Shown piece after piece: positions 1 to 64,000 of a DNA stretch of 64,000 nucleotides (position 1 is the stretch's first letter; each line of letters begins with the position of its first letter). A program made the position numbers and the translations under genes. The notes under the pieces are model-generated. The model had not been told where the DNA came from. It did no database searches and worked only from the letters and a program-made list of their open reading frames with translations. Source of the stretch: Alcanivorax sp. REN37 (lineage in GTDB: Bacteria > Pseudomonadota > Gammaproteobacteria > Pseudomonadales > Alcanivoracaceae); assembly GCF_041102775.1 (NCBI RefSeq), contig NZ_JBGCUO010000001.1, forward strand, positions 744,001 to 808,000, in the 5' to 3' direction.

Positions 1-3
1 CAT
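1..3 (-). CDS. Start codon of a gene running off the left edge
   Basis: The first three bases are CAT, an ATG on the minus strand. On that strand it is preceded by GGAGATCGCC, a Shine-Dalgarno core six bases from the ATG. Only the start codon lies in the window, so the product is unknown. The two operator-like palindromes at 17-60 are directly upstream and probably control this gene. Confidence 0.45.
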
Positions 4-16
4 GGCGATCTCCAAA

Positions 17-60
17 TGTGCAATGTGCACATCTTATCGCCAGATTGTGCTATTTGCACA
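17..60 (-). promoter_or_regulatory. Twin operator-like palindromes
   Basis: Two 15-bp sites share the pattern TGTGC-N-AT-N-TGCACA: TGTGCAATGTGCACA at 17-31 (perfect 6-bp arms) and TGTGCTATTTGCACA at 46-60 (five of six arm positions). Their centres are 29 bp apart. They fill the gap between the stop of the DsbA-family gene and the start codon at position 3. Two spaced copies of one palindrome suggest a dimeric repressor or activator of the leftward gene; the regulator is not identified. Confidence 0.55.
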
Positions 61-84
61 TTTTTTGCGCAGCGCGAGCCGGGT

Positions 85-759
85 TTAGGACGGCAGGTCG
101 CAGCGACCGTCCGCGCATTGCTCGCCAGCGGTGTCTGGACTGCGCTGTGATTGCAGCACGTCGACAAAATCAGCGACTTCACGGGCGCCGGATACCGCCA
201 CCTGGCCGTTGATGAGGAAGTAAGGCACGCCCCGAATGCCCAGTTCTTGGGCGCGGCGTTGGTCAGCGCGGACGTCTTGGGTGTACTCCCTGCCTTGTAG
301 CACTGACGCCACGGTGTCGGCGGCTAAACCGGCTTCCTCTGCCAACTGTTGCAGCACAGCGGCATCACCGATGCGAGCGCCCTCGGAGAAGTAAGCGCGC
401 ATGAAACGCTCTTGCACCGCGTCTGCTAGCCCTTGGCTGGCGGCCAGTTTCAGCAGGCGGTGGGCGTGGAAGGTGCTGCCGGGCTGGGCGGCCTGCCAGT
501 CGAACGCCAATCCCATGCGCTGCGCTTCCCGCTCTTCATGATGCAGCAGGCCCAGTGCCTGTTCCTGCGACATGCCGTAATGGCCGGTGAACAGCTCCAG
601 CAGGCCGATACCGTAGGACGGCGGCGCCATCGGGTTGAGCTCGAAGCTGCGCCAGTGCAGCGTGGCGCTGATGCCAGTTTGCTCCAGAGCGACTTCGAGT
701 TTGCGTTTGCCGATATAGCAAAATGGGCAGATCACGTCGGACCAGACTTCGATTTCCAT
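85..759 (-). CDS. DsbA-family thiol oxidoreductase (FrnE-like)
   Basis: A 224-residue DsbA-family protein of the FrnE/2-hydroxychromene-2-carboxylate isomerase-like group. The N terminus MEIEVWSDVICPFCYIG carries the thioredoxin-fold CxxC motif as CPFC. Late in the protein is the GVPYFLING segment with the cis-proline typical of thioredoxin folds. There is no signal peptide, so it should be cytosolic. An open frame extends further upstream, but the start at 759 has a good Shine-Dalgarno (GGAGCTCCGTG) and matches where the family begins. It follows the acyl-CoA synthetase on the same strand with 79 bases between. The exact substrate cannot be read from sequence. Confidence 0.85.
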   Translation of the reverse strand: MEIEVWSDVICPFCYIGKRKLEVALEQTGISATLHWRSFELNPMAPPSYGIGLLELFTGHYGMSQEQALGLLHHEEREAQRMGLAFDWQAAQPGSTFHAHRLLKLAASQGLADAVQERFMRAYFSEGARIGDAAVLQQLAEEAGLAADTVASVLQGREYTQDVRADQRRAQELGIRGVPYFLINGQVAVSGAREVADFVDVLQSQRSPDTAGEQCADGRCDLPS

Positions 760-838
760 CACGGAGCTCCTTGCTTGGGCGGTGAAGGCCGGGCCGCGAG
801 CGACCCGGAGCAGGGCGCCATGATATACCCCGCGGCGC

Positions 839-2734
839 TCAGCCGGGACGTAGCAGTGGCGCCAGCTCTTCCAGCGTACGCGGGTCATCGATGGTGGCCG
901 GCACTTGGTAGGGCTGGCCGTCGGCAATGGCGCGCAGGGTGGCGCGTAGCACTTTGCCGGAACGGGTTTTCGGCAGCCGCTCTACCACCAGCACCGATTT
1001 CAGCGACGCCACCGCGCCGATCTGGTTGCGCACCTGCGCCACCACTTCAGCGCAGATATCAGCGGGCGACCGCTGCACGCCGGCTTTCAGCACCACCAGC
1101 CCCAGTGGCAGCTGGCCTTTGAGCGCATCCGCCACGCCGATCACCGCGCATTCCGCCACATCGCTGTGACCGGCCACCACTTCCTCCATGGCGCCGGTGG
1201 ACAGTCGGTGGCCGGCCACGTTGATGATGTCGTCGATACGCGACATCACCCAGGCGTAGCCGTCTGCGTCCACATAGCCGGCGTCGCCGGTCTGGTAGTA
1301 GCCGGGGAAGCGTTCCAAATAGCCGCTGCGGTAGCCGTCCTCGTTATGCCACAGCGTGCTGAGGGTGCCCGGCGGCAGCGGCAGTTTCAGCGCCAGTTGA
1401 CCGATTTCGCCGGGCGGGAGCGGCTGGCCGTCCTGATCCAGCACCGCCAGCTGGAAGCCCGGCACCGGCACGCTGGATGAACCGGCTTTCACCGGCAGCG
1501 GTGCCAAGCCCTGGCAGTTGGCAATCGCTGGCCAACCGAGTTCGGTCTGCCACCAGTGATCCACCACCGGCACCTGCAACAGTTGCTCGGCCCAGTGCAC
1601 GGTATCGGCGTCGGAACGCTCGCCAGCCAGGTAGAGGGCGCGCAGGCTGGACAGGTCATGGTGGCGGGCAAGCGCACCGTCTGGGTCTTCTTTTTTGATC
1701 GCCCGCAGGGCGGTGGGCGCAGTAAAGAACGTATTCACCCGATGCTCAGCAATCACACGCCAGAATGCGGCGGCATCCGGCGTGCCCACCGGCTTGCCCT
1801 CGTACAGCAGCGTGGTGCAACCGCGCAGCAGCGGCGCGTAGACAATGTAGGAATGCCCCACCACCCAGCCCACATCCGACGCCGCCCAGAACACCTCGCC
1901 GGGAGCGGTGTTGTAGACCGTTTCCATGGAGTAGTGCAGCGCCACCGCGTGGCCGCCGTGATCGCGCACCACGCCTTTCGGCTTGCCGGTGGTGCCGGAG
2001 GTGTAGAGCACGTACAGCGGCGCGGTGGCCGGCACCGGCACACAGGCCACCGGTGCGGCGGTGCTGACTTCAGTGTGCCAGTCCAGATCACGGCCCGGCT
2101 TCAGCTCGGCGCGCAGTTGCTCGCGCTGCAGGATCAGGCAGTGGCGTGGCTGATGGCTGGACAGCGCCAGCGCCTGCTCCAGCAGTGGGTGGTAGGCCAG
2201 CGTGCGCCCCGGCTCAATGCCGCAGGAGGCGCTGATGATCAGCGTCGGCGTGGCGTCGTCGATGCGTTTGGCCAATTCCGGCGCGGCAAAGCCGCCGAAC
2301 ACCACTGAATGCACCGCGCCGATGCGGGCGCAGGCGAGCATGGCGATTACCGCTTCCGGCACCATCGGCATGTAGATCACCACCCGGTCGCCGACCTGCA
2401 CGCCGCGTTGTTGCAGCGCGCCGGCGCAGCGGGCAACCTCGTCCAGCAACTGCTGGTAGCTGTAGCGACGTTGTTGGCCGGTGACCGGGCTGTCGTAGAT
2501 CAGCGCGGCTTGGGCGCCGCGGCCGGCCGCCACATGGCGATCGAGGGCGTTGTGGCAGATATTGCATTCGGCGCCGGCAAACCAGCGGTAAAACGGTGCA
2601 TCGCTGGCATCCAGCACCTGTTGCCAAGGGCGGTGCCAATCCAGCGCGGCGGCGTGTTCGGCCCAGAAATGTTCCGGCTGTTCAGCGGCCTGGCGATGGG
2701 CGTTCAGGTAATGCGGGGGCAGTACAGTGGACAT
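839..2734 (-). CDS. prpE: Propionyl-CoA synthetase (PrpE-like acyl-CoA ligase)
   Basis: A 631-residue ANL-superfamily ligase that activates a short-chain acid to its CoA thioester through an acyl-AMP. Seen in order: an acetyl-CoA-synthetase N-terminal domain, the phosphate-binding loop [11 protein letters not shown] around residue 243, TGD in the A8 region, and the C-terminal TRSGK whose lysine (about residue 593) is the adenylation lysine. The stretch ASCGIEPGR is typical of PrpE rather than Acs. The usual prp neighbours (prpB, prpC) are absent, so propionate as substrate is a family inference. Start at 2734 was chosen because [10 protein letters not shown] aligns with the family start; an in-frame ATG at 2761 is possible and the ribosome site is weak. 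Confidence 0.8.
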
Positions 2735-2783
2735 GGCTGACTCACAAACAGGACATGGCATCCGGCGACGGCCGGCTTTGCCC

Positions 2784-2799
2784 TCTGTGGTACCACAGA
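2784..2799. promoter_or_regulatory. Perfect 16-bp palindrome between divergent prpE and selD
   Basis: TCTGTGGTACCACAGA reads the same on both strands. It lies in the 164-bp divergent intergenic region, and is loosely enclosed by CCGGCTT (about 2772) and AAGCCGG (about 2799), so a longer cruciform or hairpin is possible. It may be an operator for either gene. No regulator gene is adjacent. Confidence 0.4.
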
Positions 2800-2898
2800 A
2801 GCCGGGTGCGGCCTTTTGGCCTTTGGTCGCAATGTGCGTTCGCGCGCGGCTTGCACGCTTTGTTACCATCGGATTTTGACGTCCGACAGGCCTGCCCG

Positions 2899-3936
2899 AT
2901 GAGTTCCCCGATCCGCCTTACCCAATACAGCCACGGTGCTGGTTGCGGCTGCAAAATCTCTCCCCAAGTGCTGGATGTGATCCTCGCCGGCAGTGGTGCT
3001 CAGCACCTGGACCCGCAGTTGTGGGTCGGTAATAGCTCGCGCGATGATGCCGCGGTGTACGGCCTCGATGACGACCGTGCGGTGGTCTCCACCACTGATT
3101 TCTTCATGCCCATCGTCGATGACCCGTTTGATTTCGGCCGTATCGCTGCCACCAATGCCATCAGCGACATTTACGCCATGGGCGGCCGACCGCTGATGGC
3201 AATCGCCATTCTCGGCTGGCCGGTGAATGTGCTGGCGCCGGAAGTGGCGCGCGAGGTGGTGCGCGGCGGTCGCGCTGCCTGCGATGCGGCCGGCATCCCG
3301 CTGGCTGGTGGTCATTCGATCGACGCGCCGGAACCAATTTTTGGTCTGGCGGTGACTGGCGAAGTGACCCGCGACCGGCTTAAACGCAACGACACCGCGC
3401 AGGCCGGTGATCGCCTGTACCTGACCAAGCCGCTGGGCATCGGCATCTACACCACGGCCGAGAAAAAAGCGCTGCTGCGGCCCGGTGATGAACACGTGGC
3501 GCGCGACTGGATGTGCACACTGAACGAGGTCGGGCTGGCGTTCGCGGCGCTGCCAGCAGTGACCGCGATGACCGATGTCACCGGGTTCGGGTTGCTGGGG
3601 CACTTGGTGGAAATGGCAGACGGCGCCGGTCTGACTGCGCGCTTGCAGGCGGCTGCCGTGCCACGCTTGGACGGCGTCGAGCATTATCTGGCCGCTGGTT
3701 GCGTGCCGGGCGGCACCCAGCGCAACTATGACAGCTATGGTCACCGCATCGCGGCACTGACGCTGGTGCAGCGGCAACTGCTGTGCGATCCGCAGACCAG
3801 CGGCGGTTTGCTGGTGGCAGTGACGGCAGCGGGCGAGGCGGAATTTGTGGCCACCGCTGCGGCGGCGGGGCTGGCGCTGTCTCCGATCGGCGTGCTGGAG
3901 CCGGCCGGCCCCCATGCGGTGGTGCTGGCCGGATGA
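2899..3936 (+). CDS. selD: Selenide, water dikinase
   Basis: Makes selenophosphate, the selenium donor, from selenide and ATP. The 345-residue length equals the family norm. The N terminus holds the catalytic Gly-rich segment SHGAGCGCK with Cys16 and Lys19 (Cys17/Lys20 in E. coli); the active-site residue is Cys, not selenocysteine. SSRDDAAVY and [11 protein letters not shown] are conserved nucleotide and metal-binding stretches. The chosen ATG matches the family start. Its TGA overlaps the ATG of the next gene (ATGA), so selD and selU are translationally coupled. That pairing points to selenophosphate use in tRNA selenouridine; no selA or selB is in the window. Confidence 0.96.
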
Positions 3937-5033
3937 GCGCTGTTACTGACCTTGCCGGTTTGCTGCGGTCGGGGGTGCCGCTGATGGATGTGCGCGCACC
4001 GGTGGAGTTTGCTAAGGGCGCCTTCCCCGCCGCCTGCAACCTACCGCTCATGAACGATATCGAGCGTCAGAAAGTCGGCACCTGCTACAAGCAGCACGGG
4101 CAGCACGCAGCGATCGAACTGGGTCACCAGCTGGTCGGCGGTGCGGTGAAGCGGGCGCGGGTGGCGGCGTGGGCGGCGTTCGCGCAGCAGCATCCTGATG
4201 GCGTGTTGTATTGCTTCCGGGGCGGCTTGCGCTCGCGCATCGTGCAGCAGTGGTTGCAGGAGGCCGGCGTGCAGCTGCCCTATGTGGAAGGCGGCTACAA
4301 GGCGCTGCGCACGGTGCTGATCGATACCACCGAGCAGGCGGTAGCGCAGTGTCACTGGGTGGTGCTCGGCGGCATGACCGGTACCGGCAAGACCGAGGTG
4401 CTGGCGACGCTGGACCAAGCGCTGGACTTGGAAGGCCATGCCCATCACCGAGGATCCAGCTTTGGCAAACATGCCACCGCCCAGCCCGGCCAGATCGATT
4501 TTGAAAACCGACTGGCGCTGGATCTGCTGCGCCAGCGTTCTGCCGGTGCGCGTCGTTTTGTGGTGGAGGATGAGGCGCGGTTGGTGGGCGCGTGCTCACT
4601 GCCGCTGTCGCTCCATCGCGGCATGCTGCAGGCGCCGCTGGTATGGCTGGAAGACAGCTTGGCCGGACGGGTGGCGCGCATTGTCGACGACTATGTGGTG
4701 AAGCTGTGCGCCGAGTTTGTCGCCCTGCATGGGCCGGAAGCCGGCCCGCAGCGTTTTGCCGAACGTCTGCGGCAGAGCCTGGACAACATCGTCAAACGCC
4801 TCGGCCATGCGCGCCATCGGCAGCTGTCCAAACTGATGGCTCAGGCGCTGGCGGTGCAGCAGAGCAGTGGCGATGTCAGCGCTCACTGCGCTTGGATCGA
4901 AGCACTGCTGGTGGAGTATTACGATCCCATGTACGCCTACCAACGCCGCGAGACCGCGCACCGGGTGCTGTTCCGGGGCGAGCGTGCCGCCGTGACCGAA
5001 TTCCTCCAGCATTGGCTCCGTCAGCAAGGGTAA
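3933..5033 (+). CDS. selU: tRNA 2-selenouridine synthase
   Basis: Also called MnmH/YbbB. It replaces sulfur by selenium at 2-thiouridine 34 of certain tRNAs using selenophosphate, through a geranylated intermediate. The 366-residue protein has an N-terminal rhodanese domain with catalytic Cys94 in YCFRGG and a C-terminal P-loop domain with Walker [10 protein letters not shown] at about 146-154. It starts inside the selD stop codon, forming a two-gene operon. After it lie about 200 bases without a gene before the Kdo hydroxylase; I see no clear terminator there. Confidence 0.95.
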
Positions 5034-5232
5034 GTCCTCACTACGGTCTGCCACGCCCCTATCTTGAACGCCTCGGACGCCCGCTTAGCGGCGGATTTAC
5101 CGCGGTGCTTCGCCGCCATCATGAATGAAAATGAATCGCGTTCCACTGGAGCGCGCTGCCGCTTTATATTACTCTGTGTCTCGCTTTCACGAATTTTTCA
5201 CAAACCGCTGTGGCGCGAGAACGGGAGGTGCA

Positions 5233-6102
5233 ATGAGCGGCAGAATCCTCGAAATGCCAGTGAACGATTGGCAGTGGGGACACAGTGATCCGGCCTGGGC
5301 GGCGGCGTTGGAAGCCGGGAAAGTGCTGTATTTCCCGCAGTTGCCGTTCCGCCTGCAACCGCAAGAACAGGCGTTGCTGGATCCGCAGTTGCTGGCGCCC
5401 AAAGTGCGCAACATCAGTCTCGACGGCGCGGGTGAACTCAAGGGCGCGCAGGCTGAGGCCGATACTCACCGGGCGCTGACCGAGATGGTCGGGCGGTTCC
5501 GCCATCAGGCCCAATCCCTGGTGGAGTCCTTGCTACCGCGATATCGCGGTGCGCTGCGGGTGGCGGCCACCAGCTACCGGCCGATGCCGGTGGACAGCCG
5601 TCGCCAGTCTTGGCGCGCCGATGATCGCCGCATGCACGTGGACGCATTCCCGTCACGGCCCAACTATGGCGAGCGCATCCTGCGCGTGTTCACCAACATC
5701 AACCCCCACGGTGAACCCCGTGTGTGGCGTTTGGGTGAACGTTTCGATGACGTGGTGCGCACCATGCTGCCGCGCGCCAAGCGCTATGTGGCGTGGCAGG
5801 CCGGGGTGCTGGATTCGCTGGGCATCACCAAGTCACGGCGCAGTGAGTACGACCATCTGATGCTGCAACTGCACGACCAGATGAAATCCGACCTCACTTA
5901 CCAGCAGCAGGTGGATGAGCAGCGGGTGGCGTTTCCGCCTGGCTCAGTGTGGGTATGTTTCTCTGACCAAGTGTCCCACGGCGTGTTGTCCGGCCAGTAC
6001 ATGCTGGAGCAGACCCTGCACTTGGCGGTGGAAAACCAGTACGACCCGGGCACCAGCCCGCTGGCGGTGTTGCAGCGCCACACTGGTCGCGCACTGATCT
6101 GA
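5233..6102 (+). CDS. kdoO: Kdo hydroxylase family dioxygenase
   Basis: A 289-residue protein of the Kdo hydroxylase family (Fe(II)/2-oxoglutarate/O2-dependent), which adds the 3-hydroxyl to the outer Kdo sugar of lipopolysaccharide. The iron-binding facial triad is visible as His135-x-Asp137 in MHVDAFP and His249 in DQVSHGV. There is no signal peptide. The frame is open further upstream, but the ATG at 5233 has a strong Shine-Dalgarno (GGGAGGTG) and is the likely start. It converges on the MATE gene with a nine-base gap. The modification would stabilise inner-core LPS. Confidence 0.85.
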   Translation: MSGRILEMPVNDWQWGHSDPAWAAALEAGKVLYFPQLPFRLQPQEQALLDPQLLAPKVRNISLDGAGELKGAQAEADTHRALTEMVGRFRHQAQSLVESLLPRYRGALRVAATSYRPMPVDSRRQSWRADDRRMHVDAFPSRPNYGERILRVFTNINPHGEPRVWRLGERFDDVVRTMLPRAKRYVAWQAGVLDSLGITKSRRSEYDHLMLQLHDQMKSDLTYQQQVDEQRVAFPPGSVWVCFSDQVSHGVLSGQYMLEQTLHLAVENQYDPGTSPLAVLQRHTGRALI

Positions 6103-6111
6103 CCGCCGGCG

Positions 6112-7503
6112 TCAGGTCGCTGGCGATGCGCTGACGCTGTCCAGTGCCACCAGCGGCCGTTTCTTCCACACCCACTGGTAATAGGCCCACTGCAGCGCAA
6201 AGCCGAGCGTGAAGTTCACCGCGTAGGCATACCAGATGCCATCCAGCCCCATGCGGCGGCTCAGCCACCAGGCCAGCGGCAGCTGCACCAAGATAATCAC
6301 TGACAGTGTGATGGCCATCGGTGTCCATACCGTGCCGCTGGCGCGCATGGTGCCGGACAGCACCACACTGCCGCCGAAGCACAGGATCGACCACAGCGCG
6401 ATGTGCAGCAGACCCTGCGCCAGCTCCAGCACTTCGTCATCGGTGATGAACAGCGAGGTCAGATGGCGGCTGGTCAGGTACGCCAGCAGGATCAGTCCAC
6501 CGGTGATCACCAGGTTCATGATGCTGGCGGTGCGCGTTACCACCGCCACCTGTTCTGGCCGCCGCGCACCGATTGCCTGCGCCGCGAAGATCGAGCAGGC
6601 GATGCCGATCGACAGCGCCGGGAACTGGATGTAGTTGATCACCTGCGCTACCGCGCCATAGGACGCAGTGGCGGCGCTGCCGAATTGGTTGATCAGGCCG
6701 ATCAGCACCAGTCCAGCCACTGCGGTGGTAATCATCTGCACGCCGGTGGGAATGCCCAGCCGCAGAATGGTGGCGGTCATCTGTGCATCGAACCGCACCT
6801 TGGCGAGCAGCGCGCGGTCCACTTGCAGCACCCGGCCGCCACGGCGTTGGAGAATGATCAGCAGCGTGATCGCCAAGGTGTTGCCGATCAGGTTGGCCAC
6901 CGCCGGCGCCATGGTGCCCAGTTGCGGTAGGCCGAAACTGCCGTGGATCAGCATTGGCGTGACCGTCAGTCCTACGGCAATGGTCAGCACCCACGCGTAG
7001 AGCGGCGACAGGCTGTCACCGACGCCGCGCAGCAGGGCGGTATAGACGATTTGCAGAAAGATCAGCGGCAGCCCCGCCATCATCACGTGGAAGTAGGGCA
7101 GTGCCAGCGACAAGATCGCCGGGTCGGTACCGAGCAGCATCAGGATCGATTTCGACTGCCATAGCCCGAACACACTCAGCGTGACGCTGGCCACCAGCGT
7201 CAGGAACACCGCATTGCCGGCCGCGCGGCGCACCAGCTCCGGGTTCTTGGCGCCCCAGGCTTGGCCCACCACCACTGTGGTGCCGGAGGACAGCCCGATC
7301 ACGAATGCCAGCAGGCACAGCAGGATCGGCAGGAACACCGACACTGCCGCCACCGCTTCGACACCGAGCAGTTGGCCGACAAACACCGTGTTCACGGTGC
7401 CAGCCAGACTTTGCAGGATATTGGTCAACACCAGCGGTAATACGAAGATGCTGAAGGTTTGCCAGAACGGGCGCGGGGGAACGGCGGAAACTGCGGGCGG
7501 CAC
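6112..7503 (-). CDS. MATE family efflux transporter
   Basis: A 463-residue multidrug and toxin extrusion type transporter, an inner-membrane antiporter usually driven by Na+ or H+. About twelve hydrophobic segments are visible, beginning with FSIFVLPLVLTNILQSLAGT and the NTVFVGQLLG segment typical of MATE helices 1 and 2; the two six-helix halves are recognisable. The start is GTG at 7503, preceded by AGGAGG. The upstream hydrolase gene lies 69 bases away on the same strand. The substrate is not predictable. Confidence 0.9.
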   Translation of the reverse strand: MPPAVSAVPPRPFWQTFSIFVLPLVLTNILQSLAGTVNTVFVGQLLGVEAVAAVSVFLPILLCLLAFVIGLSSGTTVVVGQAWGAKNPELVRRAAGNAVFLTLVASVTLSVFGLWQSKSILMLLGTDPAILSLALPYFHVMMAGLPLIFLQIVYTALLRGVGDSLSPLYAWVLTIAVGLTVTPMLIHGSFGLPQLGTMAPAVANLIGNTLAITLLIILQRRGGRVLQVDRALLAKVRFDAQMTATILRLGIPTGVQMITTAVAGLVLIGLINQFGSAATASYGAVAQVINYIQFPALSIGIACSIFAAQAIGARRPEQVAVVTRTASIMNLVITGGLILLAYLTSRHLTSLFITDDEVLELAQGLLHIALWSILCFGGSVVLSGTMRASGTVWTPMAITLSVIILVQLPLAWWLSRRMGLDGIWYAYAVNFTLGFALQWAYYQWVWKKRPLVALDSVSASPAT

Positions 7504-7572
7504 GGCGCCTCCTGTCGGTCGGAGCAGCGGTCATGGTACGTGACAACGCCGCTGCCGCCCAATCGCCGCCGG

Positions 7573-8424
7573 TCAGCGCGGCGCCAGTTGCGGCAGCGTG
7601 TCGAGCATCTCCTGCCACAGCCATTGGGCACCGGGCCGGAAATAACCCATGTGGCCAAGCGCGCCGCGCTCCAGCGTCAGGTCGCGGGTTTGGCAGGGTG
7701 CATTGCGGTAGCCAGAGATGAACGCATCGCGCGAACGTGGCAGCGCCCAGTCGTCATCCAGCGCGTTGGCGAACAGCATCGGGATGCGTACCGCGGCGTA
7801 GCGTTGGTGCAGTGCACTTTGCTGCGGATCATCGAACAGGTAGTGCGGCCAACGGCACCAACGCTTCCATTGCTGATAGACACCTTTCGGCAGGTCCTCG
7901 CCCATGCCAAAGCGGCTCCAGGCCAAATAGCCCGTGCGCCGTACCAGTAGCGGCAGCACCAGGTTCCACATCAACCGCACTTTCAAGCCTTCCAGGCGCG
8001 GCATCCAGCCGGCCCAGCCGGCGCCACAGCCCACCACGTAGGCGGCGGTTACTTGCTGTGGGGCGGGTAGCATGCCCAGCGCGTGCCCCCCGAACGAATG
8101 GCCGACCACATACAGCGGCGCGTCAGCATCGGCGAAATGGGCCACGGCGGCGGCCAGATCCAACTCTCCCCAGTCGACATAGCTGATGTCCGCCGTCGCC
8201 AGATCCGCAGGGCGTGAGCCGCCAATACCACGGTAGTCGAACGTCAGCACCTGCATGCCCTGGCTGGCCGCGAACTCCGCAAAGCGGCGGTAGAACTGTT
8301 GCGGCACCCCGGTGGCGCTGGCCACCAACAGGTTGGCTTGCACCGGGCCTTGGGCCGGGTATAGGCAGGCCGCCAACGGGTAGCCATCGGCGGCGTGCAG
8401 TGTGAGGGGCTGGGAGGTGCTCAT
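7573..8424 (-). CDS. Alpha/beta hydrolase
   Basis: A 283-residue cytosolic alpha/beta-hydrolase fold protein resembling YheT/COG4757-type predicted hydrolases. The nucleophile elbow is GHSFGG with Ser110. FDYRGIGGS at about 62-70 is the usual strand-turn before it, a DDDWALP loop carries the probable acid, and GHMGYF near residue 260 supplies the histidine. It is divergent from the TetR gene at 8584, with a palindromic operator between them, so it is the likely regulated target. The ester or lactone substrate is unknown. Confidence 0.85.
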   Translation of the reverse strand: MSTSQPLTLHAADGYPLAACLYPAQGPVQANLLVASATGVPQQFYRRFAEFAASQGMQVLTFDYRGIGGSRPADLATADISYVDWGELDLAAAVAHFADADAPLYVVGHSFGGHALGMLPAPQQVTAAYVVGCGAGWAGWMPRLEGLKVRLMWNLVLPLLVRRTGYLAWSRFGMGEDLPKGVYQQWKRWCRWPHYLFDDPQQSALHQRYAAVRIPMLFANALDDDWALPRSRDAFISGYRNAPCQTRDLTLERGALGHMGYFRPGAQWLWQEMLDTLPQLAPR

Positions 8425-8494
8425 GGCTGGGTCCTGAGTCGGGAATAGGGCCGCGGTGGCCGGCGTGCGGCGTTCCGGGATGTAATTTCTGCAA

Positions 8495-8512
8495 ACTAAA
8501 CGAACGTTTAGT
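8495..8512. promoter_or_regulatory. Palindromic TetR-type operator
   Basis: ACTAAACG-AA-CGTTTAGT has perfect 8-bp arms and a 2-bp spacer. It sits in the divergent region between the hydrolase (start 8424) and the TetR gene (start 8584), which is the standard position for an autoregulatory TetR site. Binding by the adjacent regulator is an inference from position and symmetry. Confidence 0.7.
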
Positions 8513-8583
8513 AACTTTCAAGTTGCGATGAATACTGGCGCCATTTACTCTTTCTCGACCCTTCACGTCGGGAGTAGAGCGTC

Positions 8584-9174
8584 ATGCGTCCGCAGAAAAT
8601 TTCACGTGAGCAGCTGCTACACAGCTGCGCCGTGGTGTTCAAGGACAGTGGTTTGCACGGCACTTCGATGGAGGCTTTGGCGCGCGCCTGCGGCTTGACC
8701 AAAGCGGCGTTCTATCACCATTACCCCACCAAGCAGGCGCTGCTCGCCGACGTGCTGGCATACACCCACGCACAAATCAGTCAGTACCTGTTTGCCGTCG
8801 CCTATGACGAGCAGCGGTCGGCCGCCGAGCGCATGGCCGCGATCAACCAGCGCGCCGCCAAGTTGTTCATGGACGGGCCGATCGGCTGTTTGATGGGGGT
8901 GATTGCGGTGGACGCGCCCGGCGCGTCACCGAAACTGCTGACCGCAGTGCAGGCATTTTTTGATGAGTGGGCGCAGGCGTTTGCGCACCTGTACCGCTGC
9001 CATTGGCCGGCGCCACAGGCGGAGCGGCTCGGACAGCAGATGGTGGCGTTGTATGAAGGCGCGATCCTGATGGCTCGGACCTACCAGGATCCGCAGCGGA
9101 TCCGGCAGGCCGGCGAGTTGGCGTTGTCATGGCTGGATAACGCGCCGGCTGCCACCGCATCCGGCGCCGGCTGA
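8584..9174 (+). CDS. TetR/AcrR family transcriptional regulator
   Basis: A 196-residue repressor-type protein. The N-terminal helix-turn-helix covers about residues 10-50, with TSMEALARACGLTKAAFYHH as the recognition region. The C-terminal half is a ligand-binding/dimerisation domain, with cysteine in PIGCLMGV as often seen in this group. Upstream sequence includes CGGGAGTAGAGCGTC before the ATG. It is divergent from the alpha/beta hydrolase and ends four bases before the convergent siderophore-interacting protein gene. Confidence 0.9.
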   Translation: MRPQKISREQLLHSCAVVFKDSGLHGTSMEALARACGLTKAAFYHHYPTKQALLADVLAYTHAQISQYLFAVAYDEQRSAAERMAAINQRAAKLFMDGPIGCLMGVIAVDAPGASPKLLTAVQAFFDEWAQAFAHLYRCHWPAPQAERLGQQMVALYEGAILMARTYQDPQRIRQAGELALSWLDNAPAATASGAG

Positions 9175-9178
9175 ACGC

Positions 9179-9937
9179 TCACGCTTGTTCGTCGGCGCGG
9201 GCGTCGTCGTTCTTGATGACCTTGTGCTGGTCCTCGGTGCTGCCCTGTTTCCAGTAGCTGGAAATGTACAGCGCACGGCGGTCCACATTGCGCTGTTCGC
9301 GGAAGAACTTGCGCAGCGCGCGCATGCCGCTGAACTCACAGGCCGCCCAGATCGACGGCCGGCCGTCACGCCAGGGCAGTGTGGCCAGATGATCAGCCAG
9401 CAGTTGTGGCTGTTCGCCCGGATGTGGATTCACCAGCCAATGCAGGGTGACGCCGGGCGGATGTTGCAGCGGCTGCACATCGTCGGCATGCAGGATCTCG
9501 ATCACCGCGTCGCCGACCGCATCAGCCGGCATCTGCTCCAGATTCACGCTCAGCGCCGGCAGGGCAGTCATGTCGCCCGCCAACAGGAACCAGTCAGCGC
9601 TGGGATCGACCAGCTTCTTCGGCCCGGGGCCGCCGATCAGGATTTCATCACCGGGTTTGGCGTTGAGCGCCCATTGCGCCGCCGGTCCGCCATCTTCGTG
9701 CAACACGAAGTCGACATCGAAAGCGTCGTCACGTTGGAAGCGCACGGTGTAGGTGCGCATCAACGCCGGCGAGCTGTCGGTTTCTGGGAACATCAATTTG
9801 ATGTAGGCGCTTTCTTGATCGCGCGGGAAGCGGTCGGGGCCGGCATCGCCGAGGGTGACGCGCAGCATGTTCGGAGTAATGGTTTCAGAGCCCAGTACGC
9901 GCAGGGTGCGCGGTGTGGGGCGGCGGGGCGTCGTCAT
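9179..9937 (-). CDS. Siderophore-interacting protein (ferric-siderophore reductase)
   Basis: A 252-residue flavin reductase of the SIP/ViuB family, which reduces Fe(III) in imported siderophores to release iron in the cytosol. Seen are the FAD-binding RTYTVR motif around residue 60, the NAD(P)-binding C-terminal domain, and the diagnostic C-terminal SSYWKQG. Its ATG overlaps the stop of the upstream MarR gene (ATGA), so the two form an operon. A Fur-like box near the operon promoter fits iron control. Confidence 0.9.
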   Translation of the reverse strand: MTTPRRPTPRTLRVLGSETITPNMLRVTLGDAGPDRFPRDQESAYIKLMFPETDSSPALMRTYTVRFQRDDAFDVDFVLHEDGGPAAQWALNAKPGDEILIGGPGPKKLVDPSADWFLLAGDMTALPALSVNLEQMPADAVGDAVIEILHADDVQPLQHPPGVTLHWLVNPHPGEQPQLLADHLATLPWRDGRPSIWAACEFSGMRALRKFFREQRNVDRRALYISSYWKQGSTEDQHKVIKNDDARADEQA

Positions 9938-10374
9938 TGGGAACCTCTTTGGTCCAGATTGGCGGTCATGGTGTCCGCCATGCGGATGAAGTGCGCCACG
10001 TCCTCGTCACTGAGGCCGGCGCTCATGCGGGCCATGGTCTGCTGCTCCAGCTGTTGCAGGCGTTTGAGCAGTGCCAGACCCTCGGCAGTGATGGTCAACA
10101 GCTGGCGGCGTCCGTCGTCGGGGTGCGGGTGACGTCCCACCAGCCCGGCGCTGCCAAGTTCGTTCAGCAAACGGGTGATCTGTGCTTTGTCACGATCCAA
10201 TGCCTGCGCCAAGGCGTGGGGCGTGGCCTCCGGCATCAGCAAACTGACCACCTTCACCGCCCGCACTTGCCCCATCGGCAAGGCGATGTCGGCACCTGCC
10301 ATGGCGTGACGCAAGTGGCGAAAATAAGCGCGGGTGAGTCGGTGAAGGGGATCGACCAGGTAACGGGTGTACAC
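9934..10374 (-). CDS. MarR family transcriptional regulator
   Basis: A 146-residue winged-helix regulator. The helix-turn-helix spans roughly residues 50-75 (TPHALAQALDRDKAQITRLL), followed by the wing GRHPHPDDGRRQLLTIT with the DxRR motif typical of MarR proteins. The start is GTG at 10374 with a GAGG ribosome site eight bases upstream. It is the first gene of a two-gene operon with the siderophore-interacting protein. A near-perfect 13-bp inverted repeat lies in its promoter, suggesting autoregulation. Confidence 0.9.
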   Translation of the reverse strand: MYTRYLVDPLHRLTRAYFRHLRHAMAGADIALPMGQVRAVKVVSLLMPEATPHALAQALDRDKAQITRLLNELGSAGLVGRHPHPDDGRRQLLTITAEGLALLKRLQQLEQQTMARMSAGLSDEDVAHFIRMADTMTANLDQRGSQ

Positions 10375-10392
10375 AGCAGTGCCTCGAAATGG

Positions 10393-10432
10393 TTGACGTT
10401 ATCAACTTATAGATCGATCTTGATAAAGTCAA
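10393..10432 (-). promoter_or_regulatory. MarR promoter with 13-bp inverted repeat
   Basis: TTGACGTTATCAA (10393-10405) and TTGATAAAGTCAA (10420-10432) are inverted copies with one mismatch and a 14-bp spacer. On the minus strand the outer arm supplies a -35-like TTGACT, followed after 15 bases by a -10-like TATAAG. The arms would therefore cover the promoter of the MarR/siderophore reductase operon. Each arm is itself partly symmetric around TTGAT/ATCAA, a common feature of MarR sites. Confidence 0.6.
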
Positions 10433-10446
10433 TCATTCTCATTTGC
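10431..10446. promoter_or_regulatory. Fur-box-like sequence
   Basis: AATCATTCTCATTTGC resembles common Fur boxes; read on the other strand it includes TGAGAATGATT, close to half of the TGATAAT-N-ATTATCA consensus. It abuts the -35 element of the MarR/siderophore reductase operon. The iron-related neighbour supports the call, but the match is partial. Confidence 0.45.
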
Positions 10447-10552
10447 GGTGTTGTACCAATGGCTGAGTACGAGGTGCCGGAACCGGGGAACTATCACTTG
10501 GTGTTGGTGCGCAACGGCGACGGCGAGTAGCGGGCGGCTAGAGCGGAGAGGC

Positions 10553-10577
10553 GCGCAGCCCCAGATCGGGGCTGCGC
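10553..10577 (-). terminator. Hairpin downstream of the lipoprotein gene
   Basis: GCGCAGCCCC-AGATC-GGGGCTGCGC forms a 10-bp GC-rich stem directly after the stop of the lipoprotein gene at 10586. There is no T-run, so termination strength is uncertain; it may instead protect the mRNA 3' end. Confidence 0.4.
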
Positions 10578-10585
10578 AGCTGGAA

Positions 10586-11932
10586 TCACTGCAATGGACG
10601 TTGCAGCTGGTCGAACACGTCGCAGCCAAAGGCTTCAAATTCATCGACGGTGAAGTAGGCGGTATCCGGCAAGTATTCGCCCATGACCTGGGCCTCATCA
10701 CCGGGCGTGCTGGTGTGCTGTACTGCTTGGGTGAAACCGGGTGCCGGCAGCATGTTACGCAGAATCAGGAAACCGTCGGTCTCGTTGTTGGTGCCCCCTT
10801 CAAACAGGCCGCGCCCATCGCCCGCTTCCGGCCAGGGCAGGAAATTCACCTTGCAAGCGTCCGTAGCGTTACTGGGGCGATCCTGCTCCAGTCCGGTGAC
10901 GATCAAGTACTCGTCGTTGTCGCCCACCAGTAATTGCTCGTCATACAAGCAGGCATTCACCCGCTGGGAGAAGTACTCGTTCTGGCACAGCGACCAGTAG
11001 CGCAGCTCGCTGCCGTTGTCGTCGAAGTGGCTGGCGCCACGGGTCTGGGGCGTTTTCGGCAACTTCCCGCGCAGCACCACCAGCGGTTTGATGGCGCGGT
11101 CCACATAGGAATAAACGTATTGGTTGTCGAGTACCGCGTAGAAACGCACCTCCCGCTGCGCCGGTTGTTGCTCGTGCTCGGCGCATTTGTTCAGGAAGCT
11201 GCAGTCGATATTTACCGTCGAGCTGTAGGCCGCGCGGAACAGTGGCGGATCCATAGCCGGGTTGTTCGCCGCGCGCATGGCGTCATAGGCAGGCGCCGGT
11301 ATCATCGGGATTTTCAGCACTTCGCGGCTGGCTGACAGCTCGGTACAGGCCGCTTCGCCTTCCAGTGTACGGCCGTCGGCCAGCGTTAGTACCGGTGCTG
11401 GTAGCGGCTGGCCGCCTTGGCGATCCAGCCCCGGATCGGCCACATAAACCCGGTACAACACGATGCTTTCGGCTCGCACCAGCTCCACCGTGTTGCTGGC
11501 GCCGTTGGCGTTCTCGGCCAGCGTTACCTGGTAACTACGCTGCGCTTCCGAGCGGGGGTGGCCCGTGCGGAATGGGTTGATGTGGCCTGGCAGCGGTTCA
11601 ATGTCGCGATCCGACAACGTTGAGTAGGGCCGGTCTTCGTCATAGCTGGTCAGCGACATGTAGCGCCCCTGCGGGAAATTGCCATGCAGTTCCAGCGACG
11701 CGCCGGGTGGCAGCTCGAAGCGTGCACTCCAATAGGTGGCGCCGGTGTCGGGATACGCAATGTTGGTCTCCGGAACCTCGCGCACATAGGGGCCGCCCCA
11801 AAAGCAGCTTTGCGCAACTCGAACCGGATTGGATGACGATGAGGAGCTGCCGCCACAACCGGTCAATAGCGCTGCCAGCAGCAGCGCCGAACCGGCAGCA
11901 AGGTGGGACGGTGTAAGGCAAGTCGTTGTCAT
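10586..11932 (-). CDS. Lipoprotein of unknown function
   Basis: A 448-residue exported lipoprotein. The N terminus has a hydrophobic stretch (ALLLAALLTGC) with a lipobox cysteine near residue 26, followed by a serine-rich linker. The mature part contains RFELPPGASLELHGNFPQGR and RYMSLTSYDEDRPYSTL, which look like beta-rich surface repeats, and several cysteines that could form disulfides. I do not recognise a named family with confidence; a distant DUF1254/DUF1214-like fold is possible. Start ATG has AAGGA upstream. It stands alone, with a hairpin behind it. Confidence 0.75.
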   Translation of the reverse strand: MTTTCLTPSHLAAGSALLLAALLTGCGGSSSSSSNPVRVAQSCFWGGPYVREVPETNIAYPDTGATYWSARFELPPGASLELHGNFPQGRYMSLTSYDEDRPYSTLSDRDIEPLPGHINPFRTGHPRSEAQRSYQVTLAENANGASNTVELVRAESIVLYRVYVADPGLDRQGGQPLPAPVLTLADGRTLEGEAACTELSASREVLKIPMIPAPAYDAMRAANNPAMDPPLFRAAYSSTVNIDCSFLNKCAEHEQQPAQREVRFYAVLDNQYVYSYVDRAIKPLVVLRGKLPKTPQTRGASHFDDNGSELRYWSLCQNEYFSQRVNACLYDEQLLVGDNDEYLIVTGLEQDRPSNATDACKVNFLPWPEAGDGRGLFEGGTNNETDGFLILRNMLPAPGFTQAVQHTSTPGDEAQVMGEYLPDTAYFTVDEFEAFGCDVFDQLQRPLQ

Positions 11933-12109
11933 TGTTATGGTCCTTGCAGGTCAAGGCGAAAATGCCGGCATACAGCATCGACACTTGGCGCGGCGAGCAC
12001 TATGGGGTGGCCGACACTGATGTACGGTTTTGGGTCAGCCGCTGGCGCGCACTGCGGTCGCAAGGCAAACCGCCTATGCTGTGCGCCCTGTTACCTGCCG
12101 GACTTGATC

Positions 12110-12319
12110 GTGACTGTTCCCCGTTCCGCTGTGCCGTCCCCGATCCAGCAGTGCCCCGTCTGTGGCGCTGACAACCAGTGTGCACCGGCCGCCTGTGGCC
12201 GCTTCGAGGTGGATTGCTGGTGCCGCCACCAGCCGGTGTCCGCGTCAGTGCGCGCGACCCTTCCGGCCGCGCAACGTGGTACCGCGTGTCTATGTCCAGC
12301 TTGCGCGAAGGTGCCATGA
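12110..12319 (+). CDS. Cysteine-rich CWC family small protein
   Basis: A roughly 69-residue protein. It shows the CPVCGADNQC pair, the diagnostic CWC tripeptide in DCWC, and the closing CLCPACA, giving eight cysteines likely to bind zinc. The frame is open upstream to an ATG at 12020, but the conserved part begins just after the GTG at 12110 (product starting MTVPRSAVPSP), so I prefer that start; the ribosome site is poor and the start is uncertain. Function of the family is not known. It lies alone between the divergent lipoprotein gene and the FadL-like gene. Confidence 0.65.
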   Translation: MTVPRSAVPSPIQQCPVCGADNQCAPAACGRFEVDCWCRHQPVSASVRATLPAAQRGTACLCPACAKVP

Positions 12320-12661
12320 TGGCACCCTGGTGAGAGCGTAAAAAATAGTCTTATTATTTTTATTTTTTGACGCCTTATCAGCACCATGGTGTGTCGAGTT
12401 TTTGCATTGATAAATGAAATAAGGCGGTTTTTGTAAAGTTTATTCTAATCGCCTGACACCTCCGTTTCGTTTGAATCCGAGTCAAATACTTCGGTTATTC
12501 CTCGCCACTTTCACGCTTTTTTTTGTACCCCTACTCTTGCTGTGCGCTGCGTCACGGGACACCTGTGACTGGTGCGGTCGACGGTCCTGACTAGCCGTCT
12601 TCCGACTCCGGTAATGGATACCGTGAAGGCATAAAAACAAGATCATCAGGGAGTAAAAACG
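12320..12661. other. AT-rich intergenic region upstream of the FadL-like gene
   Basis: No gene is seen in these 342 bases. The first 60 bases hold long A and T runs, unlike the surrounding GC-rich DNA, and could end the CWC transcript and provide UP-element-like or bent DNA. The rest has several weak promoter-like hexamers (for example TTGATA near 12407) but none I can assign. A GGGAG ribosome site at 12649-12653 belongs to the next gene. Confidence 0.4.
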
Positions 12662-13954
12662 GTGCCAATGAAACGCATTCTTTGTGCGGCTGTGGGTGTG
12701 TGTGGGATGGCGAGTGCGCCGGTTTGGGCCTCGATGGGCAATGCGCCGAGCAGTTACGGCATCCTGCCGGGCGATGTCGCCTCCGCCCAGTCGCTGTCGC
12801 TGTTTTCCTCGCAGATTTCTGCGGTCTATTACAACCCCGCTAACTTGGTCAAAGACCGGCGCGGCAGCCTTACGCTCGGCATGCTGCATGCCGACCATGA
12901 CCTCAAGGCCGATGGCCGCCGTATTGAGGACCGTCCCAGCCAGCAGCTGATGCTGGGTCTCAAAACCGATCTGTCGCGACTGACCAGCAGTGATCATCCA
13001 ATCTACTTCGGTCTGATGGCCGGGGTGGAAAAGTACGGCCGCGAAATGCTGTCGTTCTCATCGAACACGCAGAGCGGCCCGCAGTACCTCACCTATGGGC
13101 GTCAGCCGCTGTTTCTCACCGCCGGTATCGGCACTCAGTTGTGGCGCGGCATCGACGCCGGCATCGCCGCGCGGGTGACACTGCATGCGGAGGCCAAGCT
13201 CTACGCCGGCACCAGCCTCGGCGGTGACACCTCCGGTGAGCAGCTGGAGGTATCCGCCAAGCCGGTAGTACGGCCCATCGTCGGCTTCAACCTGCGTTGG
13301 GGCGAAACCTTCTGTGACCAGGCGGAATGCTGGCTCGATAATCTGGAAACCGCGCTGTCCTACCGTGCCTCTTCCAACACCCGCACCAAGGTGCGTGCGG
13401 ACATTACCGTACCGGGGGTCATTCAATCGCCGGGTCTGCAAATGGCGATTCGCGCCTACGACGCTATGCAGCCGGACATCACCACACTCGGTTTCAAATA
13501 CGATTTCGGTGGTATGCGGCTTGGGCTCACCGGTGAATACCAAGCCTGGGGCAAGCAGCAGCGCGACCTGCGACACGACACCATCAAAGACCAAGGCCAG
13601 ATCAATTTCCGCGACATCATCATTCCGCGCGTCGGCATGGAAGTGGACCTCTCCGACAGCCTGATGCTCACCGTCGGTGTTGCCCGCGAGCGCAGCCCGC
13701 TGGCCAGCACTCGCACCCTCGACGTGAACTACATCGATGCCAACAAGACGGTGTTCGGGCTCGGCCTGAGTGCGCAGATTCCGCGCGTGCCGTTGCTGGC
13801 GTGGCCAGTGCAGCTCGACCTCGGTTACCAGTACCAGCACTTGGACAAGCGTGACTTCCAGCTGTCCAGCAGCGCCACACCAGGCAGCTACGCCACTGTC
13901 ACGACGCGCGGCGATGTGAACGTGTTCGTCGGCTCCGTCAGCGTCAACTTCTGA
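12662..13954 (+). CDS. FadL-like outer membrane channel
   Basis: A 430-residue outer-membrane beta-barrel of the OmpP1/FadL type, which moves fatty acids or other hydrophobic compounds across the outer membrane. A signal peptide ends near ASAPVWA. The mature start, SMGNAPSSYGILPGDVASA, and the AVYYNPANL motif near residue 55 are typical of the family. The rest alternates short amphipathic strands and ends in aromatic VSVNF, the usual barrel-insertion signal. The GTG at 12662 is spaced eight bases from GGGAG; an ATG two codons later is the alternative. The large lipoprotein gene follows after 20 bases, so both are probably co-transcribed. Confidence 0.8.
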   Translation: MPMKRILCAAVGVCGMASAPVWASMGNAPSSYGILPGDVASAQSLSLFSSQISAVYYNPANLVKDRRGSLTLGMLHADHDLKADGRRIEDRPSQQLMLGLKTDLSRLTSSDHPIYFGLMAGVEKYGREMLSFSSNTQSGPQYLTYGRQPLFLTAGIGTQLWRGIDAGIAARVTLHAEAKLYAGTSLGGDTSGEQLEVSAKPVVRPIVGFNLRWGETFCDQAECWLDNLETALSYRASSNTRTKVRADITVPGVIQSPGLQMAIRAYDAMQPDITTLGFKYDFGGMRLGLTGEYQAWGKQQRDLRHDTIKDQGQINFRDIIIPRVGMEVDLSDSLMLTVGVARERSPLASTRTLDVNYIDANKTVFGLGLSAQIPRVPLLAWPVQLDLGYQYQHLDKRDFQLSSSATPGSYATVTTRGDVNVFVGSVSVNF

Positions 13955-13974
13955 GCCGGGAGAGGAGAACAATA

Positions 13975-16900
13975 ATGAAAAAGTGGATGCTGCTGGCACT
14001 CACTGCCAGCCTGGCCGCCTGCGGTGGCAGCAAAGATGACGTCAACGCTGATTACGACAACCAGATAGAGCGGCGCAACCAAAACTTGGTGTTCGCCTAT
14101 CCCGCCGCGGGCCAGCACAACGTGCCGGTGACGGCGCCGCTGATGCTGAGTTTTTCCAGCGCCGTGAAACAACCGCATGCGCTGTCACTGCAATTGGTGG
14201 CGGCCGGTCAGCCACCGGTGGCGTTGCACGTAGAGACAGTGGACCAAGGTCGCGGCTTGATGCTGACCCCGGCTGCGCCGCTGCAGCCGCTGACGGCGTA
14301 CCAGCTGGCGTTGCCGGCCATTGATCTGGAAAAAGGCACGGCACCGGCCCGCACTCTCGACTTCAATACCGCACCGCGCTGGGATGCTGCGCTCACCGGT
14401 CAGCAGGGTGACCGCTTTACGGTGGTTAACCAGTGGCCGGCGTTGGATCAGGCGGTGCCGGACTTTGCCAGCTTGCGCTTGCAGCTGAGCCAGCCATTGG
14501 ACCCAGCCAGCGTGCGCTATGGCAATCAGCAAGACAGCACCGTCGCCTTGCTTGATGCCAACGATCAGTTGGTGGCCGCCGATGTACTGGCGGTGGGACC
14601 CTACTTAACCGTGGACCCACGGGCGGACCTGCCTGCCGGCAGCTACCAGTTACTGTTGGGCGGCGGACTGCTCAGCACCGCCGGTCACAGTCTGCCGGGC
14701 AGTGCCGGCAGCGCCGAGACCCGCTATCGCTTCACCGTGGTCGACACCCGGCCGCCGGTAACGGAGAGCAATCGGCAGCGCGAGCGCGCCATGATGCGTC
14801 AGAGCTTGGTCAGCGGCGGCACCAGTGCCTTGACTGGCGCCGCGGTAAATCAGGTGCCGTTGTCCTCGGTACTGCTCGGCGCAGAGGCCGAGGTGGCATT
14901 GGATGGCGACCTGATAGTGGAGCTGGCTCATGCGCCAGCGTTTCCCGCCGCAACACCGTTGCGGCTGCCACGCGGTACCGTGCTGAACGCCAGCAATCTG
15001 GATGTGCAGTTGGGCGGTGAAGTGGCTGCCGGACTGTCCTCCGGCCGCGTGACGCTGGAATTGCTCAGTGATGCCACGGGCGTGCTGCTGGACAACCCCT
15101 ATAGCCGCGCCGCTGATGCGCCGAAGTTGGTGCGCGCCATGATGGACGTGGCGATCAGCGCGGAAGACCCCCGCGCCAACGGTGCCGTCACGCAAACCCT
15201 AATGCACGTCGCTCTGGTGGGCACCGCCCGCGCCCGTGGCGACGACTTGGTGCTGGACGTGATCGCGGTGGCAGAGCCCCAACTGTTGTCTAGTGAATAC
15301 GCCCGCACCCTGATCAGCCTGCATCTGGAAGGTAAACCCACCAGCGGCGTGCGTCCGCCGGTGGACGACCGGGTGCTTGAGCAAGTGCACGCCGGCGCCG
15401 AAGCCGATCCCGCCCGCGTGAACCCTCATGCGCCGCTGACGCTGATGTTCAACAAGGCGATCGCCCTGCAAGACGCTGAGCAATTGTCTCTGACGCATAA
15501 CGGCGTGCCGGTGCCGTTCAGCGCCGCGGTGCGCGGCAGCGCCTTGTACCTGCAGCCGCAGCAGCCGCTGAGTTACGCCCAGCAGCAAGGCGATCAGGTG
15601 CAACCGTCGTTGTACGAACTGAGTTTGGGCACTGGCATCGTCGGCTTGAACGGCGCCGCCGTGGCCGGCAACAGCGGTATGCGCTTGGAGATGCCGGTGC
15701 AGGTGAACGAGGGGCACGAGTACGGATGGAGAATCGAAGATTCCTCGTCCGGTGAGATGCCGCAGTTCATCGACCTTGGTGTTCAGCCTGTGCCACAGCG
15801 CGCGCCAATGTTGTTGGTGACCTATCCCGGTCAGCCGTGCGCCTTGGATCCTGCTTCGCTGGATCTCGCCAACAGCACGGTGGGCTACTGCGCCGGTAGT
15901 TTGCGCGAGCCCTACCGCCGCAAGAAAGTCAGTGATTTGGGGCTCACCGTTGTAGCAGAGCTGTCGAAGCTGCCGGAACCGGATCTGCCGTTGAGCACAC
16001 TGCCGGCCAACCGACCACTGATCACTATTTTTTCCAAGCCCATCGCAGCGTCCTCGGTGCAGTTAGGCGGCAGCTACCAAGTCGAACAAATTGATGAAAG
16101 TGGTCGTTCGCTCGGAGCGGTAGCGGGACGAGTGGAGGTGAATGGGGCGGAGCTGCGGTTCTGGCCGCAGCAGCCCTGGAAAGAGGGCGCACTCTATCGC
16201 TACCGCTTGGCGTCCAACGGAGACCGCCACAGCGCGTCGGCGCAGTGTGATGGTCAGGGCGCCATTTGTGATGTTAGCGGGTTACCGATTCAGACCCAGC
16301 TGCATGCCTTGGAACGGACGCAAGCCCCCATCGAATCCGATAACGAGATCGTCGGATACGACGACATGATCGTGCAATCGGTCAATTTGGCCACCGGAGG
16401 CGGTCCGGACTTGGTGCAGTATTTCCGCGCTGAAGCCAGCAGCACACGGGTTCTGCAAGTGCTTAACGGACCCAGCGTCGATACCAACGGCAACCTGCGC
16501 CATGAGCGCAATGCGCCCTCCCTGATCCCTGCCGAAATGGACCAGATGCGTATTTCCTATATGGAGTACAGCGTTGAGGAAGACGGCGTGGACAGTTCTC
16601 AGCGCGACCCGATGGCGTGTGCGGGTGCTGGCCCCTGTCTTGATCCTGGCGGGATCGCACCGATCCGCAACAGCGCGAAAATCCTGAGCACTACCCTGTA
16701 TGAGCCAGGCGACAACATGTCCATGCCGGGGCTGAACATCGGTTGCGGCTACCTCAATGGCCAGATCCGCGATGACCAGCAGAACGTGATCGCCGGCTAC
16801 GACCGCGCTGAGTGCCCGGAAAACTTGTTCATGCATTTGACCGCGTCCTTGGTGGCGGAAGTGGGCGACTACGACGCGGCGTTGGGCGGTCTGGAAGTAG

Positions 16901-17454
16901 TGGTGCATCCCGCGCAAATCTTCGGAACCTCGCTTCCTATCTACGCCGCCTTCCCGCCACTGGGAGGCGAGAAAGGGGTGCTGGGTATGGACTCCGGTCC
17001 GCAGGTAATGCGGTTGCGCCCTGCGATCGATGACCTCTCTTGCGTCGACGATATTGCGTCTGGAAAGCAGTGCAGCCGCAGTCAACCGATCCGGGGTGTC
17101 ATCCGAGAACAAGATGGTCAGGCGGTGCTTGATCTGACCGTGGACCTCTATGCGGATGCCATGGAGCTTCAGACGCACATCACGGCTATTGCCACCGCGA
17201 TGGGGGTCGAAGGTTTCGGCGATGTGCTGCACGACTTGGTGCAAGTGCCGTTGCAGTTGCAGCTGACGGGGCCGGTGTCTTTCAACGCGGATGGCACCAT
17301 GAAAGTGGCGCAGCAATCGGTTAACGCGCTGGAGCTGCCGCTGAACCTGGTGCTCAACACCTTTGGTACGTATTTCCTGATGGCCGACTACGGCCTGCTG
17401 ATTCCGTCCGGTGGCGCGAAGCTGGAACTGCACACGCAACTGCCACGGCCTTGA
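13975..17454 (+). CDS. Very large lipoprotein with Ig-like (SbsA/Big_5-type) repeats
   Basis: A 1159-residue lipoprotein; signal MKKWMLLALTASLAAC has its lipobox cysteine at residue 16. At about residues 35-130, 155-250 and 470-570 are segments of the form YPAAGQHNVPVTAPLMLSFS followed by LTAYQLAL, resembling bacterial Ig-like domains (Big_5). The C-terminal third lacks that pattern and has paired cysteines. It follows the FadL-like gene by 20 bases. An outer-membrane FadL protein paired with a lipoprotein recalls the AupA/AupB alkane-uptake pair of Marinobacter, but homology to AupB is not established here. Function remains inferred from context. Confidence 0.7.
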   Translation: MKKWMLLALTASLAACGGSKDDVNADYDNQIERRNQNLVFAYPAAGQHNVPVTAPLMLSFSSAVKQPHALSLQLVAAGQPPVALHVETVDQGRGLMLTPAAPLQPLTAYQLALPAIDLEKGTAPARTLDFNTAPRWDAALTGQQGDRFTVVNQWPALDQAVPDFASLRLQLSQPLDPASVRYGNQQDSTVALLDANDQLVAADVLAVGPYLTVDPRADLPAGSYQLLLGGGLLSTAGHSLPGSAGSAETRYRFTVVDTRPPVTESNRQRERAMMRQSLVSGGTSALTGAAVNQVPLSSVLLGAEAEVALDGDLIVELAHAPAFPAATPLRLPRGTVLNASNLDVQLGGEVAAGLSSGRVTLELLSDATGVLLDNPYSRAADAPKLVRAMMDVAISAEDPRANGAVTQTLMHVALVGTARARGDDLVLDVIAVAEPQLLSSEYARTLISLHLEGKPTSGVRPPVDDRVLEQVHAGAEADPARVNPHAPLTLMFNKAIALQDAEQLSLTHNGVPVPFSAAVRGSALYLQPQQPLSYAQQQGDQVQPSLYELSLGTGIVGLNGAAVAGNSGMRLEMPVQVNEGHEYGWRIEDSSSGEMPQFIDLGVQPVPQRAPMLLVTYPGQPCALDPASLDLANSTVGYCAGSLREPYRRKKVSDLGLTVVAELSKLPEPDLPLSTLPANRPLITIFSKPIAASSVQLGGSYQVEQIDESGRSLGAVAGRVEVNGAELRFWPQQPWKEGALYRYRLASNGDRHSASAQCDGQGAICDVSGLPIQTQLHALERTQAPIESDNEIVGYDDMIVQSVNLATGGGPDLVQYFRAEASSTRVLQVLNGPSVDTNGNLRHERNAPSLIPAEMDQMRISYMEYSVEEDGVDSSQRDPMACAGAGPCLDPGGIAPIRNSAKILSTTLYEPGDNMSMPGLNIGCGYLNGQIRDDQQNVIAGYDRAECPENLFMHLTASLVAEVGDYDAALGGLEVVVHPAQIFGTSLPIYAAFPPLGGEKGVLGMDSGPQVMRLRPAIDDLSCVDDIASGKQCSRSQPIRGVIREQDGQAVLDLTVDLYADAMELQTHITAIATAMGVEGFGDVLHDLVQVPLQLQLTGPVSFNADGTMKVAQQSVNALELPLNLVLNTFGTYFLMADYGLLIPSGGAKLELHTQLPRP

Positions 17455-17458
17455 CGAG

Positions 17459-17488
17459 AGCGCTCCCGGCGTTCGCGCTGGGAGCGCT
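17459..17488 (+). terminator. Hairpin between large lipoprotein and PraB-like gene
   Basis: AGCGCTCCC and GGGAGCGCT form a 9-bp stem around a 12-base loop, four bases after the lipoprotein stop. Only a weak T-rich tail follows. It may partly terminate the upstream transcript, letting the PraB-like gene be expressed separately. Confidence 0.45.
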
Positions 17489-17592
17489 TGAGTTTGGATC
17501 GGTACTACCGGCATGGATGCCGACCTGTATCAAACCGCCGTTCACACGGCATCAGTTCTCCACATCACAATAACCACATAGGAAACGCTAGG

Positions 17593-18108
17593 ATGAAAAA
17601 AGTAATGATCGCGGTCACGGCGGGTCTGGTCGGCCTGATGGCCATCAACACGGCTCAAGCTCTGACCATCAACGGCGGCAATGGCCCGCACACCTTTACC
17701 GGCACTGCGGACCTGTCCAAAGGCTCGCTGACGCTGCGCAATTGCACCTTGACGCTGACCGGTACTGTCGAAGAGGCGGCGGGTAACATGGTGATCAATG
17801 TGACCAGTGGCAGTGCTTCCGGTGCGGGCTTGTGCAGCAGCGTAAAGCTGAACTTCCCGTGGACGGCTTCGGTGCCGGTGTCGTCGATTCCGACCACTCC
17901 TAACGCCACTGTCAACGGTACTTTCACCAACGTGGATGTCGGTACCCCGCTGGGTAAATGCACCAGCAGCCCGGGTTCCATCGGCGCCGTGTTTGGGCCC
18001 ATCAACGGCTCTACTGGCGGCAGCTACTTCAAGTTCAACAGCAGCTTGGGTACCTGCACCGTCAACGGTCAGGTGGACAACAGCACCGTGTCTGTGACAA
18101 ACCCGTAA
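17593..18108 (+). CDS. PraB-like small secreted protein
   Basis: A 171-residue exported protein. The signal peptide MKKVMIAVTAGLVGLM... ends at AQA about residue 23. The mature part is rich in Gly, Ser, Thr and Asn, with beta-strand repeats (LTLRNCTLTLTGTV) and about five cysteines. It resembles PraB, the Pseudomonas secreted protein reported to promote alkane oxidation, but identity is low-certainty. The chosen ATG fits the signal peptide start; AGGA lies about ten bases upstream. Position behind the FadL-like channel and large lipoprotein suggests a shared role with hydrophobic substrates. A strong terminator follows. Confidence 0.6.
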   Translation: MKKVMIAVTAGLVGLMAINTAQALTINGGNGPHTFTGTADLSKGSLTLRNCTLTLTGTVEEAAGNMVINVTSGSASGAGLCSSVKLNFPWTASVPVSSIPTTPNATVNGTFTNVDVGTPLGKCTSSPGSIGAVFGPINGSTGGSYFKFNSSLGTCTVNGQVDNSTVSVTNP

Positions 18109-18126
18109 CAGTGTTTTAAGAAACAG

Positions 18127-18158
18127 AAAAACGGGGCGGTTTTCAGCCCCGTTTTTTT
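18127..18158. terminator. Bidirectional intrinsic terminator
   Basis: AAAAACGGGGC and GCCCCGTTTTT form a stem around a short loop, with T-runs in both directions. It ends the PraB-like transcript and can also serve the convergent methyltransferase gene, whose stop overlaps its right edge. Confidence 0.9.
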
Positions 18159-18912
18159 ATTTTTTGCGGCGCGCAATAAAGGTCAGCATCTCCGCGCCAG
18201 ATTGGACTCCCGAAACACGGTAGTCCGATAGCACGCTCTCCACCTCGAATCCGGAGGTTTCCAGCAAGCGTTGCATTTGTTCCGCGTGATACCAGCGCAG
18301 CGGGAACGGCTGCTGTTCTTCTGCCACGACCTGCTCGCCTTCCATCAGCCTATAGTGCAGCGCCAGTTCATAGCGCTGTTGCTCTGGTTCGAAGTTGGCC
18401 ACAGAGCAATCCAGCGTCAGGGTGCGTCCGTTGGCCAGCGTCAGGCGGGTGCTGGAGGGTTGCCAGGGTGTGCTCGGCGGTGGCTCGATATCCAGCACCA
18501 AACGGCCGCCGGGCAGCAGATGATGGTGAAAACAAGCCAGCGCAGCGCGGGCCTGCTCCAGTTCGGTTATCAGACAGAATGACCCGGCGGGCAGCAGGAT
18601 GCCGGCATAGCGCAGCGGCAACGCAAACGCGGCCATGTCGGCCTGCAGCAGTTGCGCGCTCAGGCCGCGCGCCTGACAGTGCTCGCGGCAGCGCGCCAGC
18701 ATGTCCGCCGAACGATCGAGACCATCCACCTCAAAGCCGGCTTCCAGCAGCGGTATCAGCATGCGGCCGGTACCCACTGCTGGTTCCAGCAGCCTGCCGC
18801 CGCACTGGGCCGCCTGCTTCAGATAAAACGCCAGATCACCGTTGAGGCTGTACCCCACCGGTTTGCTGGCGTCGTAGAACAGTGTGCTGAGAGGACCGTA
18901 GTCGAGATTCAT
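18157..18912 (-). CDS. Class I SAM-dependent methyltransferase
   Basis: A 251-residue methyltransferase. Motif I is LLEPAVGTGRMLIPLL at about residues 40-55, followed by VDGLDRSADML (acidic ribose-binding strand). PGGRLVLDIEPP is the later conserved strand. There is no signal peptide. An open frame continues upstream, but the ATG at 18912 (MNLDYGPLS) matches the usual start; its ribosome site is poor. The substrate is unknown and the neighbours give no clue. Confidence 0.82.
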   Translation of the reverse strand: MNLDYGPLSTLFYDASKPVGYSLNGDLAFYLKQAAQCGGRLLEPAVGTGRMLIPLLEAGFEVDGLDRSADMLARCREHCQARGLSAQLLQADMAAFALPLRYAGILLPAGSFCLITELEQARAALACFHHHLLPGGRLVLDIEPPPSTPWQPSSTRLTLANGRTLTLDCSVANFEPEQQRYELALHYRLMEGEQVVAEEQQPFPLRWYHAEQMQRLLETSGFEVESVLSDYRVSGVQSGAEMLTFIARRKK

Positions 18913-18998
18913 AAGTGCTGCCGTGATACTGGGGGCACCTACTTTAATGGTCTTGAGCAACCCCGCCCAGCCTCGTGGTGACGCTGGGCGGGGTGCTT

Positions 18999-21527
18999 TC
19001 AACGCTGGGCTTGGCCGATGCGCTCCCACATGCGCAGGTAGGCTTCAGCCGAGGTGAACAGCTGGTTCACCGCGTCGTCGATCTCCTCCGGTGAGCGGTC
19101 ACTGTGCAGGATCATGTCGGCGATCTGGTCCGGGTAAAGACCGTAATGCGCTACTCCGCGCCCCTCGAACAGGCTGAACTCATGATCGCCGGTGCGTTGC
19201 ACGTCAAAGCTCACGCGCCCGTCCACCGAGGTAAACGGATACAGTCGCTCGAAGTCCTCGGCGCCGCCACCGTTGCCGGCTAGCGCTGCCATACCGTTCA
19301 CATCAGAGGCAAAGCCGGCGCCGCCAAACGGGCCCACATGCTGGCCGGCTGGCCGCTGGCGGTGACCGTTGTTACGCAGGGCATCGACCCAGCCGCCACG
19401 AGTGCCAGCGAAGTCAGCGGTAATACCGCCCTGAGCCGCGATTAGATCGCGGATCGCATTACTGCCGCCCCAACTCCCGTGACTGTTGATCACCGGGTAA
19501 TTGCGGCCCTGGGTGACGGCCAGGATCTGGCGTGCGGCTTTTTGGCTGATGTGGTCGGTTTCGATCATCATCTGCCGCTTCATTAGTTCCTCGATTAGGA
19601 AATAGCCCAGCGTCGACAAGCCGCGGCTGTTGCACAAATGACTGGTGCCGCGGCGTGGATCGATTTGCGCCAGCGGGCCGGGCGCGCCGGGCAGCACGTT
19701 GCCGATGAACTCCAGGTGGTACAGCAACTGCTCGAAGATGCCGCCGGGTGACAACGCTTTGAGAGAGTTGCCGTCGGTTTCCGGCGCGTCTTCGTCGAAG
19801 GCGCATTCCTCAAACTCGATTGGATGCAGCGTTTCGAGGATATTGCCCACATACAGCACCGTGCCGATGCCGAACCCGGCCGATAGATCAGGCAGGTGGC
19901 CGCCGAAGCTGTTGTCGAACTTGTGCACCGGGAACAGGCTGCGCACACCGAGGTTGTAGAGCCGGTCGAGGTTCTCCAACACCTGCTTTTCGGTGCACAT
20001 CGCCATGCCCAAGTTTTCACCGCAGTTGAGCACTTGCGAGGTTTCGACGCCGAGAATTACCGCCATCTTGCCTTCGGAAATCACTTGTCGTGCCTGCGCC
20101 GGATCGGTCACCAGCTGGAACCAACCGAGGCCGGGGCCGCCGTGCTGGGCGTCGATGTAGTCCTGCATGTCTTTCATGCGCCGGGCCTGTAGTTCGATGC
20201 TGGCCATGCTGTCGCATTCGTTCTTTTTCTGCGGATTGATCTGACACAGCACCTCGTTGTGCACCAGATGGTTGACCATCACTTTCAAGCCGGCCAAGTG
20301 CGCGCGTTCAATCCAGCGATAGTAGGTTTGGTGGTGCTGAAGCGAGTCGTTGCGCGGCCAATATCCGTAGCTAGGCCAGCCTTTAGTGTCGTGTGGGCCA
20401 GGGTTGCTGGTGAGGTGCTCTACCAGCCCGGTCATGCCGAACGGGCCGTGGTGTACCGAGCAATCATCCAAGGCATGGTCGACGCCGAATTTATGGAAGG
20501 GCGCGCCGTAGTTCACCCGGCCGCCAATGAACTCAAACGCCGAAATGTGGGTGTGAGTGTCGACAAAACCGTAGATGTCATCGTCTTCAATGCCAGCGAC
20601 ACCGCGAAACCGGTCAACCTCGTTCAGATAGATTGCTGGCGCCTCGTGCACGGTGGCATTGAGTTCGGCTTCCGGGTATTCGGCACAGCCGTCGGCTTGC
20701 TCAAAGCGAAAACGGGTGTCGGGGCCGGCGACCGACGGCGACACCATACTCAGGCTGCCGCCGCCACCGGCACCGAGCACCAGTCCGGTGACCCGCGAGC
20801 GAATCTGGTATTGCTCGTCATCGCCAACCGGATTAAGCGCCCAGATCGACAGGTCGTTGGCGTCTTTCACCATGCCAAGGCGCGGCGCCACCGAAATGTC
20901 GCTGACTTTGCCGCCGATGCCGGTGACCAGTTCGCCGAGGCTGCGTACCAATTTGCCGAGCGGCGCGATCGGGTCCAGCACCAGGTTCAGGGTGTCGCCC
21001 AGGCCGGCCACCAAGTAGCCCAGCTCACCGACAAAGTTACCGGCTGGATCAAGGAACAGGTCGGCCGGGTCGCTGATGCCAAGCAGTTGTTTACTGCCGC
21101 GCTGGCCGGCATTGCGTTGGTAGTCAGACAGCAGCAGATACTCACCCAGCGCTGCCGGTTTGAAGTAGAACGGGCTGGCGTGTTGGGGGTTATCCGTGAG
21201 GTCGTAGCGGCTTTTTGAGGGATTGGCGCTCAAGTAGCGGCCATCGCTGCTGGCCACTCGGTAGCAGGCGTTGGCGAATTGATAGCGGCCGGCGGGCCGC
21301 TGCGCCACCGGGGGATTGCCGCCTTCGCCGCCGTCACCGCCATCGTCATCATCGTCATCATCGCCGGGCAGTTCTGGTTCGGTGACGCCGGGCTGTTCCG
21401 GGCCGCCGGTGGCGGGCCGGGCGCTGCCACTGCTGCTGCCGCCGCAGGCACTGAGGGACAAACACAATACGCCGAGCAGCAGCCACGGCAACGCGGCCCG
21501 CTCCCGTAGGAGGGTCGAGATGGACAT
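18999..21527 (-). CDS. Large lipoprotein metallohydrolase (amidohydrolase/dipeptidase-like)
   Basis: An 842-residue exported lipoprotein. The hydrophobic N terminus ends in LSLSAC, then comes a linker with seven consecutive Asp plus Gly. Residues about 80-270 look like a beta-trefoil or carbohydrate-binding-like domain. From about 310 it resembles metal-dependent TIM-barrel hydrolases: FVDTHTHISAF is the HxH metal motif, MVNHLVHNEV, VILGVETSQ and MIETDHISQKA follow the strand pattern of renal-dipeptidase/amidohydrolase enzymes, and NSHGSWGG supplies a late histidine. The ATG at 21527 is preferred over 21536 because AAAAGGA is then eight bases upstream. The substrate is unknown. Confidence 0.75.
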   Translation of the reverse strand: MSISTLLRERAALPWLLLGVLCLSLSACGGSSSGSARPATGGPEQPGVTEPELPGDDDDDDDGGDGGEGGNPPVAQRPAGRYQFANACYRVASSDGRYLSANPSKSRYDLTDNPQHASPFYFKPAALGEYLLLSDYQRNAGQRGSKQLLGISDPADLFLDPAGNFVGELGYLVAGLGDTLNLVLDPIAPLGKLVRSLGELVTGIGGKVSDISVAPRLGMVKDANDLSIWALNPVGDDEQYQIRSRVTGLVLGAGGGGSLSMVSPSVAGPDTRFRFEQADGCAEYPEAELNATVHEAPAIYLNEVDRFRGVAGIEDDDIYGFVDTHTHISAFEFIGGRVNYGAPFHKFGVDHALDDCSVHHGPFGMTGLVEHLTSNPGPHDTKGWPSYGYWPRNDSLQHHQTYYRWIERAHLAGLKVMVNHLVHNEVLCQINPQKKNECDSMASIELQARRMKDMQDYIDAQHGGPGLGWFQLVTDPAQARQVISEGKMAVILGVETSQVLNCGENLGMAMCTEKQVLENLDRLYNLGVRSLFPVHKFDNSFGGHLPDLSAGFGIGTVLYVGNILETLHPIEFEECAFDEDAPETDGNSLKALSPGGIFEQLLYHLEFIGNVLPGAPGPLAQIDPRRGTSHLCNSRGLSTLGYFLIEELMKRQMMIETDHISQKAARQILAVTQGRNYPVINSHGSWGGSNAIRDLIAAQGGITADFAGTRGGWVDALRNNGHRQRPAGQHVGPFGGAGFASDVNGMAALAGNGGGAEDFERLYPFTSVDGRVSFDVQRTGDHEFSLFEGRGVAHYGLYPDQIADMILHSDRSPEEIDDAVNQLFTSAEAYLRMWERIGQAQR

Positions 21528-21654
21528 GCCTCGCATCCTTTTTTGTTGTGGTTATTCGTGTGGACAGATTTGGTACGAATATCCCACTGCGAGACCGGTG
21601 CCTGTGTTGGATTCTTGTTGCAGTTATTAAGACGAAGGTGCCGAAATGTTATGG

Positions 21655-21683
21655 GTCCGGCACCGCAGGTGGCGGTGCCGGAC
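21655..21683 (-). terminator. 12-bp hairpin after the Old Yellow Enzyme gene
   Basis: GTCCGGCACCGC and GCGGTGCCGGAC pair perfectly around AGGTG, five bases beyond the stop of the oxidoreductase gene. There is no T-run on the minus strand, so it is either a weak terminator or an mRNA 3' stabiliser. Confidence 0.5.
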
Positions 21684-21688
21684 ACGCA

Positions 21689-22801
21689 TCAGCTCAACGA
21701 GGACAGGGCGTCCTTGGTGAACACATTGATCTCCTCGTCACGGCCGTCGCGGATCTTCTGCAGCCATTGCGGGTCTTGCAGCAGCGCACGGCCGATGGCG
21801 ATCAAATCGAATTCGTCGGCGGCCATGCGCTCCAGCAGCGCGTCGATGCCGACCGGCTTGGCAGTGCCGCCCATACCGCTGTTGTCGTGGCCGATGAAAT
21901 CATCGTCGAGACCGACGCTGCCCACCGAAATGGTCGGCTGCCCGGTGAGCTTGCGGGTCCAACCGGCCAGGTTCAGTTCCGAGCCGTCAAACTCTGGCAC
22001 CCAGAAACGGCGCGTGGAAGCGTGGAACACATCCACCCCGGCATCCACCAGCGGCGTCAGGAATTGCTCCAGCTGCTGCGGCGTTTCGGCCAGACGGGCG
22101 GCGTAATCCTGCTGTTTCCATTGAGAGTAGCGCAGCACGATGGCGAACTCGGGGCCGACCGCTGCGCGCACTGCGCGCACGATGTCGGTGGCGAAACGAG
22201 TGCGCGCCAGCGCATCGCCGCCGAAGCGGTCAGTGCGCTGGTTGGTACCGTCCCAGAAGAATTGATCGATCAAATAGCCGTGAGCACCGTGCAGCTCAAC
22301 GCCATCGAAGCCGATCTGTTTGGCGGCCAGCGCGGCATCGGCAAATGCCTGCACAGTGGCGTCGATTTCCTGCTCGGTCATCGCCTCGCCGTTGTTGCGA
22401 CCTGGCTTGAACAGTCCTGACGGCGATTGCGCGGCGGCGTCCGGGTAGGGCGTGACGCCGGCACGACGCACCGCGCCCACGTGCCACAGCTGCGGAATGA
22501 TGGCGCCGCCGGCGCCGTGCACCGCGTCCACCACCTGTTTCCAGCCCGCCAGGGCCGCGTCACCGTGAAACGAGGGCACCTGCGGATAGCCGTTCGCCGA
22601 CGGCCGGTCGATGGTGGTGCCCTCGGTAATGATCAGCCCCACCTCGCCTTCGGCGCGGCGGCGGTAGTAGTCCACCACCGCTTGGTCCGGCACGTGGTTG
22701 GGAGAAAAGTTGCGCGTCATCGGCGCCATCGCCACGCGGTTGCGCAGTTGCAGCGACTTGCATTGGAACGGGCGGAACAGCGGGTCCAGCGAACGGCTCA
22801 T
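21689..22801 (-). CDS. Old Yellow Enzyme family NADH:flavin oxidoreductase
   Basis: A 370-residue FMN-dependent ene-reductase or related enzyme. The N terminus has LRNRVAMAPMTRNF, the FMN-binding strand; IPQLWHVG and ELHGAHGYLIDQFFW are conserved substrate and barrel motifs, and TDRFGG follows. Near the C terminus, ISVGSVGL and DLIAIGRALLQDP bind the FMN phosphate. It reduces activated C=C bonds such as enones or nitro compounds. It is divergent from an HxlR-type regulator, the usual arrangement for redox or electrophile-inducible ene-reductases. Confidence 0.92.
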   Translation of the reverse strand: MSRSLDPLFRPFQCKSLQLRNRVAMAPMTRNFSPNHVPDQAVVDYYRRRAEGEVGLIITEGTTIDRPSANGYPQVPSFHGDAALAGWKQVVDAVHGAGGAIIPQLWHVGAVRRAGVTPYPDAAAQSPSGLFKPGRNNGEAMTEQEIDATVQAFADAALAAKQIGFDGVELHGAHGYLIDQFFWDGTNQRTDRFGGDALARTRFATDIVRAVRAAVGPEFAIVLRYSQWKQQDYAARLAETPQQLEQFLTPLVDAGVDVFHASTRRFWVPEFDGSELNLAGWTRKLTGQPTISVGSVGLDDDFIGHDNSGMGGTAKPVGIDALLERMAADEFDLIAIGRALLQDPQWLQKIRDGRDEEINVFTKDALSSLS

Positions 22802-22824
22802 GGGTCACTCCGGCGGTTGGATTT

Positions 22825-22869
22825 GGTTGCGAGATGCAACCGTAATCCATTCCAGTTTTGTTGTGCAAC
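22825..22869. promoter_or_regulatory. Repeated GCAACC operator motifs in divergent promoter
   Basis: GGTTGC-GAGAT-GCAACC (22825-22841) is an inverted repeat with 6-bp arms, and GTTG-TG-CAAC (22860-22869) is a second, shorter one. Both carry TGCAACCG in the same orientation, 29 bp apart, between the ene-reductase start (22801) and the HxlR gene (22918). They are good candidates for HxlR regulator sites. Confidence 0.5.
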
Positions 22870-22917
22870 CGAATCTGGCTAGACTTTGACGTTCCGTACC
22901 ACGCTTGGAGACCCGCC

Positions 22918-23364
22918 GTGTCCCGCAAACGCTTTGAGGCTCTGGAGTGCACCGTGGCCGATGCCTTGGACCAGGTCGGCGACAGCTGGTCGTTGATGTT
23001 GGTGAAGGAAGCGATGCAGGGCACGCGCCGTTTTGTCGATTTCCAGCGCCGGCTTGGCATCGCACGCAATATTCTCTGTGAACGGCTGGCACGCTTGGTG
23101 GCGGCGGACATCCTCACCAAGGTCGATGCCGGCGAGCACGGCACTCGTTATGAATACCGGCTCACCGACAAGGGACGCGACCTGTTCGTGGTGATCACCG
23201 CGCTGCGCCAGTGGAGTGAACGCTGGAACGGCTGCGGCGACGGCATGGTGATGGTGGACCGTGAGCAGGGCAGTCCGGTGCGTACGCTGACCGTGCAGGG
23301 CGCGGATGGTGCCGCACTCAGCGTGCGCGATGTGGGCTTCGTGCCGCTGCCCGAGGAACGCTGA
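22918..23364 (+). CDS. HxlR family transcriptional regulator
   Basis: A 148-residue winged-helix protein. The HxlR core is plain: GDSWSLMLVKEAMQGTRRF then DFQRRLGIARNILCERLARL and the wing GTRYEYRLTDKG. A cysteine (C in NILCERL) lies in the recognition region; HxlR proteins of this kind often sense aldehydes or oxidants by thiol chemistry. The GTG at 22918 has TTGGAG eight bases upstream. Divergent from the Old Yellow Enzyme gene, which is the likely target. Confidence 0.88.
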   Translation: MSRKRFEALECTVADALDQVGDSWSLMLVKEAMQGTRRFVDFQRRLGIARNILCERLARLVAADILTKVDAGEHGTRYEYRLTDKGRDLFVVITALRQWSERWNGCGDGMVMVDREQGSPVRTLTVQGADGAALSVRDVGFVPLPEER

Positions 23365-24381
23365 TCAGCTGTCGCGTTGCAGTGCCGCGAGGAATTCCGA
23401 TGGCGGCACGCCTTCCCAGCGCCGGAATGCCCGGCGGAAATTAGCCATGTCGCTGTAACCGAGCAGGTACGCCAATTCCTGCAGCGGCACCCGGCCGCTG
23501 CGCAGGTGCTCCACCGCCAGCATGTGGCGTAGGTCATCACTCAGTTGCTTGAACGAAGTGCCCTCGGCGGCCAGATGCCGGTGCAGCGTGCGTGGCGTCA
23601 TGTGCAACTGGCGGCACACTTCCTCCAGCGTCGGGAATCGGCCTTGGCGCTCCAGCAGATAGCGGCGGATGCGTTGGCCGAGGCGGTCATCAGCACTCAG
23701 TTGCTCCAGCGTCTGGCGGCACAGCGCCTGGGCGCTTTCGAACGCCATCGGGTCGGCCAGCCGCAGTGGCACATCGAGCCGGCTGCGGTCCAACACCAAA
23801 CCGGTCCAGCTGGCCTGGTCATGCACCGGAACGCGGAACAGCGTCTGCGCCAGCGCTAGGTTGTCTGGTGCGGCGCAGTCGAACGCCACCGCCGTTACCG
23901 CATCGTGATCGCGGGTGATGAAGTCGAAAATGTGTTTGATCGCCAACAACACCGCTTCAGCGAGAAAGCGCTCGGTGGCGCCCAGCGGCACCGCCGCGGT
24001 CAGCTGCAAGCGCAGACCGTCAGCGTGCGGTTCCGGTGTCAGCGCCAGCAGCGTGATACGCACCCGCAGGAAGGTCACCAGCAGATCAATGGCATCGCGC
24101 AGGGTGGTGGCGTTCATCGCCGCATAGCCGAGCACGCCGTGGGTCTGCACCGGCAGCCGCTCGCCCAGCAGCAGCCCCAGATCGGCACGGCCGCTGTGGC
24201 TCAGCGATTGCTCCACCAGCTGCTGGAACGCCCGCCAAGGTAGTCGCAGCAGCGCGGTGTCCAGCTGTGACCGCTGCAATCCGGCTGCCGCCAAGCAGCG
24301 ATCGAAATCACCACCCAGGCTGTCCACCAATTCACCGAGCTGCTGCAAGTACAGGCTGGGCAACACAATTGTCAGCGACAT
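23365..24381 (-). CDS. AraC family transcriptional regulator
   Basis: A 338-residue regulator. The first two thirds are an arabinose-binding-like (PF12625, OruR/ArgR-type) ligand domain; the last 100 residues hold two helix-turn-helix motifs, TLEEVCRQLHMTPRTLHRHL and LQELAYLLGYSDMANFRRAF, ending GVPPSEF. It is divergent from the ferredoxin reductase/hydroxylase pair and probably activates it, as AraC proteins do in several alkane and aromatic pathways. The 146-bp gap to the reductase contains a weak inverted repeat ATGAC-N8-GTCAT at 24428-24445. Confidence 0.9.
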   Translation of the reverse strand: MSLTIVLPSLYLQQLGELVDSLGGDFDRCLAAAGLQRSQLDTALLRLPWRAFQQLVEQSLSHSGRADLGLLLGERLPVQTHGVLGYAAMNATTLRDAIDLLVTFLRVRITLLALTPEPHADGLRLQLTAAVPLGATERFLAEAVLLAIKHIFDFITRDHDAVTAVAFDCAAPDNLALAQTLFRVPVHDQASWTGLVLDRSRLDVPLRLADPMAFESAQALCRQTLEQLSADDRLGQRIRRYLLERQGRFPTLEEVCRQLHMTPRTLHRHLAAEGTSFKQLSDDLRHMLAVEHLRSGRVPLQELAYLLGYSDMANFRRAFRRWEGVPPSEFLAALQRDS

Positions 24382-24527
24382 TCCCGTTTCTCCCGGTAAC
24401 TGGGCGTGCAGGCACTAGTGTCCACAAATGACCCCCAGTTGTCATGCGGTGACCTGTTTCTGCTGCCGCCGGCTTCCTAAGGTGCATCCATGGCCAGTGC
24501 GGCCCTCATGCCAACCGGGAGCAGACC

Positions 24528-25553
24528 ATGTTCAGCTGGTTCAAGAAAAACAAAAATCACAGTGCCTGGGTCAACCAACATGCGGTGCCGGTGGCGGCGC
24601 GCGAAACGTTGCTGCAGGCCGGCTTGCGGGCCGGTCTGGATATGCCCTACAGCTGCCGCGTGGGCGGCTGCGGTACCTGCAAATGCAAGTTGGTGGACGG
24701 CAAAGTGCGCCAGCTCACCGACTTCAGCTATGTGCTGTCGGAACAGGAAATGCAGCAGGGTTACATCCTCGCCTGCCAGTCGGTGCCGCTCGGTGAGATT
24801 CGCGTCGAGGCGGTGCTCGACCGGCCGCTGGCGGCTGCCCAGCAGGTCGGTGGCCGGGTGCTGGCACAGCAGCGGCTGACCCACGACATCATGCTGCTGC
24901 GGGTGCGGCTGGATGACAGCCTGCGTTATCTCGCCGGCCAGTATGTGGAGCTGTCGGTGGCGTCGCTGCCCGGCGTCGCCCGCAACTACTCATTCGCGAC
25001 CGCGCCGAGCCATGACGGCATCGCGGAATTTTTTGTGCGCCGCGTGCCCGGCGGCCTGTTCTCGGCGCATATCAATGACCAGCAGTTGGTCGGCGAGGCG
25101 GTGTCGCTGCGCGGCCCGCTGGGCGACTTCCATCTGCATCCCGGCACCGGCCCGTTGCTGATGGTGGCCGGTGGCAGCGGTCTGGCGCCGATCCGGGCCA
25201 TCTTGCAGGACGCTGCTGCCCAAGGGTTGGCGCGCCCGGTGCGGGTGCTGTTCGGCGCCCGCCGTCAACAGGATTTGTACCTGCTTGATGAACTGGAGCA
25301 ACTGGCTCGCCAATGGCCGGCCGCGTTCAGTGTGCTGCCGGTGTTGTCCGAGCCCGGTGATGACGATTGGACCGGCGCCCGCGGCCTAATTACCGAACAC
25401 TTCGGCGCAGTGTCGGCCGACACCGACGCCTACCTGTGTGGCCCACCGGTGATGGTGGATGCCGCCAGTGACGTGCTGCGGCAGCAGGGAATTGATCCTG
25501 CGCGTATCCATGCCGACCGCTTCCTGACGCAACCGCTGGCTGCAGCGGTGTAA
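24528..25553 (+). CDS. 2Fe-2S ferredoxin/FAD reductase (XylA-like electron transfer component)
   Basis: A 341-residue fused electron-transfer protein. Residues about 1-95 are a plant-type ferredoxin domain with CRVGGCGTCKC and a distal Cys in LACQS, four ligands for a [2Fe-2S] cluster. Then comes an FAD domain with RNYSFAT and an NAD domain with VAGGSGLAPI and YLCGPPVMV. It passes electrons from NADH to the membrane hydroxylase encoded 35 bases downstream, as XylA serves XylM. GGGAG precedes the ATG. This differs from classic AlkB systems, which use separate rubredoxin and rubredoxin reductase. Confidence 0.9.
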   Translation: MFSWFKKNKNHSAWVNQHAVPVAARETLLQAGLRAGLDMPYSCRVGGCGTCKCKLVDGKVRQLTDFSYVLSEQEMQQGYILACQSVPLGEIRVEAVLDRPLAAAQQVGGRVLAQQRLTHDIMLLRVRLDDSLRYLAGQYVELSVASLPGVARNYSFATAPSHDGIAEFFVRRVPGGLFSAHINDQQLVGEAVSLRGPLGDFHLHPGTGPLLMVAGGSGLAPIRAILQDAAAQGLARPVRVLFGARRQQDLYLLDELEQLARQWPAAFSVLPVLSEPGDDDWTGARGLITEHFGAVSADTDAYLCGPPVMVDAASDVLRQQGIDPARIHADRFLTQPLAAAV

Positions 25554-25588
25554 CCCCGACCACTCCAACAACAATCACGAGGTCTGTC

Positions 25589-26767
25589 ATGAAACTGCTG
25601 CATTACCTGAAGTATTTCCTGTTCCACGGCATCGGCCTGGCCAGCGTGTTGGCCCTGCTGGCGGGCGGCAACTGGATCATCGCCGGGTTCGTCGCCATCG
25701 TGCTGTTCTATGTGCTGGGCGACGCGCTGCTGGGTGACGACACCACCACGCCGGAATTCAATTTGCCCGGCGTGTTGACGGTGCAGTTGTGGCTGGCGCT
25801 GCCGCTGATGGCGCTGATCACCTTTGTGTCGGTGTGGAGCATGCTTGGCACCGACCCGTTCGGCTTCGGCGCTTGGATCGGTGCGGTCAGCGGCTATGAC
25901 GTGCTTGCCGCGCGGGCGGCCAACACCTGGCTGCATCATCTGTTCGGCGTACTGCTCACCGGCTTGATGATCGGCATCATCGGCACCGTCACCGCCCACG
26001 AATTAACCCACCGTACCTGGGACAAAGTGTCGATGCTGATCGGCCGTTGGCTGCTGGCGTTCAGTTTCGACACCATTTTTTCCATCGAGCATGTGTACGG
26101 CCACCACCGCTACGTGGCCACCATCGACGACCCGGCCACCGCGCCGCGCGGCCGCAACGTCTACTACCACGTGCTGGCCTCCACCTGGAAAGGCAACGTC
26201 AGCGCCTGGCGTATTGAGAAAGCGCGGCTGGTGCGCGTCAACAAGGGGCTGTGGTCGGTGAGCAATGCGTTCCTGCGCGGCCACTTCATGAGCCTGTTGC
26301 TGGTGGCGGCGGCCTGGGCGCTGGGCGGCTGGACCGCGGCGCTGTACTTCACTGCCTGCGCATTGTGGGGCAAGTCGCTGCTGGAAATCGTCAACTACAT
26401 GGAGCACTACGGTATCGTGCGTGACCCGTCCACGCCGGTGCAGCCGCGCCATTCTTGGAACACCAACCGCCGGGTCAGCTCCTGGACCATGTTCAACCTG
26501 ACCCGTCACTCGCACCACCACGCTCAAGGGGAGGTGCCGTACCAAGACCTGCGGCCGTTCCCGGATGCCCCCATGATGATTGGCGGCTACCTGACCACCA
26601 TCATCGTGGCACTGCTGCCGCCGCTGTGGCACCGCCTGATGACGCCGAAAGTGATCGCCTGGGACCGTGACTATGCCTCGCCCGGCGAGCGTAAATTGGC
26701 GGCCGCGGCCAGCCAGCGCAGTGGTATGCCCGCCTTCATCGAAGCGGCCGGTACGCTGTCGCAATGA
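25589..26767 (+). CDS. Membrane di-iron hydroxylase (AlkB/XylM family)
   Basis: A 392-residue integral-membrane non-heme di-iron monooxygenase. Four or more hydrophobic helices are visible, with histidine boxes HELTHR (about 137), EHVYGHH (about 167), NYMEHYG (about 269) and RHSHHH (about 306). AlkB proteins carry HExxHK, EHxxGHH, NYxEHYGL and QRHSxHH, so the spacing fits, while the details and the XylA-like partner point to a XylM-type relative. The likely reaction is terminal hydroxylation of an alkane or an aryl methyl group. It is co-transcribed with the reductase (GAGG site before the ATG). The substrate cannot be decided from sequence. Confidence 0.85.
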   Translation: MKLLHYLKYFLFHGIGLASVLALLAGGNWIIAGFVAIVLFYVLGDALLGDDTTTPEFNLPGVLTVQLWLALPLMALITFVSVWSMLGTDPFGFGAWIGAVSGYDVLAARAANTWLHHLFGVLLTGLMIGIIGTVTAHELTHRTWDKVSMLIGRWLLAFSFDTIFSIEHVYGHHRYVATIDDPATAPRGRNVYYHVLASTWKGNVSAWRIEKARLVRVNKGLWSVSNAFLRGHFMSLLLVAAAWALGGWTAALYFTACALWGKSLLEIVNYMEHYGIVRDPSTPVQPRHSWNTNRRVSSWTMFNLTRHSHHHAQGEVPYQDLRPFPDAPMMIGGYLTTIIVALLPPLWHRLMTPKVIAWDRDYASPGERKLAAAASQRSGMPAFIEAAGTLSQ

Positions 26768-26820
26768 GCCGCGAATCAGGCAACCGGGTGATGGCCGGGC
26801 GCAAATGATGCAGTTATAAC

Positions 26821-26844
26821 CCCAAGGGCAGCGCCGCCCTTGGG
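26821..26844 (+). terminator. Hairpin after the hydroxylase gene
   Basis: CCCAAGGGC-AGCGCC-GCCCTTGGG has a perfect 9-bp stem 53 bases after the hydroxylase stop. No T-run follows, so some transcription may continue into the downstream regulator gene. Confidence 0.45.
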
Positions 26845-26905
26845 TGGGCGGTTGCCGGTGTGTCACACATAACAACGATAACGCAGTGGCCCAGCAGGAG
26901 TTTCC

Positions 26906-29416
26906 ATGACAACCCAACTGCCGATGACGCGGCTGGCACAGCGCGCGAGGATGGCGCCGCCGCAAGGCGGTACTCTGTTCGCGCGCACCGTTGCGCTGCC
27001 GGGAGGTTGGTCCCATGCCGCCACCCCGCTCACGCTGGTGGTAGCGCCTCCCGGTTACGGCAAGACCGCACTGATGCGCTGCGGCTACCAGTGGTATCGC
27101 CGCCATGGCGAACCGGTGGCGTGGCTCACCCTCACTGCGGCGGACAACCATCCGCCCACCTTGCTGCAAGCGCTGCATCAAGCGCTCGGCAGCGACGGCA
27201 CCGGCACATTGGAGCAACTGCTAGAGCGCCACGCTCAGCAGACACCGCGCCAGGTGCTGTTCCTCGACAATCTTGATGTGCTGCGCAACCGCGCGGCGCT
27301 GACACTGGTGGAGCAGTTGCTAGTGCTGCGGCCGTTAGCGTGGTCGCTGGTAATGGCGGCCCGCAGCGAGCCGGCGCTGCCGCTTGCCAGCTGGGTATTC
27401 GACGGTCAGCTGCAACGACTGGAAGGTGCACAGTTGACCATCAGCGAGCGTGAGCTGGCAGAGTTGCTGCCGGCCACCTTGGCGGCCCCCGAGCGCGCCG
27501 GTTGGCAGCAACTGCGCCAGCAGTTGGAAGGCTGGCCGTTGCCGCTGATGTACGGCCTGCGTGAGCTGCAAGCCGGCCGGCTGCACAACATCGATGCCTT
27601 GCAGCAACAGCTGCCGTCATTGCTGGAGCACTATTTTGAAACGCTGCTGCAACGCAGTTGCAGCGCCGAAGAACGCCAGTTGCTGACGCTGGCGGCGCTG
27701 CTGGACGCCGTGTCCGCCGCCCAGCTCGACGCCGTGCGCGGCCGCAGTGGCAGTGGCCCGCTGCTGGAAGCGCTGCGCCGCCGTAATCTATTCCTGCAAC
27801 CGCTGCCGGACCATGGCGGCAGCTATCGTCTGCTGGCGCCGCTGCGCACCTTCCTGCGCCAGCGGCTGCGACGCAACCATCCCGAACAAGCCGCCATGTG
27901 TTACCGCCGCGCTATGCGTTTGTTCCAGCAGCAGGGCCGCATGGAAGAAGCGGTTCACTATGCGCTGCTGGCGCAGGACTATGCTCAGGCCGCCACGCTG
28001 ATGGCGGAGTACGGTCATGAGTTGGTGCGGCGCCGTGGTGATCACCAGCGGCTGTTGTCATGGATCAATCGCTTGCCGGCATCGGCCCGGCAGCAGGTGC
28101 CGCAGCTCGGCGTGCTGTCAGCCTGGTCGCTGGCGTTCACCAACCGCGTGCAAGAGTCGGAGCAGGCGTTGGCCGAGGTGGCGTCGCGGCAGCCGGCCAG
28201 CCGCACGGTGCCGGTGCTGCAATCGCAATTGGAAGCCCAGCGCTGCGTTAACGCGGCGCTGGCTGATGCGCTGCAGGACGCGGCGCGGCTGAGTGAAGCG
28301 TGGCTGACCCGCTGGCAGGAGGCGGGCGCCATGGAAACCGGCACCGTGCTGTGTGTGTCAGCCTTTGCGCTGCTGCATCAAGGTCACGCCAGTGTTGCCC
28401 TGCAGCGACTTGACCGCGCGCGGCAATTGTTCCGCCAGGAAAACTCCGGTTATGGCCTCGGCTGGGTGGCGCTGTTGCAGGCCATGGTGCGACTGGCGCA
28501 GGAGGACTACCTCAGTGCGTTGGCGGAAACCGCCGCGCTGCTCCACCACGATGCGCCGTTGCCGGCCGATCAACAGGACATGCTCGAGCAGGTGCTGATT
28601 TTGCGGGCCGTGGCATTGCTGGCCCAAGGCGATGGTGAGGCGGCGCGCTCGGCGTTGGCCAAGGTGCGCCCGGGGCTGGAACTGCACGCCACCGTGGACG
28701 TGCTGGCGCTGTGGTACAGCGCCCAGGTTGGGCTGGCGTTGTGGGACGGCGCCGACCCCCAGCCGGTATTCCAGCAAGGCTTGGCCACCGCGGCCCAGCG
28801 CGGCCTGGAGCGGTTGCCGTGGCAACTGCAAGTGGAGCGCCGTTATCGCGGACTCTGCAATGAACCGCTGACGCTGCCGAACCGCTGCGAAAGCCGGTTG
28901 CTGACGCTGCGTGCCCAATGTGTACGCCAACGGATGCCCGGCAGTGGCCGTCCGGCGGCGTTGCCGCGCGGCGCAGAAGTGGGACGGCTGTCGGTCTTGG
29001 TGACGGCGGCGGTCACCGCTCAGCGGCGCGGGCAGGCCGGTGCGGCGCTCACCTCATTGCAGCAAGCGCTGGAGCAGGTGGCTGGGCACGGCGGGTTGCA
29101 ATGGCTGCGCAACGAAACCAGCTTGCAGCCGCTGCTGCGCCGGTTGGCTGACGACGGCAGTGTGTCGGCGCCGGTGGCGGCACTGCTGGCACAGTTGCTG
29201 GAGGGCCCGGAACCGAGCGGCAATGATCTGCTCACCAGTCAGGAACAACACATCCTCACCCATCTGGCCAGCGGTCAACGCAATGGCGAGATTGGGCGCC
29301 TGCTGCACATTTCGGAAGGCACGGTGAAATGGCACCTGCACAACGTGTACCGCAAGCTGGATGTGACCTCGCGTACCCAGGCGGTGGCGCGCGCGCGGGA
29401 GCTGCAGTTGTTGTAA
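26906..29416 (+). CDS. AlkS/MalT-like ATP-dependent LuxR regulator
   Basis: An 836-residue STAND-type activator of the MalT/AlkS family. The P-loop APPGYGKTAL is at about 47-56 and LFLDNLDVL is Walker B-like around 113. The middle holds TPR-like helical repeats, and the C-terminal LuxR helix-turn-helix (GEIGRLLHISEGTVKWHLHNVYRKL, shown here only by its ends GEIGRLL and NVYRKL) spans about 772-836. AlkS regulates alkane hydroxylase genes in Pseudomonas, and the position directly behind the hydroxylase supports a similar role. AGGAG precedes the ATG by five bases. Confidence 0.88.
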   Translation: MTTQLPMTRLAQRARMAPPQGGTLFARTVALPGGWSHAATPLTLVVAPPGYGKTALMRCGYQWYRRHGEPVAWLTLTAADNHPPTLLQALHQALGSDGTGTLEQLLERHAQQTPRQVLFLDNLDVLRNRAALTLVEQLLVLRPLAWSLVMAARSEPALPLASWVFDGQLQRLEGAQLTISERELAELLPATLAAPERAGWQQLRQQLEGWPLPLMYGLRELQAGRLHNIDALQQQLPSLLEHYFETLLQRSCSAEERQLLTLAALLDAVSAAQLDAVRGRSGSGPLLEALRRRNLFLQPLPDHGGSYRLLAPLRTFLRQRLRRNHPEQAAMCYRRAMRLFQQQGRMEEAVHYALLAQDYAQAATLMAEYGHELVRRRGDHQRLLSWINRLPASARQQVPQLGVLSAWSLAFTNRVQESEQALAEVASRQPASRTVPVLQSQLEAQRCVNAALADALQDAARLSEAWLTRWQEAGAMETGTVLCVSAFALLHQGHASVALQRLDRARQLFRQENSGYGLGWVALLQAMVRLAQEDYLSALAETAALLHHDAPLPADQQDMLEQVLILRAVALLAQGDGEAARSALAKVRPGLELHATVDVLALWYSAQVGLALWDGADPQPVFQQGLATAAQRGLERLPWQLQVERRYRGLCNEPLTLPNRCESRLLTLRAQCVRQRMPGSGRPAALPRGAEVGRLSVLVTAAVTAQRRGQAGAALTSLQQALEQVAGHGGLQWLRNETSLQPLLRRLADDGSVSAPVAALLAQLLEGPEPSGNDLLTSQEQHILTHLASGQRNGEIGRLLHISEGTVKWHLHNVYRKLDVTSRTQAVARARELQLL

Positions 29417-29437
29417 AAATCGGGTGTCTAATGGAAC

Positions 29438-29469
29438 AAAAAAACGCCGCTGAACAGCGGCGTTTTTTT
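29438..29469. terminator. Bidirectional intrinsic terminator
   Basis: AAAAAAACGCCGCTG-AA-CAGCGGCGTTTTTTT is an 8-bp GC stem flanked by A and T runs of seven. It separates the convergent AlkS-like regulator and the small monooxygenase gene and can act both ways. Confidence 0.92.
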
Positions 29470-29493
29470 GGTTCTAAGGGCACGTTAATAAGG

Positions 29494-29787
29494 TCAGGCG
29501 TCGAACACGGGGTCCATCAGCAGGTAGGTGCCGGGCGCCCGTTGCCAGCGGTCGATCTGCGGTACCAGCCGCTGGAAATGCTCGGTGGCGCAATGGGCGT
29601 CGAGGGCTGCGCGGTCCGGCCACAGCTCGACAAAGATAAAGTGCCCGGCGTCTTTCTGATTGGTAAACAGCTCGTAGGACAGGCAGTGCGGTTCTTGCCG
29701 GGTCAGTGCCACCAACTCTTGGTACAGCGGCATCACCTGCTCGATGTGCTGCGGGTGGATGAAATCTTGGGCAATCACTTTCAGCAT
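29494..29787 (-). CDS. Antibiotic biosynthesis monooxygenase (ABM) domain protein
   Basis: A 97-residue ferredoxin-like-fold protein of the ABM/YgiN group. It shows the typical pattern MLKVIAQDFIHP, then ALTRQEPHCLSYELF, FIFVELWPDRAALDAHCATEHF, and a closing strand. Members are small cofactor-free quinol or aromatic oxygenases, or simply uncharacterised. An open frame extends upstream but the ATG at 29787, with GGAG ten bases before it, is the family start. It lies downstream of the TRAP operon but behind a strong terminator, so it probably has its own promoter. Confidence 0.8.
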   Translation of the reverse strand: MLKVIAQDFIHPQHIEQVMPLYQELVALTRQEPHCLSYELFTNQKDAGHFIFVELWPDRAALDAHCATEHFQRLVPQIDRWQRAPGTYLLMDPVFDA

Positions 29788-29881
29788 CAGCGGCTCCGGC
29801 AACAGGGGAGGAGGGTTGCCGGCATGGTGCACGGGAGCGTGCGGGGAAGAAAGCATGGGCAGCGGGTTTTGATCGTTGCAG

Positions 29882-29920
29882 AAAAAAGCCGCGCCTGACC
29901 GGGTGTCCGTCAGGCGCGGC
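29882..29920 (-). terminator. Strong intrinsic terminator of the TRAP operon
   Basis: GCCGCGCCTGAC (29888-29899) pairs perfectly with GTCAGGCGCGGC (29909-29920) around a 9-base loop; on the minus strand a run of six T follows. It lies just after the stop of the TRAP permease gene. Confidence 0.93.
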
Positions 29921-29928
29921 AACGTAGC

Positions 29929-32040
29929 TCAGTACCCAACCGCCAGGGGGACGTAAGCTACGAGTAACAGGGCGATGGCCATTACCGTCACCGGCATCAC
30001 CAACCGCTCATGGCGGCGCCACCAGGTTTGCTCGGCGCGGCTCTCGGCGTGGGTCAGGTCCATCTCGTCATCGCCAATCACTTGGCGGGTGAGAATCTGG
30101 TTGAGCGCAATCGGCGGCGTCAGGTAACCCAGTTCGAACGCCACCAGCACCACCATCCAGAAGTGCACCGGATCGATGCCGCTCTGGTAGGCGATGCTGG
30201 CGATGGTGGCGGACACCAAAATAATGGCGCCGTAGGGGTCCATGAACATGCCGATCACCACCAGCACCGCCACCAGCATGGTCATTGCCATCCATATCGA
30301 GCTGAAGTCGGTGGGGAACAGCTCCATCACGCCGGCACGCTCCAGCACGCCGCCGAGTACCACGGACAGCGCCATCAACATCAGCAGTGCGCCGATGTGG
30401 ATACTGGATTCTGCGGTGCCAGCGATCAGCCGCTGCCAGAAGCCGCCGCTGGCCGGCGCCATCGGAGCGACCTCGCCCGCCGCCGGCGCAGCCGGTTGCG
30501 GCTGGCGCTTGCGGCTCCAAACGTCATAGCCGAGCAGCAGGATCAGCGTCACCGGCAGAATGGTCGGCGCTGAGAACTCGTTGAAACGCTGGTTCAGCAC
30601 GAAGTGGAAGAACGTGATGCTGACGGTGGCGATGACCACGTAGGGCAGCAGCGGAATCAGTGCTTTCAGCGATGCCGGCAATGCTTCTCGGGCCGGGGCA
30701 CAGCTGAGCGGATTGCGCCGGGTCAGCAGCACCATGGCGGAGAACAGCACCGCGGTGAGCAGGAACACGTTGTGGCCGCTGTCGAACAGTTGCGTTGTGG
30801 TCACCTGCTTGTTCAGCGAGGCAATGATCACCACCATCAGGCAGGGGTTGAGTACCACACCCATGCTGCCGGACATCGCCGTCGCCGCGAATGCCAGCGG
30901 ACGCCGGGCGCCGCTCATGCGGATCTCGTGGTAGATCAGACCGCCGACGGCGATCAGGAAAATCCCGGACGCGCCGGTAAAGGCGGTGGGCAGTGCGGCC
31001 AGTAGCACCACCACAATGGTGATCAGCTCCGGTGCCAGTTTCCACGGACGGATGGCGTCGAACACCAGGTGCGCCAGCCGCGTTTGCTTCAGCAGCATCC
31101 CGACCCACACGTACAGCGCCACGTTGATGTACAGGTCGGCGTGCTTGACCATCTTGATCAGCTGCACCGCCATGCCGGCCTGATAGTGCTCTGCCAGCAG
31201 GAAGTAGAGACCAGAGATCAGCGCCATATAGGCGTAAACCGGGATCGTCAGCAGCGCACCGAGCCAGTTGCCGCCACTGGGCAGCTGTCGGTCACGACGC
31301 AACATCTGGACCACGCTGACCAGGGTCAGAGCACTGAAGCCGACAATCCAGAGCCAGTGCACCCAAGGCGACGCGCTGTCGCCGGAGTCCATGGCAATGG
31401 CGCGCCAGCGCACCGCGCTGAGCAGCAGCAACAGGTTGCCGAACAGTTGAAACAGTGCAGACACCTGGGCATCGCGCTGGGTACGGATGGCGCGCAGCGA
31501 AATGTGGCTGTGTTGCAGCGTACCGACCAGCGCACATAGCAAAATCACGCCCACCAGCAGGTACTTCTGCGCATCCAAGCCCATCACTGCCACTTCACCC
31601 ACTGCGGCTTCGACGCTGCTGTAGGCCACCAGCAGCGAGGATTGCCGCAGCTGTTGGTTGTGGGCATAGGCCAGGTGTTGTTCGGCGCACTGCACCTGCT
31701 GCGCCTGCAGCGAACGGCGAATGCTGTCCGGGTTCGGCGCTCGGAACGGCAGGATGCTGTCGGCGGCCTGCGCTTCGGCGCGGGCGATTTGGTCGGCAAT
31801 GCGCTGCTCGATATCGAAGTGCGCATCACAGGTGGGGGCCGGCATCGCGTGGCGCAGCATGCCGTAGTCGTTCCACATGCTCTGTCCGAATGACAGTAGC
31901 TGGGAGTGCAGGTAGGAACTGGTGCCGAAAATAATCGCCAACAACAAAATCAGCGAGGCGGGCAGCACCGACCACAGGGATTGCGAGCGCGGCGCCGCCT
32001 GGCCGCTCGCGGAGGCGTGAGCCTGATGGGTAGCTAGCAT
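29929..32040 (-). CDS. TRAP transporter permease with fused small and large subunits
   Basis: A 703-residue inner-membrane protein. An N-terminal helix (about 24-45) is followed by a soluble stretch of about 110 residues, then several helices resembling a DctQ-type small subunit, then a DctM-like large permease with many helices. Recognisable DctM features are AALPTAFTGASGIFLIAVGG, SGSMGVVLNPCLMVV and FELGYLTPPIALNQ. TRAP transporters are secondary importers driven by Na+ or H+ gradients. Start at 32040 has CAGGA upstream; the open frame continues further but lacks family signal. It is the third gene of an operon with a solute-binding protein and a TatT-like lipoprotein. Confidence 0.85.
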   Translation of the reverse strand: MLATHQAHASASGQAAPRSQSLWSVLPASLILLLAIIFGTSSYLHSQLLSFGQSMWNDYGMLRHAMPAPTCDAHFDIEQRIADQIARAEAQAADSILPFRAPNPDSIRRSLQAQQVQCAEQHLAYAHNQQLRQSSLLVAYSSVEAAVGEVAVMGLDAQKYLLVGVILLCALVGTLQHSHISLRAIRTQRDAQVSALFQLFGNLLLLLSAVRWRAIAMDSGDSASPWVHWLWIVGFSALTLVSVVQMLRRDRQLPSGGNWLGALLTIPVYAYMALISGLYFLLAEHYQAGMAVQLIKMVKHADLYINVALYVWVGMLLKQTRLAHLVFDAIRPWKLAPELITIVVVLLAALPTAFTGASGIFLIAVGGLIYHEIRMSGARRPLAFAATAMSGSMGVVLNPCLMVVIIASLNKQVTTTQLFDSGHNVFLLTAVLFSAMVLLTRRNPLSCAPAREALPASLKALIPLLPYVVIATVSITFFHFVLNQRFNEFSAPTILPVTLILLLGYDVWSRKRQPQPAAPAAGEVAPMAPASGGFWQRLIAGTAESSIHIGALLMLMALSVVLGGVLERAGVMELFPTDFSSIWMAMTMLVAVLVVIGMFMDPYGAIILVSATIASIAYQSGIDPVHFWMVVLVAFELGYLTPPIALNQILTRQVIGDDEMDLTHAESRAEQTWWRRHERLVMPVTVMAIALLLVAYVPLAVGY

Positions 32041-32111
32041 CGGAAAAATCCTGGCAAACAAGGGACAGGAAAGAAGATCGGCCCCGCTGTGTTGGCAGCG
32101 GGGCCGCGGGC

Positions 32112-33140
32112 TCAGATCGCCGGGCCGCCTTCGGTATCGCGGGTGCACTCGGCGTTGTCGGGCAGTTCACGGCAACGGATGGTTTTCAACATGGTCTGCA
32201 TGCGGCGCGAATAGACCTTGTCGGCGTCATAGAGGCGCTGACGCACGTCAGAGAACATGCTGTTGTAACGCGCTTCCTTGTCGGCGCTCAGGTCCACCCA
32301 GTACTTGGTGGGAATCGCCGCTTCGGCTTGTTCCACCACGCGCATGCCCACGTCCCACATGTTGTCGTAAACCCAGGTGCGTGATTGCTGGGCGAATTCT
32401 GCCGGGAAGCGGTCGTGGTGCAGCGTCACCTGGAAGGTGAGGATGCCGAGGTTGTAGCGCAGGATGCCGCCGTTCTCGCCCAAGCCTTTGTACATTTCCA
32501 GCGCTTGGTAAGCGAAGCCCGGAGCGTAGGACAGGTCGGCGCTCTTGCTGTTGAACATGCCGGCAAAGGTGCTCACCGACGCCGGCATCACGGTGCCGCC
32601 GACGTATTTGATCATCTCTACCGCCTGCTCATCCTCTGAAATCACCGTGATGCGCTTGCCGGCCAGCTTTTCCCAGTCGTCCAGCGTGTTGCGATCGTGC
32701 GAGAACAAGTACACCTTGCCGCCAGGAATGATGCCGGCGTTTTCGTATTTGCCGTCCTTCATCAGCGGCGCCGCGTTCGGCGCTGACAGCGCAGCGATGG
32801 CGGTGTTGAGGCCGTCGTAGGTGGGCAGCGCCGCCATCATGTCCAGCGATCCTGGGAATTTGAGAATGCTGCGGGTGGCGATGCCGAACAGCTCCACCGC
32901 GTCACAGTGGCCGGCCATGAAGTCGCCCTTGGCCAGCGCTTCGTCGGTGTACGGCTTGAGCTTGAAGTTCACACCCCATTGTTGGGCAGCCAGCACGTAC
33001 TGTTTCATCATCTGGTAGGTATCGCCGTTGGCGCCTACGACGTCGAACACGCACAGGGTCCGATCAACCATGGCGGCGGCGCCGTTAGAGAACGCCAGAG
33101 CACCGGTAAGCAGGGCGGCGTGGGTCAGTTTCTTCAGCAT
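32112..33140 (-). CDS. TRAP-associated solute-binding protein (DUF6091-like)
   Basis: A 342-residue periplasmic protein with signal peptide MLKKLTHAALLTGALAFSNGA, cleaved near AAA. The mature part begins VDRTLCVFDVVGANGD, followed by AGHCDAVELFGIATRS and a solute-binding-like alternation of strands and helices. It resembles the putative solute-binding proteins of the DUF6091 group that travel with TRAP-like permeases, not the classic DctP. Four cysteines, two near the C terminus, could form disulfides. The ATG has AAGGTG upstream. It lies 46 bases after the TatT-like gene and 71 bases before the permease. Ligand unknown. Confidence 0.75.
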   Translation of the reverse strand: MLKKLTHAALLTGALAFSNGAAAMVDRTLCVFDVVGANGDTYQMMKQYVLAAQQWGVNFKLKPYTDEALAKGDFMAGHCDAVELFGIATRSILKFPGSLDMMAALPTYDGLNTAIAALSAPNAAPLMKDGKYENAGIIPGGKVYLFSHDRNTLDDWEKLAGKRITVISEDEQAVEMIKYVGGTVMPASVSTFAGMFNSKSADLSYAPGFAYQALEMYKGLGENGGILRYNLGILTFQVTLHHDRFPAEFAQQSRTWVYDNMWDVGMRVVEQAEAAIPTKYWVDLSADKEARYNSMFSDVRQRLYDADKVYSRRMQTMLKTIRCRELPDNAECTRDTEGGPAI

Positions 33141-33186
33141 GTGTTTCACCTTCTTGTTCTGATGAGTGGCAAAAGTCTGGCGACGG

Positions 33187-34206
33187 TTACAGCAATCCTT
33201 GGATGTTGGCGGCCGGGCGGCGGCTCTCGCCGGGGAAGGTGCCCAGGGCACCGGCTGGCGTCCGCGCGCCGGTTTGTTCAATCCAAATTTGGTCAGACAG
33301 GTACAGCAGCTGGCCACGGGAGATGAAATCCACCAGCGCGTAGGGCTCCGGCGGCGCCACCTCGGCAGCACGGATGGCGGCGGCTTGGCGCAGCGCTTCA
33401 CGCAGCTCGTTGTCACGGCCCTGGTTGCCCGCACCCAACGCGAACAGCGTCAGCGGCAGCGTGGCGCCATGGCGTGCGGCCACCGCGCCCGCTTGGCGGT
33501 AGGCCTGCCAAATGTCGGCGCCGTCCGGCGCACTGCCCGGCACGAACGACCACACCGTGGCGCGAATCGCCTGCGGCACGCCCCACCATTTTTCGTTGTC
33601 GAGACAGGTTGAGGAACGCATCGCCTGCATCGCCAGATCGCGCGGCACGCCCACCTGCGCGCCGGACAGCAGATCACTGCGCACCGCCTGCAACACCGTC
33701 ACCAAACCGACCATATACGTCAGTTCGTCATCACGAGTGCGCAGGCGCGGGCAGTAGCGCTCATCGAGTTCGCCGTAACGGCGGGTAAGGGCACCGACCG
33801 CTTTCATACGGCGCTCGGCCGCCAGCGCGTGCCAACGCTGCGCCTGCAGCAATTCGTCACGGGCGATCACCGACTGGCCCTGCTGACGCGCGCGCCAGTG
33901 GCGCAGATCGGCCTCGTAGGCCTGCTCCTCGGCGCACAGGCCGGTCAGCAGATCGGTATAAAACAGCACGTAATCCGGGCTTTTCACCACTCGACCAAAG
34001 GACGCCATCAGCTGCGTCAGACCGTTGCCGGTGCCACAAGCCGATACGTTGGCATCGTTTTCGTCGAGCACATAAGGCACCACCTCGCCTTTGGCATAGG
34101 CACCCAGCGTCCAGCCCAACGGCGGATACAGAGCGGCACAGCCAGACAGGACCAAGGTGGCGGCGAGAGCGGTTAACAGGGACAGCGACGGAACAGAAAA
34201 CCTCAT
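33187..34206 (-). CDS. TatT-like TRAP-associated lipoprotein
   Basis: A 339-residue lipoprotein; TALAATLVLSGC has the lipobox cysteine at about residue 23. The mature chain is almost all alpha-helical with TPR-like repeats (SPDYVLFYTDLLTGLCAEEQ, GQSVIARDELLQAQ). Position as first gene of a TRAP operon and this helical nature match the TatT (T component) family, trimeric lipoproteins first described in Treponema that bind a TRAP solute-binding protein. CCGGAG precedes the ATG. Assignment to TatT rests on context plus general character. Confidence 0.6.
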   Translation of the reverse strand: MRFSVPSLSLLTALAATLVLSGCAALYPPLGWTLGAYAKGEVVPYVLDENDANVSACGTGNGLTQLMASFGRVVKSPDYVLFYTDLLTGLCAEEQAYEADLRHWRARQQGQSVIARDELLQAQRWHALAAERRMKAVGALTRRYGELDERYCPRLRTRDDELTYMVGLVTVLQAVRSDLLSGAQVGVPRDLAMQAMRSSTCLDNEKWWGVPQAIRATVWSFVPGSAPDGADIWQAYRQAGAVAARHGATLPLTLFALGAGNQGRDNELREALRQAAAIRAAEVAPPEPYALVDFISRGQLLYLSDQIWIEQTGARTPAGALGTFPGESRRPAANIQGLL

Positions 34207-34497
34207 GATGCACGCTCCGGAAACGGGTGTGTCTTTGTTGTTGTTTGGAGGCGGGCAGCACCCGCCGGCATGGCACGCCATGCAAGGGGACTAGTTAAGG
34301 ACGGGGAGGGGGAGAGGGGAACCTATCGAAAGTTGGGGGTTGTGTGGGTGATTTGTAAAGGCAGGGGGCGATTCAGATTCGGAAGAAGAAAAGCGGAGGG
34401 ATATGTGTGTGGGTCAAATGTGGTGGGGCCTGAGATGTGCGGCAACGCCACGGCAATAGTTCTGCCATGGGCCGATTTGAAAGAGGCGAGCTGGGAG
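34207..34497. other. Purine-rich intergenic region upstream of the TRAP operon
   Basis: No convincing gene. From about 34281 to 34435 the plus strand is strongly purine-rich. Four G-runs at 34303-34306, 34308-34312, 34316-34319 and 34335-34339 could form a G-quadruplex. The promoter of the leftward TRAP operon should lie here. The region ends at the island boundary. Confidence 0.5.
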
Positions 34498-34545
34498 ATT
34501 GGTGGGCCCACCAGGACTTGAACCTGGGACCAAGGGATTATGAGT
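34498..34545. repeat. Left 48-bp direct repeat (displaced tRNA-Ile2 3' end)
   Basis: Identical over 48 bp to 44356-44403. On the minus strand it runs from the anticodon loop (ACTCATAATCCC) through the T arm to the encoded CCA. It is the 3' fragment left behind when the island inserted and restored the tRNA at the other end. It is not a functional tRNA. Confidence 0.93.
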
Positions 34546-34667
34546 TGCCTGGAAGCGCCTCAAGCCCAGCAAAACCGTAAATAGCTTGGTGCAAGTAAAA
34601 TAAGCTGAAGGCAGCGTCGTTACAGTGCTTGAACGAAACTTTGCGAAACCTGAAAAAGCTAGGGGCT

Positions 34668-34695
34668 GTACCGCTAGCGTACCGTTTTTTGTACC
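34668..34695. repeat. Three GTACC direct repeats near the left island end
   Basis: GTACC occurs at 34668, 34679 and 34691, start-to-start 11 and 12 bp. The last two form GTACCGTTTTTTGTACC, closely matching GTACCGATTTTGTACC at 44269-44284 near the right end. Helically phased repeats at both ends are consistent with integrase arm-type binding sites. The surrounding 34546-34730 shows no convincing gene. Confidence 0.4.
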
Positions 34696-34730
34696 TCAGA
34701 AACGCTATTGTCATTGTGTCGCGTGCCGGG

Positions 34731-35558
34731 CTATCGCGAGAAACGTTGAATATCCGTACGAATCTTCTCAACGACCTCAATCAGCTGGGCACCACAGAGC
34801 CCCTGCTCGGCGTCAGCGCGCAGTTCATCTAGCCATGGGGAGTGCCCGGAGTAGTGTGGCCATAGCTCATGGTCGGCTTCCAGGGGGTGAGGGCGGCATC
34901 TGTCCAGCCAGTTGGGGATAAGCCCTTTATGGTGGCTCAGTTGATACAGGGAAGCTGCATCCAGCTGCGAGCGGCGCATGATGGCACCATGGTGATGGGC
35001 AATTGCCAAAACCTGCAGAAGATGAGTCAGGCAGGGCCGATTCTCGAAGTGGCCGCCTTCGGTGAGGTGGTAAAAGCGTCTGCATGCCGAACGGTCTTCA
35101 GCCAGTCGCTCCAGAATCAGAGCGTAATAGCCTTCCGAGCCCGGCCCGATTTCTTGGTCGTTGGGTGTTAGCAGATGCAGTTTGAATTCGAAGTCGGCCT
35201 CAGGTGTGCGCTGCTCCTGAAACCATTGATGCAGCTCCCCCGGCGCTTTGTAGCTAAAGAGGTGCTGGTGGGCCGAATCGCTTTGCCCGGTCAGCCAGCC
35301 CTCTTCGAGCGCGAAATGCTGGATGAGCCAATCCAGATGTGCCTGGCGCAAGGCCAGCTTGAGCTGATCGGCATTCGACCATTGGTAGGCACTTAGCTGT
35401 AGCGCTTCCGGCAGCAGGGCATTGATCTCAGTGCGGGCCACGCCATGGGCTTCGAAGGTCGCCAGTACGCGTGCTGCCTGCTGGCGTACCGGGTTGCGCC
35501 GCTCACTGAGCCAGGCAAACAGGCGCTGCAGCAAATCAATCCAGTCCTTGGGGTTCAT
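34731..35558 (-). CDS. Unrecognised protein at the end of the hsd operon
   Basis: A 275-residue, mostly helical soluble protein with no signal peptide and no family I recognise. Notable segments are WIDLLQRLFAWLSERRNPVRQ, a Trp- and His-rich middle (YHLTEGGHFENRP, IAHHHGAIMRRSQ), and LWPHYSGHSPWLDELRADA near the end. AGGAG precedes the ATG. It begins 35 bases after the hsdS stop on the same strand, so it is probably the last gene of the restriction operon and may be an accessory or separate defence protein. Confidence 0.7.
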   Translation of the reverse strand: MNPKDWIDLLQRLFAWLSERRNPVRQQAARVLATFEAHGVARTEINALLPEALQLSAYQWSNADQLKLALRQAHLDWLIQHFALEEGWLTGQSDSAHQHLFSYKAPGELHQWFQEQRTPEADFEFKLHLLTPNDQEIGPGSEGYYALILERLAEDRSACRRFYHLTEGGHFENRPCLTHLLQVLAIAHHHGAIMRRSQLDAASLYQLSHHKGLIPNWLDRCRPHPLEADHELWPHYSGHSPWLDELRADAEQGLCGAQLIEVVEKIRTDIQRFSR

Positions 35559-35593
35559 GCGGCAGCTCCTGCGTTAGCGGCTGAATCGTGCGT

Positions 35594-37012
35594 TTATGCC
35601 GATGCCTTTCTACCGCGCCTGGCCTTGGGCGCGGCGGCGCGCTGGGTTTTGATGCGTTCCAACAGCACGCTGGCCGGTTCGTCGTTCGGGTCTTGCGGCA
35701 CCAATTCGCCACGGAAGGCTTTGGCCAAGACGCTTTGAGTCAGATGGTCGATTCGGCTTTTGGCCGAGGCGACTTTGGCTTCCAGTTGGTCGGCGAAGGC
35801 AAAGAGTTGTTCTACGCGGCGGACTATTTCGGTTTGTTCTTCGTATGGTGGTAAAGCAACTGGCAGTCTCCTCACATCGGCCAAATTAATGCCCTTTTGT
35901 GCCACACCACGGACCTTGCCAACAAGTAAGCGCTGCCCAAGCGGGCTCTGAAGAAGACACGCCAGATAGAACGGCACTACTGATGGAAGTGTCGGAATCA
36001 TTGCTAATTCACGACTAATATTGCAGTCACGCAGCGATACAGGAACAACACCAACATTACCGACGGAGCCGCGAATCGCCAGCAATACTTCACCACCTTT
36101 GAGTCGAGTTCTTTTGTACTCATGCTCAATCTCAGCTGAAACTATTTTCAGGCCTGAGGTATCAATAAATAGGTTTTTAACGTCCCCACATCTAACGGTA
36201 GGAATACCCTTTTCAACAGCACTACCTGTTTGAACAATTCCGTATGGAATGCCCCGGTCAGGCTCAACAAGTTGTTCCAAAGCGTATTTCTTCCAGAAAG
36301 TGGGCAGTGGCTCCGTCAATAGCTCCTCGGCGGCAGCTAACTCTTCCATACCAAGAGCTTTTGCCTTTGGGTTTAGTACAACACCAAGGTCGCCGGGCTT
36401 TTCCTCTCGCCACTCCTCCGTCAACCGCCCGGAAACGGCGGCGGCGAGGACGGATTGGCGGAAGCGTTTGAGTAGGGCGGGGATGGCGTCGATGCGGGCT
36501 TTGAGGGTGTCGACCTGGGCCAGCAGTTCATCGAGTTTTTGGGCGATGCGGGTTTGTTCGGCGAGTGGCGGAAAGGAAATCTCTGTTTTCTCGAAAGTCC
36601 CCTTGGTTACATGGCGAAGGCCTACCCCGCCTTGAGCCGAGCTGATTAGCTCATCCAACTTCTGATTAATCGCGTAACGAAGAAATCCACGGTTAGTCTC
36701 TCGTTCCGAAAACTCAATCTTGAAGATGTGCTGATTCAGAACGGCATCGCCGCCATGCCAAATATGCGCGCCAAAAGAGGTGCCTGGTGTGCCGGACCAA
36801 GCAAACAGTAGATCGCCATTTTTAACATGGTGCTTTGCGTCAAAATCTCCCGAGAAATGGTTGAACTTTGAAGCCGGATTGTTCAGGTTTTGAATCCTGA
36901 TAATTGGTAAACCGGAGTCTGACCACTCTTGAGGTTTGAATGCGCGGCCATTGATCAGGTTGCACAGATCGCCAATCTCAGCGCGTTCCCAGCCATTCGG
37001 CAACTCACTCAT
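35594..37012 (-). CDS. hsdS: Type I restriction enzyme specificity subunit
   Basis: A 472-residue HsdS that picks the bipartite DNA target for methylation and cutting. Two target-recognition domains are visible, about residues 1-155 and 235-395, each followed by a conserved helical spacer (PPLAEQTRIAQKLDELLAQV and PPYEEQTEIVRRVEQLFAFA). The C-terminal tail GELVPQDPNDEPASVLLERI is typical of the family. Its start overlaps the end of hsdM by eight bases, indicating translational coupling. The protein appears complete. Confidence 0.95.
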   Translation of the reverse strand: MSELPNGWERAEIGDLCNLINGRAFKPQEWSDSGLPIIRIQNLNNPASKFNHFSGDFDAKHHVKNGDLLFAWSGTPGTSFGAHIWHGGDAVLNQHIFKIEFSERETNRGFLRYAINQKLDELISSAQGGVGLRHVTKGTFEKTEISFPPLAEQTRIAQKLDELLAQVDTLKARIDAIPALLKRFRQSVLAAAVSGRLTEEWREEKPGDLGVVLNPKAKALGMEELAAAEELLTEPLPTFWKKYALEQLVEPDRGIPYGIVQTGSAVEKGIPTVRCGDVKNLFIDTSGLKIVSAEIEHEYKRTRLKGGEVLLAIRGSVGNVGVVPVSLRDCNISRELAMIPTLPSVVPFYLACLLQSPLGQRLLVGKVRGVAQKGINLADVRRLPVALPPYEEQTEIVRRVEQLFAFADQLEAKVASAKSRIDHLTQSVLAKAFRGELVPQDPNDEPASVLLERIKTQRAAAPKARRGRKASA

Positions 37013-38552
37013 CCCCAGCCTCCTGAACCACCGCCAACCCCATCACCTCCGCCATCAACTGCTTCTGCGCCGCCACTTCATCCCCAGCACCCAGCGCCTT
37101 CATCAGTTCTTCCAGCTCATGCAGCGCCTCGGTCAGTTCGGCCATGGCCTCACCGGCCAGCACTTCCGGGGCAGGGAGTTCGGCGGCGTCCAGGCTGTCG
37201 GCATCCTTTAGCCAGTTGATATCCAGGGAGTTGCCACGCTCACGTATCTGCTCGCGGGTAAACACGCGGAAGCGGCTCAGCTCGCCAATCCCTTCCACAT
37301 TCTCGGCACGCGGGCTGTTGCCGTTCGGGTCATCCCCGTAGGCGTCCTCGAAGGGTTTGAGGTGCTGCGCGCCAAAGGGGGTGCGCTTGCCAAAGCTGGG
37401 CATATTGCTGCGCAGGTCATAGACCCATACGCGCTGGGTGCAGCCTTGTTCCTGGCGTGGGTTGGCGGTGCTGCCTTTCTGGAAGAACAGCACATTGGTT
37501 TTGACGCCCTGGGCGTAGAAGATGCCGGTGGGCAGGCGCAAGATTGTGTGCAGGTTGCACTTGTCCATCAGGTCGCGGCGTACCTCGGTGCCGACGCCGG
37601 CCTCGAACAGTACGTTGTCCGGCAGGACCACGGCGGCGCGGCCGCCGGGCTTGAGGCCGCGATAGATATGCTGCAGGAAGGCTAGCTGCTTGTTGCTGGT
37701 TTTGTAGGTGAGGTCGTCACGGGTCGGGCCGCCACCGCCTTTGGCCGTGCCAAAGGGCGGGTTGGAGAGAATCACGTCCACCTTGGGCAGGTTGGCCCCG
37801 CTTTGGCCAAGGGCGTTGCCTAGGTGCACCACGCCTTCTTCGTCGCCTTCCATGCCGTGCAGCAGGGTATTCATCAGCGCCAAGCGGCGGGTGCCGGGCA
37901 CCAGTTCGATGCCGACAAAGGCCTTGTTGCGCTGGAAGCTGCGGACTTTCTCATCGAGGTCATAGAGGTCGTCGGTGTGGCGCTTGATATAGGCGTCGGC
38001 GGCAATCAGAAAGCCTGCGGTGCCGGCGGCCGGGTCCTGGATGGTTTCACCGGGTTGCGGCTTGATGCAGCGGATGATGCTGTCGATCAGCGGGCGCGGG
38101 GTGAAGTACTGGCCAGCGCCGGATTTGGTTTCGCTGGCGTTCTTTTCCAGTAGGCCCTCGTAGAGATCACCGAGGCCATCCTGACGGGCGCTGAACCAGT
38201 CGATGCCGTCCAGGCTTTTGATCAACTGTTCCAGGTGGCGCGGCTCTTTCAGGCGCGTTTGCGCGTCGGCATAGATGGCGGCGATCAGCGGGTCGCTGTT
38301 CTTGCCCAGATCCAGCAGCATCTGCCGGTAGTGGTCGAGCAGGTTAAGACCGGATTTGCCGGCCAGATCGGGCCAGCGTGCCCCCTCGGGCAGCTTGTGG
38401 GCGAAGCTGTCGTTGTTCTGAACCTGCTCGTATTCCATTTTGATAAACAGCAGCAAGACCAGCTCGGTGACGTAGTCGCTGTAATTGATGCCGTCGTCGC
38501 GCAGCACGTCGCAGAGGTTCCAGAGCTTCTGGACGATGTCGGAATTGGTCAT
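37005..38552 (-). CDS. hsdM: Type I restriction-modification methyltransferase subunit
   Basis: A 515-residue N6-adenine methyltransferase. The N-terminal helical domain is followed by the SAM-binding DPAAGTAGFLIAAD at about residue 170 and the catalytic motif IV NPPFGTAKGG near residue 265. It works with HsdS as modification enzyme (M2S) and with HsdR as restriction enzyme. It overlaps hsdS by eight bases and follows the Abi gene by 72 bases. The ribosome site is weak. Confidence 0.96.
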   Translation of the reverse strand: MTNSDIVQKLWNLCDVLRDDGINYSDYVTELVLLLFIKMEYEQVQNNDSFAHKLPEGARWPDLAGKSGLNLLDHYRQMLLDLGKNSDPLIAAIYADAQTRLKEPRHLEQLIKSLDGIDWFSARQDGLGDLYEGLLEKNASETKSGAGQYFTPRPLIDSIIRCIKPQPGETIQDPAAGTAGFLIAADAYIKRHTDDLYDLDEKVRSFQRNKAFVGIELVPGTRRLALMNTLLHGMEGDEEGVVHLGNALGQSGANLPKVDVILSNPPFGTAKGGGGPTRDDLTYKTSNKQLAFLQHIYRGLKPGGRAAVVLPDNVLFEAGVGTEVRRDLMDKCNLHTILRLPTGIFYAQGVKTNVLFFQKGSTANPRQEQGCTQRVWVYDLRSNMPSFGKRTPFGAQHLKPFEDAYGDDPNGNSPRAENVEGIGELSRFRVFTREQIRERGNSLDINWLKDADSLDAAELPAPEVLAGEAMAELTEALHELEELMKALGAGDEVAAQKQLMAEVMGLAVVQEAGDE

Positions 38553-38624
38553 GGGGGATCTCTAATTGGCTCATGGCGTGAGCCGAATACATCTGCTATC
38601 CGGCTCACAGGGAAATAGGGAGGC

Positions 38625-39623
38625 TTAGTCGGGTGTTTGCCAGAACGGGTCGTTCTGCCAGCCGGGCGGAAAACCCATGGCCCGTAGGTTGGTCTCTGGA
38701 AACTCTGCCAGCAAGTGGTGCAGGCGCCCGTCCCAACTGGTATGCGGGCTGACCTGACGCATCAGCAGGTTGAGGATGCACAGCACGGTGAACAGGCGGG
38801 CATGTTGTCCGGGTTGTTGCAGGTGTTGCGGCCAGGGGAAATTAAACGTTCTGGGTAGCTCGGGACGAATACCCAGCTCGCGGTTCCACAGGCGTGCGTG
38901 ATGCGCGCAAATATTGCGGATGGTGGTCAGGGTGTGCAGCCAGGATTGCAGCAGTGGGGCCGGTAGCTTCAGACGTTTGGCGATGGCCTTTTTGTCGGCG
39001 TCGCGAGCCAGGCCTTTGAACAGATGCGAGAGATCGCCCAGGGTGATTTCTTCCATGGCTGCCCAGGCGGGCATTAGCTCGGGGCTGTTATATGTCAGGG
39101 CGTAATGACGTGCGTAGCTTTCCTTGGCGCGCATGCTCTTGAGCTGCTCTTTGCGGGCGTCAGACGCTTGGGGGGCGTCGATGCGCTGGCATTCGCGCAG
39201 ATGATCCTGGAATGCCTTGTCCTGCTTGCTGCGGATGCTGTCGAGTAGTGACTGGTGCCGATAGCTGCGCTGGAAGAACTTTGGTTCTAGATACCAATGC
39301 GAGCCATATTGCGGCCCCATGTGGTTGCTAATAACGGCCCTGGCCGCGACTTCTATGCGCTCGATGGCATCCATGACCAGCAGGCGCAGGCGACGGTCGA
39401 AGTCATACAGACGGGTGAGTGCCTGCAGGCGCGTGCCGGGCTTGAAACCGTGGTCGGCATCTTCCGAAAGCTGGAATGGGCGCATGTAGGGCGTGAGGCG
39501 GAAGAAGCTGACCGCCTCCAGAAAGCAGTGCGCTTTGGCTTCATCCTGGATGGTAAGCCCACGCTGTTTGAGCAGGGCCAGCTGCGCAGGAATATCAATG
39601 GCTGGCTTGCTGAAGGGCTTCAT
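38625..39623 (-). CDS. Abi family protein (AbiD/AbiF-like, HEPN motif)
   Basis: A 332-residue protein of the Abi_2 group, related to lactococcal AbiD/AbiF phage abortive-infection proteins. The N terminus KPAIDIPAQLALLKQRGL and FFRLTPYMRPF fit the family, and RLYDFDRRLRLLVMDAIERIE is its conserved helix. RNICAHHARLWNRELG at about 236-251 contains the R-N-x3-H signature of HEPN ribonucleases. It lies between hsdR and hsdM in the same orientation. Likely role: RNA cleavage during phage attack; activity is inferred. The 274 bases between it and hsdR hold no gene that I see. Confidence 0.85.
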   Translation of the reverse strand: MKPFSKPAIDIPAQLALLKQRGLTIQDEAKAHCFLEAVSFFRLTPYMRPFQLSEDADHGFKPGTRLQALTRLYDFDRRLRLLVMDAIERIEVAARAVISNHMGPQYGSHWYLEPKFFQRSYRHQSLLDSIRSKQDKAFQDHLRECQRIDAPQASDARKEQLKSMRAKESYARHYALTYNSPELMPAWAAMEEITLGDLSHLFKGLARDADKKAIAKRLKLPAPLLQSWLHTLTTIRNICAHHARLWNRELGIRPELPRTFNFPWPQHLQQPGQHARLFTVLCILNLLMRQVSPHTSWDGRLHHLLAEFPETNLRAMGFPPGWQNDPFWQTPD

Positions 39624-39897
39624 GCGGAAAAACTATCGGACATAAAAAACCCGCTCAATTTGTGCGTAGCTGCCGAAGCAACCATAGGCATGGCGGGTGT
39701 GTTGCGTGAGAGGTTATGCACCACGGCAGTGTTTTGCAAGGGGTTTGGCACTGTAATGATAAGCGGATCGGTGTGTTTGGCAGTCTGTGGGCGTAGCAGT
39801 TTGCCCATATACAGCGCGCAACTGGCTTCGAGCGCAGGTGTCCGCTGTCCTGGGACCGAGGACACCTGCTGTCGGTAAATCCACGAGGCGTCAATGC

Positions 39898-42800
39898 TCA
39901 GCCCGCTGCCGACCACAGGTTGTCGTTCAGGGCTTCCAATACCCGGTCCAGGTTGCCGCCTAGGTTGCGGTCCAGGGCTTTGAGGCCGCCATCGTTACGG
40001 AAAGCATCGTTGACCTGCTGCGGGTCGATGACCACTTCATGCACCAGTTGCTTGGCCAGGCGATCCAGCCATTTGCGTTGCACGGGCGTCCAGGGTTGCT
40101 GGGCGTAGATGGCTTGCATGGCCTTGGCCACGCGTTGGTCGAAGGGCAGCAGGGCTTCGCCGATGGCCGCCTGACGGATGTAGCCAATGATGCTGGCGGC
40201 GATTTCCTGGTTGGTCTGATTGCGCCAGGCGCTTTTCAGGCTGGCTTCGCTGAAACCATGTTGGTCAAGCAGCAGGCGGACTTCGCGCAGTTGCTCGCGG
40301 GTCAGGTCGCGGGGGCGGTTGACCACAACGCCAAGGGCGGCGGACTGGTTGAGCTGGGTGCGAATAAAGTCGTTGAAGCTTTCCAGGTAGTCGGCCGGTT
40401 TCTGGTTTTGCCCGTAGTTCTGTTCGCGCACCAACAGTTCGTCGCTGTGGGTGGAAATAACCGGGTGGTTCTCCGAGCCGAGCAGGGCGCTGACGGCGGC
40501 CATTTGGTTCAGCAGCTGGCTGTGCTGGCGGACGAAGTTGGCCGCTTGCTGTGGGCCAAGGTCGTGCAGGTGTTTATGTAACTTGGCCGGCTCAACGCCC
40601 CACACTTCTTGCAGCTCATCGAGCTTTTTCTTTAGCGAGGGTTTGTCCTCGGCCTTGTGCTGGGCTTTGCGCAGGATACGCATCACGCGCTGGCTTAGCT
40701 GGTCGAGCACGTCATGGGCGTGGCTGCTGTCGTCCTGGCTGCCAGGAGCATCATGGCTGGCTCCGCTGATGAGTTCGCTGACCAGTTGCTCCAGGCTGAT
40801 GTTGGGGTTCTTCACCAGGGGCTTCATGGTGTCGACCGCTTCCAGGCTGGCATAGAGGTCGACGGGGTCGTAGATGCGGAATACGGTTTTGCCGATGTCG
40901 TCGCAGCGGCGCGTGGCACGGCCTTTCATCTGCTCGTAGAGGATGCGCGAGCGCACCCGGCGCATAAACACCAGGTTGCAGATTTTCGGCACGTCGATGC
41001 CGGTGGTGAGCAGGTCGACGGTGATGGCGATATTGGGGGTGGGCTCGTTCTTGTAGCGGCGAATCAGCGTTTCAACCTTGTCGCTCTGGCCGGTGATGAT
41101 TTCCACGGCGGCTTGGTTGTACTGCTCGCCGTAGGCTTCTTTGAAGGCTTCATCGAGCAGGTTTTTGACTCGCTCGGCATGGGCCTGGTTGACGCAGAAG
41201 ATCATGGTCTTCTCTTCGCCAAACGGGTCCAGCTCCTTGGCCAGTTCATCACAGATGACCTTGTCGAAGGCCGGGGTGATCACGCGGCGGTTGAACGACT
41301 CGATGTTGAAGCTGAGCTCGTCTTCCAACTCGGCTACGTCAACTTCGCCGGTCTGGGTGTTGATAACGCTGACCGACTCGCCTTTCTCGAAGCGGATGCC
41401 GTGCTTGCTGAGTTGGGTTTCGTAGCGGATCGGTGGTTCGTGATCCACTAGCCAGTCGTCGGCCACGGCTTCGCGATAGCTGTAGGTGAATACCGGTTTG
41501 CCGAAGATTTCGCTGGTGTGTTTGGCTGGGGTGGCGGTGAGGCCAATGCGGCAGGCGTCGAAGTGGTCGAGCACGCGGCGGTACTGCGAGAGGTATTGGC
41601 TGTGATCACGCACGGCCAGTTCGCCTTCGGTCATTTCCTGGTCGAGGGTATAACCCCGGTGGGCTTCGTCGACGATGATGCAGTCGAACTCGCCCACGGG
41701 CGGCGGGTTATCCGAGCGGAAGATGCGGCTGACCATTGCTTGAACGGTGGCGACCTGGACGCGGGTTTCCGCCTCGGCGGCCATATCGCCCAGCTCTTTG
41801 ATGTCGTAGATCTGCACCAGGGTGTGGTTCTGCTCCAGCGTGGTGTCGTTGAACGCGTCGATGGCCTGCTGGCCGAGGGCGCTGCGGTCAACCAGAAAGA
41901 GGATGCGTTTGAAGCGTTCGGCCTTCAGAAAGCGGTACATCAGGCCAATGATGGTGCGGGTTTTCCCGGTGCCGGTGGCCATGGCCAGTAGACAGTCACG
42001 CTGATTGTTGGCCAGGGCCTGCTCCACGGCCTGGATAGCTTTCTCCTGGTAGTCGCGTAGCTTGAGGTAGGCGAAGCCTTCGGCTTTGAGCTTGGCCTCG
42101 GCGTCTGCCTGGCTGCGTTTGAGCAGGTCGAGCAGGTCATTCGGGGTGTGGAAGTCAGGCAGCGGCCTGCGCGTGTTGGCCGTGCTGCGCAGGTCACGGA
42201 ACCAGGTGCCGGACTGTTCGGCGAGCTGCTTGATGAAGGGCCGACCGTTGCAGGCGAAGGCAAAGGGCACGCGGAAGTGACCACCCTGGCCATCGTTCCA
42301 GGGCTGCGTTTGACCCGCTAGTAGCCAGGGCTGCTGATGCTCTGTCGCCAAGTTAAACTCACGGGCATAGCGCTCGGCCTGGGGAATGCGGTCGGCGATA
42401 TTGATGCGCTTACGCTTGGCTTCAACGATGGCGATTGGCGTAAGACCGGCGAACAGTACGTAGTCGGCGCAGGCTTTGGGGCTGCTGGTGGGCCATTCGG
42501 CGATGGCCTTGTTCTTGCCTTTCTCCGGGCGTGCACCCTTGCCGTAGGTAAGGTCGAGGGAGTCGGCCTCCCAGCCGGCGTCGATCAACTGCTGGTCGAT
42601 CAAGATGCGGGTCAGGTCTTCGGATAGATCGAAGCTGCTGCTGGCTTGCTGAGTCAGCTTGGCGACCTGTTGGCTGGTTTGTGGCTGGGCTGCCAATTGC
42701 TGCTGCAGAGCTTTGAGGCTTTGCTCGTGCTCACTGCGCAGCTTTTGCAATGCGGCTTCGTGTTCGGCTGCTAGCTGCTTATGGCTGCGTGATTCGGCAT

Positions 42801-43374
42801 CCATCTGCTCGGCAAGCACGGCGTATTCTTCGGCCTCACGCTTGTGTAGCTCTGCCAACTGTTGATTGCTTTCCAGCTGCTGGCTGGACTCGCTGAGCTG
42901 CGTCTTGAGCTGTTCGATCTGGCTTTGCAGATCGCGCAGCGGAGCGCTGGGGTCTGCGGGAGTGAAGAAGGGGCCGGGTTTGAACGCATGAGCATTCTTG
43001 CCGAACGACTGGTGATACCAGATGGCCAGAGCACGGGCGACCTTAAGCCCATCCATGGCCTCACGGTGCTGAGTGCGAAACTCGTGAGTGGCCTTATTGC
43101 CCTCGACGCGCAGGGTGTGAAACAGGCTGCGGATGTTCTGATCCAGCTGGATCTCGCGGCTGAGCTTGTAGAGCAGGTCGGACTGGGTGGTGGTGGCATC
43201 GAACTCGATACCTGCACGGCTGGCCAAATCCTGGGCCAAGGCTTCGCCGAGTTGACGCAACTTGATCAGGGTGGTGTTGGGATCGCTGGCGAAGACCTGC
43301 TCGGCTGTGCTCGCAAGCTGCAGGAAAACCGGGTCGTGCTCTTGGAGAAAGGCAAAGTTACTGCTGGCCGCCAT
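39898..43374 (-). CDS. hsdR: Type I restriction enzyme endonuclease/translocase subunit
   Basis: A 1158-residue HsdR. Order: N-terminal helical domain and long coiled coil (about 150-270), nuclease region with IVEAKRKR near residue 316, SF2 helicase motor with Walker A ATGTGKTRT (about 466), DEAH box DEAHRGY (about 567), LTATP, and motif VI-like QMKGRATRR, then a C-terminal helical domain. It translocates DNA and cuts away from the unmodified target. The frame is open upstream, but the ATG at 43374 (MAASSNF) has AAGGATCGATC before it. First gene of the operon. Confidence 0.95.
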   Translation of the reverse strand: MAASSNFAFLQEHDPVFLQLASTAEQVFASDPNTTLIKLRQLGEALAQDLASRAGIEFDATTTQSDLLYKLSREIQLDQNIRSLFHTLRVEGNKATHEFRTQHREAMDGLKVARALAIWYHQSFGKNAHAFKPGPFFTPADPSAPLRDLQSQIEQLKTQLSESSQQLESNQQLAELHKREAEEYAVLAEQMDAESRSHKQLAAEHEAALQKLRSEHEQSLKALQQQLAAQPQTSQQVAKLTQQASSSFDLSEDLTRILIDQQLIDAGWEADSLDLTYGKGARPEKGKNKAIAEWPTSSPKACADYVLFAGLTPIAIVEAKRKRINIADRIPQAERYAREFNLATEHQQPWLLAGQTQPWNDGQGGHFRVPFAFACNGRPFIKQLAEQSGTWFRDLRSTANTRRPLPDFHTPNDLLDLLKRSQADAEAKLKAEGFAYLKLRDYQEKAIQAVEQALANNQRDCLLAMATGTGKTRTIIGLMYRFLKAERFKRILFLVDRSALGQQAIDAFNDTTLEQNHTLVQIYDIKELGDMAAEAETRVQVATVQAMVSRIFRSDNPPPVGEFDCIIVDEAHRGYTLDQEMTEGELAVRDHSQYLSQYRRVLDHFDACRIGLTATPAKHTSEIFGKPVFTYSYREAVADDWLVDHEPPIRYETQLSKHGIRFEKGESVSVINTQTGEVDVAELEDELSFNIESFNRRVITPAFDKVICDELAKELDPFGEEKTMIFCVNQAHAERVKNLLDEAFKEAYGEQYNQAAVEIITGQSDKVETLIRRYKNEPTPNIAITVDLLTTGIDVPKICNLVFMRRVRSRILYEQMKGRATRRCDDIGKTVFRIYDPVDLYASLEAVDTMKPLVKNPNISLEQLVSELISGASHDAPGSQDDSSHAHDVLDQLSQRVMRILRKAQHKAEDKPSLKKKLDELQEVWGVEPAKLHKHLHDLGPQQAANFVRQHSQLLNQMAAVSALLGSENHPVISTHSDELLVREQNYGQNQKPADYLESFNDFIRTQLNQSAALGVVVNRPRDLTREQLREVRLLLDQHGFSEASLKSAWRNQTNQEIAASIIGYIRQAAIGEALLPFDQRVAKAMQAIYAQQPWTPVQRKWLDRLAKQLVHEVVIDPQQVNDAFRNDGGLKALDRNLGGNLDRVLEALNDNLWSAAG

Positions 43375-43770
43375 GATCGATCCTTCGGTTGCGTTCCCAC
43401 TTAATAAGCTCTGTATGGCTTTATCGTGCGTAAGTGAGGGCAGCTTAACCAAGATGAGCCGAGTTTGACCATGGCATTGAGCCACTCGGTGACCCAGTGC
43501 GTATCGGCTAGCTGGCCGGACAGCTAACCGTCAATGCAAGACCATCCAGAGAACCTCCAGCCTGATCGTAGTTTGGCGTGTTAGGCACGCCTCAGAGCCA
43601 GTGCTGGCGAAGGTTTGCGGTGTAGGCGGCACGCAGGTGCACTGATTGGGTGCCGTCTCCAACCCCCGTGCAGACTGCTTTCCGGGCCAACGGAGTGCCG
43701 CCCCCTTTTATCTTGCACTCCACCTATTCCGTGCATTCTGAACCGCTGGGTTGGTGAGTAGGTAGAGAGA

Positions 43771-44321
43771 GTGGGTACTTCGACGTCGTTGGATGGTTGG
43801 CGAGGGCAGGTCAGCGCTACTCGAGTGGCCTTGCTGCGCTGTCTATGGCGACAGCTGAGCCAGCATCAGATTGTCAATGCCAGTGAGTTGGCAGGTACGC
43901 TATGGCTGCGTTGCAGAACTATCTCGAGGGTGACGTTGTGACGGTGTATATGCACTGTTTGGCTCATTCGATCGGCGCTCCTTGTTGGCTGTGGCCGAGG
44001 CTGAAAGCCAGCTCTATTACCGAGCAAGAGCAAAACATGGCCTCCACTATCATGCGTCAACAACGCAGTCTCGCGTCCGGCTAGTATTCTGGCCCGCTGG
44101 ATGGCTACTCTCGGTTCGGCCAAGTTAAAGGCATCGTCGAGTCGAGGCGACTGTTGGCCAATTTCCTCGACAATGTGAGTGCAGAAGAGAAGGCCACCTC
44201 TAGCTGGGCAAGTATTCGCCAGGAGGCCGGCTTGTTCGCTCCGCAGTCAAAGGCGGATAACCAGTACTGTACCGATTTTGTACCTTTGGACTATGGGCTG
44301 ATCCAGATGTCACAACCCTGA
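43771..44321 (+). pseudogene. Decayed coding remnant at the tRNA-proximal island end
   Basis: Short plus-strand frames with coding-like composition lie in series. One runs 43771-43941 from a GTG (56 codons). Another runs 43902-44321 and is interrupted by TAG at 44082; its second part, 79 codons, encodes YSGPLDGYSRFGQVKGIVES at its start and ends LDYGLIQMSQP. The stop and the overlap of frames suggest a gene broken by mutation. An integrase would be expected here but I see no R-H-R-Y signature. The upstream stretch 43375-43770 contains nothing I recognise apart from the hsdR promoter region. Confidence 0.3.
44269..44284. repeat. GTACC direct repeat near the right island end
   Basis: GTACCGATTTTGTACC, two GTACC copies 11 bp apart, 72 bp inside the right direct repeat. 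It mirrors the motif cluster at 34668-34695. Confidence 0.4.
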
Positions 44322-44355
44322 ATAGCTTAAAGCCGCGCAGTGCGCGGCTTTGGAA

Positions 44356-44434
<79 letters not shown>

Positions 44435-44463
44435 TTGAAGGGATCGCTGCACCAGGGTGCGGC

Positions 44464-44497
44464 AAAAAAGAAGCCGCTGGATTATTCAGCGGCTTCT
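44464..44497 (-). terminator. Intrinsic terminator of rpoD
   Basis: AGAAGCCGCTG and CAGCGGCTTCT pair over 11 bp around GATTATT; on the minus strand a run of six T follows the stem. It lies 22 bases past the rpoD stop. Confidence 0.92.
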
Positions 44498-44519
44498 GTA
44501 TTGTTGCAAGTCCGGTCGG

Positions 44520-46400
44520 TCAGCTATCGCCGTCCAGGAAGCTCCGGAGGTGCTCGCTGCGCGACGGGTGGCGCAGTTTGCGCAGGGCTTTGGCTTCGAT
44601 CTGACGGATCCGCTCGCGGGTGACGTCGAACTGCTTGCCGACTTCTTCCAGCGTGTGGTCGGTGTTCATGTCGATGCCGAAGCGCATGCGCAGCACTTTC
44701 GCTTCGCGGGCGGTGAGGTTGGCCAGCACTTCGCGGGTGGCTTCCTCCAGACCCAGCATGGTGGCGGAATCCACCGGGCTCTCCATGTTGGAGTCTTCGA
44801 TGAAATCGCCGAGGCTGGAATCTTCGTCGTCGCCGATCGGGGTTTCCATGGAGATCGGCTCTTTGGCGATCTTCAGCACCTTGCGCACTTTGTCTTCCGG
44901 CATTTCCAGGCGCACGCCCAGTTCTTCCGGGGTCGGCTCGCGGCCCATTTCCTGCAGCATCTGGCGTTGCACGCGATTGATTTTGTTTATGGTTTCAATC
45001 ATGTGCACCGGAATCCGGATGGTGCGGGCTTGGTCCGCAATGGAGCGGGTGATGGCCTGCCGGATCCACCAGGTGGCGTAGGTGGAGAACTTGTAACCGC
45101 GCCGGTACTCGAACTTGTCCACCGCCTTCATCAGGCCGATGTTGCCTTCCTGAATTAGGTCGAGGAATTGCAGGCCGCGGTTGGTGTATTTCTTGGCGAT
45201 GGAGATCACCAAACGCAGGTTGGCCTCCACCATTTCTTTCTTGGCGCGACGGGCTTTGGCTTCGCCCAGCGACACCCGGCGGTTAATGTCTTTGATCTCG
45301 TGCACCGGCAGGCCAGACATCTCCTCGATGAGGGTAATGCGGCGTTGGGTGCGGATCACATCGTCCTTTACGGCGTTGAAGCGATCGGCGTCGAGCTTGA
45401 GTTTCTTGTTGCCCAACTGCTCGTCGATCCAGCCGGCATTGGTTTCATTGCCGGGGAACAGCTTGATGAAGTCTTTGCGTGCCATACCGCCTTTCTTGAT
45501 CACCAGCGCCATGATTTCGCGCTCGTGACGGCGGACTTGGTCGAGCTGCTCACGCGGGCTGCCCAGCAGCTCGTCGTAGACGCGCGGCACCAGCTTGAAC
45601 AGGGTCAGCATTTCCGCCATTTCCAGCTGCGCTTTGGCAGTGGTGGCGTGATCGCGGCCGTGTTTCTTCTCAGCCTTGCGGGCTTTTTCCATCAGCTGGC
45701 GCAGGTGGTTGAAGCGCTCGGCGGCCAGCACCGGGTCGATGCTGCCATCGTCCTCTTCGGTGTCGTCGTCGCTCTCTTCGGCTTCTTCCTCGTCTTCTTC
45801 CTCGTCATCCTTCTTGGCAGCTTCCTTGCGGGCTGCGAATTGGGTTTCCGCCGGTTGCGCCGGAGCCGCAGCGCCGTCGTCGTTGGGGTCGAGGTAGCCG
45901 GCGATCAGGTCGGAAATGCGGCGTTCTTCACCGGTAATGCGGTCGAATTCGGCGATCACGGTTTCCACAGTGCCCGGCCAGTAGGCCACGGCGTGCAGCA
46001 CTTCGCGGATGCCTTCCTCGATGCGTTTGGCGATTTCGATTTCGCCTTCGCGGGTCAGCAGTTCCACGGTGCCCATTTCGCGCATGTACATGCGCACCGG
46101 GTCGGTGGTGCGGCCCGGCTCGGATTCCACAGAGGCCAGTACCGCCGCCGCTTCTTCTTCGGCGACTTCGTCGGTGCCTTCGGAGTTCTCATCCATCGGC
46201 AACAACTCGGCATCAGCGGCTTTTTCCACCACCGGGATGCCCATGTCGTTGATCATCTGGATGATATCTTCCACCTGATCGGTGTCCGTGATGGACTCCG
46301 GCAAGTGGTCGTTCACTTCAGCGTAGGTCAGGTAGCCCTGCTCTTTACCCAGCGCGATCAGCTGCTTGAGCTGTGACTGCTGCTCTTTCTGAGAAGACAT
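44520..46400 (-). CDS. rpoD: RNA polymerase sigma factor RpoD (sigma-70)
   Basis: The housekeeping sigma factor, 626 residues (613 in E. coli). Region 1.1 is at the N terminus ([20 protein letters not shown]), then a long non-conserved region with a very acidic stretch around residues 195-220. Region 2 has [20 protein letters not shown] and [15 protein letters not shown] (-10 recognition); region 4 has [20 protein letters not shown] (-35 recognition). Last gene of the rpsU-yqeY-dnaG-rpoD cluster; 163 bases separate it from dnaG, room for its own promoter. Confidence 0.98.
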
Positions 46401-46563
46401 GAATGCGGCCCGTGGTTGAGAAATGCGAGAAAGCCAAGCGGCGGATTATACTCAACGCCCCGCAAAATGCCTAATGACGCGGCTTTGCGGTGGGGCGGCG
46501 GAGTCGGCCGGGCTGGTGATGGTCCCTGATATGGGGGCGTCAGGGGCGCTTTTCAAGTGCCCG

Positions 46564-48492
46564 CTATTGCAGCGGTTCGGCCAGCGCCAAGCGTGCGCTG
46601 GATAACTCTTGGTGCAGGGCGGCCAAAGTCGCCACATCCGGTGGCACCTGTCCTTGCGCGATGCGGATGGTGCGCTGCAAGTCAGCGATGCGCAGTCGCA
46701 GCGTGGCATCGCGCCAGTAGCGGCGCGCGGTGGCGTCGTCCATCGGCGGCCGCAACGAGGCGCGCAGCAGCCGCGACAGGTCTTCGCCCTGTTCCTCGGC
46801 CATGATGCTGCCCAGCAGTGCCGCCGGCGGCAGGTCCGGCTGATCGTGCAGCCGCGCCGCCACCTGCAGCAGCAGGTCCAGACGCGGTAGTTCCAATTCC
46901 TCAATCTGCTCCGGCAGCGGCATGTCGGCCAGCAAGCCGGGATGGTGAATCAGCACCAGTGTTAGCTGCTCAGCGAGGCCGAGGCTGATGTCGATCGGCT
47001 CCCGGACATAGGGCGCTTCATCGCGATCGCGCCAGCGGCGTCGGCGGCGCGGACGCTGCTCCGGGTCCGGCTCGTCACCGTAACCGCTGTAGCGCGGCGG
47101 CGGCTCGCCGTAATCCGGTGGCGGCATCGACGCCATATCGTAATCGGGCGGCGGCGCGGCTGCTGGCGTCGAAGTTGCGCCGGGCGTGCCGGGCGCGTCC
47201 ATCAGGTGGATCAGTTCGTCTTCTGTGAGCCGGGTGCGGTCCGCCAGCTCCTTGCGCAGCAGACTGCGGTAGAACAGCCCCTTAGTGCGTTGCAGGTAGG
47301 GCAGGGCGAGGCGCGCTAAGCGCGCACGGCCGTCCAGCGTGCCCATGTCGAGATCTTGCTCCAGATGCTGGAACAGGAACTGGGTCAGCGGCGGCGCTTC
47401 ATCGGCGCGCGCCAGCAGCCCCTCGCGGCCTTCCCGGCGTACCAGGCTGTCCGGGTCATCGCCGTCCGGCAGGAACAGGAAGCGTGCTTGCTTACCGTCT
47501 TCCAGCACGCCCAGCACCGACTCCAGCGCGCGCCATGCGGCGCGGCGGCCGGCGTTGTCGCCGTCGAAGCAGAACACCACTTCGTCCACTTGGCGGAACA
47601 GCTTCCCGGCGTGATCTTCGGTGGTGGCGGTGCCGAGCGTGGCGACCACGTTCGGCACGCCGTATTGCGCCAGCGCGATCACGTCCATGTAGCCTTCCAC
47701 CACAAACAGCTGCTTGGCTTGGTCGCGGCTTTGACGCCATTCCCACAGTCCGTACAGCTCGCGGCCCTTGTGGAACACCGGTGTTTCCGGCGAGTTCAGA
47801 TATTTGGGCTTGGCGTCACCCAGCACTCGACCGCCGAAACCGATGGTGCGGCCGCGGCTGTCGCGGATTGGGAACATCACCCGTTCGCGGAATTTGTCGT
47901 AGGTGCGACCGGTGTCTTCACGGCGCACCAACAGGCCACCTTCCAGCGCCAGTGCCAATCCGGCTTCATCCAGCGACAGCTCGCGGATCAGGTTGTCGAA
48001 CCCGGGCGGTGCAAAGCCGAGGCCGAAGCGGGCGGCAACCTGGCCGCTGAGGCCGCGCGCTTTCAGGTAGTCCACGGCCGGCTGGCGTTCGGCGGCGCTT
48101 TTCAGCTGCTGCCGGTAGAAGCGATCAGCCCGCTCCAGTAATTCCAGCAGGCTGTCGATGTGGCTCTTGCGCTGGCGGCTGGCAGCATCTTCCTGCTCGC
48201 GAGGTACTTCCACACCGGCGCGGTCGGCCAGTTGCTTGACCGCCTCGGGAAAGCCTAAGTGCTCGTATTCCATCAGGAAGCCGAGCGCGTTGCCCTTGGC
48301 GCCGCAGCCGAAGCAGTAATAGAACTGCTTGTCGGGGGCGACCGTGAACGACGGTGTTTTTTCGTTGTGGAACGGGCAGCAGGCGCTGTAGTTGCGGCCG
48401 GTTTTTTTCAGCGGCACTCGCGCATCGATGATCTCCACCAAGTCGGTGCGCGCGAGCAGATCCTGCAAGAACGAATCGGGAATGCGTGCCAT
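46564..48492 (-). CDS. dnaG: DNA primase
   Basis: Makes RNA primers at the replication fork. The 642-residue protein has a CHC2 zinc finger (Cys39, His42, Cys60, Cys63 in CCPFHNEKTPSF and CFGCGAKGN), a TOPRIM catalytic domain with VVEGYMDVIAL and FCFDGDNAGR, and a C-terminal helicase-binding domain. Between the last two is a Pro- and Arg-rich linker (about 445-500) that is longer than usual. It lies between yqeY-type and rpoD genes as in the classical macromolecular-synthesis operon. Confidence 0.97.
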   Translation of the reverse strand: MARIPDSFLQDLLARTDLVEIIDARVPLKKTGRNYSACCPFHNEKTPSFTVAPDKQFYYCFGCGAKGNALGFLMEYEHLGFPEAVKQLADRAGVEVPREQEDAASRQRKSHIDSLLELLERADRFYRQQLKSAAERQPAVDYLKARGLSGQVAARFGLGFAPPGFDNLIRELSLDEAGLALALEGGLLVRREDTGRTYDKFRERVMFPIRDSRGRTIGFGGRVLGDAKPKYLNSPETPVFHKGRELYGLWEWRQSRDQAKQLFVVEGYMDVIALAQYGVPNVVATLGTATTEDHAGKLFRQVDEVVFCFDGDNAGRRAAWRALESVLGVLEDGKQARFLFLPDGDDPDSLVRREGREGLLARADEAPPLTQFLFQHLEQDLDMGTLDGRARLARLALPYLQRTKGLFYRSLLRKELADRTRLTEDELIHLMDAPGTPGATSTPAAAPPPDYDMASMPPPDYGEPPPRYSGYGDEPDPEQRPRRRRRWRDRDEAPYVREPIDISLGLAEQLTLVLIHHPGLLADMPLPEQIEELELPRLDLLLQVAARLHDQPDLPPAALLGSIMAEEQGEDLSRLLRASLRPPMDDATARRYWRDATLRLRIADLQRTIRIAQGQVPPDVATLAALHQELSSARLALAEPLQ

Positions 48493-48573
48493 GGAATGAC
48501 CGGAGGAGCGTTCAGAGGGAACACAGTGTAGCGGCTGGCTGCCACAGCGCCCAGTGGGCGGAGTAGGGAGGGC

Positions 48574-49023
48574 TTAGGAGGCCAGACGGGCCTTGATGCG
48601 TTGGCTGACCGCGGCCATGTCGGCACGGCCCTGCAGCTGCGGTTTCAGCTGGCCCATGACCTTGCCCATGTCCGCCATGCCTTGGGCGCCGGTGGCGGCC
48701 ACGGCGGCGTCGATCAGGGCATCGACTTCGGCGTCGGACAACGGCGCTGGCAGGAAGGTGCGTAGCACCTCAATCTCTGCCAGCTCCTTGTCGGCCAGGT
48801 CTTGGCGGTGGGCATCGGCGAATTGCCGGGCCGCCTCCTGGCGCATCTTGACGAGCTTATCGAGCAGGACCAAAGCGCGCTCATCGGACACTTCGATGCG
48901 CTCGTCCACTTCGATCTGCTTGAAGGCCGCCAGCGCCATGCGGATCACACCCAGTCGGGCGCTGTCCTTGGCACGCATGGCGTCCTTCATGGCCGCGGTG
49001 AGGCGGTCCTTGATATCGCTCAT
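48574..49023 (-). CDS. GatB/YqeY domain protein
   Basis: A 149-residue helical protein matching the YqeY family, with IKDRLTAAMKDAMRAKD at the N terminus, the QFADAHRQDLADKELAEIEVL middle and the PQLQGRADMAAVSQRIKARL tail shared with the GatB C-terminal domain. The domain binds tRNA in GatB; the free-standing protein's role is unclear. A TTG one codon upstream is in frame, but the ATG at 49023 has GGGGA at proper spacing. It is the second gene after rpsU, a common arrangement in gammaproteobacteria. Confidence 0.93.
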   Translation of the reverse strand: MSDIKDRLTAAMKDAMRAKDSARLGVIRMALAAFKQIEVDERIEVSDERALVLLDKLVKMRQEAARQFADAHRQDLADKELAEIEVLRTFLPAPLSDAEVDALIDAAVAATGAQGMADMGKVMGQLKPQLQGRADMAAVSQRIKARLAS

Positions 49024-49045
49024 CAATAATCCCCGAGGGGGAAAA

Positions 49046-49261
49046 TCAGTACAGACGCTTACGGTGCAGCTGCTCGCGGGACACCTTCTTCAGGTGGCGC
49101 TTCACAGCGGCGGCACGCTTGCGCTTGCGCTCTTGGGTCGGCTTCTCGTAGAACTCGCGGCGACGGACTTCAGCCAAGACACCGGCTTTTTCGCAGGAGC
49201 GCTTGAAGCGACGCAGTGCAACGTCAAACGGTTCGCCTTCTTTTACACGTACTTGCGGCAT
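49046..49261 (-). CDS. rpsU: 30S ribosomal protein bS21
   Basis: A 71-residue basic protein with the standard start [20 protein letters not shown] and an Arg/Lys-rich C terminus. It helps 16S rRNA pair with mRNA Shine-Dalgarno sequences. First gene of the cluster ending in rpoD, divergent from tsaD, with a clear promoter upstream. Confidence 0.99.
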
Positions 49262-49340
49262 TCAGAATCACCTTTATATATCAGGACGCCGTGACGACCT
49301 GCTGTGGGATTGACGGCCGTGATGGCACGGCGAGCGCGGC

Positions 49341-49368
49341 ATTCTACCGAAGCCGTCGGAGTTTGCAA
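49341..49368 (-). promoter_or_regulatory. Sigma-70 promoter of rpsU
   Basis: On the minus strand, -35 TTGCAA (49368-49363) and -10 TAGAAT (49346-49341) are separated by 16 bases. It is about 80 bases upstream of the rpsU start, and would drive the rpsU-yqeY-dnaG-rpoD cluster. Confidence 0.65.
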
Positions 49369-49428
49369 AGCGGGCTGTGTGGCGACCGCCTAGGTGGGGC
49401 GATATGATGCGCGCCGGAGGACGTGCCC

Positions 49429-50478
49429 ATGCGAGTGTTAGGAATCGAGACCAGCTGTGATGAAACCGGGGTGGCGGTGTACGACACCGAGGCCGGCATT
49501 CTCGGCCAGGCGCTGCACAGCCAGATCGCCATGCATGCCCGCCACGGCGGTGTGGTGCCGGAGCTGGCCAGCCGCGATCACATCCAGCGCCTGATTCCGT
49601 TGGTGGAGCAGGTCATGGCTGAGGCACAGCTGGCGCCGACCGATATTGACGGCATTGCTTACACTGCTGGGCCGGGTCTGGCTGGCGCCTTGCTGGTCGG
49701 GGCGTCCGCCGCGCGCACCTTGGCGTTTGGCTGGGGCGTGCCGGCGCTGGCGGTGCATCATATGGAAGGCCACTTGTTGGCGCCATTGCTGGAAGACGAC
49801 GCACCGACGTTTCCGTTTGTGGCACTGCTGGTGAGCGGCGGCCACACGCAACTGCTTGATGCGCGAGGGCTTGGCGATTACCACTTGCTGGGCGAGTCGC
49901 TCGATGACGCCGCCGGCGAGGCGTTCGATAAGGCCGCCAAGATGATGGGGCTGGGCTACCCCGGCGGGCCCATCATCAGTGCGCTGGCGGAGCACGGCGA
50001 TCCCGAGCGGTTTACCTTCCCGCGGCCGATGACTGACCGGCCTGGCCTCGATTTCAGTTTCTCCGGCCTGAAAACCTACTGCTTGAACACTATTGCCGCT
50101 TGCGGCGGTGCCGCGGCGCTGTCCGACCAAGACCGTGCTGACATCGCCCGGGCGTTCGAAGAGGCGGTGGTGGAAACGCTGGTGATCAAGTGCCGCCGCG
50201 CCATGCAGCAGACCGGTCACGGTAGTTTGGTGATGGCCGGTGGCGTCAGTGCCAACCGTCGTTTGCGGGCGCGATTGGCGGAGGCACTCGGTAGCGGCAC
50301 ACGCGCGTTGGCGCCGGTGCGGGTGTGCTATCCGCGCCCGCAACTGTGCACCGACAACGGGGTGATGATCGCCTTCGCCGGCGCCTTGCGCATGGCAGCG
50401 GGCGAGCAGCAGCAGGATCTGGGTATTGCGGTGCGCGCGCGTTGGCCGCTGTCGGAGTTGCAGCCGGTGGCCGGGTGA
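49429..50478 (+). CDS. tsaD: tRNA N6-adenosine threonylcarbamoyltransferase
   Basis: Transfers the threonylcarbamoyl group to A37 of ANN-decoding tRNAs, forming t6A, with TsaB and TsaE. The 349-residue protein opens [14 protein letters not shown] and has the metal-binding HMEGH (His111, His115), [18 protein letters not shown] and the closing [16 protein letters not shown] two codons upstream is in frame but too close to GGAGG; the ATG at 49429 is eight bases away and preferred. Divergent from rpsU, as in many gammaproteobacteria. Confidence 0.98.
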
Positions 50479-50564
50479 AGGCGTTGGTGACCGATCAGTA
50501 GCGCAACAGGGCCCGGCAGGTTTGCACCTGAACCAGGCCGTGTTGTGCTAGCAGTTGTGCTTAA

Positions 50565-51185
50565 TCAATGATCGCGCGGAGCGCGGAACCCTAACTCTTC
50601 GCGAGCCAGTAGCTTGCGGATGTTGCTCTGGTGTCGCAGCAGCAGCACTGCGGACAGCAGCACCAGTGGCGCCAGCGCGTCGGGGATCAGCCACCACGCT
50701 GCTACCGGCATGGCGATGAAAGCCAGCAGCGCTGCCAACGAGGAAATACGGGTCAGCAGGAATACCAGCAGCCAGGCGGCGCCAGTCACCAGCCCCAGCC
50801 GCCAATCCAGCACGAACAGCAAGCCGAACGCGGTGGCGACGCCTTTGCCGCCACGGAATTCAAAAAATACCGGATAGAGATGCCCGAAGAACGCGGCCAA
50901 GCCCACCAGCGCTGCGCCGGTGTTGCCCAGCTCCAGCTGACGTGCCACCAGCACCGGGATCACGCCCTTAAGCACATCGCCCAGTAGCGTCAGCGCTGCG
51001 GCCGGTTTGCCGGCAATGCGCAGTACGTTAGTGGCGCCGGGGTTGCTGGAGCCTTGGGTGCGCGGATCGGGATAGCCCAGCGCGCGGCAGGTCAAAATCG
51101 CGCTGGAAATGGAGCCCATCAAGTAGGCTGCGGCGCTCAGCGTCAGCAGCAGCCAGACATGATCCTGTAACATGCTGAGGTCCAC
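50565..51185 (-). CDS. plsY: Glycerol-3-phosphate acyltransferase PlsY
   Basis: Inner-membrane enzyme that acylates glycerol-3-phosphate from acyl-phosphate, the first step of phospholipid synthesis. The 206-residue protein has five or so transmembrane segments and the three family motifs: MGSISSA, GSSNPGATNVLR and GHLYPVFFEFRGGKGVAT. The start is probably GTG at 51185, eight bases from a strong GGAGGAG; an ATG four codons in is the alternative. It is divergent from folB and converges on tsaD. Confidence 0.97.
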   Translation of the reverse strand: MDLSMLQDHVWLLLTLSAAAYLMGSISSAILTCRALGYPDPRTQGSSNPGATNVLRIAGKPAAALTLLGDVLKGVIPVLVARQLELGNTGAALVGLAAFFGHLYPVFFEFRGGKGVATAFGLLFVLDWRLGLVTGAAWLLVFLLTRISSLAALLAFIAMPVAAWWLIPDALAPLVLLSAVLLLRHQSNIRKLLAREELGFRAPRDH

Positions 51186-51259
51186 CGGCTATACTCCTCC
51201 GTCTTGCGCGAGCCGCCCTTCAGGCGTGCAAGATTCGCATGGTCGCATGGGGATTGGAA

Positions 51260-51616
51260 ATGGATATTGTGTACATCCGTGACTTGAGAGTGGATACCGT
51301 GATCGGCATCTTCGACTGGGAACGGCGCATTCGCCAGACCGTCTCGCTGGACCTGGAGATGGGCTGGGACATCCGTGCGGCGGCCGCCACGGATGGGATC
51401 GAGACCGCACTCGATTACAAAGCGGTGGGCAAACGACTGATTGCCTTTATTCGGGCTGCCGAATTCCAGCTGGTGGAAACACTGGCGGAACAGGCCGCAA
51501 CCATTGTACTGAACGAGTTCCAGGTGCCGTGGCTGCGGCTGCGCTTGTCAAAGCCTGGCGCTCTGCGCGGGGCCCGCGATGTGGGTGTCGTGATCGAACG
51601 AGGACAGCGCGCGTGA
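51260..51616 (+). CDS. folB: Dihydroneopterin aldolase
   Basis: Cleaves 7,8-dihydroneopterin to 6-hydroxymethyl-dihydropterin in folate synthesis. The 118-residue length is standard. Seen are MDIVYIRDLRVDTVIGIFDWER, shown here as start MDIVYIRDLR and GIFDWER, then ALDYKAVGKRL and the catalytic-lysine region RLSKPGALRGARDVGV. The frame opens upstream but the ATG at 51260 has GGGGA before it and fits the family. It overlaps folK (GTGA), so the two are coupled. Confidence 0.96.
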   Translation: MDIVYIRDLRVDTVIGIFDWERRIRQTVSLDLEMGWDIRAAAATDGIETALDYKAVGKRLIAFIRAAEFQLVETLAEQAATIVLNEFQVPWLRLRLSKPGALRGARDVGVVIERGQRA

Positions 51617-52143
51617 CTTCCCCAACGGCGACCCGGGTATTGCTCGGTGTCGGCTCCAATATCCAGCGTGAGCAACACATTGTGTCCGGGCTGGATGACC
51701 TGCATCGACGTTTCGGCACCTTGCGTGTCAGTCCGATCTACGAAAGTGCGGCGGTGGGCTTTAACGGCCGCCCGTTCTATAACTTGGCGGTGGAAGTCTG
51801 GATTCGCCAATCCCTGCCGGAATTGGTTACCGCCCTGCGCGAGATCGAAGCGGCCCACGGTCGCTTGCGCACCGAGAAGAAATTCTCCAGCCGTACTTTG
51901 GACATCGATGTGCTGACCTACGGCGACTTGGCCGGTGAGCACCACGGTGTGCTGCTGCCGCGCGATGAGGTGTACCACTACGCCCACGTGCTCAAGCCGC
52001 TGCTGGATCTGGATCCGCAGGGGCGCTGCCCGGGCTCCGGACGCAGTTGGCAGCAGCTGTGGGACGCACTGGAAAATCCCGGTGCGCTCACCGAGGTGCC
52101 GCTGGTGTGGACGCCCTCTCAGGTGGCTGTCGCCCACTCCTGA
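51613..52143 (+). CDS. folK: HPPK (6-hydroxymethyl-dihydropterin pyrophosphokinase)
   Basis: Adds pyrophosphate from ATP to 6-hydroxymethyl-dihydropterin, the step after FolB. The 176-residue protein shows LLGVGSNIQRE, SPIYESAAVGF, NLAVEVWI and the signature RTLDIDVLTYG. The start is GTG at 51613, inside the folB stop codon. The pairing folB-folK is common in pseudomonads and relatives. Directly downstream comes the heptanucleotide repeat array. Confidence 0.95.
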   Translation: MTSPTATRVLLGVGSNIQREQHIVSGLDDLHRRFGTLRVSPIYESAAVGFNGRPFYNLAVEVWIRQSLPELVTALREIEAAHGRLRTEKKFSSRTLDIDVLTYGDLAGEHHGVLLPRDEVYHYAHVLKPLLDLDPQGRCPGSGRSWQQLWDALENPGALTEVPLVWTPSQVAVAHS

Positions 52144-52254
52144 CGCTTTGGCACTGTGGCCTCACGTCGTGGTCGGCCTTGAGTGGGCCACGGCGGAGGT
52201 GTGGCTAATTATCGGGGGCACTTGCATCGCTGCGGCAGCCCCTCACACGCTGAC

Positions 52255-52477
52255 AACCTCAAACCTCAAACCTCAAACCTCAAACCTCAAACCTCGAACC
52301 TCAAACCTCAAACCTCAAACCTCAAACCTCGAACCTCAAACCTCAAACCTCAAACCTCAAACCTCGAACCTCAAACCTCAAACCTCAAACCTCAAACCTC
52401 GAACCTCAAACCTCAAACCTCAAACCTCAAACCTCAAACCTCGAACCTCGAACCTCGAACCTCGAACCTCGAACCCC
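52255..52477. repeat. Heptanucleotide tandem array (RAACCTC)n
   Basis: Thirty uninterrupted 7-bp units from 52261 to 52470, plus a partial first unit and a variant last one. Each unit is AAACCTC (A) or GAACCTC (G). Their order is A5-G-A4-G-A4-G-A4-G-A5-GGGG, so a 35-bp higher-order unit (four A then one G) is repeated. The whole gap 52144-52736 contains no gene I can support. The part after the array has a small hairpin (TCCGGC-GGTTA-GCCGGA, 52522-52538; exact ends may differ by one base). Confidence 0.97.
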
Positions 52478-52736
52478 GCACTTAGAGGCCACACCCTATT
52501 TCTCAGGGGGGGCTTCCCAGTTCCGGCGGTTAGCCGGAGCGCGACTTCATCCACGTACACTCAGATTTTAGGTTCAGCGAGCGCACTGGCTTGCGCGACC
52601 GACTGCGGTGCCGCCAGCCCGATACAGAGACTGCGGCGCTGGCAGCCCGACTCAGAAAGAGCGGTCTAAAGTCGCTAACCGCTACAGCGCGATCCAAGTG
52701 CACCGCGGTCGCTGATGCGGTGTCCAGAGCTGCGGG

Positions 52737-53477
52737 CTAAAACGCCCCGTGATAGACCTGCGAACGCCCACCATCCACTGCCAATATTTGTCCGGTGACA
52801 TAGGGCGCATCCAGCGCCAGCCAGCACACCGCCCCGGCAATATCGTCCGGCGCGCCGGCCCGTTGCAGCGCAGTGGAGGCAATGATCGCATCCGGATCGC
52901 CGCTGTCCGCCTGTTCCGGCCACAGGATCGGGCCCGGCGCTACGCCGTTGATGCGTGCCGCCGGGCCCAGTTCGCGCGCCAGGCCTTTGGTCAGCGCCGC
53001 GAGGCCCGCTTTCGCAGCACAGTAAAGGCTGAAGCCGGTGAGCGGCTTTTCGGCGTAAATGTCGATGATGTTCACCACCGCGCCCTGCTGCGCTTGCAGT
53101 GCCGGTGCCAGCGCTTGGATCAACAGGAAGGGCGCGCGCAGGTTGCTGTGCACCAGTGCATCCCAGTCTTCGTCATTAGCGGCGGCCAGCGGCGTGGCGT
53201 AAAAGCTGCTGGCGTTGTTGACCAGCACATCGAGCCGGCCCCATTGCGCCAGCGCCTCGGTTGCTAGCCGGCGCACCGCGTGCGGATCACAGAGGTCGGC
53301 GCTGAGCACCCGCGCGGAATCTGGCCGCAGCTGGTTCAGGCGGGCAGCGAGGGCATCCGCTTCGGCAGTGCTATGACGGCAATGCAGCAGCACGTTCAGG
53401 CCGCGTTGGTGGAGGTGTTCGGCAATCACCGCGCCGATACGGCGGGCGGCACCGGTGACCAGGGCGACAGCATTCAT
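52737..53477 (-). CDS. folM: Pteridine reductase-type short-chain dehydrogenase (FolM/PTR1-like)
   Basis: A 246-residue SDR. The cofactor loop reads VTGAARRIGAV; the TGxxxRxG form, with Arg in place of the usual Gly, marks pteridine reductases, which reduce dihydrobiopterin, dihydromonapterin or dihydrofolate with NADPH. NNAS, the catalytic YCAAK and the C-terminal VTGQILAVDGGRS are SDR landmarks. It lies near folB-folK, on the opposite strand, supporting a folate or pterin role. The Cca gene follows upstream in the same orientation. Confidence 0.85.
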   Translation of the reverse strand: MNAVALVTGAARRIGAVIAEHLHQRGLNVLLHCRHSTAEADALAARLNQLRPDSARVLSADLCDPHAVRRLATEALAQWGRLDVLVNNASSFYATPLAAANDEDWDALVHSNLRAPFLLIQALAPALQAQQGAVVNIIDIYAEKPLTGFSLYCAAKAGLAALTKGLARELGPAARINGVAPGPILWPEQADSGDPDAIIASTALQRAGAPDDIAGAVCWLALDAPYVTGQILAVDGGRSQVYHGAF

Positions 53478-53559
53478 GGTTGCGCGGCTCCTTCAGTAGA
53501 TTTTGGGGCGCCGTTGTGGGTGTGCGATGTCTGTGCACACGCAGTGGCGGCGCTAGGGT

Positions 53560-54801
53560 TCAGGGCGCCGGTGACGACGGGTGTTTGTACTGCGCTAACG
53601 CATCAAGCCGCGCTTGTTCGATGGCGGCACCCAGGGCGCGACCTTCGAGGCCGCTGTGCGTCAGGGCATCCAGATCCACGTCACGGGCGGCGCGGGCAGC
53701 GCCGCGCAGGTAATCGGCTTGCGGATAAGGCCGCTCGGCAAAGCCTTCGCGGCCGCGGGCATCGGCCTCGCAGGCCAGCAGGAATTGCTCGAATCGCTCC
53801 GGCCGCCGCAGCACATCAAAGGCGCGCAGCAGTTTCCACAGTGTGTCGGGGCGCAGTTCCAATGCGCGATGGCTGTGGGTATGCCACTCGGCGGTGAGCA
53901 TGCCCAGTTCACGCAGTGCCGACGGCACTTTTAGGCGTTCGCACAAGGCTTTGACGCGCGCCACGCCGCGCCGCTCGTGGGCGATGTGACGCGGCCAGTC
54001 CGCTTCACGGGTGGCGCCTTTGCTGAGGTCGTGCACCAGCACCGCAAAGCGTGCTTCCAGCGGCGCATCCAGCGCCACCGCAGCTTTCAGTGCCAAGTAC
54101 TGGTGAGTGAGGGTATCGATTTCCGGGTGATGCTGGGCTGGCTGCGGCACACCGCGCAGGCAAGCCAGTTCCGGGAATACCACCGCCAGTGCACCGCACT
54201 GCTCCAGCACTTCGAAGAACACCTGCGGATCGGCCTCGCCCAGCGCTGAGCGGGTTTCCTGCCACAGCCGTTCGGCCGACAGCGCTAGCAATTCTTCCGG
54301 GCAACTCAAGCTGCGCATCAGCGCTAGTGTTTCTGGCGCCACAGTAAAGCCGAGGCGGTGGAAGCGAGCGGCAAAGCGCGCCACCCGCAGCACCCGCAGC
54401 GGGTCTTCGACAAAGGCGTCGGACACATGGCGCAGCACTCGGTTACGCAGATCCTCAAGGCCGCCGTAGGGGTCCACTACGGTGCCGTCTGCACGTTGGG
54501 CCAAGGCGTTAATAGTCAGATCCCGGCGCGCCAGGTCCTGCTCCAAGGTGACGTCCGGTGCCGCATTGAAGGTGAAACCGTGGTAGCCGTGGCCGACCTT
54601 GCGCTCGGTGCGGGCGAGCGCGTATTCCTCCTGGGTCTGCGGGTGCAGAAATACCGGAAAGTCCTTGCCCACCGCGCGAAAGCCGGCGGCTTTCATTTGA
54701 GCTGGGGTGCTGCCGACCACCACCCAATCGCGGTCGTGGACCGGCAAACCGAGCGCGGCATCGCGAACGGCGCCGCCTACCAGAAAAATTTCGTGCGTCA
54801 T
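53560..54801 (-). CDS. cca: CCA-adding tRNA nucleotidyltransferase
   Basis: Adds or repairs the CCA end of tRNAs without a template. The 413-residue protein has [18 protein letters not shown], the catalytic DxD in [20 protein letters not shown] and, towards the C terminus, an HD domain with [11 protein letters not shown] as in gammaproteobacterial Cca. An in-frame ATG at 54813 is possible, but the ATG at 54801 corresponds to the family start. Divergent from the EamA transporter gene. Confidence 0.95.
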
Positions 54802-55013
54802 GGTTCTCTGCATTGCGTTGCGGGAATCAGGCCCGCATCATGGTCGCACGTTGCGTCCCTGAAAAGGTAACCCCCCGTGTTGGCAGCCGTTTTCGCTGCA
54901 TCTGCTTTCTTCCTCCGCGCCGGCCTCCGACGAGGCTGATCTGTGCTGCCCGGCGGCTGCCCCCTGCGCCCGCCATCCGGTTTTTCCTGTTGATGTCGTT
55001 TGCGGAGCCCCTC

Positions 55014-55910
55014 ATGGCGACGGTGCTGAGTTACTTGATGGTGATCCTGGTCTGGACCACCACGCCTTTGACAATCAAATGGAGCGCCGAAGCTGGTGCC
55101 CCGCTCGGTGCGCTGATGCTGCGCATGGCGCTCGCGGCGGTGTTGTGCGCCGGGCTGCTTTGGCTGCGTGGCGGCCGACTCGATTGGTCGCGTCGGGCCA
55201 CGCTGGGGTACGTGGCGGCACTGCCGGGTATTTTTGTGTCGATGATGCTGTCTTATCTGGCCGCGCGGCAGCTGCCGTCCGGGTTGATCTCGGTGATGTT
55301 CGGTTTGGCGCCGTTGCTATCTGGCATTTTGTTGCAATGTTTGCCCGGTAGCGTTCGGTTGCAGTGGCCACATTGGCTGGCCTGCGTACTCGGTTTCTGT
55401 GGGCTGGCGCTGGTGTTCCATGATTCGTTGCGGGCCGATGCCGCGCTGCTGGTGCCACTGCTAATGATGCTGGCATCGGTGACCTGCTTTGCCGCCAGTG
55501 CTATTGCCGTGCAGCGCGTCGGCAGTGGCCAGCCGCCGCTCAACCAGACCTTCGGCAGCCTGGTGCTGGCGGCGCCGCTGTTTATGCTGGTGTGGTGGGT
55601 CAGCGGCGAGCCATTGTCGATCCCGCTGACAGTGCGCGGATCCTGGTCGGTGTTGTATTTGGCGGTGATCGGCTCGCTGGTGGGGCTGCTCTGCTACTAC
55701 TTCATCCTCACGCGGCTCAGCGTCGCCACCGTGTCGCTGGTGACCTTCATCACGCCGGTGCTGGCGGTGGCGGTAGGGGTGGCGTTCAACAACGAGCAGT
55801 TCGGTTCCGGGCTCTGGGGTGGGGTGGCGCTGATCCTGTTGTCGCTGGCCACTTACTTGCTGGGCGACCTGCGTCGTCGGCGGCGTCATCGGGCGGCACT
55901 GGCTGGCTGA
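55014..55910 (+). CDS. EamA/DMT family transporter
   Basis: A 298-residue inner-membrane protein with ten predicted hydrophobic segments in two repeated halves (the first opening VLSYLMVILVWTTTPLTIKW, the second at about 150), typical of EamA drug/metabolite transporters. A basic tail RRRRRHR ends it. The open frame begins at 54813, but the ATG at 55014 has GGAG six bases upstream and starts at the first helix. Substrate unknown. Confidence 0.88.
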   Translation: MATVLSYLMVILVWTTTPLTIKWSAEAGAPLGALMLRMALAAVLCAGLLWLRGGRLDWSRRATLGYVAALPGIFVSMMLSYLAARQLPSGLISVMFGLAPLLSGILLQCLPGSVRLQWPHWLACVLGFCGLALVFHDSLRADAALLVPLLMMLASVTCFAASAIAVQRVGSGQPPLNQTFGSLVLAAPLFMLVWWVSGEPLSIPLTVRGSWSVLYLAVIGSLVGLLCYYFILTRLSVATVSLVTFITPVLAVAVGVAFNNEQFGSGLWGGVALILLSLATYLLGDLRRRRRHRAALAG

Positions 55911-55977
55911 AATGCCGCGCTGGAGCCTCAGCGGAACGACGTTTTGCAATTGCGGCGCGGCCACGATCGTGGTCTAG

Positions 55978-56982
<1,005 letters not shown>

Positions 56983-56998
56983 GCGGTTGTGGTGTATC

Positions 56999-57027
56999 AA
57001 AAAGGGCGCCTTAGGGCGCCCTTTTTT
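56999..57027. terminator. Bidirectional intrinsic terminator
   Basis: AAAGGGCGCC and GGCGCCCTTT form a 10-bp stem around TTAG, with A and T runs on either side. It separates convergent nitronate monooxygenase and apaH. Confidence 0.93.
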
Positions 57028-57048
57028 GTGGCCATCACGTGGTGCGGT

Positions 57049-57870
57049 TCAGGCGGCGGACGGCCCACAGTCGCAGCGGAAAAACCGGTTGTCTTCCAGT
57101 CGCAATGCGCTGAGTTGGCCGCCCCACACACAGCCGGTATCCAGTGCGGTGATATTGCTGCCGCCGTCAGTATTACCGGCCAGTGCCGCCCAGTGGCCGA
57201 ATAACACGCGGGTACCGGTGTCGCGTGCTGGGTGCAGATACCAGGGTGCGTAACCCGGCGGCGGAGCATCGGCTTCGCCCTTGCTGGACAAATCGAGGGC
57301 GCCGTCGGCATCGACAAACCGCATGCGGGTCAGATAGTTGGTGATCACCCGCCAGCGCAGCGGCGGCGCCAGGTCTTCCTGCCACTGCAGCGGTTCATTG
57401 CCGTACATGTGAGCGAAGTACTGCGCCGGCTGCTCGCGGATGGCGGTCTCCACTTCGGCTGCGCGCGCCAATAGCTGCGCCGGGCTCCATAGCGGCGGCA
57501 AGCCGGCGTGCACCATCACCGCGCCGAACTCGGGCAGGTCCAGCGCCAGCGGCTGCGCCTGCAGCCAGGCCAGCAGCTCTGGGCCGTCGGCGGCGGCGAG
57601 AATCGGTGCCAAGTCCTGTTCTTTTTTGCGCAGCGCCACCGTGCCGGCAGCAATCGCCAGTAAATGCAGGTCGTGGTTGCCGAGCACCAGTTGGATGGCG
57701 TGGCGATGGCGGTACAGCAGGCGCAGGGTGCCGAGTGAGTCCTCGCCGCGTGCGACCAAATCGCCGGCCAACAGCAGGCGATCTTGGCTGGGGTTAAAAG
57801 CGATGCGATCCAGCAGGCGCTCCAGGGCGCCGAGGCAGCCCTGGATGTCTCCAATGGCGTAGGTGGCCAT
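57049..57870 (-). CDS. apaH: Diadenosine tetraphosphatase (symmetrical)
   Basis: Hydrolyses Ap4A and related alarmones to two ADP. The 273-residue metallophosphatase shows YAIGDIQGCLGAL, LAGDLVARGEDS and LGNHDLHLLA, the three metal motifs, and FGHWAAL near the end. GGAGACCCC precedes the ATG. It is last in the lptD-surA-pdxA-rsmA-apaG-apaH block, with 12 bases after apaG. Confidence 0.98.
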   Translation of the reverse strand: MATYAIGDIQGCLGALERLLDRIAFNPSQDRLLLAGDLVARGEDSLGTLRLLYRHRHAIQLVLGNHDLHLLAIAAGTVALRKKEQDLAPILAAADGPELLAWLQAQPLALDLPEFGAVMVHAGLPPLWSPAQLLARAAEVETAIREQPAQYFAHMYGNEPLQWQEDLAPPLRWRVITNYLTRMRFVDADGALDLSSKGEADAPPPGYAPWYLHPARDTGTRVLFGHWAALAGNTDGGSNITALDTGCVWGGQLSALRLEDNRFFRCDCGPSAA

Positions 57871-57882
57871 GGGGTCTCCGGT

Positions 57883-58278
57883 TCAGTGCAGCATCAACGG
57901 ACGGGCGAGGGTGAACGGGGCGATGGCGGCATCAAAGTAGTGGCCGTCGTCGGCCAGCATCTGGTAGCTGCCTTGCATGGTACCGAACGGCGTCGGCAGG
58001 ATCGCCACGCTGGTGTAGGCAAACGCATCGCCGGGCGCGAGATGGGGATGTTCCCCGACCACGCCTTCGCCGTGCACTTCCTGCACCTGTTCATCACCGT
58101 CGGTGATGATCCAGTGGCGCGTCAGTAGCTTGGCCGGCAGCGAGCCATTGTTGGTGACGGTGATGTGGTAGGCGAACACATAGCGCTCGGCGTCGTCATC
58201 ACTTTGTTCGGCAAGGAATTCCGCCACGGTGGTGACGTCGATGGCGTACACCTGGGCAGGATCGGCGGCGTGGTTCAT
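57883..58278 (-). CDS. apaG: ApaG protein
   Basis: A 131-residue beta-sandwich protein of the ApaG family, with YHITVTNNGSLPAKLLTRHW, VHGEGVVGEHPHLAPGDAF and GTMQGSYQM as characteristic stretches. The biochemical role is not settled. It overlaps rsmA by four bases (ATGA) and precedes apaH by 12, the universal order in gammaproteobacteria. Confidence 0.97.
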   Translation of the reverse strand: MNHAADPAQVYAIDVTTVAEFLAEQSDDDAERYVFAYHITVTNNGSLPAKLLTRHWIITDGDEQVQEVHGEGVVGEHPHLAPGDAFAYTSVAILPTPFGTMQGSYQMLADDGHYFDAAIAPFTLARPLMLH

Positions 58279-59075
58279 GGAGCCTCCGTGGCACGGGCGG
58301 CGGCCACCGTGTTGGCCAAGGTGGCAAAATCCGCTAAAGACAGACAGTCCGGGCGCAGGCCCGGATCGACACCGGCGGCGTTGATTTCCGCCGCGGTCAA
58401 GTAACGTTTGAGACCGTTACGCACCGCTTTACGGCGCTGGGTAAACACCTGGTTCACCAGCTCGCTGAACAGCGTGTAGTCGGTTACCGGCGCCGGCAAT
58501 TGATCATGGGGCGTCAGCCGCACGATGGCGGAATCCACTCGCGGCGGCGGGTTGAACGCGCCCGGCGGCACCGGGAACAGAAAGTCGGTGCGGCAGTGAT
58601 ACTGAATCATCACGCTGAGCCGGCCCCAGTCGCTGGTACCGGGCACCGCCACCAGCCGGTCCACCATCTCTTTTTGCAGCATGAAGTGCATGTCGCGCAC
58701 CTCGCTGATCTGCTCGATCAAGTGGAACATCAGCGGCGTGGAAATGTTGTACGGCAGGTTGCCGACCACGCGCAGACTGCGCGGGCCACTGCTGAGGGTG
58801 CTGAAATCAAACCGCAGCGCGTCGGCCTGGTGAATGGTCAGGCGGCGCTCACTGAGGGTGCGCTGCAGCAGGGCAATCAGGTCGCGGTCGAGTTCCACCG
58901 CATGCAGATGGTCCACGGCGTCCATCAGCGGGCGCGTCAGCGCCCCTTGGCCGGGGCCGATTTCCACCATCAGATCGTCGGGCTTGGGTGCGATGCTGCG
59001 GACCAGACGCTGAATGATGGCTTGGTCCGTCAGGAAGTTCTGGCCAAAGCGCTTGCGCGCTTGGTGCGAGCCCAT
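58275..59075 (-). CDS. rsmA: 16S rRNA dimethyladenosine transferase (KsgA)
   Basis: Dimethylates two adjacent adenines near the 3' end of 16S rRNA, a late ribosome-assembly step. The 266-residue protein has RFGQNFLTD at the start, the SAM motif VEIGPGQGALT and the catalytic NLPYNIS. It overlaps apaG by four bases and follows pdxA after 54 bases. Confidence 0.98.
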   Translation of the reverse strand: MGSHQARKRFGQNFLTDQAIIQRLVRSIAPKPDDLMVEIGPGQGALTRPLMDAVDHLHAVELDRDLIALLQRTLSERRLTIHQADALRFDFSTLSSGPRSLRVVGNLPYNISTPLMFHLIEQISEVRDMHFMLQKEMVDRLVAVPGTSDWGRLSVMIQYHCRTDFLFPVPPGAFNPPPRVDSAIVRLTPHDQLPAPVTDYTLFSELVNQVFTQRRKAVRNGLKRYLTAAEINAAGVDPGLRPDCLSLADFATLANTVAAARATEAP

Positions 59076-59129
59076 GGGCGATCCTCTGGCAAAAAAGATG
59101 ATGCAGTGTAGCGCGTTAGCTGGAACCGG

Positions 59130-60122
59130 TCATTGTCCGGCCAGCGTCATCGCCCAGCGGGTGGCCGCCTGCAGACTGCGATGGCTGGCGCGGCCGCTGC
59201 CAGCCAGGTCAAAGGCGGTGCCGTGATCCACTGAGGTGCGCACGAAAGGCAGCCCGAGGGTGATGTTGATGGCTTCGCCGAAACCGCTGTATTTGAGCAC
59301 CGGCAAGCCTTGGTCGTGGTACATCGCCAGCACCGCGTCTTGCTGCGCCAAGTGCTTGGGCGTGAAGGCGGTGTCGGCCGGCAACGGGCCGCTGAGCTGC
59401 ATGCCTTCGGCGCGCAGAGCGTCCAGCACCGGGATGATCACATCCAGTTCTTCACGGCCGAGGTGGCCGCTTTCGCCGGCGTGGGGATTGAGACCGAGCA
59501 CCATGATGCGCGGGTGCGGCACGCTGAAGCGCTCGCGCAGATCCTTGTGCAGGATGCGCAGGGTGGCGCTGAGGTCATCGGCGTTGATGGCATCGGCCAC
59601 CTCGCGCAGCGGCAGGTGAGTGGTGGCTAGCGCCACCCGCAGGGCCGGGGTGGCGAGCATCATCACTACCCGTTCGATGCCGCTGCGCTGGGCCAGGTAT
59701 TCGGTGTGACCGGTGAAGCTGGCGTCGGCGCCTTCGCAGATCACCGCTTTCGACAGCGGGGCGGTGACCATGCCGGCAAAAGTGCCATCAAGGCAGCCGT
59801 CGATGGCGCGGTCGAGCAGGGTGAGGGTGCCACGCGCGGTGGCCGGATCGGGTTGCCCGGCGATGACGTTGGCGCCGGCTGGGCAGTGCCAGACTGATAG
59901 CGCTTCGCCGCTGGCGCGGTCGCCGGGTTGCCAAGCCCGCAGTCGTACCTCCAGCCGCAGCTGCTCGGCACGTGCCTGCAGTACGTCCAGATCGCCGAGC
60001 ACTACCAGAGGCGCACCCGGCTGCGAACGTGGCAGCCCAAGCACCAGATCCGGTCCGATACCGGCGGGGTCTCCACTGGTGACAGCAAGGGGGCGGCGAT
60101 CGCTGACGCGGGGTAGTGGCAC
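59130..60122 (-). CDS. pdxA: 4-hydroxythreonine-4-phosphate dehydrogenase
   Basis: Pyridoxal-5'-phosphate pathway enzyme; oxidises 4-phosphohydroxy-L-threonine. The N terminus has LAVTSGDPAGIGPDL, and later conserved segments include TGHTEYLA (metal-binding His), GLNPHAGESGHLG and YHDQGLPVLKY. The frame is open up to an ATG at 60158, but the GTG at 60122 lies nine bases after GAGGAG and gives 330 residues, matching E. coli PdxA (329). It follows surA after 76 bases. Confidence 0.96.
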   Translation of the reverse strand: MPLPRVSDRRPLAVTSGDPAGIGPDLVLGLPRSQPGAPLVVLGDLDVLQARAEQLRLEVRLRAWQPGDRASGEALSVWHCPAGANVIAGQPDPATARGTLTLLDRAIDGCLDGTFAGMVTAPLSKAVICEGADASFTGHTEYLAQRSGIERVVMMLATPALRVALATTHLPLREVADAINADDLSATLRILHKDLRERFSVPHPRIMVLGLNPHAGESGHLGREELDVIIPVLDALRAEGMQLSGPLPADTAFTPKHLAQQDAVLAMYHDQGLPVLKYSGFGEAINITLGLPFVRTSVDHGTAFDLAGSGRASHRSLQAATRWAMTLAGQ

Positions 60123-60166
60123 GGTGACAGGCTCCTCAGGGTTGAAGAGCCAGAGCATAGCACTGT

Positions 60167-60190
60167 CCCGGGCTGGCGCAGCAGCCCGGG
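60167..60190 (-). terminator. Hairpin between surA and pdxA
   Basis: CCCGGGCTG and CAGCCCGGG form a 9-bp stem with a 6-base loop just past the surA stop. With no T-run it is more likely an attenuator or processing signal than a full terminator. Confidence 0.4.
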
Positions 60191-60198
60191 CAGCGGGA

Positions 60199-61491
60199 TT
60201 AGATGCGGATGTCGACGTAGGCTTCGTTACGGGCTTCGCGCAGCCACTGCTGCAGCTCTTCCTCGTAGCGGCGTTGTTGCAGCGCCTGGCGCGCCCGCAG
60301 CACGCGGTATTCGTCGCTCATGTCGGCTTTGCGGGTGCCCAGCACTTCGAGGAAGTGCCAGCCGAATTCGCTCTGGAACACCGGCGACAGCTGGCCTTGG
60401 GACAGGCTGCCGTACATGTCTTCGAACTCCGGCACCATCTCACCCGGCGACACCCAACCGAGGTCACCGCCGGAGCGGGCACTGCCGGGATCATCAGAGT
60501 ATTCGCGCGCCAGCGCAGCGAAGTCTTCACCGGCGGCAACACGGTCGTGCAGCTGTTCAGCGAGGCGTTCCGCTTGGGCACCGGAGCGCAGCGCGGTGGA
60601 GCGGATCAGGATATGACGCACGTGGGTCTGCGACACAATCTGCACCGCTTCGCCGCGCTTGCCAAACATTTTCAGGATGTGGAAACCGTTGCCGGCGCGC
60701 AGCGGTTCGGTGACCGCACCTTCTTCCAGCGTCAAGGCTGCATCGGCGAACAGCGATGGCAATTGTGCCGCCGGTCGCCAGCCCAGATCGCCGCCTTCAA
60801 GGGCGTTGGGGCCGTCTGAGTAGCTCACCGCCATTTCACTGAAATCAGCGCCATCGCGCAGCTTCTGCACCACCTCTTCGGCGCGTTTGCGGGCGCGCTC
60901 CAGTTGCGTCGGCGAGGCTTCGTCCGGCAGCGACACCAAAATGTGGCCGAGGTGGAATTCCGATTCGAACAGCTGCTTGCCCATTTCCGAATCAATGAAG
61001 CGTTCCACTTCACGGTCGGTGACCCGCACCCGACGTGCCACTTGGCGCTGGTGCAGCTGGTTGAGCACCATTTCGGTACGGATCTGCTCGCGGAACGAGC
61101 CCCAGTCGATGCCGTCTTCACGGATGGCGTCGGCGAACTGTTCCAAGTTCATGTCGTTCTGGCGCGCGATGCCGGTCAGGGTCTGGTTCAGCGAACCATC
61201 ATCGACGCGGATGCCGGCGCGGGTGGCCATGTCCATCTGCAGACGCTCGACGATCATGCGCTCCAGCACCTGCGGGCGTACCACGTCACGCGGTGGCAAG
61301 CTGCGGCGGTCGGCAATCATCTGCCGGGCCAGCTCATCGACGCGCGCGTCCAGCTCGCTTTCCATGATCACGCTGTCGTCCACCACCGCAGCGATACGGT
61401 CCAGCACTTCCATGGCTGCGCTGGCAACGCCAGTCCACAGGGCCAGCAGGGTGAGCAGGCCAAGCCTGCGCAGTGGGGCATCAATCTTCAT
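60199..61491 (-). CDS. surA: Periplasmic chaperone and peptidyl-prolyl isomerase SurA
   Basis: Helps fold outer-membrane proteins including LptD. The 430-residue protein has a signal peptide ending near VASA, an N-terminal chaperone domain (VLDRIAAVVDDSVIMESEL) and two parvulin domains, starting FHLGHILVSLP and HVRHILIRST. The frame continues upstream but the ATG at 61491 (MKIDAPL) is where the signal peptide begins. It overlaps lptD by 11 bases. Confidence 0.97.
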   Translation of the reverse strand: MKIDAPLRRLGLLTLLALWTGVASAAMEVLDRIAAVVDDSVIMESELDARVDELARQMIADRRSLPPRDVVRPQVLERMIVERLQMDMATRAGIRVDDGSLNQTLTGIARQNDMNLEQFADAIREDGIDWGSFREQIRTEMVLNQLHQRQVARRVRVTDREVERFIDSEMGKQLFESEFHLGHILVSLPDEASPTQLERARKRAEEVVQKLRDGADFSEMAVSYSDGPNALEGGDLGWRPAAQLPSLFADAALTLEEGAVTEPLRAGNGFHILKMFGKRGEAVQIVSQTHVRHILIRSTALRSGAQAERLAEQLHDRVAAGEDFAALAREYSDDPGSARSGGDLGWVSPGEMVPEFEDMYGSLSQGQLSPVFQSEFGWHFLEVLGTRKADMSDEYRVLRARQALQQRRYEEELQQWLREARNEAYVDIRI

Positions 61492-63775
61492 CGGCGTAGG
61501 TTCTCCCGTAGCCCGGTATGCTGCGCTCCAGCAGTTTCTCGATCTTGCCGCCGAAACCGCCGAGGCCAATCATCTGAATCTGCAATTGCAGGTTGCGGTC
61601 CGCCAGCAGCCGGCCGTCGCCCTTGCGGTCGCTCAGGGTACGGATGCTCACCAGTCGCAATTGCCAGCAGCAGTCGTGGTACTCGACGCCCACCAGGTTT
61701 TCCAGCGAGCGCTCGTCTTTGATGTCGTACAGCCAGCGGCCGATCACGTTCCAGTTGCGGTGGACAGGCCAGAAGCCGGCCAGTTCCGTTTGCTCGATGT
61801 TTTCCTGGGCGCGGTAGCGGTAGCCGACGTGCACCACCCGCCGTTCGCCATCGGAATAACCGAGCCGGATGCTGTTTTGCTCGCGCCGGTCATTCTCGCG
61901 GTCCCACTGGGTTTCCGCGAACAGGTGCCAGTAGCGTTTGAAGTACCAGGTGGCGTCCGCCACCATCGGCGACCAGTCGCGTCGGTCCACCGGGCGGTTG
62001 TCCAACTGCACTTGGCGGTCTTCCAAGTAATAGGACTGCCCCATGCGCAGTCGCAACGCTTCGCGCCCGCTGTCGCTGTTGAGCAGCCGCGATGTCAGAC
62101 CCACCGACACTTTCTCTTCATCGCCGATGCGGTCGTAACCGGTATAGCGGTTTTCACGGAACAGGCTGTTGTAGCCAAACGTCAGCTCGCCGGAGTCGAA
62201 GTCTGGCAGGTCGCTCTGGTCTTGGTAGTCAATGCGGTTGTAGAACAGCCGCGGCTCCAGCGTTTGCACCCAGTCGTTGTCGCGGAACGCCAGATCGCGC
62301 TCGAAGAACAGCCCGGAGTCCATGCTGACGCCCCACATGTCGCGCGTCGGGCGATCGCTGGGCAGGGTGTCGACGCCATCGAGCTGGTAGCGGGTGTGGT
62401 ACACCCGCGCGCGCGGCTCCACATAACCCCAGGAGGTGCGCAGCGGCATGGTCAGCGCCGGCTGCAAGTGCAGACGGTCGCCGGTGATGTTGTCCAACGG
62501 CAGGCTGGTGGAACGATCGAAACGGGTGAAGTCGCTCATCCACAACATTTTCAGTGGGCCGACCAAGGTCGGATCACCACTGACCGCCAGCTGCGGCAGC
62601 CGGCGGTAGGGTTTGTTGGCGTCCGGCAGCATCGGGTCGATGGTCTGCCACGCTTGCACTCGGCCCAGGAACGACCAGGTGCGGCCCCAGTACTGCGCGG
62701 TACCTTCACGCGGCAGGTTGGTCTGCGAGCGCACGTCGAGGCCGGTGTCCAGGTCCTTGAAGTAGAAGTCATCCGACACATAGTTGACGTCGGCGTCCAA
62801 GGTCCAGCGGTTGATCTGGCCGTGGTGCTGGTAGCCGGCGATCACCCGCGAGTCATTGTTGAACTGGCGATCGGATTCGATGCGGCCATAGCTCAAGGTG
62901 CCGCGACCGAGCCCGGTCAGATAACGGAATTCGGCGTCGAGACCGGTGCCGCGGTTCTGGATGTGGCGCGGCGCCAGCGTCGCATCCAACTGCGGATGCA
63001 GGTTCAGGTAGATCGGTTGGGCAAAGTCGAAGCCGCCGTCGTCACTGGTGGTCAGGCTCGGGAACAGCAACCCGGATTTGCGCCGGTCGTCGATCGGGAA
63101 CGTGATCCACGGCAGGTACAGCACCGGTACGTCGCGCACCCGCAGCACCATATTGCGTGCAGTGCCCCAGCCAGTGGCTTGGTCCAGCGCCATATGACCG
63201 GCATCCAACCGCCAGCCGCTGGAGTCCGGCGGGCAGGTGGTATAGCGCGCTTGGTCCAGATACACCATGTCGCCTTGCTGCTCGATACGGCTGGCACTGC
63301 CACGGGCGTGCTGGGCGTAGAGCGCATAGTCGACCTGAGTGAAGGTGCCGGCGCGGGCGTGAATGTTGCCGCTCATGTGTTCGGCATCGACCGCGAATTC
63401 CGGGGTGCGAGCGCGTACCCGGCCCTCCAGCAGGAAGTCGCCGCTGGTCTGGTCGAGCTGGGCCTGGTCGGCGCTCAGCATGCGGCCCGGCTGCTCGATG
63501 CGAACATCTCCTGACAATTGTGTCAGGCCGCCGGGTACCATCTGCGAGCGCGCCATGGTGACAATGGTGTCTGCCGCCGGGTCCGGCACCCCGAGCGCCG
63601 GGTTGTAGTACAACCCTTCGCACCAAGCCGGTACCTTCTGGCGTTGCTCGGGTGGTAACTGGCGGACCTGCTCACGGGTCATCCAACCCAGCTCGGCCAT
63701 GGCCGGCAACGGCAGCAGGGCCCCGCCAAGTAGCAGGGTAGTGAACAGCCTTGAAGGGACGGATCGCAGTGGCAT
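61481..63775 (-). CDS. lptD: LPS-assembly protein LptD
   Basis: The outer-membrane barrel that inserts LPS into the surface leaflet with LptE. The 764-residue protein has a signal peptide (LLLGGALLPLPAMA), an OstA-type N-terminal domain (VRIEQPGRMLSADQA) and a large barrel. Four cysteines, Cys52, about 181, and an adjacent pair near 707-708 (HDCCWQL), match the positions of the two interlocking disulfides of E. coli LptD. First gene of the lptD-surA-pdxA-rsmA-apaG-apaH block; divergent from the kinase gene at 63839. Confidence 0.97.
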   Translation of the reverse strand: MPLRSVPSRLFTTLLLGGALLPLPAMAELGWMTREQVRQLPPEQRQKVPAWCEGLYYNPALGVPDPAADTIVTMARSQMVPGGLTQLSGDVRIEQPGRMLSADQAQLDQTSGDFLLEGRVRARTPEFAVDAEHMSGNIHARAGTFTQVDYALYAQHARGSASRIEQQGDMVYLDQARYTTCPPDSSGWRLDAGHMALDQATGWGTARNMVLRVRDVPVLYLPWITFPIDDRRKSGLLFPSLTTSDDGGFDFAQPIYLNLHPQLDATLAPRHIQNRGTGLDAEFRYLTGLGRGTLSYGRIESDRQFNNDSRVIAGYQHHGQINRWTLDADVNYVSDDFYFKDLDTGLDVRSQTNLPREGTAQYWGRTWSFLGRVQAWQTIDPMLPDANKPYRRLPQLAVSGDPTLVGPLKMLWMSDFTRFDRSTSLPLDNITGDRLHLQPALTMPLRTSWGYVEPRARVYHTRYQLDGVDTLPSDRPTRDMWGVSMDSGLFFERDLAFRDNDWVQTLEPRLFYNRIDYQDQSDLPDFDSGELTFGYNSLFRENRYTGYDRIGDEEKVSVGLTSRLLNSDSGREALRLRMGQSYYLEDRQVQLDNRPVDRRDWSPMVADATWYFKRYWHLFAETQWDRENDRREQNSIRLGYSDGERRVVHVGYRYRAQENIEQTELAGFWPVHRNWNVIGRWLYDIKDERSLENLVGVEYHDCCWQLRLVSIRTLSDRKGDGRLLADRNLQLQIQMIGLGGFGGKIEKLLERSIPGYGRTYADED

Positions 63776-63838
63776 TCGGTATCCGGAACGGGTAAAAAGC
63801 GCTGCAAAAGTGGCGAGTGTAAAGGAAGCTCAGAGGCA

Positions 63839-64000
63839 ATGCAGCCGCAGACCAATCAACAGGATACACGCCGACTGGCATTGGATCAGTGGGTACAAAC
63901 GTCCCTCGGTGAGCCGGTACGGGGCGAGGTCGCATCGGCTGATGCCAGTTTCCGCCGCTACTTCCGCTATTACCGCCCGGACGGCAGCAGTTTGATCGCC
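63839..64000 (+). CDS. amgK: AmgK-type sugar kinase (partial)
   Basis: The first 54 codons of a phosphotransferase that continues beyond the window. It starts MQPQTNQQDTRRLALDQW and includes ADASFRRYFRYYRPDG, the opening of the AmgK (anomeric MurNAc/GlcNAc kinase) fold in the aminoglycoside phosphotransferase superfamily. AmgK divergent from lptD, usually followed by murU, is standard in Pseudomonas and relatives and serves cell-wall recycling that bypasses MurA. The ATG has AGGAAG and GAGG upstream. Confidence 0.85.
   Translation, partial: MQPQTNQQDTRRLALDQWVQTSLGEPVRGEVASADASFRRYFRYYRPDGSSLIA

Follow-up and report, generated by a model that had tools for sequence, protein, structure and literature searches.

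Little is understood of how Gram-negative oil degraders move alkanes across their envelope, and AupAB is among the few systems for which genetic evidence is available. The stretch of Alcanivorax sp. REN37 DNA analysed here, 64,000 nucleotides in length and termed the window below, raises the question of whether three consecutive genes for exported proteins belong to such a system, and whether the last of them is a part of it. That the three genes lie one after the other had been stated in a preliminary description of the locus, and the open reading frames are confirmed at 12662-13954, 13975-17454 and 17488-18108, all on the forward strand.

The system that offers itself for comparison was reported by Mounier et al. 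(2018) from Marinobacter hydrocarbonoclasticus SP17, where aupA and aupB are separated by 11 nt, are co-transcribed and are induced by alkanes (PMC5989066). The two proteins interact physically as judged by co-immunoprecipitation, and aup mutants lose the uptake of micellar hexadecane, both proteins being needed for binding and incorporating hexadecane solubilised in micelles (PMC5989066). AupB was found mostly with the inner membrane and to a small extent with AupA; it was proposed to carry the alkane towards the inner membrane, with extracellular proteins acting as possible natural micelles outside the cell (PMC5989066). The word “lipoprotein” does not occur in the main text of that paper (PMC5989066), and a Marinobacter AupB homologue, up 4.6-fold on hexadecane, is annotated as “Ig-like domain containing protein” (PMC7822026). 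The window shares with the SP17 system the gene order, the short gap, a FadL-type first protein and a large Ig-like lipoprotein as the second. We deal with a known kind of system with modest additions, which the preliminary description read in the right direction and misread in part. At a probability of about 85%, we regard the locus as one of five aupAB operons of this genome, forming an alkane-uptake device, with the PraB-like protein serving in the same process in part of the family. The membrane locations, the AupA-AupB interaction and the requirement for micellar hexadecane uptake are taken from the Marinobacter work; the identities of the genes and their families, the layout of the operon, the conserved linkage, the lipobox and the predicted fold are established here.

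The first gene (12662..13954, + strand; start codon GTG at 12662, alternative ATG at 12671) encodes a protein of 430 aa with a Sec signal peptide, which matches the AupA family NCBIfam NF041571 over residues 4-430 of 430 (E 1.7e-150, 501 bits), and in its C-terminal part gives a weak FadL/TodX match to Pfam Toluene_X (24.6 bits, under the cut-off of that family). The description of this protein as a FadL-like channel for hydrophobic compounds is thus borne out. Its 501 bits fall short of the 840 bits of the curated equivalog cut-off, which no AupA copy passes in the 46 Alcanivoracaceae genomes searched, even if AupA homologues occur in 41 of 41 genomes of good quality. Copies above the cut-off occur in genomes of another family of the same order (group f20/g27), taken to be Marinobacter from the source of the published AupA, and one of these genomes holds an AupA that shares 47% identity with ours over 419 columns. 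Judged by its sequence, gene 1 is a family homologue of AupA rather than a certified equivalog; since every Alcanivoracaceae copy including this one falls below the cut-off, the substrate range may differ between paralogues. A contig scan with AupA returned one distant locus only.

The second gene (13975..17454, + strand, 1159 aa) starts 20 nt after aupA behind a strong ribosome-binding site, AGGAG. In the genomes above the cut-off, aupA is followed after 10-14 nt by a gene for a lipoprotein of 1060-1133 aa that is homologous to gene 2, and residues 1-1152 of our protein align with 1-1048 of a 1060-aa partner at 27% identity (E 6e-97). Because this neighbour of an above-cut-off aupA is homologous and, in the pair compared, aligned end to end, gene 2 is identified by homology as AupB, of ordinary size, and the likeness to the AupA/AupB layout noticed earlier turns out to be literal: the first two genes are aupA and aupB. 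Among the 73 AupA of the fetched loci, 67 have an adjacent AupB on the same strand, with gaps between -56 and 47 nt, mostly 9-14, so that the same strand and 20 nt gap of the window agree with the operon layout of these 67 comparable pairs. AupB homologues have a median length of 1075 aa (61 sequences) and a normal range of about 1000-1240 aa; the earlier impression of a lipoprotein far exceeding a simple partner in size is therefore wrong, and the idea of an oversized lipoprotein is rejected.

That the protein is an exported lipoprotein with Ig-like domains agrees with its lipobox (LAA/C16, i.e., Cys16) and with matches to Big_5. All 60 AupB sequences whose start is included have the lipobox cysteine, which is followed at position +2 by Gly in 54 and by Asp in 3. 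By the +2 rule, which comes from E. coli, Gly at this position predicts the outer membrane. On this sequence criterion, the prediction is at odds with the mainly inner-membrane location published for AupB.

AlphaFold modelling of AupB from 61 sequences (pLDDT 88.8, pTM 0.89) predicts an almost entirely beta protein whose helices are all short. Four Ig-like (Big_5) domains related to one another were delineated at about residues 36-134, 146-257, 476-590 and 664-752 by profile comparison (probabilities 96-98%), supported by Pfam in relatives and by a Big_5 match on AupB itself (E 3.7e-16). In known-fold searches of the whole protein with Foldseek and VIA, clear matches were obtained for the N-terminal Ig-like domain only, which resembles the Ig domains of CopC, L,D-transpeptidase and S-layer proteins. 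Between the second and third Ig-like domains lies D1 (residues 258-456, encoded at 14746..15342, + strand), for which our own fold prediction and VIA-align suggest a closed eight-stranded beta-barrel. It is the best-conserved segment of AupB (45% mean column identity in 61 sequences) and is also predicted to fold alone (pLDDT 88.7, pTM 0.80). VIA-align places it near OmpA/OmpW/NspA (Z 12-13), the YceI-type polyisoprenoid-binding protein TT1927b (Z 10.8) and BcnA/BcnB (Z 9.5-10.5), several unrelated barrel families scoring alike, and Foldseek gave no significant match for D1 (best E 4e-3); this therefore indicates a common arrangement, a relationship to those barrels not being demonstrated. The likeness to YceI/polyisoprenoid-binding proteins and to the bacterial lipocalins BcnA/BcnB (Z 9.5-10.8) lies in the predicted fold, whereas D1 has no sequence relation to them and is embedded in a multi-domain lipoprotein, and OmpA/OmpW score at least as high. 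The aromatic content of D1, 4.9% vs. 9.3% in AupA and hence about half, favours in the model a soluble lipid-binding barrel rather than one that spans the membrane. A C-terminal beta domain, D2 (residues 776-1159), is collinear with D1 over 126 columns at an hhalign probability of only 8% (E 0.004), and may by this weak sequence signal be a diverged second copy. The domain layout of AupB together with its conserved lipid anchor is a new element, and the predicted plan fits the published proposal of an alkane carrier.

The third gene stands outside the textbook aupAB operon. Its longest reading frame opens with TTG at 17488, and the start is most likely ATG at 17593 instead, which gives a protein of 171 aa (17593..18108, + strand) with a clear Sec signal ending in AQA (MKKVMIAVTAGLVGLMAINTAQA). 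It matches the “alkane oxidation protein activator” families PraA (NF041561; E 2.5e-8, 33.6 bits) and PraB (NF041562; E 9.5e-8, 31.9 bits), far under the respective cut-offs of 150 and 120 bits, and an alignment of a 15-member family shows conserved Cys positions. By these profiles the product of gene 3, which has a signal peptide, belongs to the PraA/PraB superfamily but falls short of both curated cut-offs, in keeping with its earlier description as a small secreted PraB-like protein. Of the traits of PraA/PraB, secreted surface-active proteins that stimulate alkane oxidation, the signal peptide is the one visible in the sequence; it resembles PraA and PraB as a small Sec-secreted member of the same superfamily, and differs in its scores (32-34 bits against 120-150) and in its location beside aupAB. 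PDB sequence searches with the PraB-like family gave no meaningful match, and a literature search on PraB function yielded nothing useful. The 138 nt between aupB and this gene (17455..17592, + strand) carry a strong GC-rich hairpin at about 17458-17488 (-40.2 kcal/mol, z -4.0) that lacks a T-run, and a strong intrinsic terminator, a 13-pair stem followed by a T-run (18125..18158, + strand; z -5.1), lies 3′ of the praB-like gene.

Linkage of praB-like genes to aupAB is real. A location-blind search of the 46 Alcanivoracaceae genomes, in which the window protein was the lone query, found matches mostly beside aupAB, and a search of the same genomes with the family profile gave at least 79 PraB-like matches, of which at least 39 lie no more than 12 kb downstream of an aupA and at least five upstream, where our estimate of the downstream number expected by chance is about one (172 loci of 12 kb each in some 170 Mb). 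A praB-like homologue follows just past aupB at 30 or more of 172 aupA loci and in at least 22 of the 46 genomes, these linkage counts being lower bounds as some contigs end early. Absence of co-occurrence in relatives, which had been named as evidence against the first reading, is not what we see, aupA and aupB being adjacent nearly everywhere sampled and the praB-like gene recurring at the loci just counted. The conserved neighbourhood looks new, and at 15 aup loci sampled outside the Alcanivoracaceae no praB-like gene was present, in contrast to the window. Among the matches listed, the praB-like gene is convergent at 28 of 30 linked loci and co-directional at two, the window and G003:C26; it is therefore not normally in one operon with aupAB, and co-transcription is not conserved. 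Three genes in a row in one direction, as in the window, are thus the exception. A search upstream of the aupA and praB copies for a common regulatory motif or a sigma-54 site found nothing consistent.

Could the praB-like gene be a passenger of a multi-copy, mobile neighbourhood rich in IS elements instead of a functional partner of AupAB? IS transposases often separate the praB-like gene from aupB, as seen in several genomes, tandem duplicates of PraB-like genes occur in some, the orientation is usually convergent, and among the matches listed 142 of 172 aupA loci have no praB-like gene within 12 kb (some of these contigs end early). We nevertheless think such a passenger somewhat unlikely: the excess of matches downstream of aupA over the one or so expected, with few upstream, speaks against it, as do the AupA tree, on which linked loci appear in several clades and the linkage label requires four changes vs. 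12.8 in shuffles, and the genome at hand, where all three window-type pairs, on separate parts of the chromosome, have a praB-like gene. The two tandem pairs have none. A slightly stronger, still minority possibility is that this paralogue has a substrate other than that of Marinobacter AupAB (e.g., long-chain or branched alkanes, wax esters, fatty acids or terpenes), the praB-linked copies being one specialised set. It is a refinement of the alkane-uptake explanation and not fully exclusive with it. The five divergent copies in this genome and the restriction of praB linkage to particular AupA clades would agree with such a specialisation, and functional divergence is among the reasons that the AupAB authors name as possible for multiple copies (PMC5989066); the invariant positions of AupB, conserved in all clades, weigh on the other side.

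A large lipoprotein beside a FadL homologue is also the layout of VolA in Vibrio, and the Gly at +2 would likewise place AupB in the outer membrane by the classical rule, which might suggest a surface lipase that frees fatty acids or other lipids for import through the channel. This is very improbable: no lipase or other enzyme family was found on AupB in Pfam or NCBIfam, the predicted structure lacks an alpha/beta-hydrolase pattern, and the sequence family of gene 2 is that of AupB. On family matches and predicted fold, we set the lipase idea aside. The alkane-uptake explanation has points against it too, namely the AupA score beneath its cut-off in common with every Alcanivoracaceae copy, the D1 matches that are not significant in Foldseek and are scattered over unrelated barrels in VIA, and, for the part of PraB, the convergent orientation and the lack of a shared upstream motif.

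Under the alkane-uptake explanation, AupA as a FadL-type barrel would admit the alkane through the outer membrane. The lipid-anchored AupB, with its four Ig-like spacers and at least one eight-stranded barrel of the hydrophobic-ligand type, would then receive it from AupA, bind it inside the predicted barrel and presumably hand it on towards the inner membrane, the site of AlkB-type hydroxylases. The predicted plan of AupB, a ligand barrel and Ig spacers on a lipid anchor, offers a concrete mechanism that can be tested. As for the PraB-like secreted protein, it perhaps binds or disperses alkane outside the cell for capture by AupA, and it is a candidate for the extracellular natural micelle of the published proposal. 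A complete three-part route in part of the Alcanivoracaceae, with AupAB as its inner portion, in which a dedicated secreted PraB-family protein solubilises alkane outside the cell as the natural “micelle”, AupA captures the alkane and a lipocalin-like barrel of AupB (perhaps two such barrels, D1 and D2, related by duplication) takes it through the periplasm, is an unlikely reading at present, and if true would supply the extracellular component postulated by the AupAB authors.

Multiple aupAB copies in Alcanivorax have been published before (PMC5989066), and of the five pairs in this genome two stand in tandem on contig 2. No P450 match was found in this genome, and canonical AlkB motifs are present in two of its proteins. 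A third monooxygenase of the AlkB/XylM type, accompanied by a ferredoxin-type reductase, lies inside the window about 7 kb downstream of the locus.

Under the classical lipobox rule, Gly at position +2 directs a lipoprotein to the outer membrane. Since 54 of 60 AupB homologues carry this residue (alignment A1, 61 homologues), their sequences predict an outer-membrane location for AupB, at odds with the published fractionation, where it was mainly found in the inner membrane (PMC5989066).

The locus of aupAB and the praB-like gene is flanked by two more lipoprotein genes on the opposite (minus) strand, one of 448 aa without family assignment (10586-11932) and one of 845 aa matching membrane dipeptidase M19 (18999-21536), the latter separated from the locus by a methyltransferase gene. 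Further downstream in the window, a BenC-like ferredoxin/FAD reductase gene adjoins that of an AlkB/XylM-type membrane di-iron protein with the motifs HELTHR, EHVYGHH, NYMEHYG and RHSHHHA, and this pair (24528-26767, plus strand) is probably a hydrocarbon monooxygenase module, from which an AraC-type regulator gene diverges (23365-24381, minus strand).

A second aupAB, this one with its praB-like gene convergent, lies elsewhere in the same genome (locus L009, C1:1165000-1184000), and the phage-type integrase adjoining it suggests that this locus type is mobile. Among relatives, two to four praB-like genes stand in tandem downstream of aupAB in loci L144 (G008:C21) and L129 (G002:C1), the former also holding two side-by-side aupA genes followed by a single aupB.

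Follow-up and report, generated by a model that had tools for sequence, protein, structure and literature searches.

A TRAP-type operon of Alcanivorax sp. REN37 with a T-component-like lipoprotein, an AdeT-type binding protein and a fused permease: a putative importer of hydrophobic molecules

The analysed stretch of Alcanivorax sp. REN37 DNA, 64 kb long and called the window here, holds a TRAP-type operon at 29929-34206. A preliminary description, made from the sequence alone, had placed three genes there, and its boundaries are correct; the genes lie on the minus strand. The operon and the small frame that follows it are laid out as listed here.

33187-34206, minus strand: T-component-like lipoprotein, 339 aa (ATG at 34206, stop at 33187)
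32112-33140, minus strand: AdeT1_2 secreted solute-binding protein, 342 aa (ATG at 33140, stop at 32112)
29929-32040, minus strand: fused TRAP permease, its Q and M parts joined in a single chain, 703 aa (ATG at 32040)
32148, minus strand: alternative start (GTG) of the permease
31636-31875, minus strand: extra helical segment of the permease, about 80 codons (residues 56-135), with C71 and C118
29494-29922, minus strand: small open reading frame with an ABM domain (PF03992), starting 6 bases past the permease stop

The three genes are taken as real because there are Pfam matches (AdeT1_2 and DctM) and because homologues of all three occur across the order; an NCBIfam search with the three operon proteins gave none above cut-off. 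The lipoprotein gene and the binding gene are separated by 46 bases, the binding gene and the permease gene by 71 bases. With a G+C content of 0.63, in line with most of the window, the operon gives no sign of foreign origin. The ABM-domain frame is possibly co-transcribed with the operon, as an unproven member. Within the window, the operon also has near it a fatty-acid desaturase-type membrane hydroxylase together with a reductase.

The lipoprotein carries the lipobox LSGC, with its cysteine C23 encoded at 34138-34140, and further cysteines at C57, C91, C152 and C201 that are invariant in 58 of 58 aligned rows. Of 80 lipoprotein open reading frames, 71 have a recognisable lipobox, and the residue at +2 is mostly Ser, Thr, Gly or Ala; by the +2 rule of lipoproteins such residues indicate the outer membrane. 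Judging by its lipobox and +2 residue, the lipoprotein is probably anchored there.

This first gene had been called TatT-like, a T component known mainly from spirochaetes. By sequence the likeness is not found. Neither Pfam nor NCBIfam yields a match for the lipoprotein at E<=1, an HMM search with TatT (PF16811) matched none of 21 family members at E<=10, and hhalign of the lipoprotein profile against the TatT family of the same genome and its relatives returned a probability of 0.05%; on these results, membership of the TatT family was rejected. PDB sequence searches with the lipoprotein-family profile returned chance-level matches only, and as a positive control the profile of the own-genome TatT and its relatives found PDB 3u64 and 8g52 by sequence. 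The restriction mainly to spirochaetes does not hold in this order either, where PF16811 scores above cut-off in 39 of 145 genomes.

By predicted fold, on the other hand, the likeness to TatT stands. AlphaFold models the lipoprotein as all helical (pLDDT 87, pTM 0.83, from 58 sequences). VIA-align ranks the TatT entries 4di3_A and 3u64 first and second (Z 16.7, 248 and 245 residues, 4.0 Å), the TPAT protein 8g52 third (Z 16.6) and BstC, 7t1s, fourth (Z 12.9), with a designed barrel as the next row (Z 12.3), and these values are to be read knowing that helical proteins reach middling Z through a common arrangement, the best Z lying near 14 for such models. Foldseek places 7t1s and 3u64 at ranks 1 and 2, with probability 1.00, E 0.04-0.06 and TM-scores of 0.30-0.43. 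Since T-component entries alone occupy VIA-align ranks 1-4, we accept that the modelled lipoprotein appears to share the T-component fold, with some caution because helical repeats can give such values.

The binding protein matches Pfam AdeT1_2 (PF19582; E 1.7e-52, 179 bits against a cut-off of 27), which bears out its earlier assignment as DUF6091-like, DUF6091 being what we take to be the older name of this family. The four cysteines ascribed to it are also found, C30, C79, C323 and C332, and are invariant in 20 of 20 sequences. The protein has a Sec-type signal and no lipobox, and a lipobox was found in none of the 77 binding open reading frames that adjoin a lipoprotein gene.

The further designation of this protein as non-DctP applies to Pfam matching only. 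No match to DctP (PF03480) was obtained at E<=1, nor at its place in a search of its own genome, and PDB sequence searches with its profile gave chance-level matches only. The two families are nevertheless not wholly unrelated: hhalign of the AdeT1_2 family against 16 DctP rows gives a probability of 73% (E 3e-5), and PF03480 itself matches weakly beside lipoprotein genes in six places, with E from 4e-9 to 3e-4. At the sequence level the binding protein is a distant relative of DctP.

A marked difference lies in the column of the carboxylate-binding arginine (Arg147 of SiaP). The residue there is R in all 15 ordinary DctP rows and W in the TPAT-type DctP of the same genome; in what is a remote alignment, the window protein has T and 20 of 20 AdeT1_2 members have T, S, A or G. 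A second, HMM-based alignment reaches this position for 118 of 125 open reading frames, with A in 102, S in 15 and P in 1, but is weak, all scores being <=16.5 bits and the window binding protein staying unaligned. According to the accessible part of PMC4646407, this arginine restricts TRAP binding proteins to carboxylates, and Tp0957, a TPAT binding protein, has alanine at the position and a hydrophobic pocket.

The permease matches DctM (PF06808; E 2.3e-15, 56.8 bits against a cut-off of 23.8) over its larger, C-terminal part. Its score against NCBIfam TIGR00786 (dctM subfamily), 74.9 bits, stays below the cut-off of 268.45, indicating that the permease is divergent. The model (pLDDT 88.5) follows TRAP QM structures over the whole length, namely 8y4w (Z 24.7, 531 residues), 8thj (Z 23.8) and 9pym (Z 23.5), and 9pym is also the best Foldseek match (E 2e-11). 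We confirm the single chain of the permease and the extra soluble segment that follows its first helix: this helix spans residues ~26-55 and the next membrane helix ~157-175, and the segment forms soluble helices at 59-63, 77-94 and 104-132. Its two cysteines, C71 and C118, are conserved in every one of 42 rows, which makes a disulfide likely; the segment is presumably periplasmic.

We assessed how far the three families travel together across 293 genomes of the order. The lipoprotein family occurs in 54 of them (26-39% identity, up to five per genome), AdeT1_2 in 53 and the permease type in 52, and the three sets differ by two genomes only: G077, counted among the 54 on a weak partial match (E 4e-4), and G173, which has no permease match and whose lipoprotein gene lies near a contig start. 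AdeT1_2 is missing from every lipoprotein-free genome, and a single genome has AdeT1_2 but no permease match. At the level of the phylum, 8 of 398 sampled genomes contain the lipoprotein, 7 of which belong to this order, the own genome included; in the family of genome G101 it is present in 67 of 149 genomes. The view that all three parts are atypical therefore applies only against textbook TRAP systems, because all three families are widespread in the order; within it, they are typical of a widespread system.

A pattern-led search, biased to relatives that share one conserved peptide pattern, yielded 80 named loci, chiefly from Alcanivorax, Alloalcanivorax and Marinobacter, with Oleispira, Hahella, Pseudomonas and others. 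The binding gene directly follows the lipoprotein gene in 77 of these, a permease gene is present in 72, and 69 have the three genes consecutively, so that the proposed TRAP-type operon of lipoprotein, binding protein and fused permease is a conserved unit. Among 20 further regions, which include two other loci of the own genome, the lipoprotein and binding genes occur together in 19, and with the permease in 15. Upstream, many loci have two or three extra AdeT1_2 genes; a second permease occurs in some loci.

The wider surroundings are not uniform, and many loci are embedded among housekeeping genes. A FadL/TodX gene is close in two loci (L041, L071), START lipid-binding genes are found in two tested loci (L216 and L113, the latter taken to be identical with L218), and acyl-CoA thioesterase genes in two. 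Among 7 genomes of the genus no close orthologue of the exact operon was found; permease matches occur in 7 of 7 and, besides the window copy, reach only 46-49% identity. In a permease tree of 62 rows, from which 21 loci (mostly near-duplicates) and frames <601 aa are omitted, the window copy sits on a long branch (0.87) with unsure placement.

The same genome carries an ordinary TatT-type TRAP system elsewhere (C1, ~2.224-2.228 Mb), so that two systems exist in parallel. The ordinary system consists of a TatT at C1:2226925-2227659 (PF16811, E 1.6e-75), a DctP beside it (PF03480, E 3.8e-36), a separate Q protein of 162 aa and a DctM (E 4.4e-86). Of the new kind, the genome holds three lipoproteins, six AdeT1_2 genes and three permeases in total. 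The two systems share a cell and, presumably, a transporter class, and differ in that only the ordinary one has a real PF16811 TatT, a PF03480 DctP and a separate Q.

In genomes whose genus is probably Acinetobacter (Acinetobacter-type genomes), AdeT1_2 was found in 16 of 16 examined. In A. baumannii VB958 the lipoprotein homologue, annotated as hypothetical protein, is followed by a rhombosortase and a "TRAP transporter large permease subunit". Elsewhere in this record three genes stand in a row, annotated twice as "RND transporter" and once as "hypothetical protein"; one gene of this trio underlies the match to the binding protein, which has four matching places in the record. Our literature search returned no paper joining AdeT1 with a TRAP transporter and none on DUF6091.

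Compared with known systems, the operon comes close to the TPAT system TatT-TatP-TatQM of Treponema pallidum (Tp0956-Tp0957; 3u64, 4di3), with which it shares the T-component fold, as predicted, a set of three genes for a T protein, a binding protein and a TRAP permease, and the loss of the carboxylate arginine in the binding protein. It differs in that its T protein has no detectable sequence similarity to TatT, its permease carries the extra segment, and its binding protein belongs to PF19582 instead of DctP and is secreted without a lipobox, whereas the Treponema TatP is reported as a lipoprotein in the part of PMC5812351 available to us. BstC of Methylococcus capsulatus resembles the window lipoprotein in predicted fold, but is grouped with BstA (RND-type) and BstB (a phosphonate-type binding protein) and not with a TRAP permease, as far as the accessible text of PMC10942540 goes. 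The permease follows SiaQM and IseQM (8thj, 8y4w, 9pym) in whole-length fold at only 15-16% identity, and at 703 aa, with the segment after its first helix, is longer than their modelled chains of 592-615 residues. Finally, AdeT1 and AdeT2 of Acinetobacter baumannii are, by family name, PF19582 proteins like the window binding protein, although they have been annotated and studied as RND efflux components.

Based on these results, we propose that the operon encodes a TPAT-like TRAP importer of hydrophobic or amphipathic molecules such as lipids, fatty acids, hydrocarbons or oxidation products of these, a reading to which we give a probability of about 0.6, uptake and substrate both being deduced. 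The all-helical lipoprotein, as predicted, would act as the T component and take the molecule into a central cavity, by analogy with TatT and BstC, and would pass it to the soluble AdeT-type binding protein. The cleft of the latter appears, from the alignments, to be free of the arginine that limits ordinary TRAP proteins to carboxylates, and this would set its class of ligand. The loaded binding protein would dock on the fused QM permease, where the extra helical segment probably receives it, and the permease would bring the ligand into the cell, with an ion gradient as the presumed driving force, as known from the rest of the TRAP family.

A hydrophobic substrate is suggested by the fold, the lost arginine, the carrier genera (largely Alcanivorax, Alloalcanivorax, Marinobacter and Oleispira) and some of the neighbours (FadL/TodX, START and thioesterase genes). 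Counting against the proposed importer are the missing sequence similarity of the lipoprotein to TatT, the weak Foldseek values, the housekeeping surroundings of many loci, the separation of binding genes from lipoprotein and permease in Acinetobacter-type genomes, and the remoteness of the alignment behind the arginine column. Aliphatic transport is an older idea, since PMC5812351 already reports that most proteobacterial TPAT systems come from hydrocarbon degraders. The new element is a second T lineage that is paired with AdeT proteins, and in the parts of the literature on Alcanivorax, TRAP transporters and alkanes that were covered there is no report of such a system.

The same genes could be read in other ways. 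The operon might encode a TRAP importer of the ordinary kind, for a small polar solute, in which the lipoprotein helps the binding protein to dock or assemble and holds no ligand; TPR-like folds often serve protein contacts, and the permease is a clear relative of TRAP QM. An ethanolamine-binding TRAP protein without the arginine has moreover been reported (PMC4646407, in its accessible part). We consider it unlikely all the same: the lipoprotein finds its best fold matches among T components with a known or proposed ligand and not among general TPR proteins, and the carriers largely belong to genera with hydrocarbon degraders, by general knowledge and the available text of PMC7284936.

A smaller chance is given to the set moving lipids outward or between membranes, as proposed for sterols and BstA/BstB/BstC, instead of importing nutrients. 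BstC, which is related to T components and according to the consulted part of PMC10942540 binds sterols that the cell itself produces, is among the top fold matches, and START-domain genes lie near some loci, but the set includes a binding protein, and TRAP QM permeases, to which its own belongs, are described as uptake systems in PMC5812351. That the AdeT-type protein serves RND efflux as a membrane fusion protein, with a TRAP permease as an incidental neighbour, is very improbable. The VB958 annotation and the naming of AdeT1 as a membrane fusion protein (accessible part of PMC7687900) speak for it; against it, the operon has no RND partner gene, AdeT1_2 never occurs without the lipoprotein in the 293 genomes and lacks a permease match in one, and the family is distantly similar to DctP. 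Wild-type AdeT1 also conferred no resistance in E. coli in that same part of PMC7687900, a result that fits AdeT as an uptake protein.

Returning to the TPAT-like importer of hydrophobic molecules, we tentatively extend it, at somewhat below even odds, to a second T lineage with no detectable sequence kinship that would define a class of TRAP importers for lipids or hydrocarbons in the order; the few permeases of this class would be supplied by several AdeT-type binding proteins able to replace one another, Acinetobacter AdeT among them. In hydrocarbon degraders little is understood about the passage of hydrophobic molecules through the periplasm to the inner membrane. If the extension is true, Alcanivorax, Marinobacter and Acinetobacter would gain a dedicated T-component route, and a T-component family missed by current profiles would be added. 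Acinetobacter AdeT, annotated as RND efflux and long listed among resistance efflux genes, would then be a TRAP binding protein serving uptake. In Acinetobacter-type genomes the binding genes tend to stand separate from the lipoprotein and the permease; among ten such regions, the binding gene adjoins the lipoprotein gene in four, and the permease is close in eight.

The transporter operon is flanked on both sides by genes of other functions, which are located in the window as follows:

23365-29416, genes for an AraC-type regulator, a BenC-like ferredoxin reductase, a membrane hydroxylase and a MalT-like LuxR regulator
35594-37012, type I restriction-modification specificity gene
37005-38552, type I restriction-modification methylase gene
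39898-43485, type I restriction-modification endonuclease gene
44358-44434, tRNA-Met

The membrane hydroxylase belongs to the fatty-acid desaturase family and is of the AlkB/XylM type. The genes at 23365-29416, which adjoin the transporter, are likely a hydrocarbon oxidation cluster.

On the other side, G+C drops to 0.57–0.60 across 34200-44434, the stretch that holds the restriction-modification genes. It starts immediately upstream of the operon and ends close to the tRNA-Met, and with these features is possibly an island.

The REN37 genome also encodes a canonical transporter of the TPAT type at a second locus (L223, C1:2217000-2235000):

7124-10792 of L223, TatT-DctP-DctQ-DctM transporter

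Its DctP is of the TPAT type, carrying a tryptophan at the position of the arginine of ordinary DctP.

The arrangement of the trio genes varies between loci. In Acinetobacter-type genomes (L211, L213, L220 and L249), a rhomboid-family gene, annotated in A. baumannii as rhombosortase, replaces the binding protein gene between lipoprotein and permease. At L039, L041 and L071, the lipoprotein gene neighbours one for a protein of >1000 aa, which contains Big_5 Ig-like domains at both loci tested (L039, L041), and a FadL/TodX channel gene was found near the lipoprotein when L041 and L071 were tested. At L224, the AdeT1_2 gene (4550-5713) stands alone, with no lipoprotein or permease gene across the 14-kb region. 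The complete trio is present on the 187-kb plasmid pHP-187 of Marinobacter adhaerens (L251); mobile DNA can therefore carry the system.
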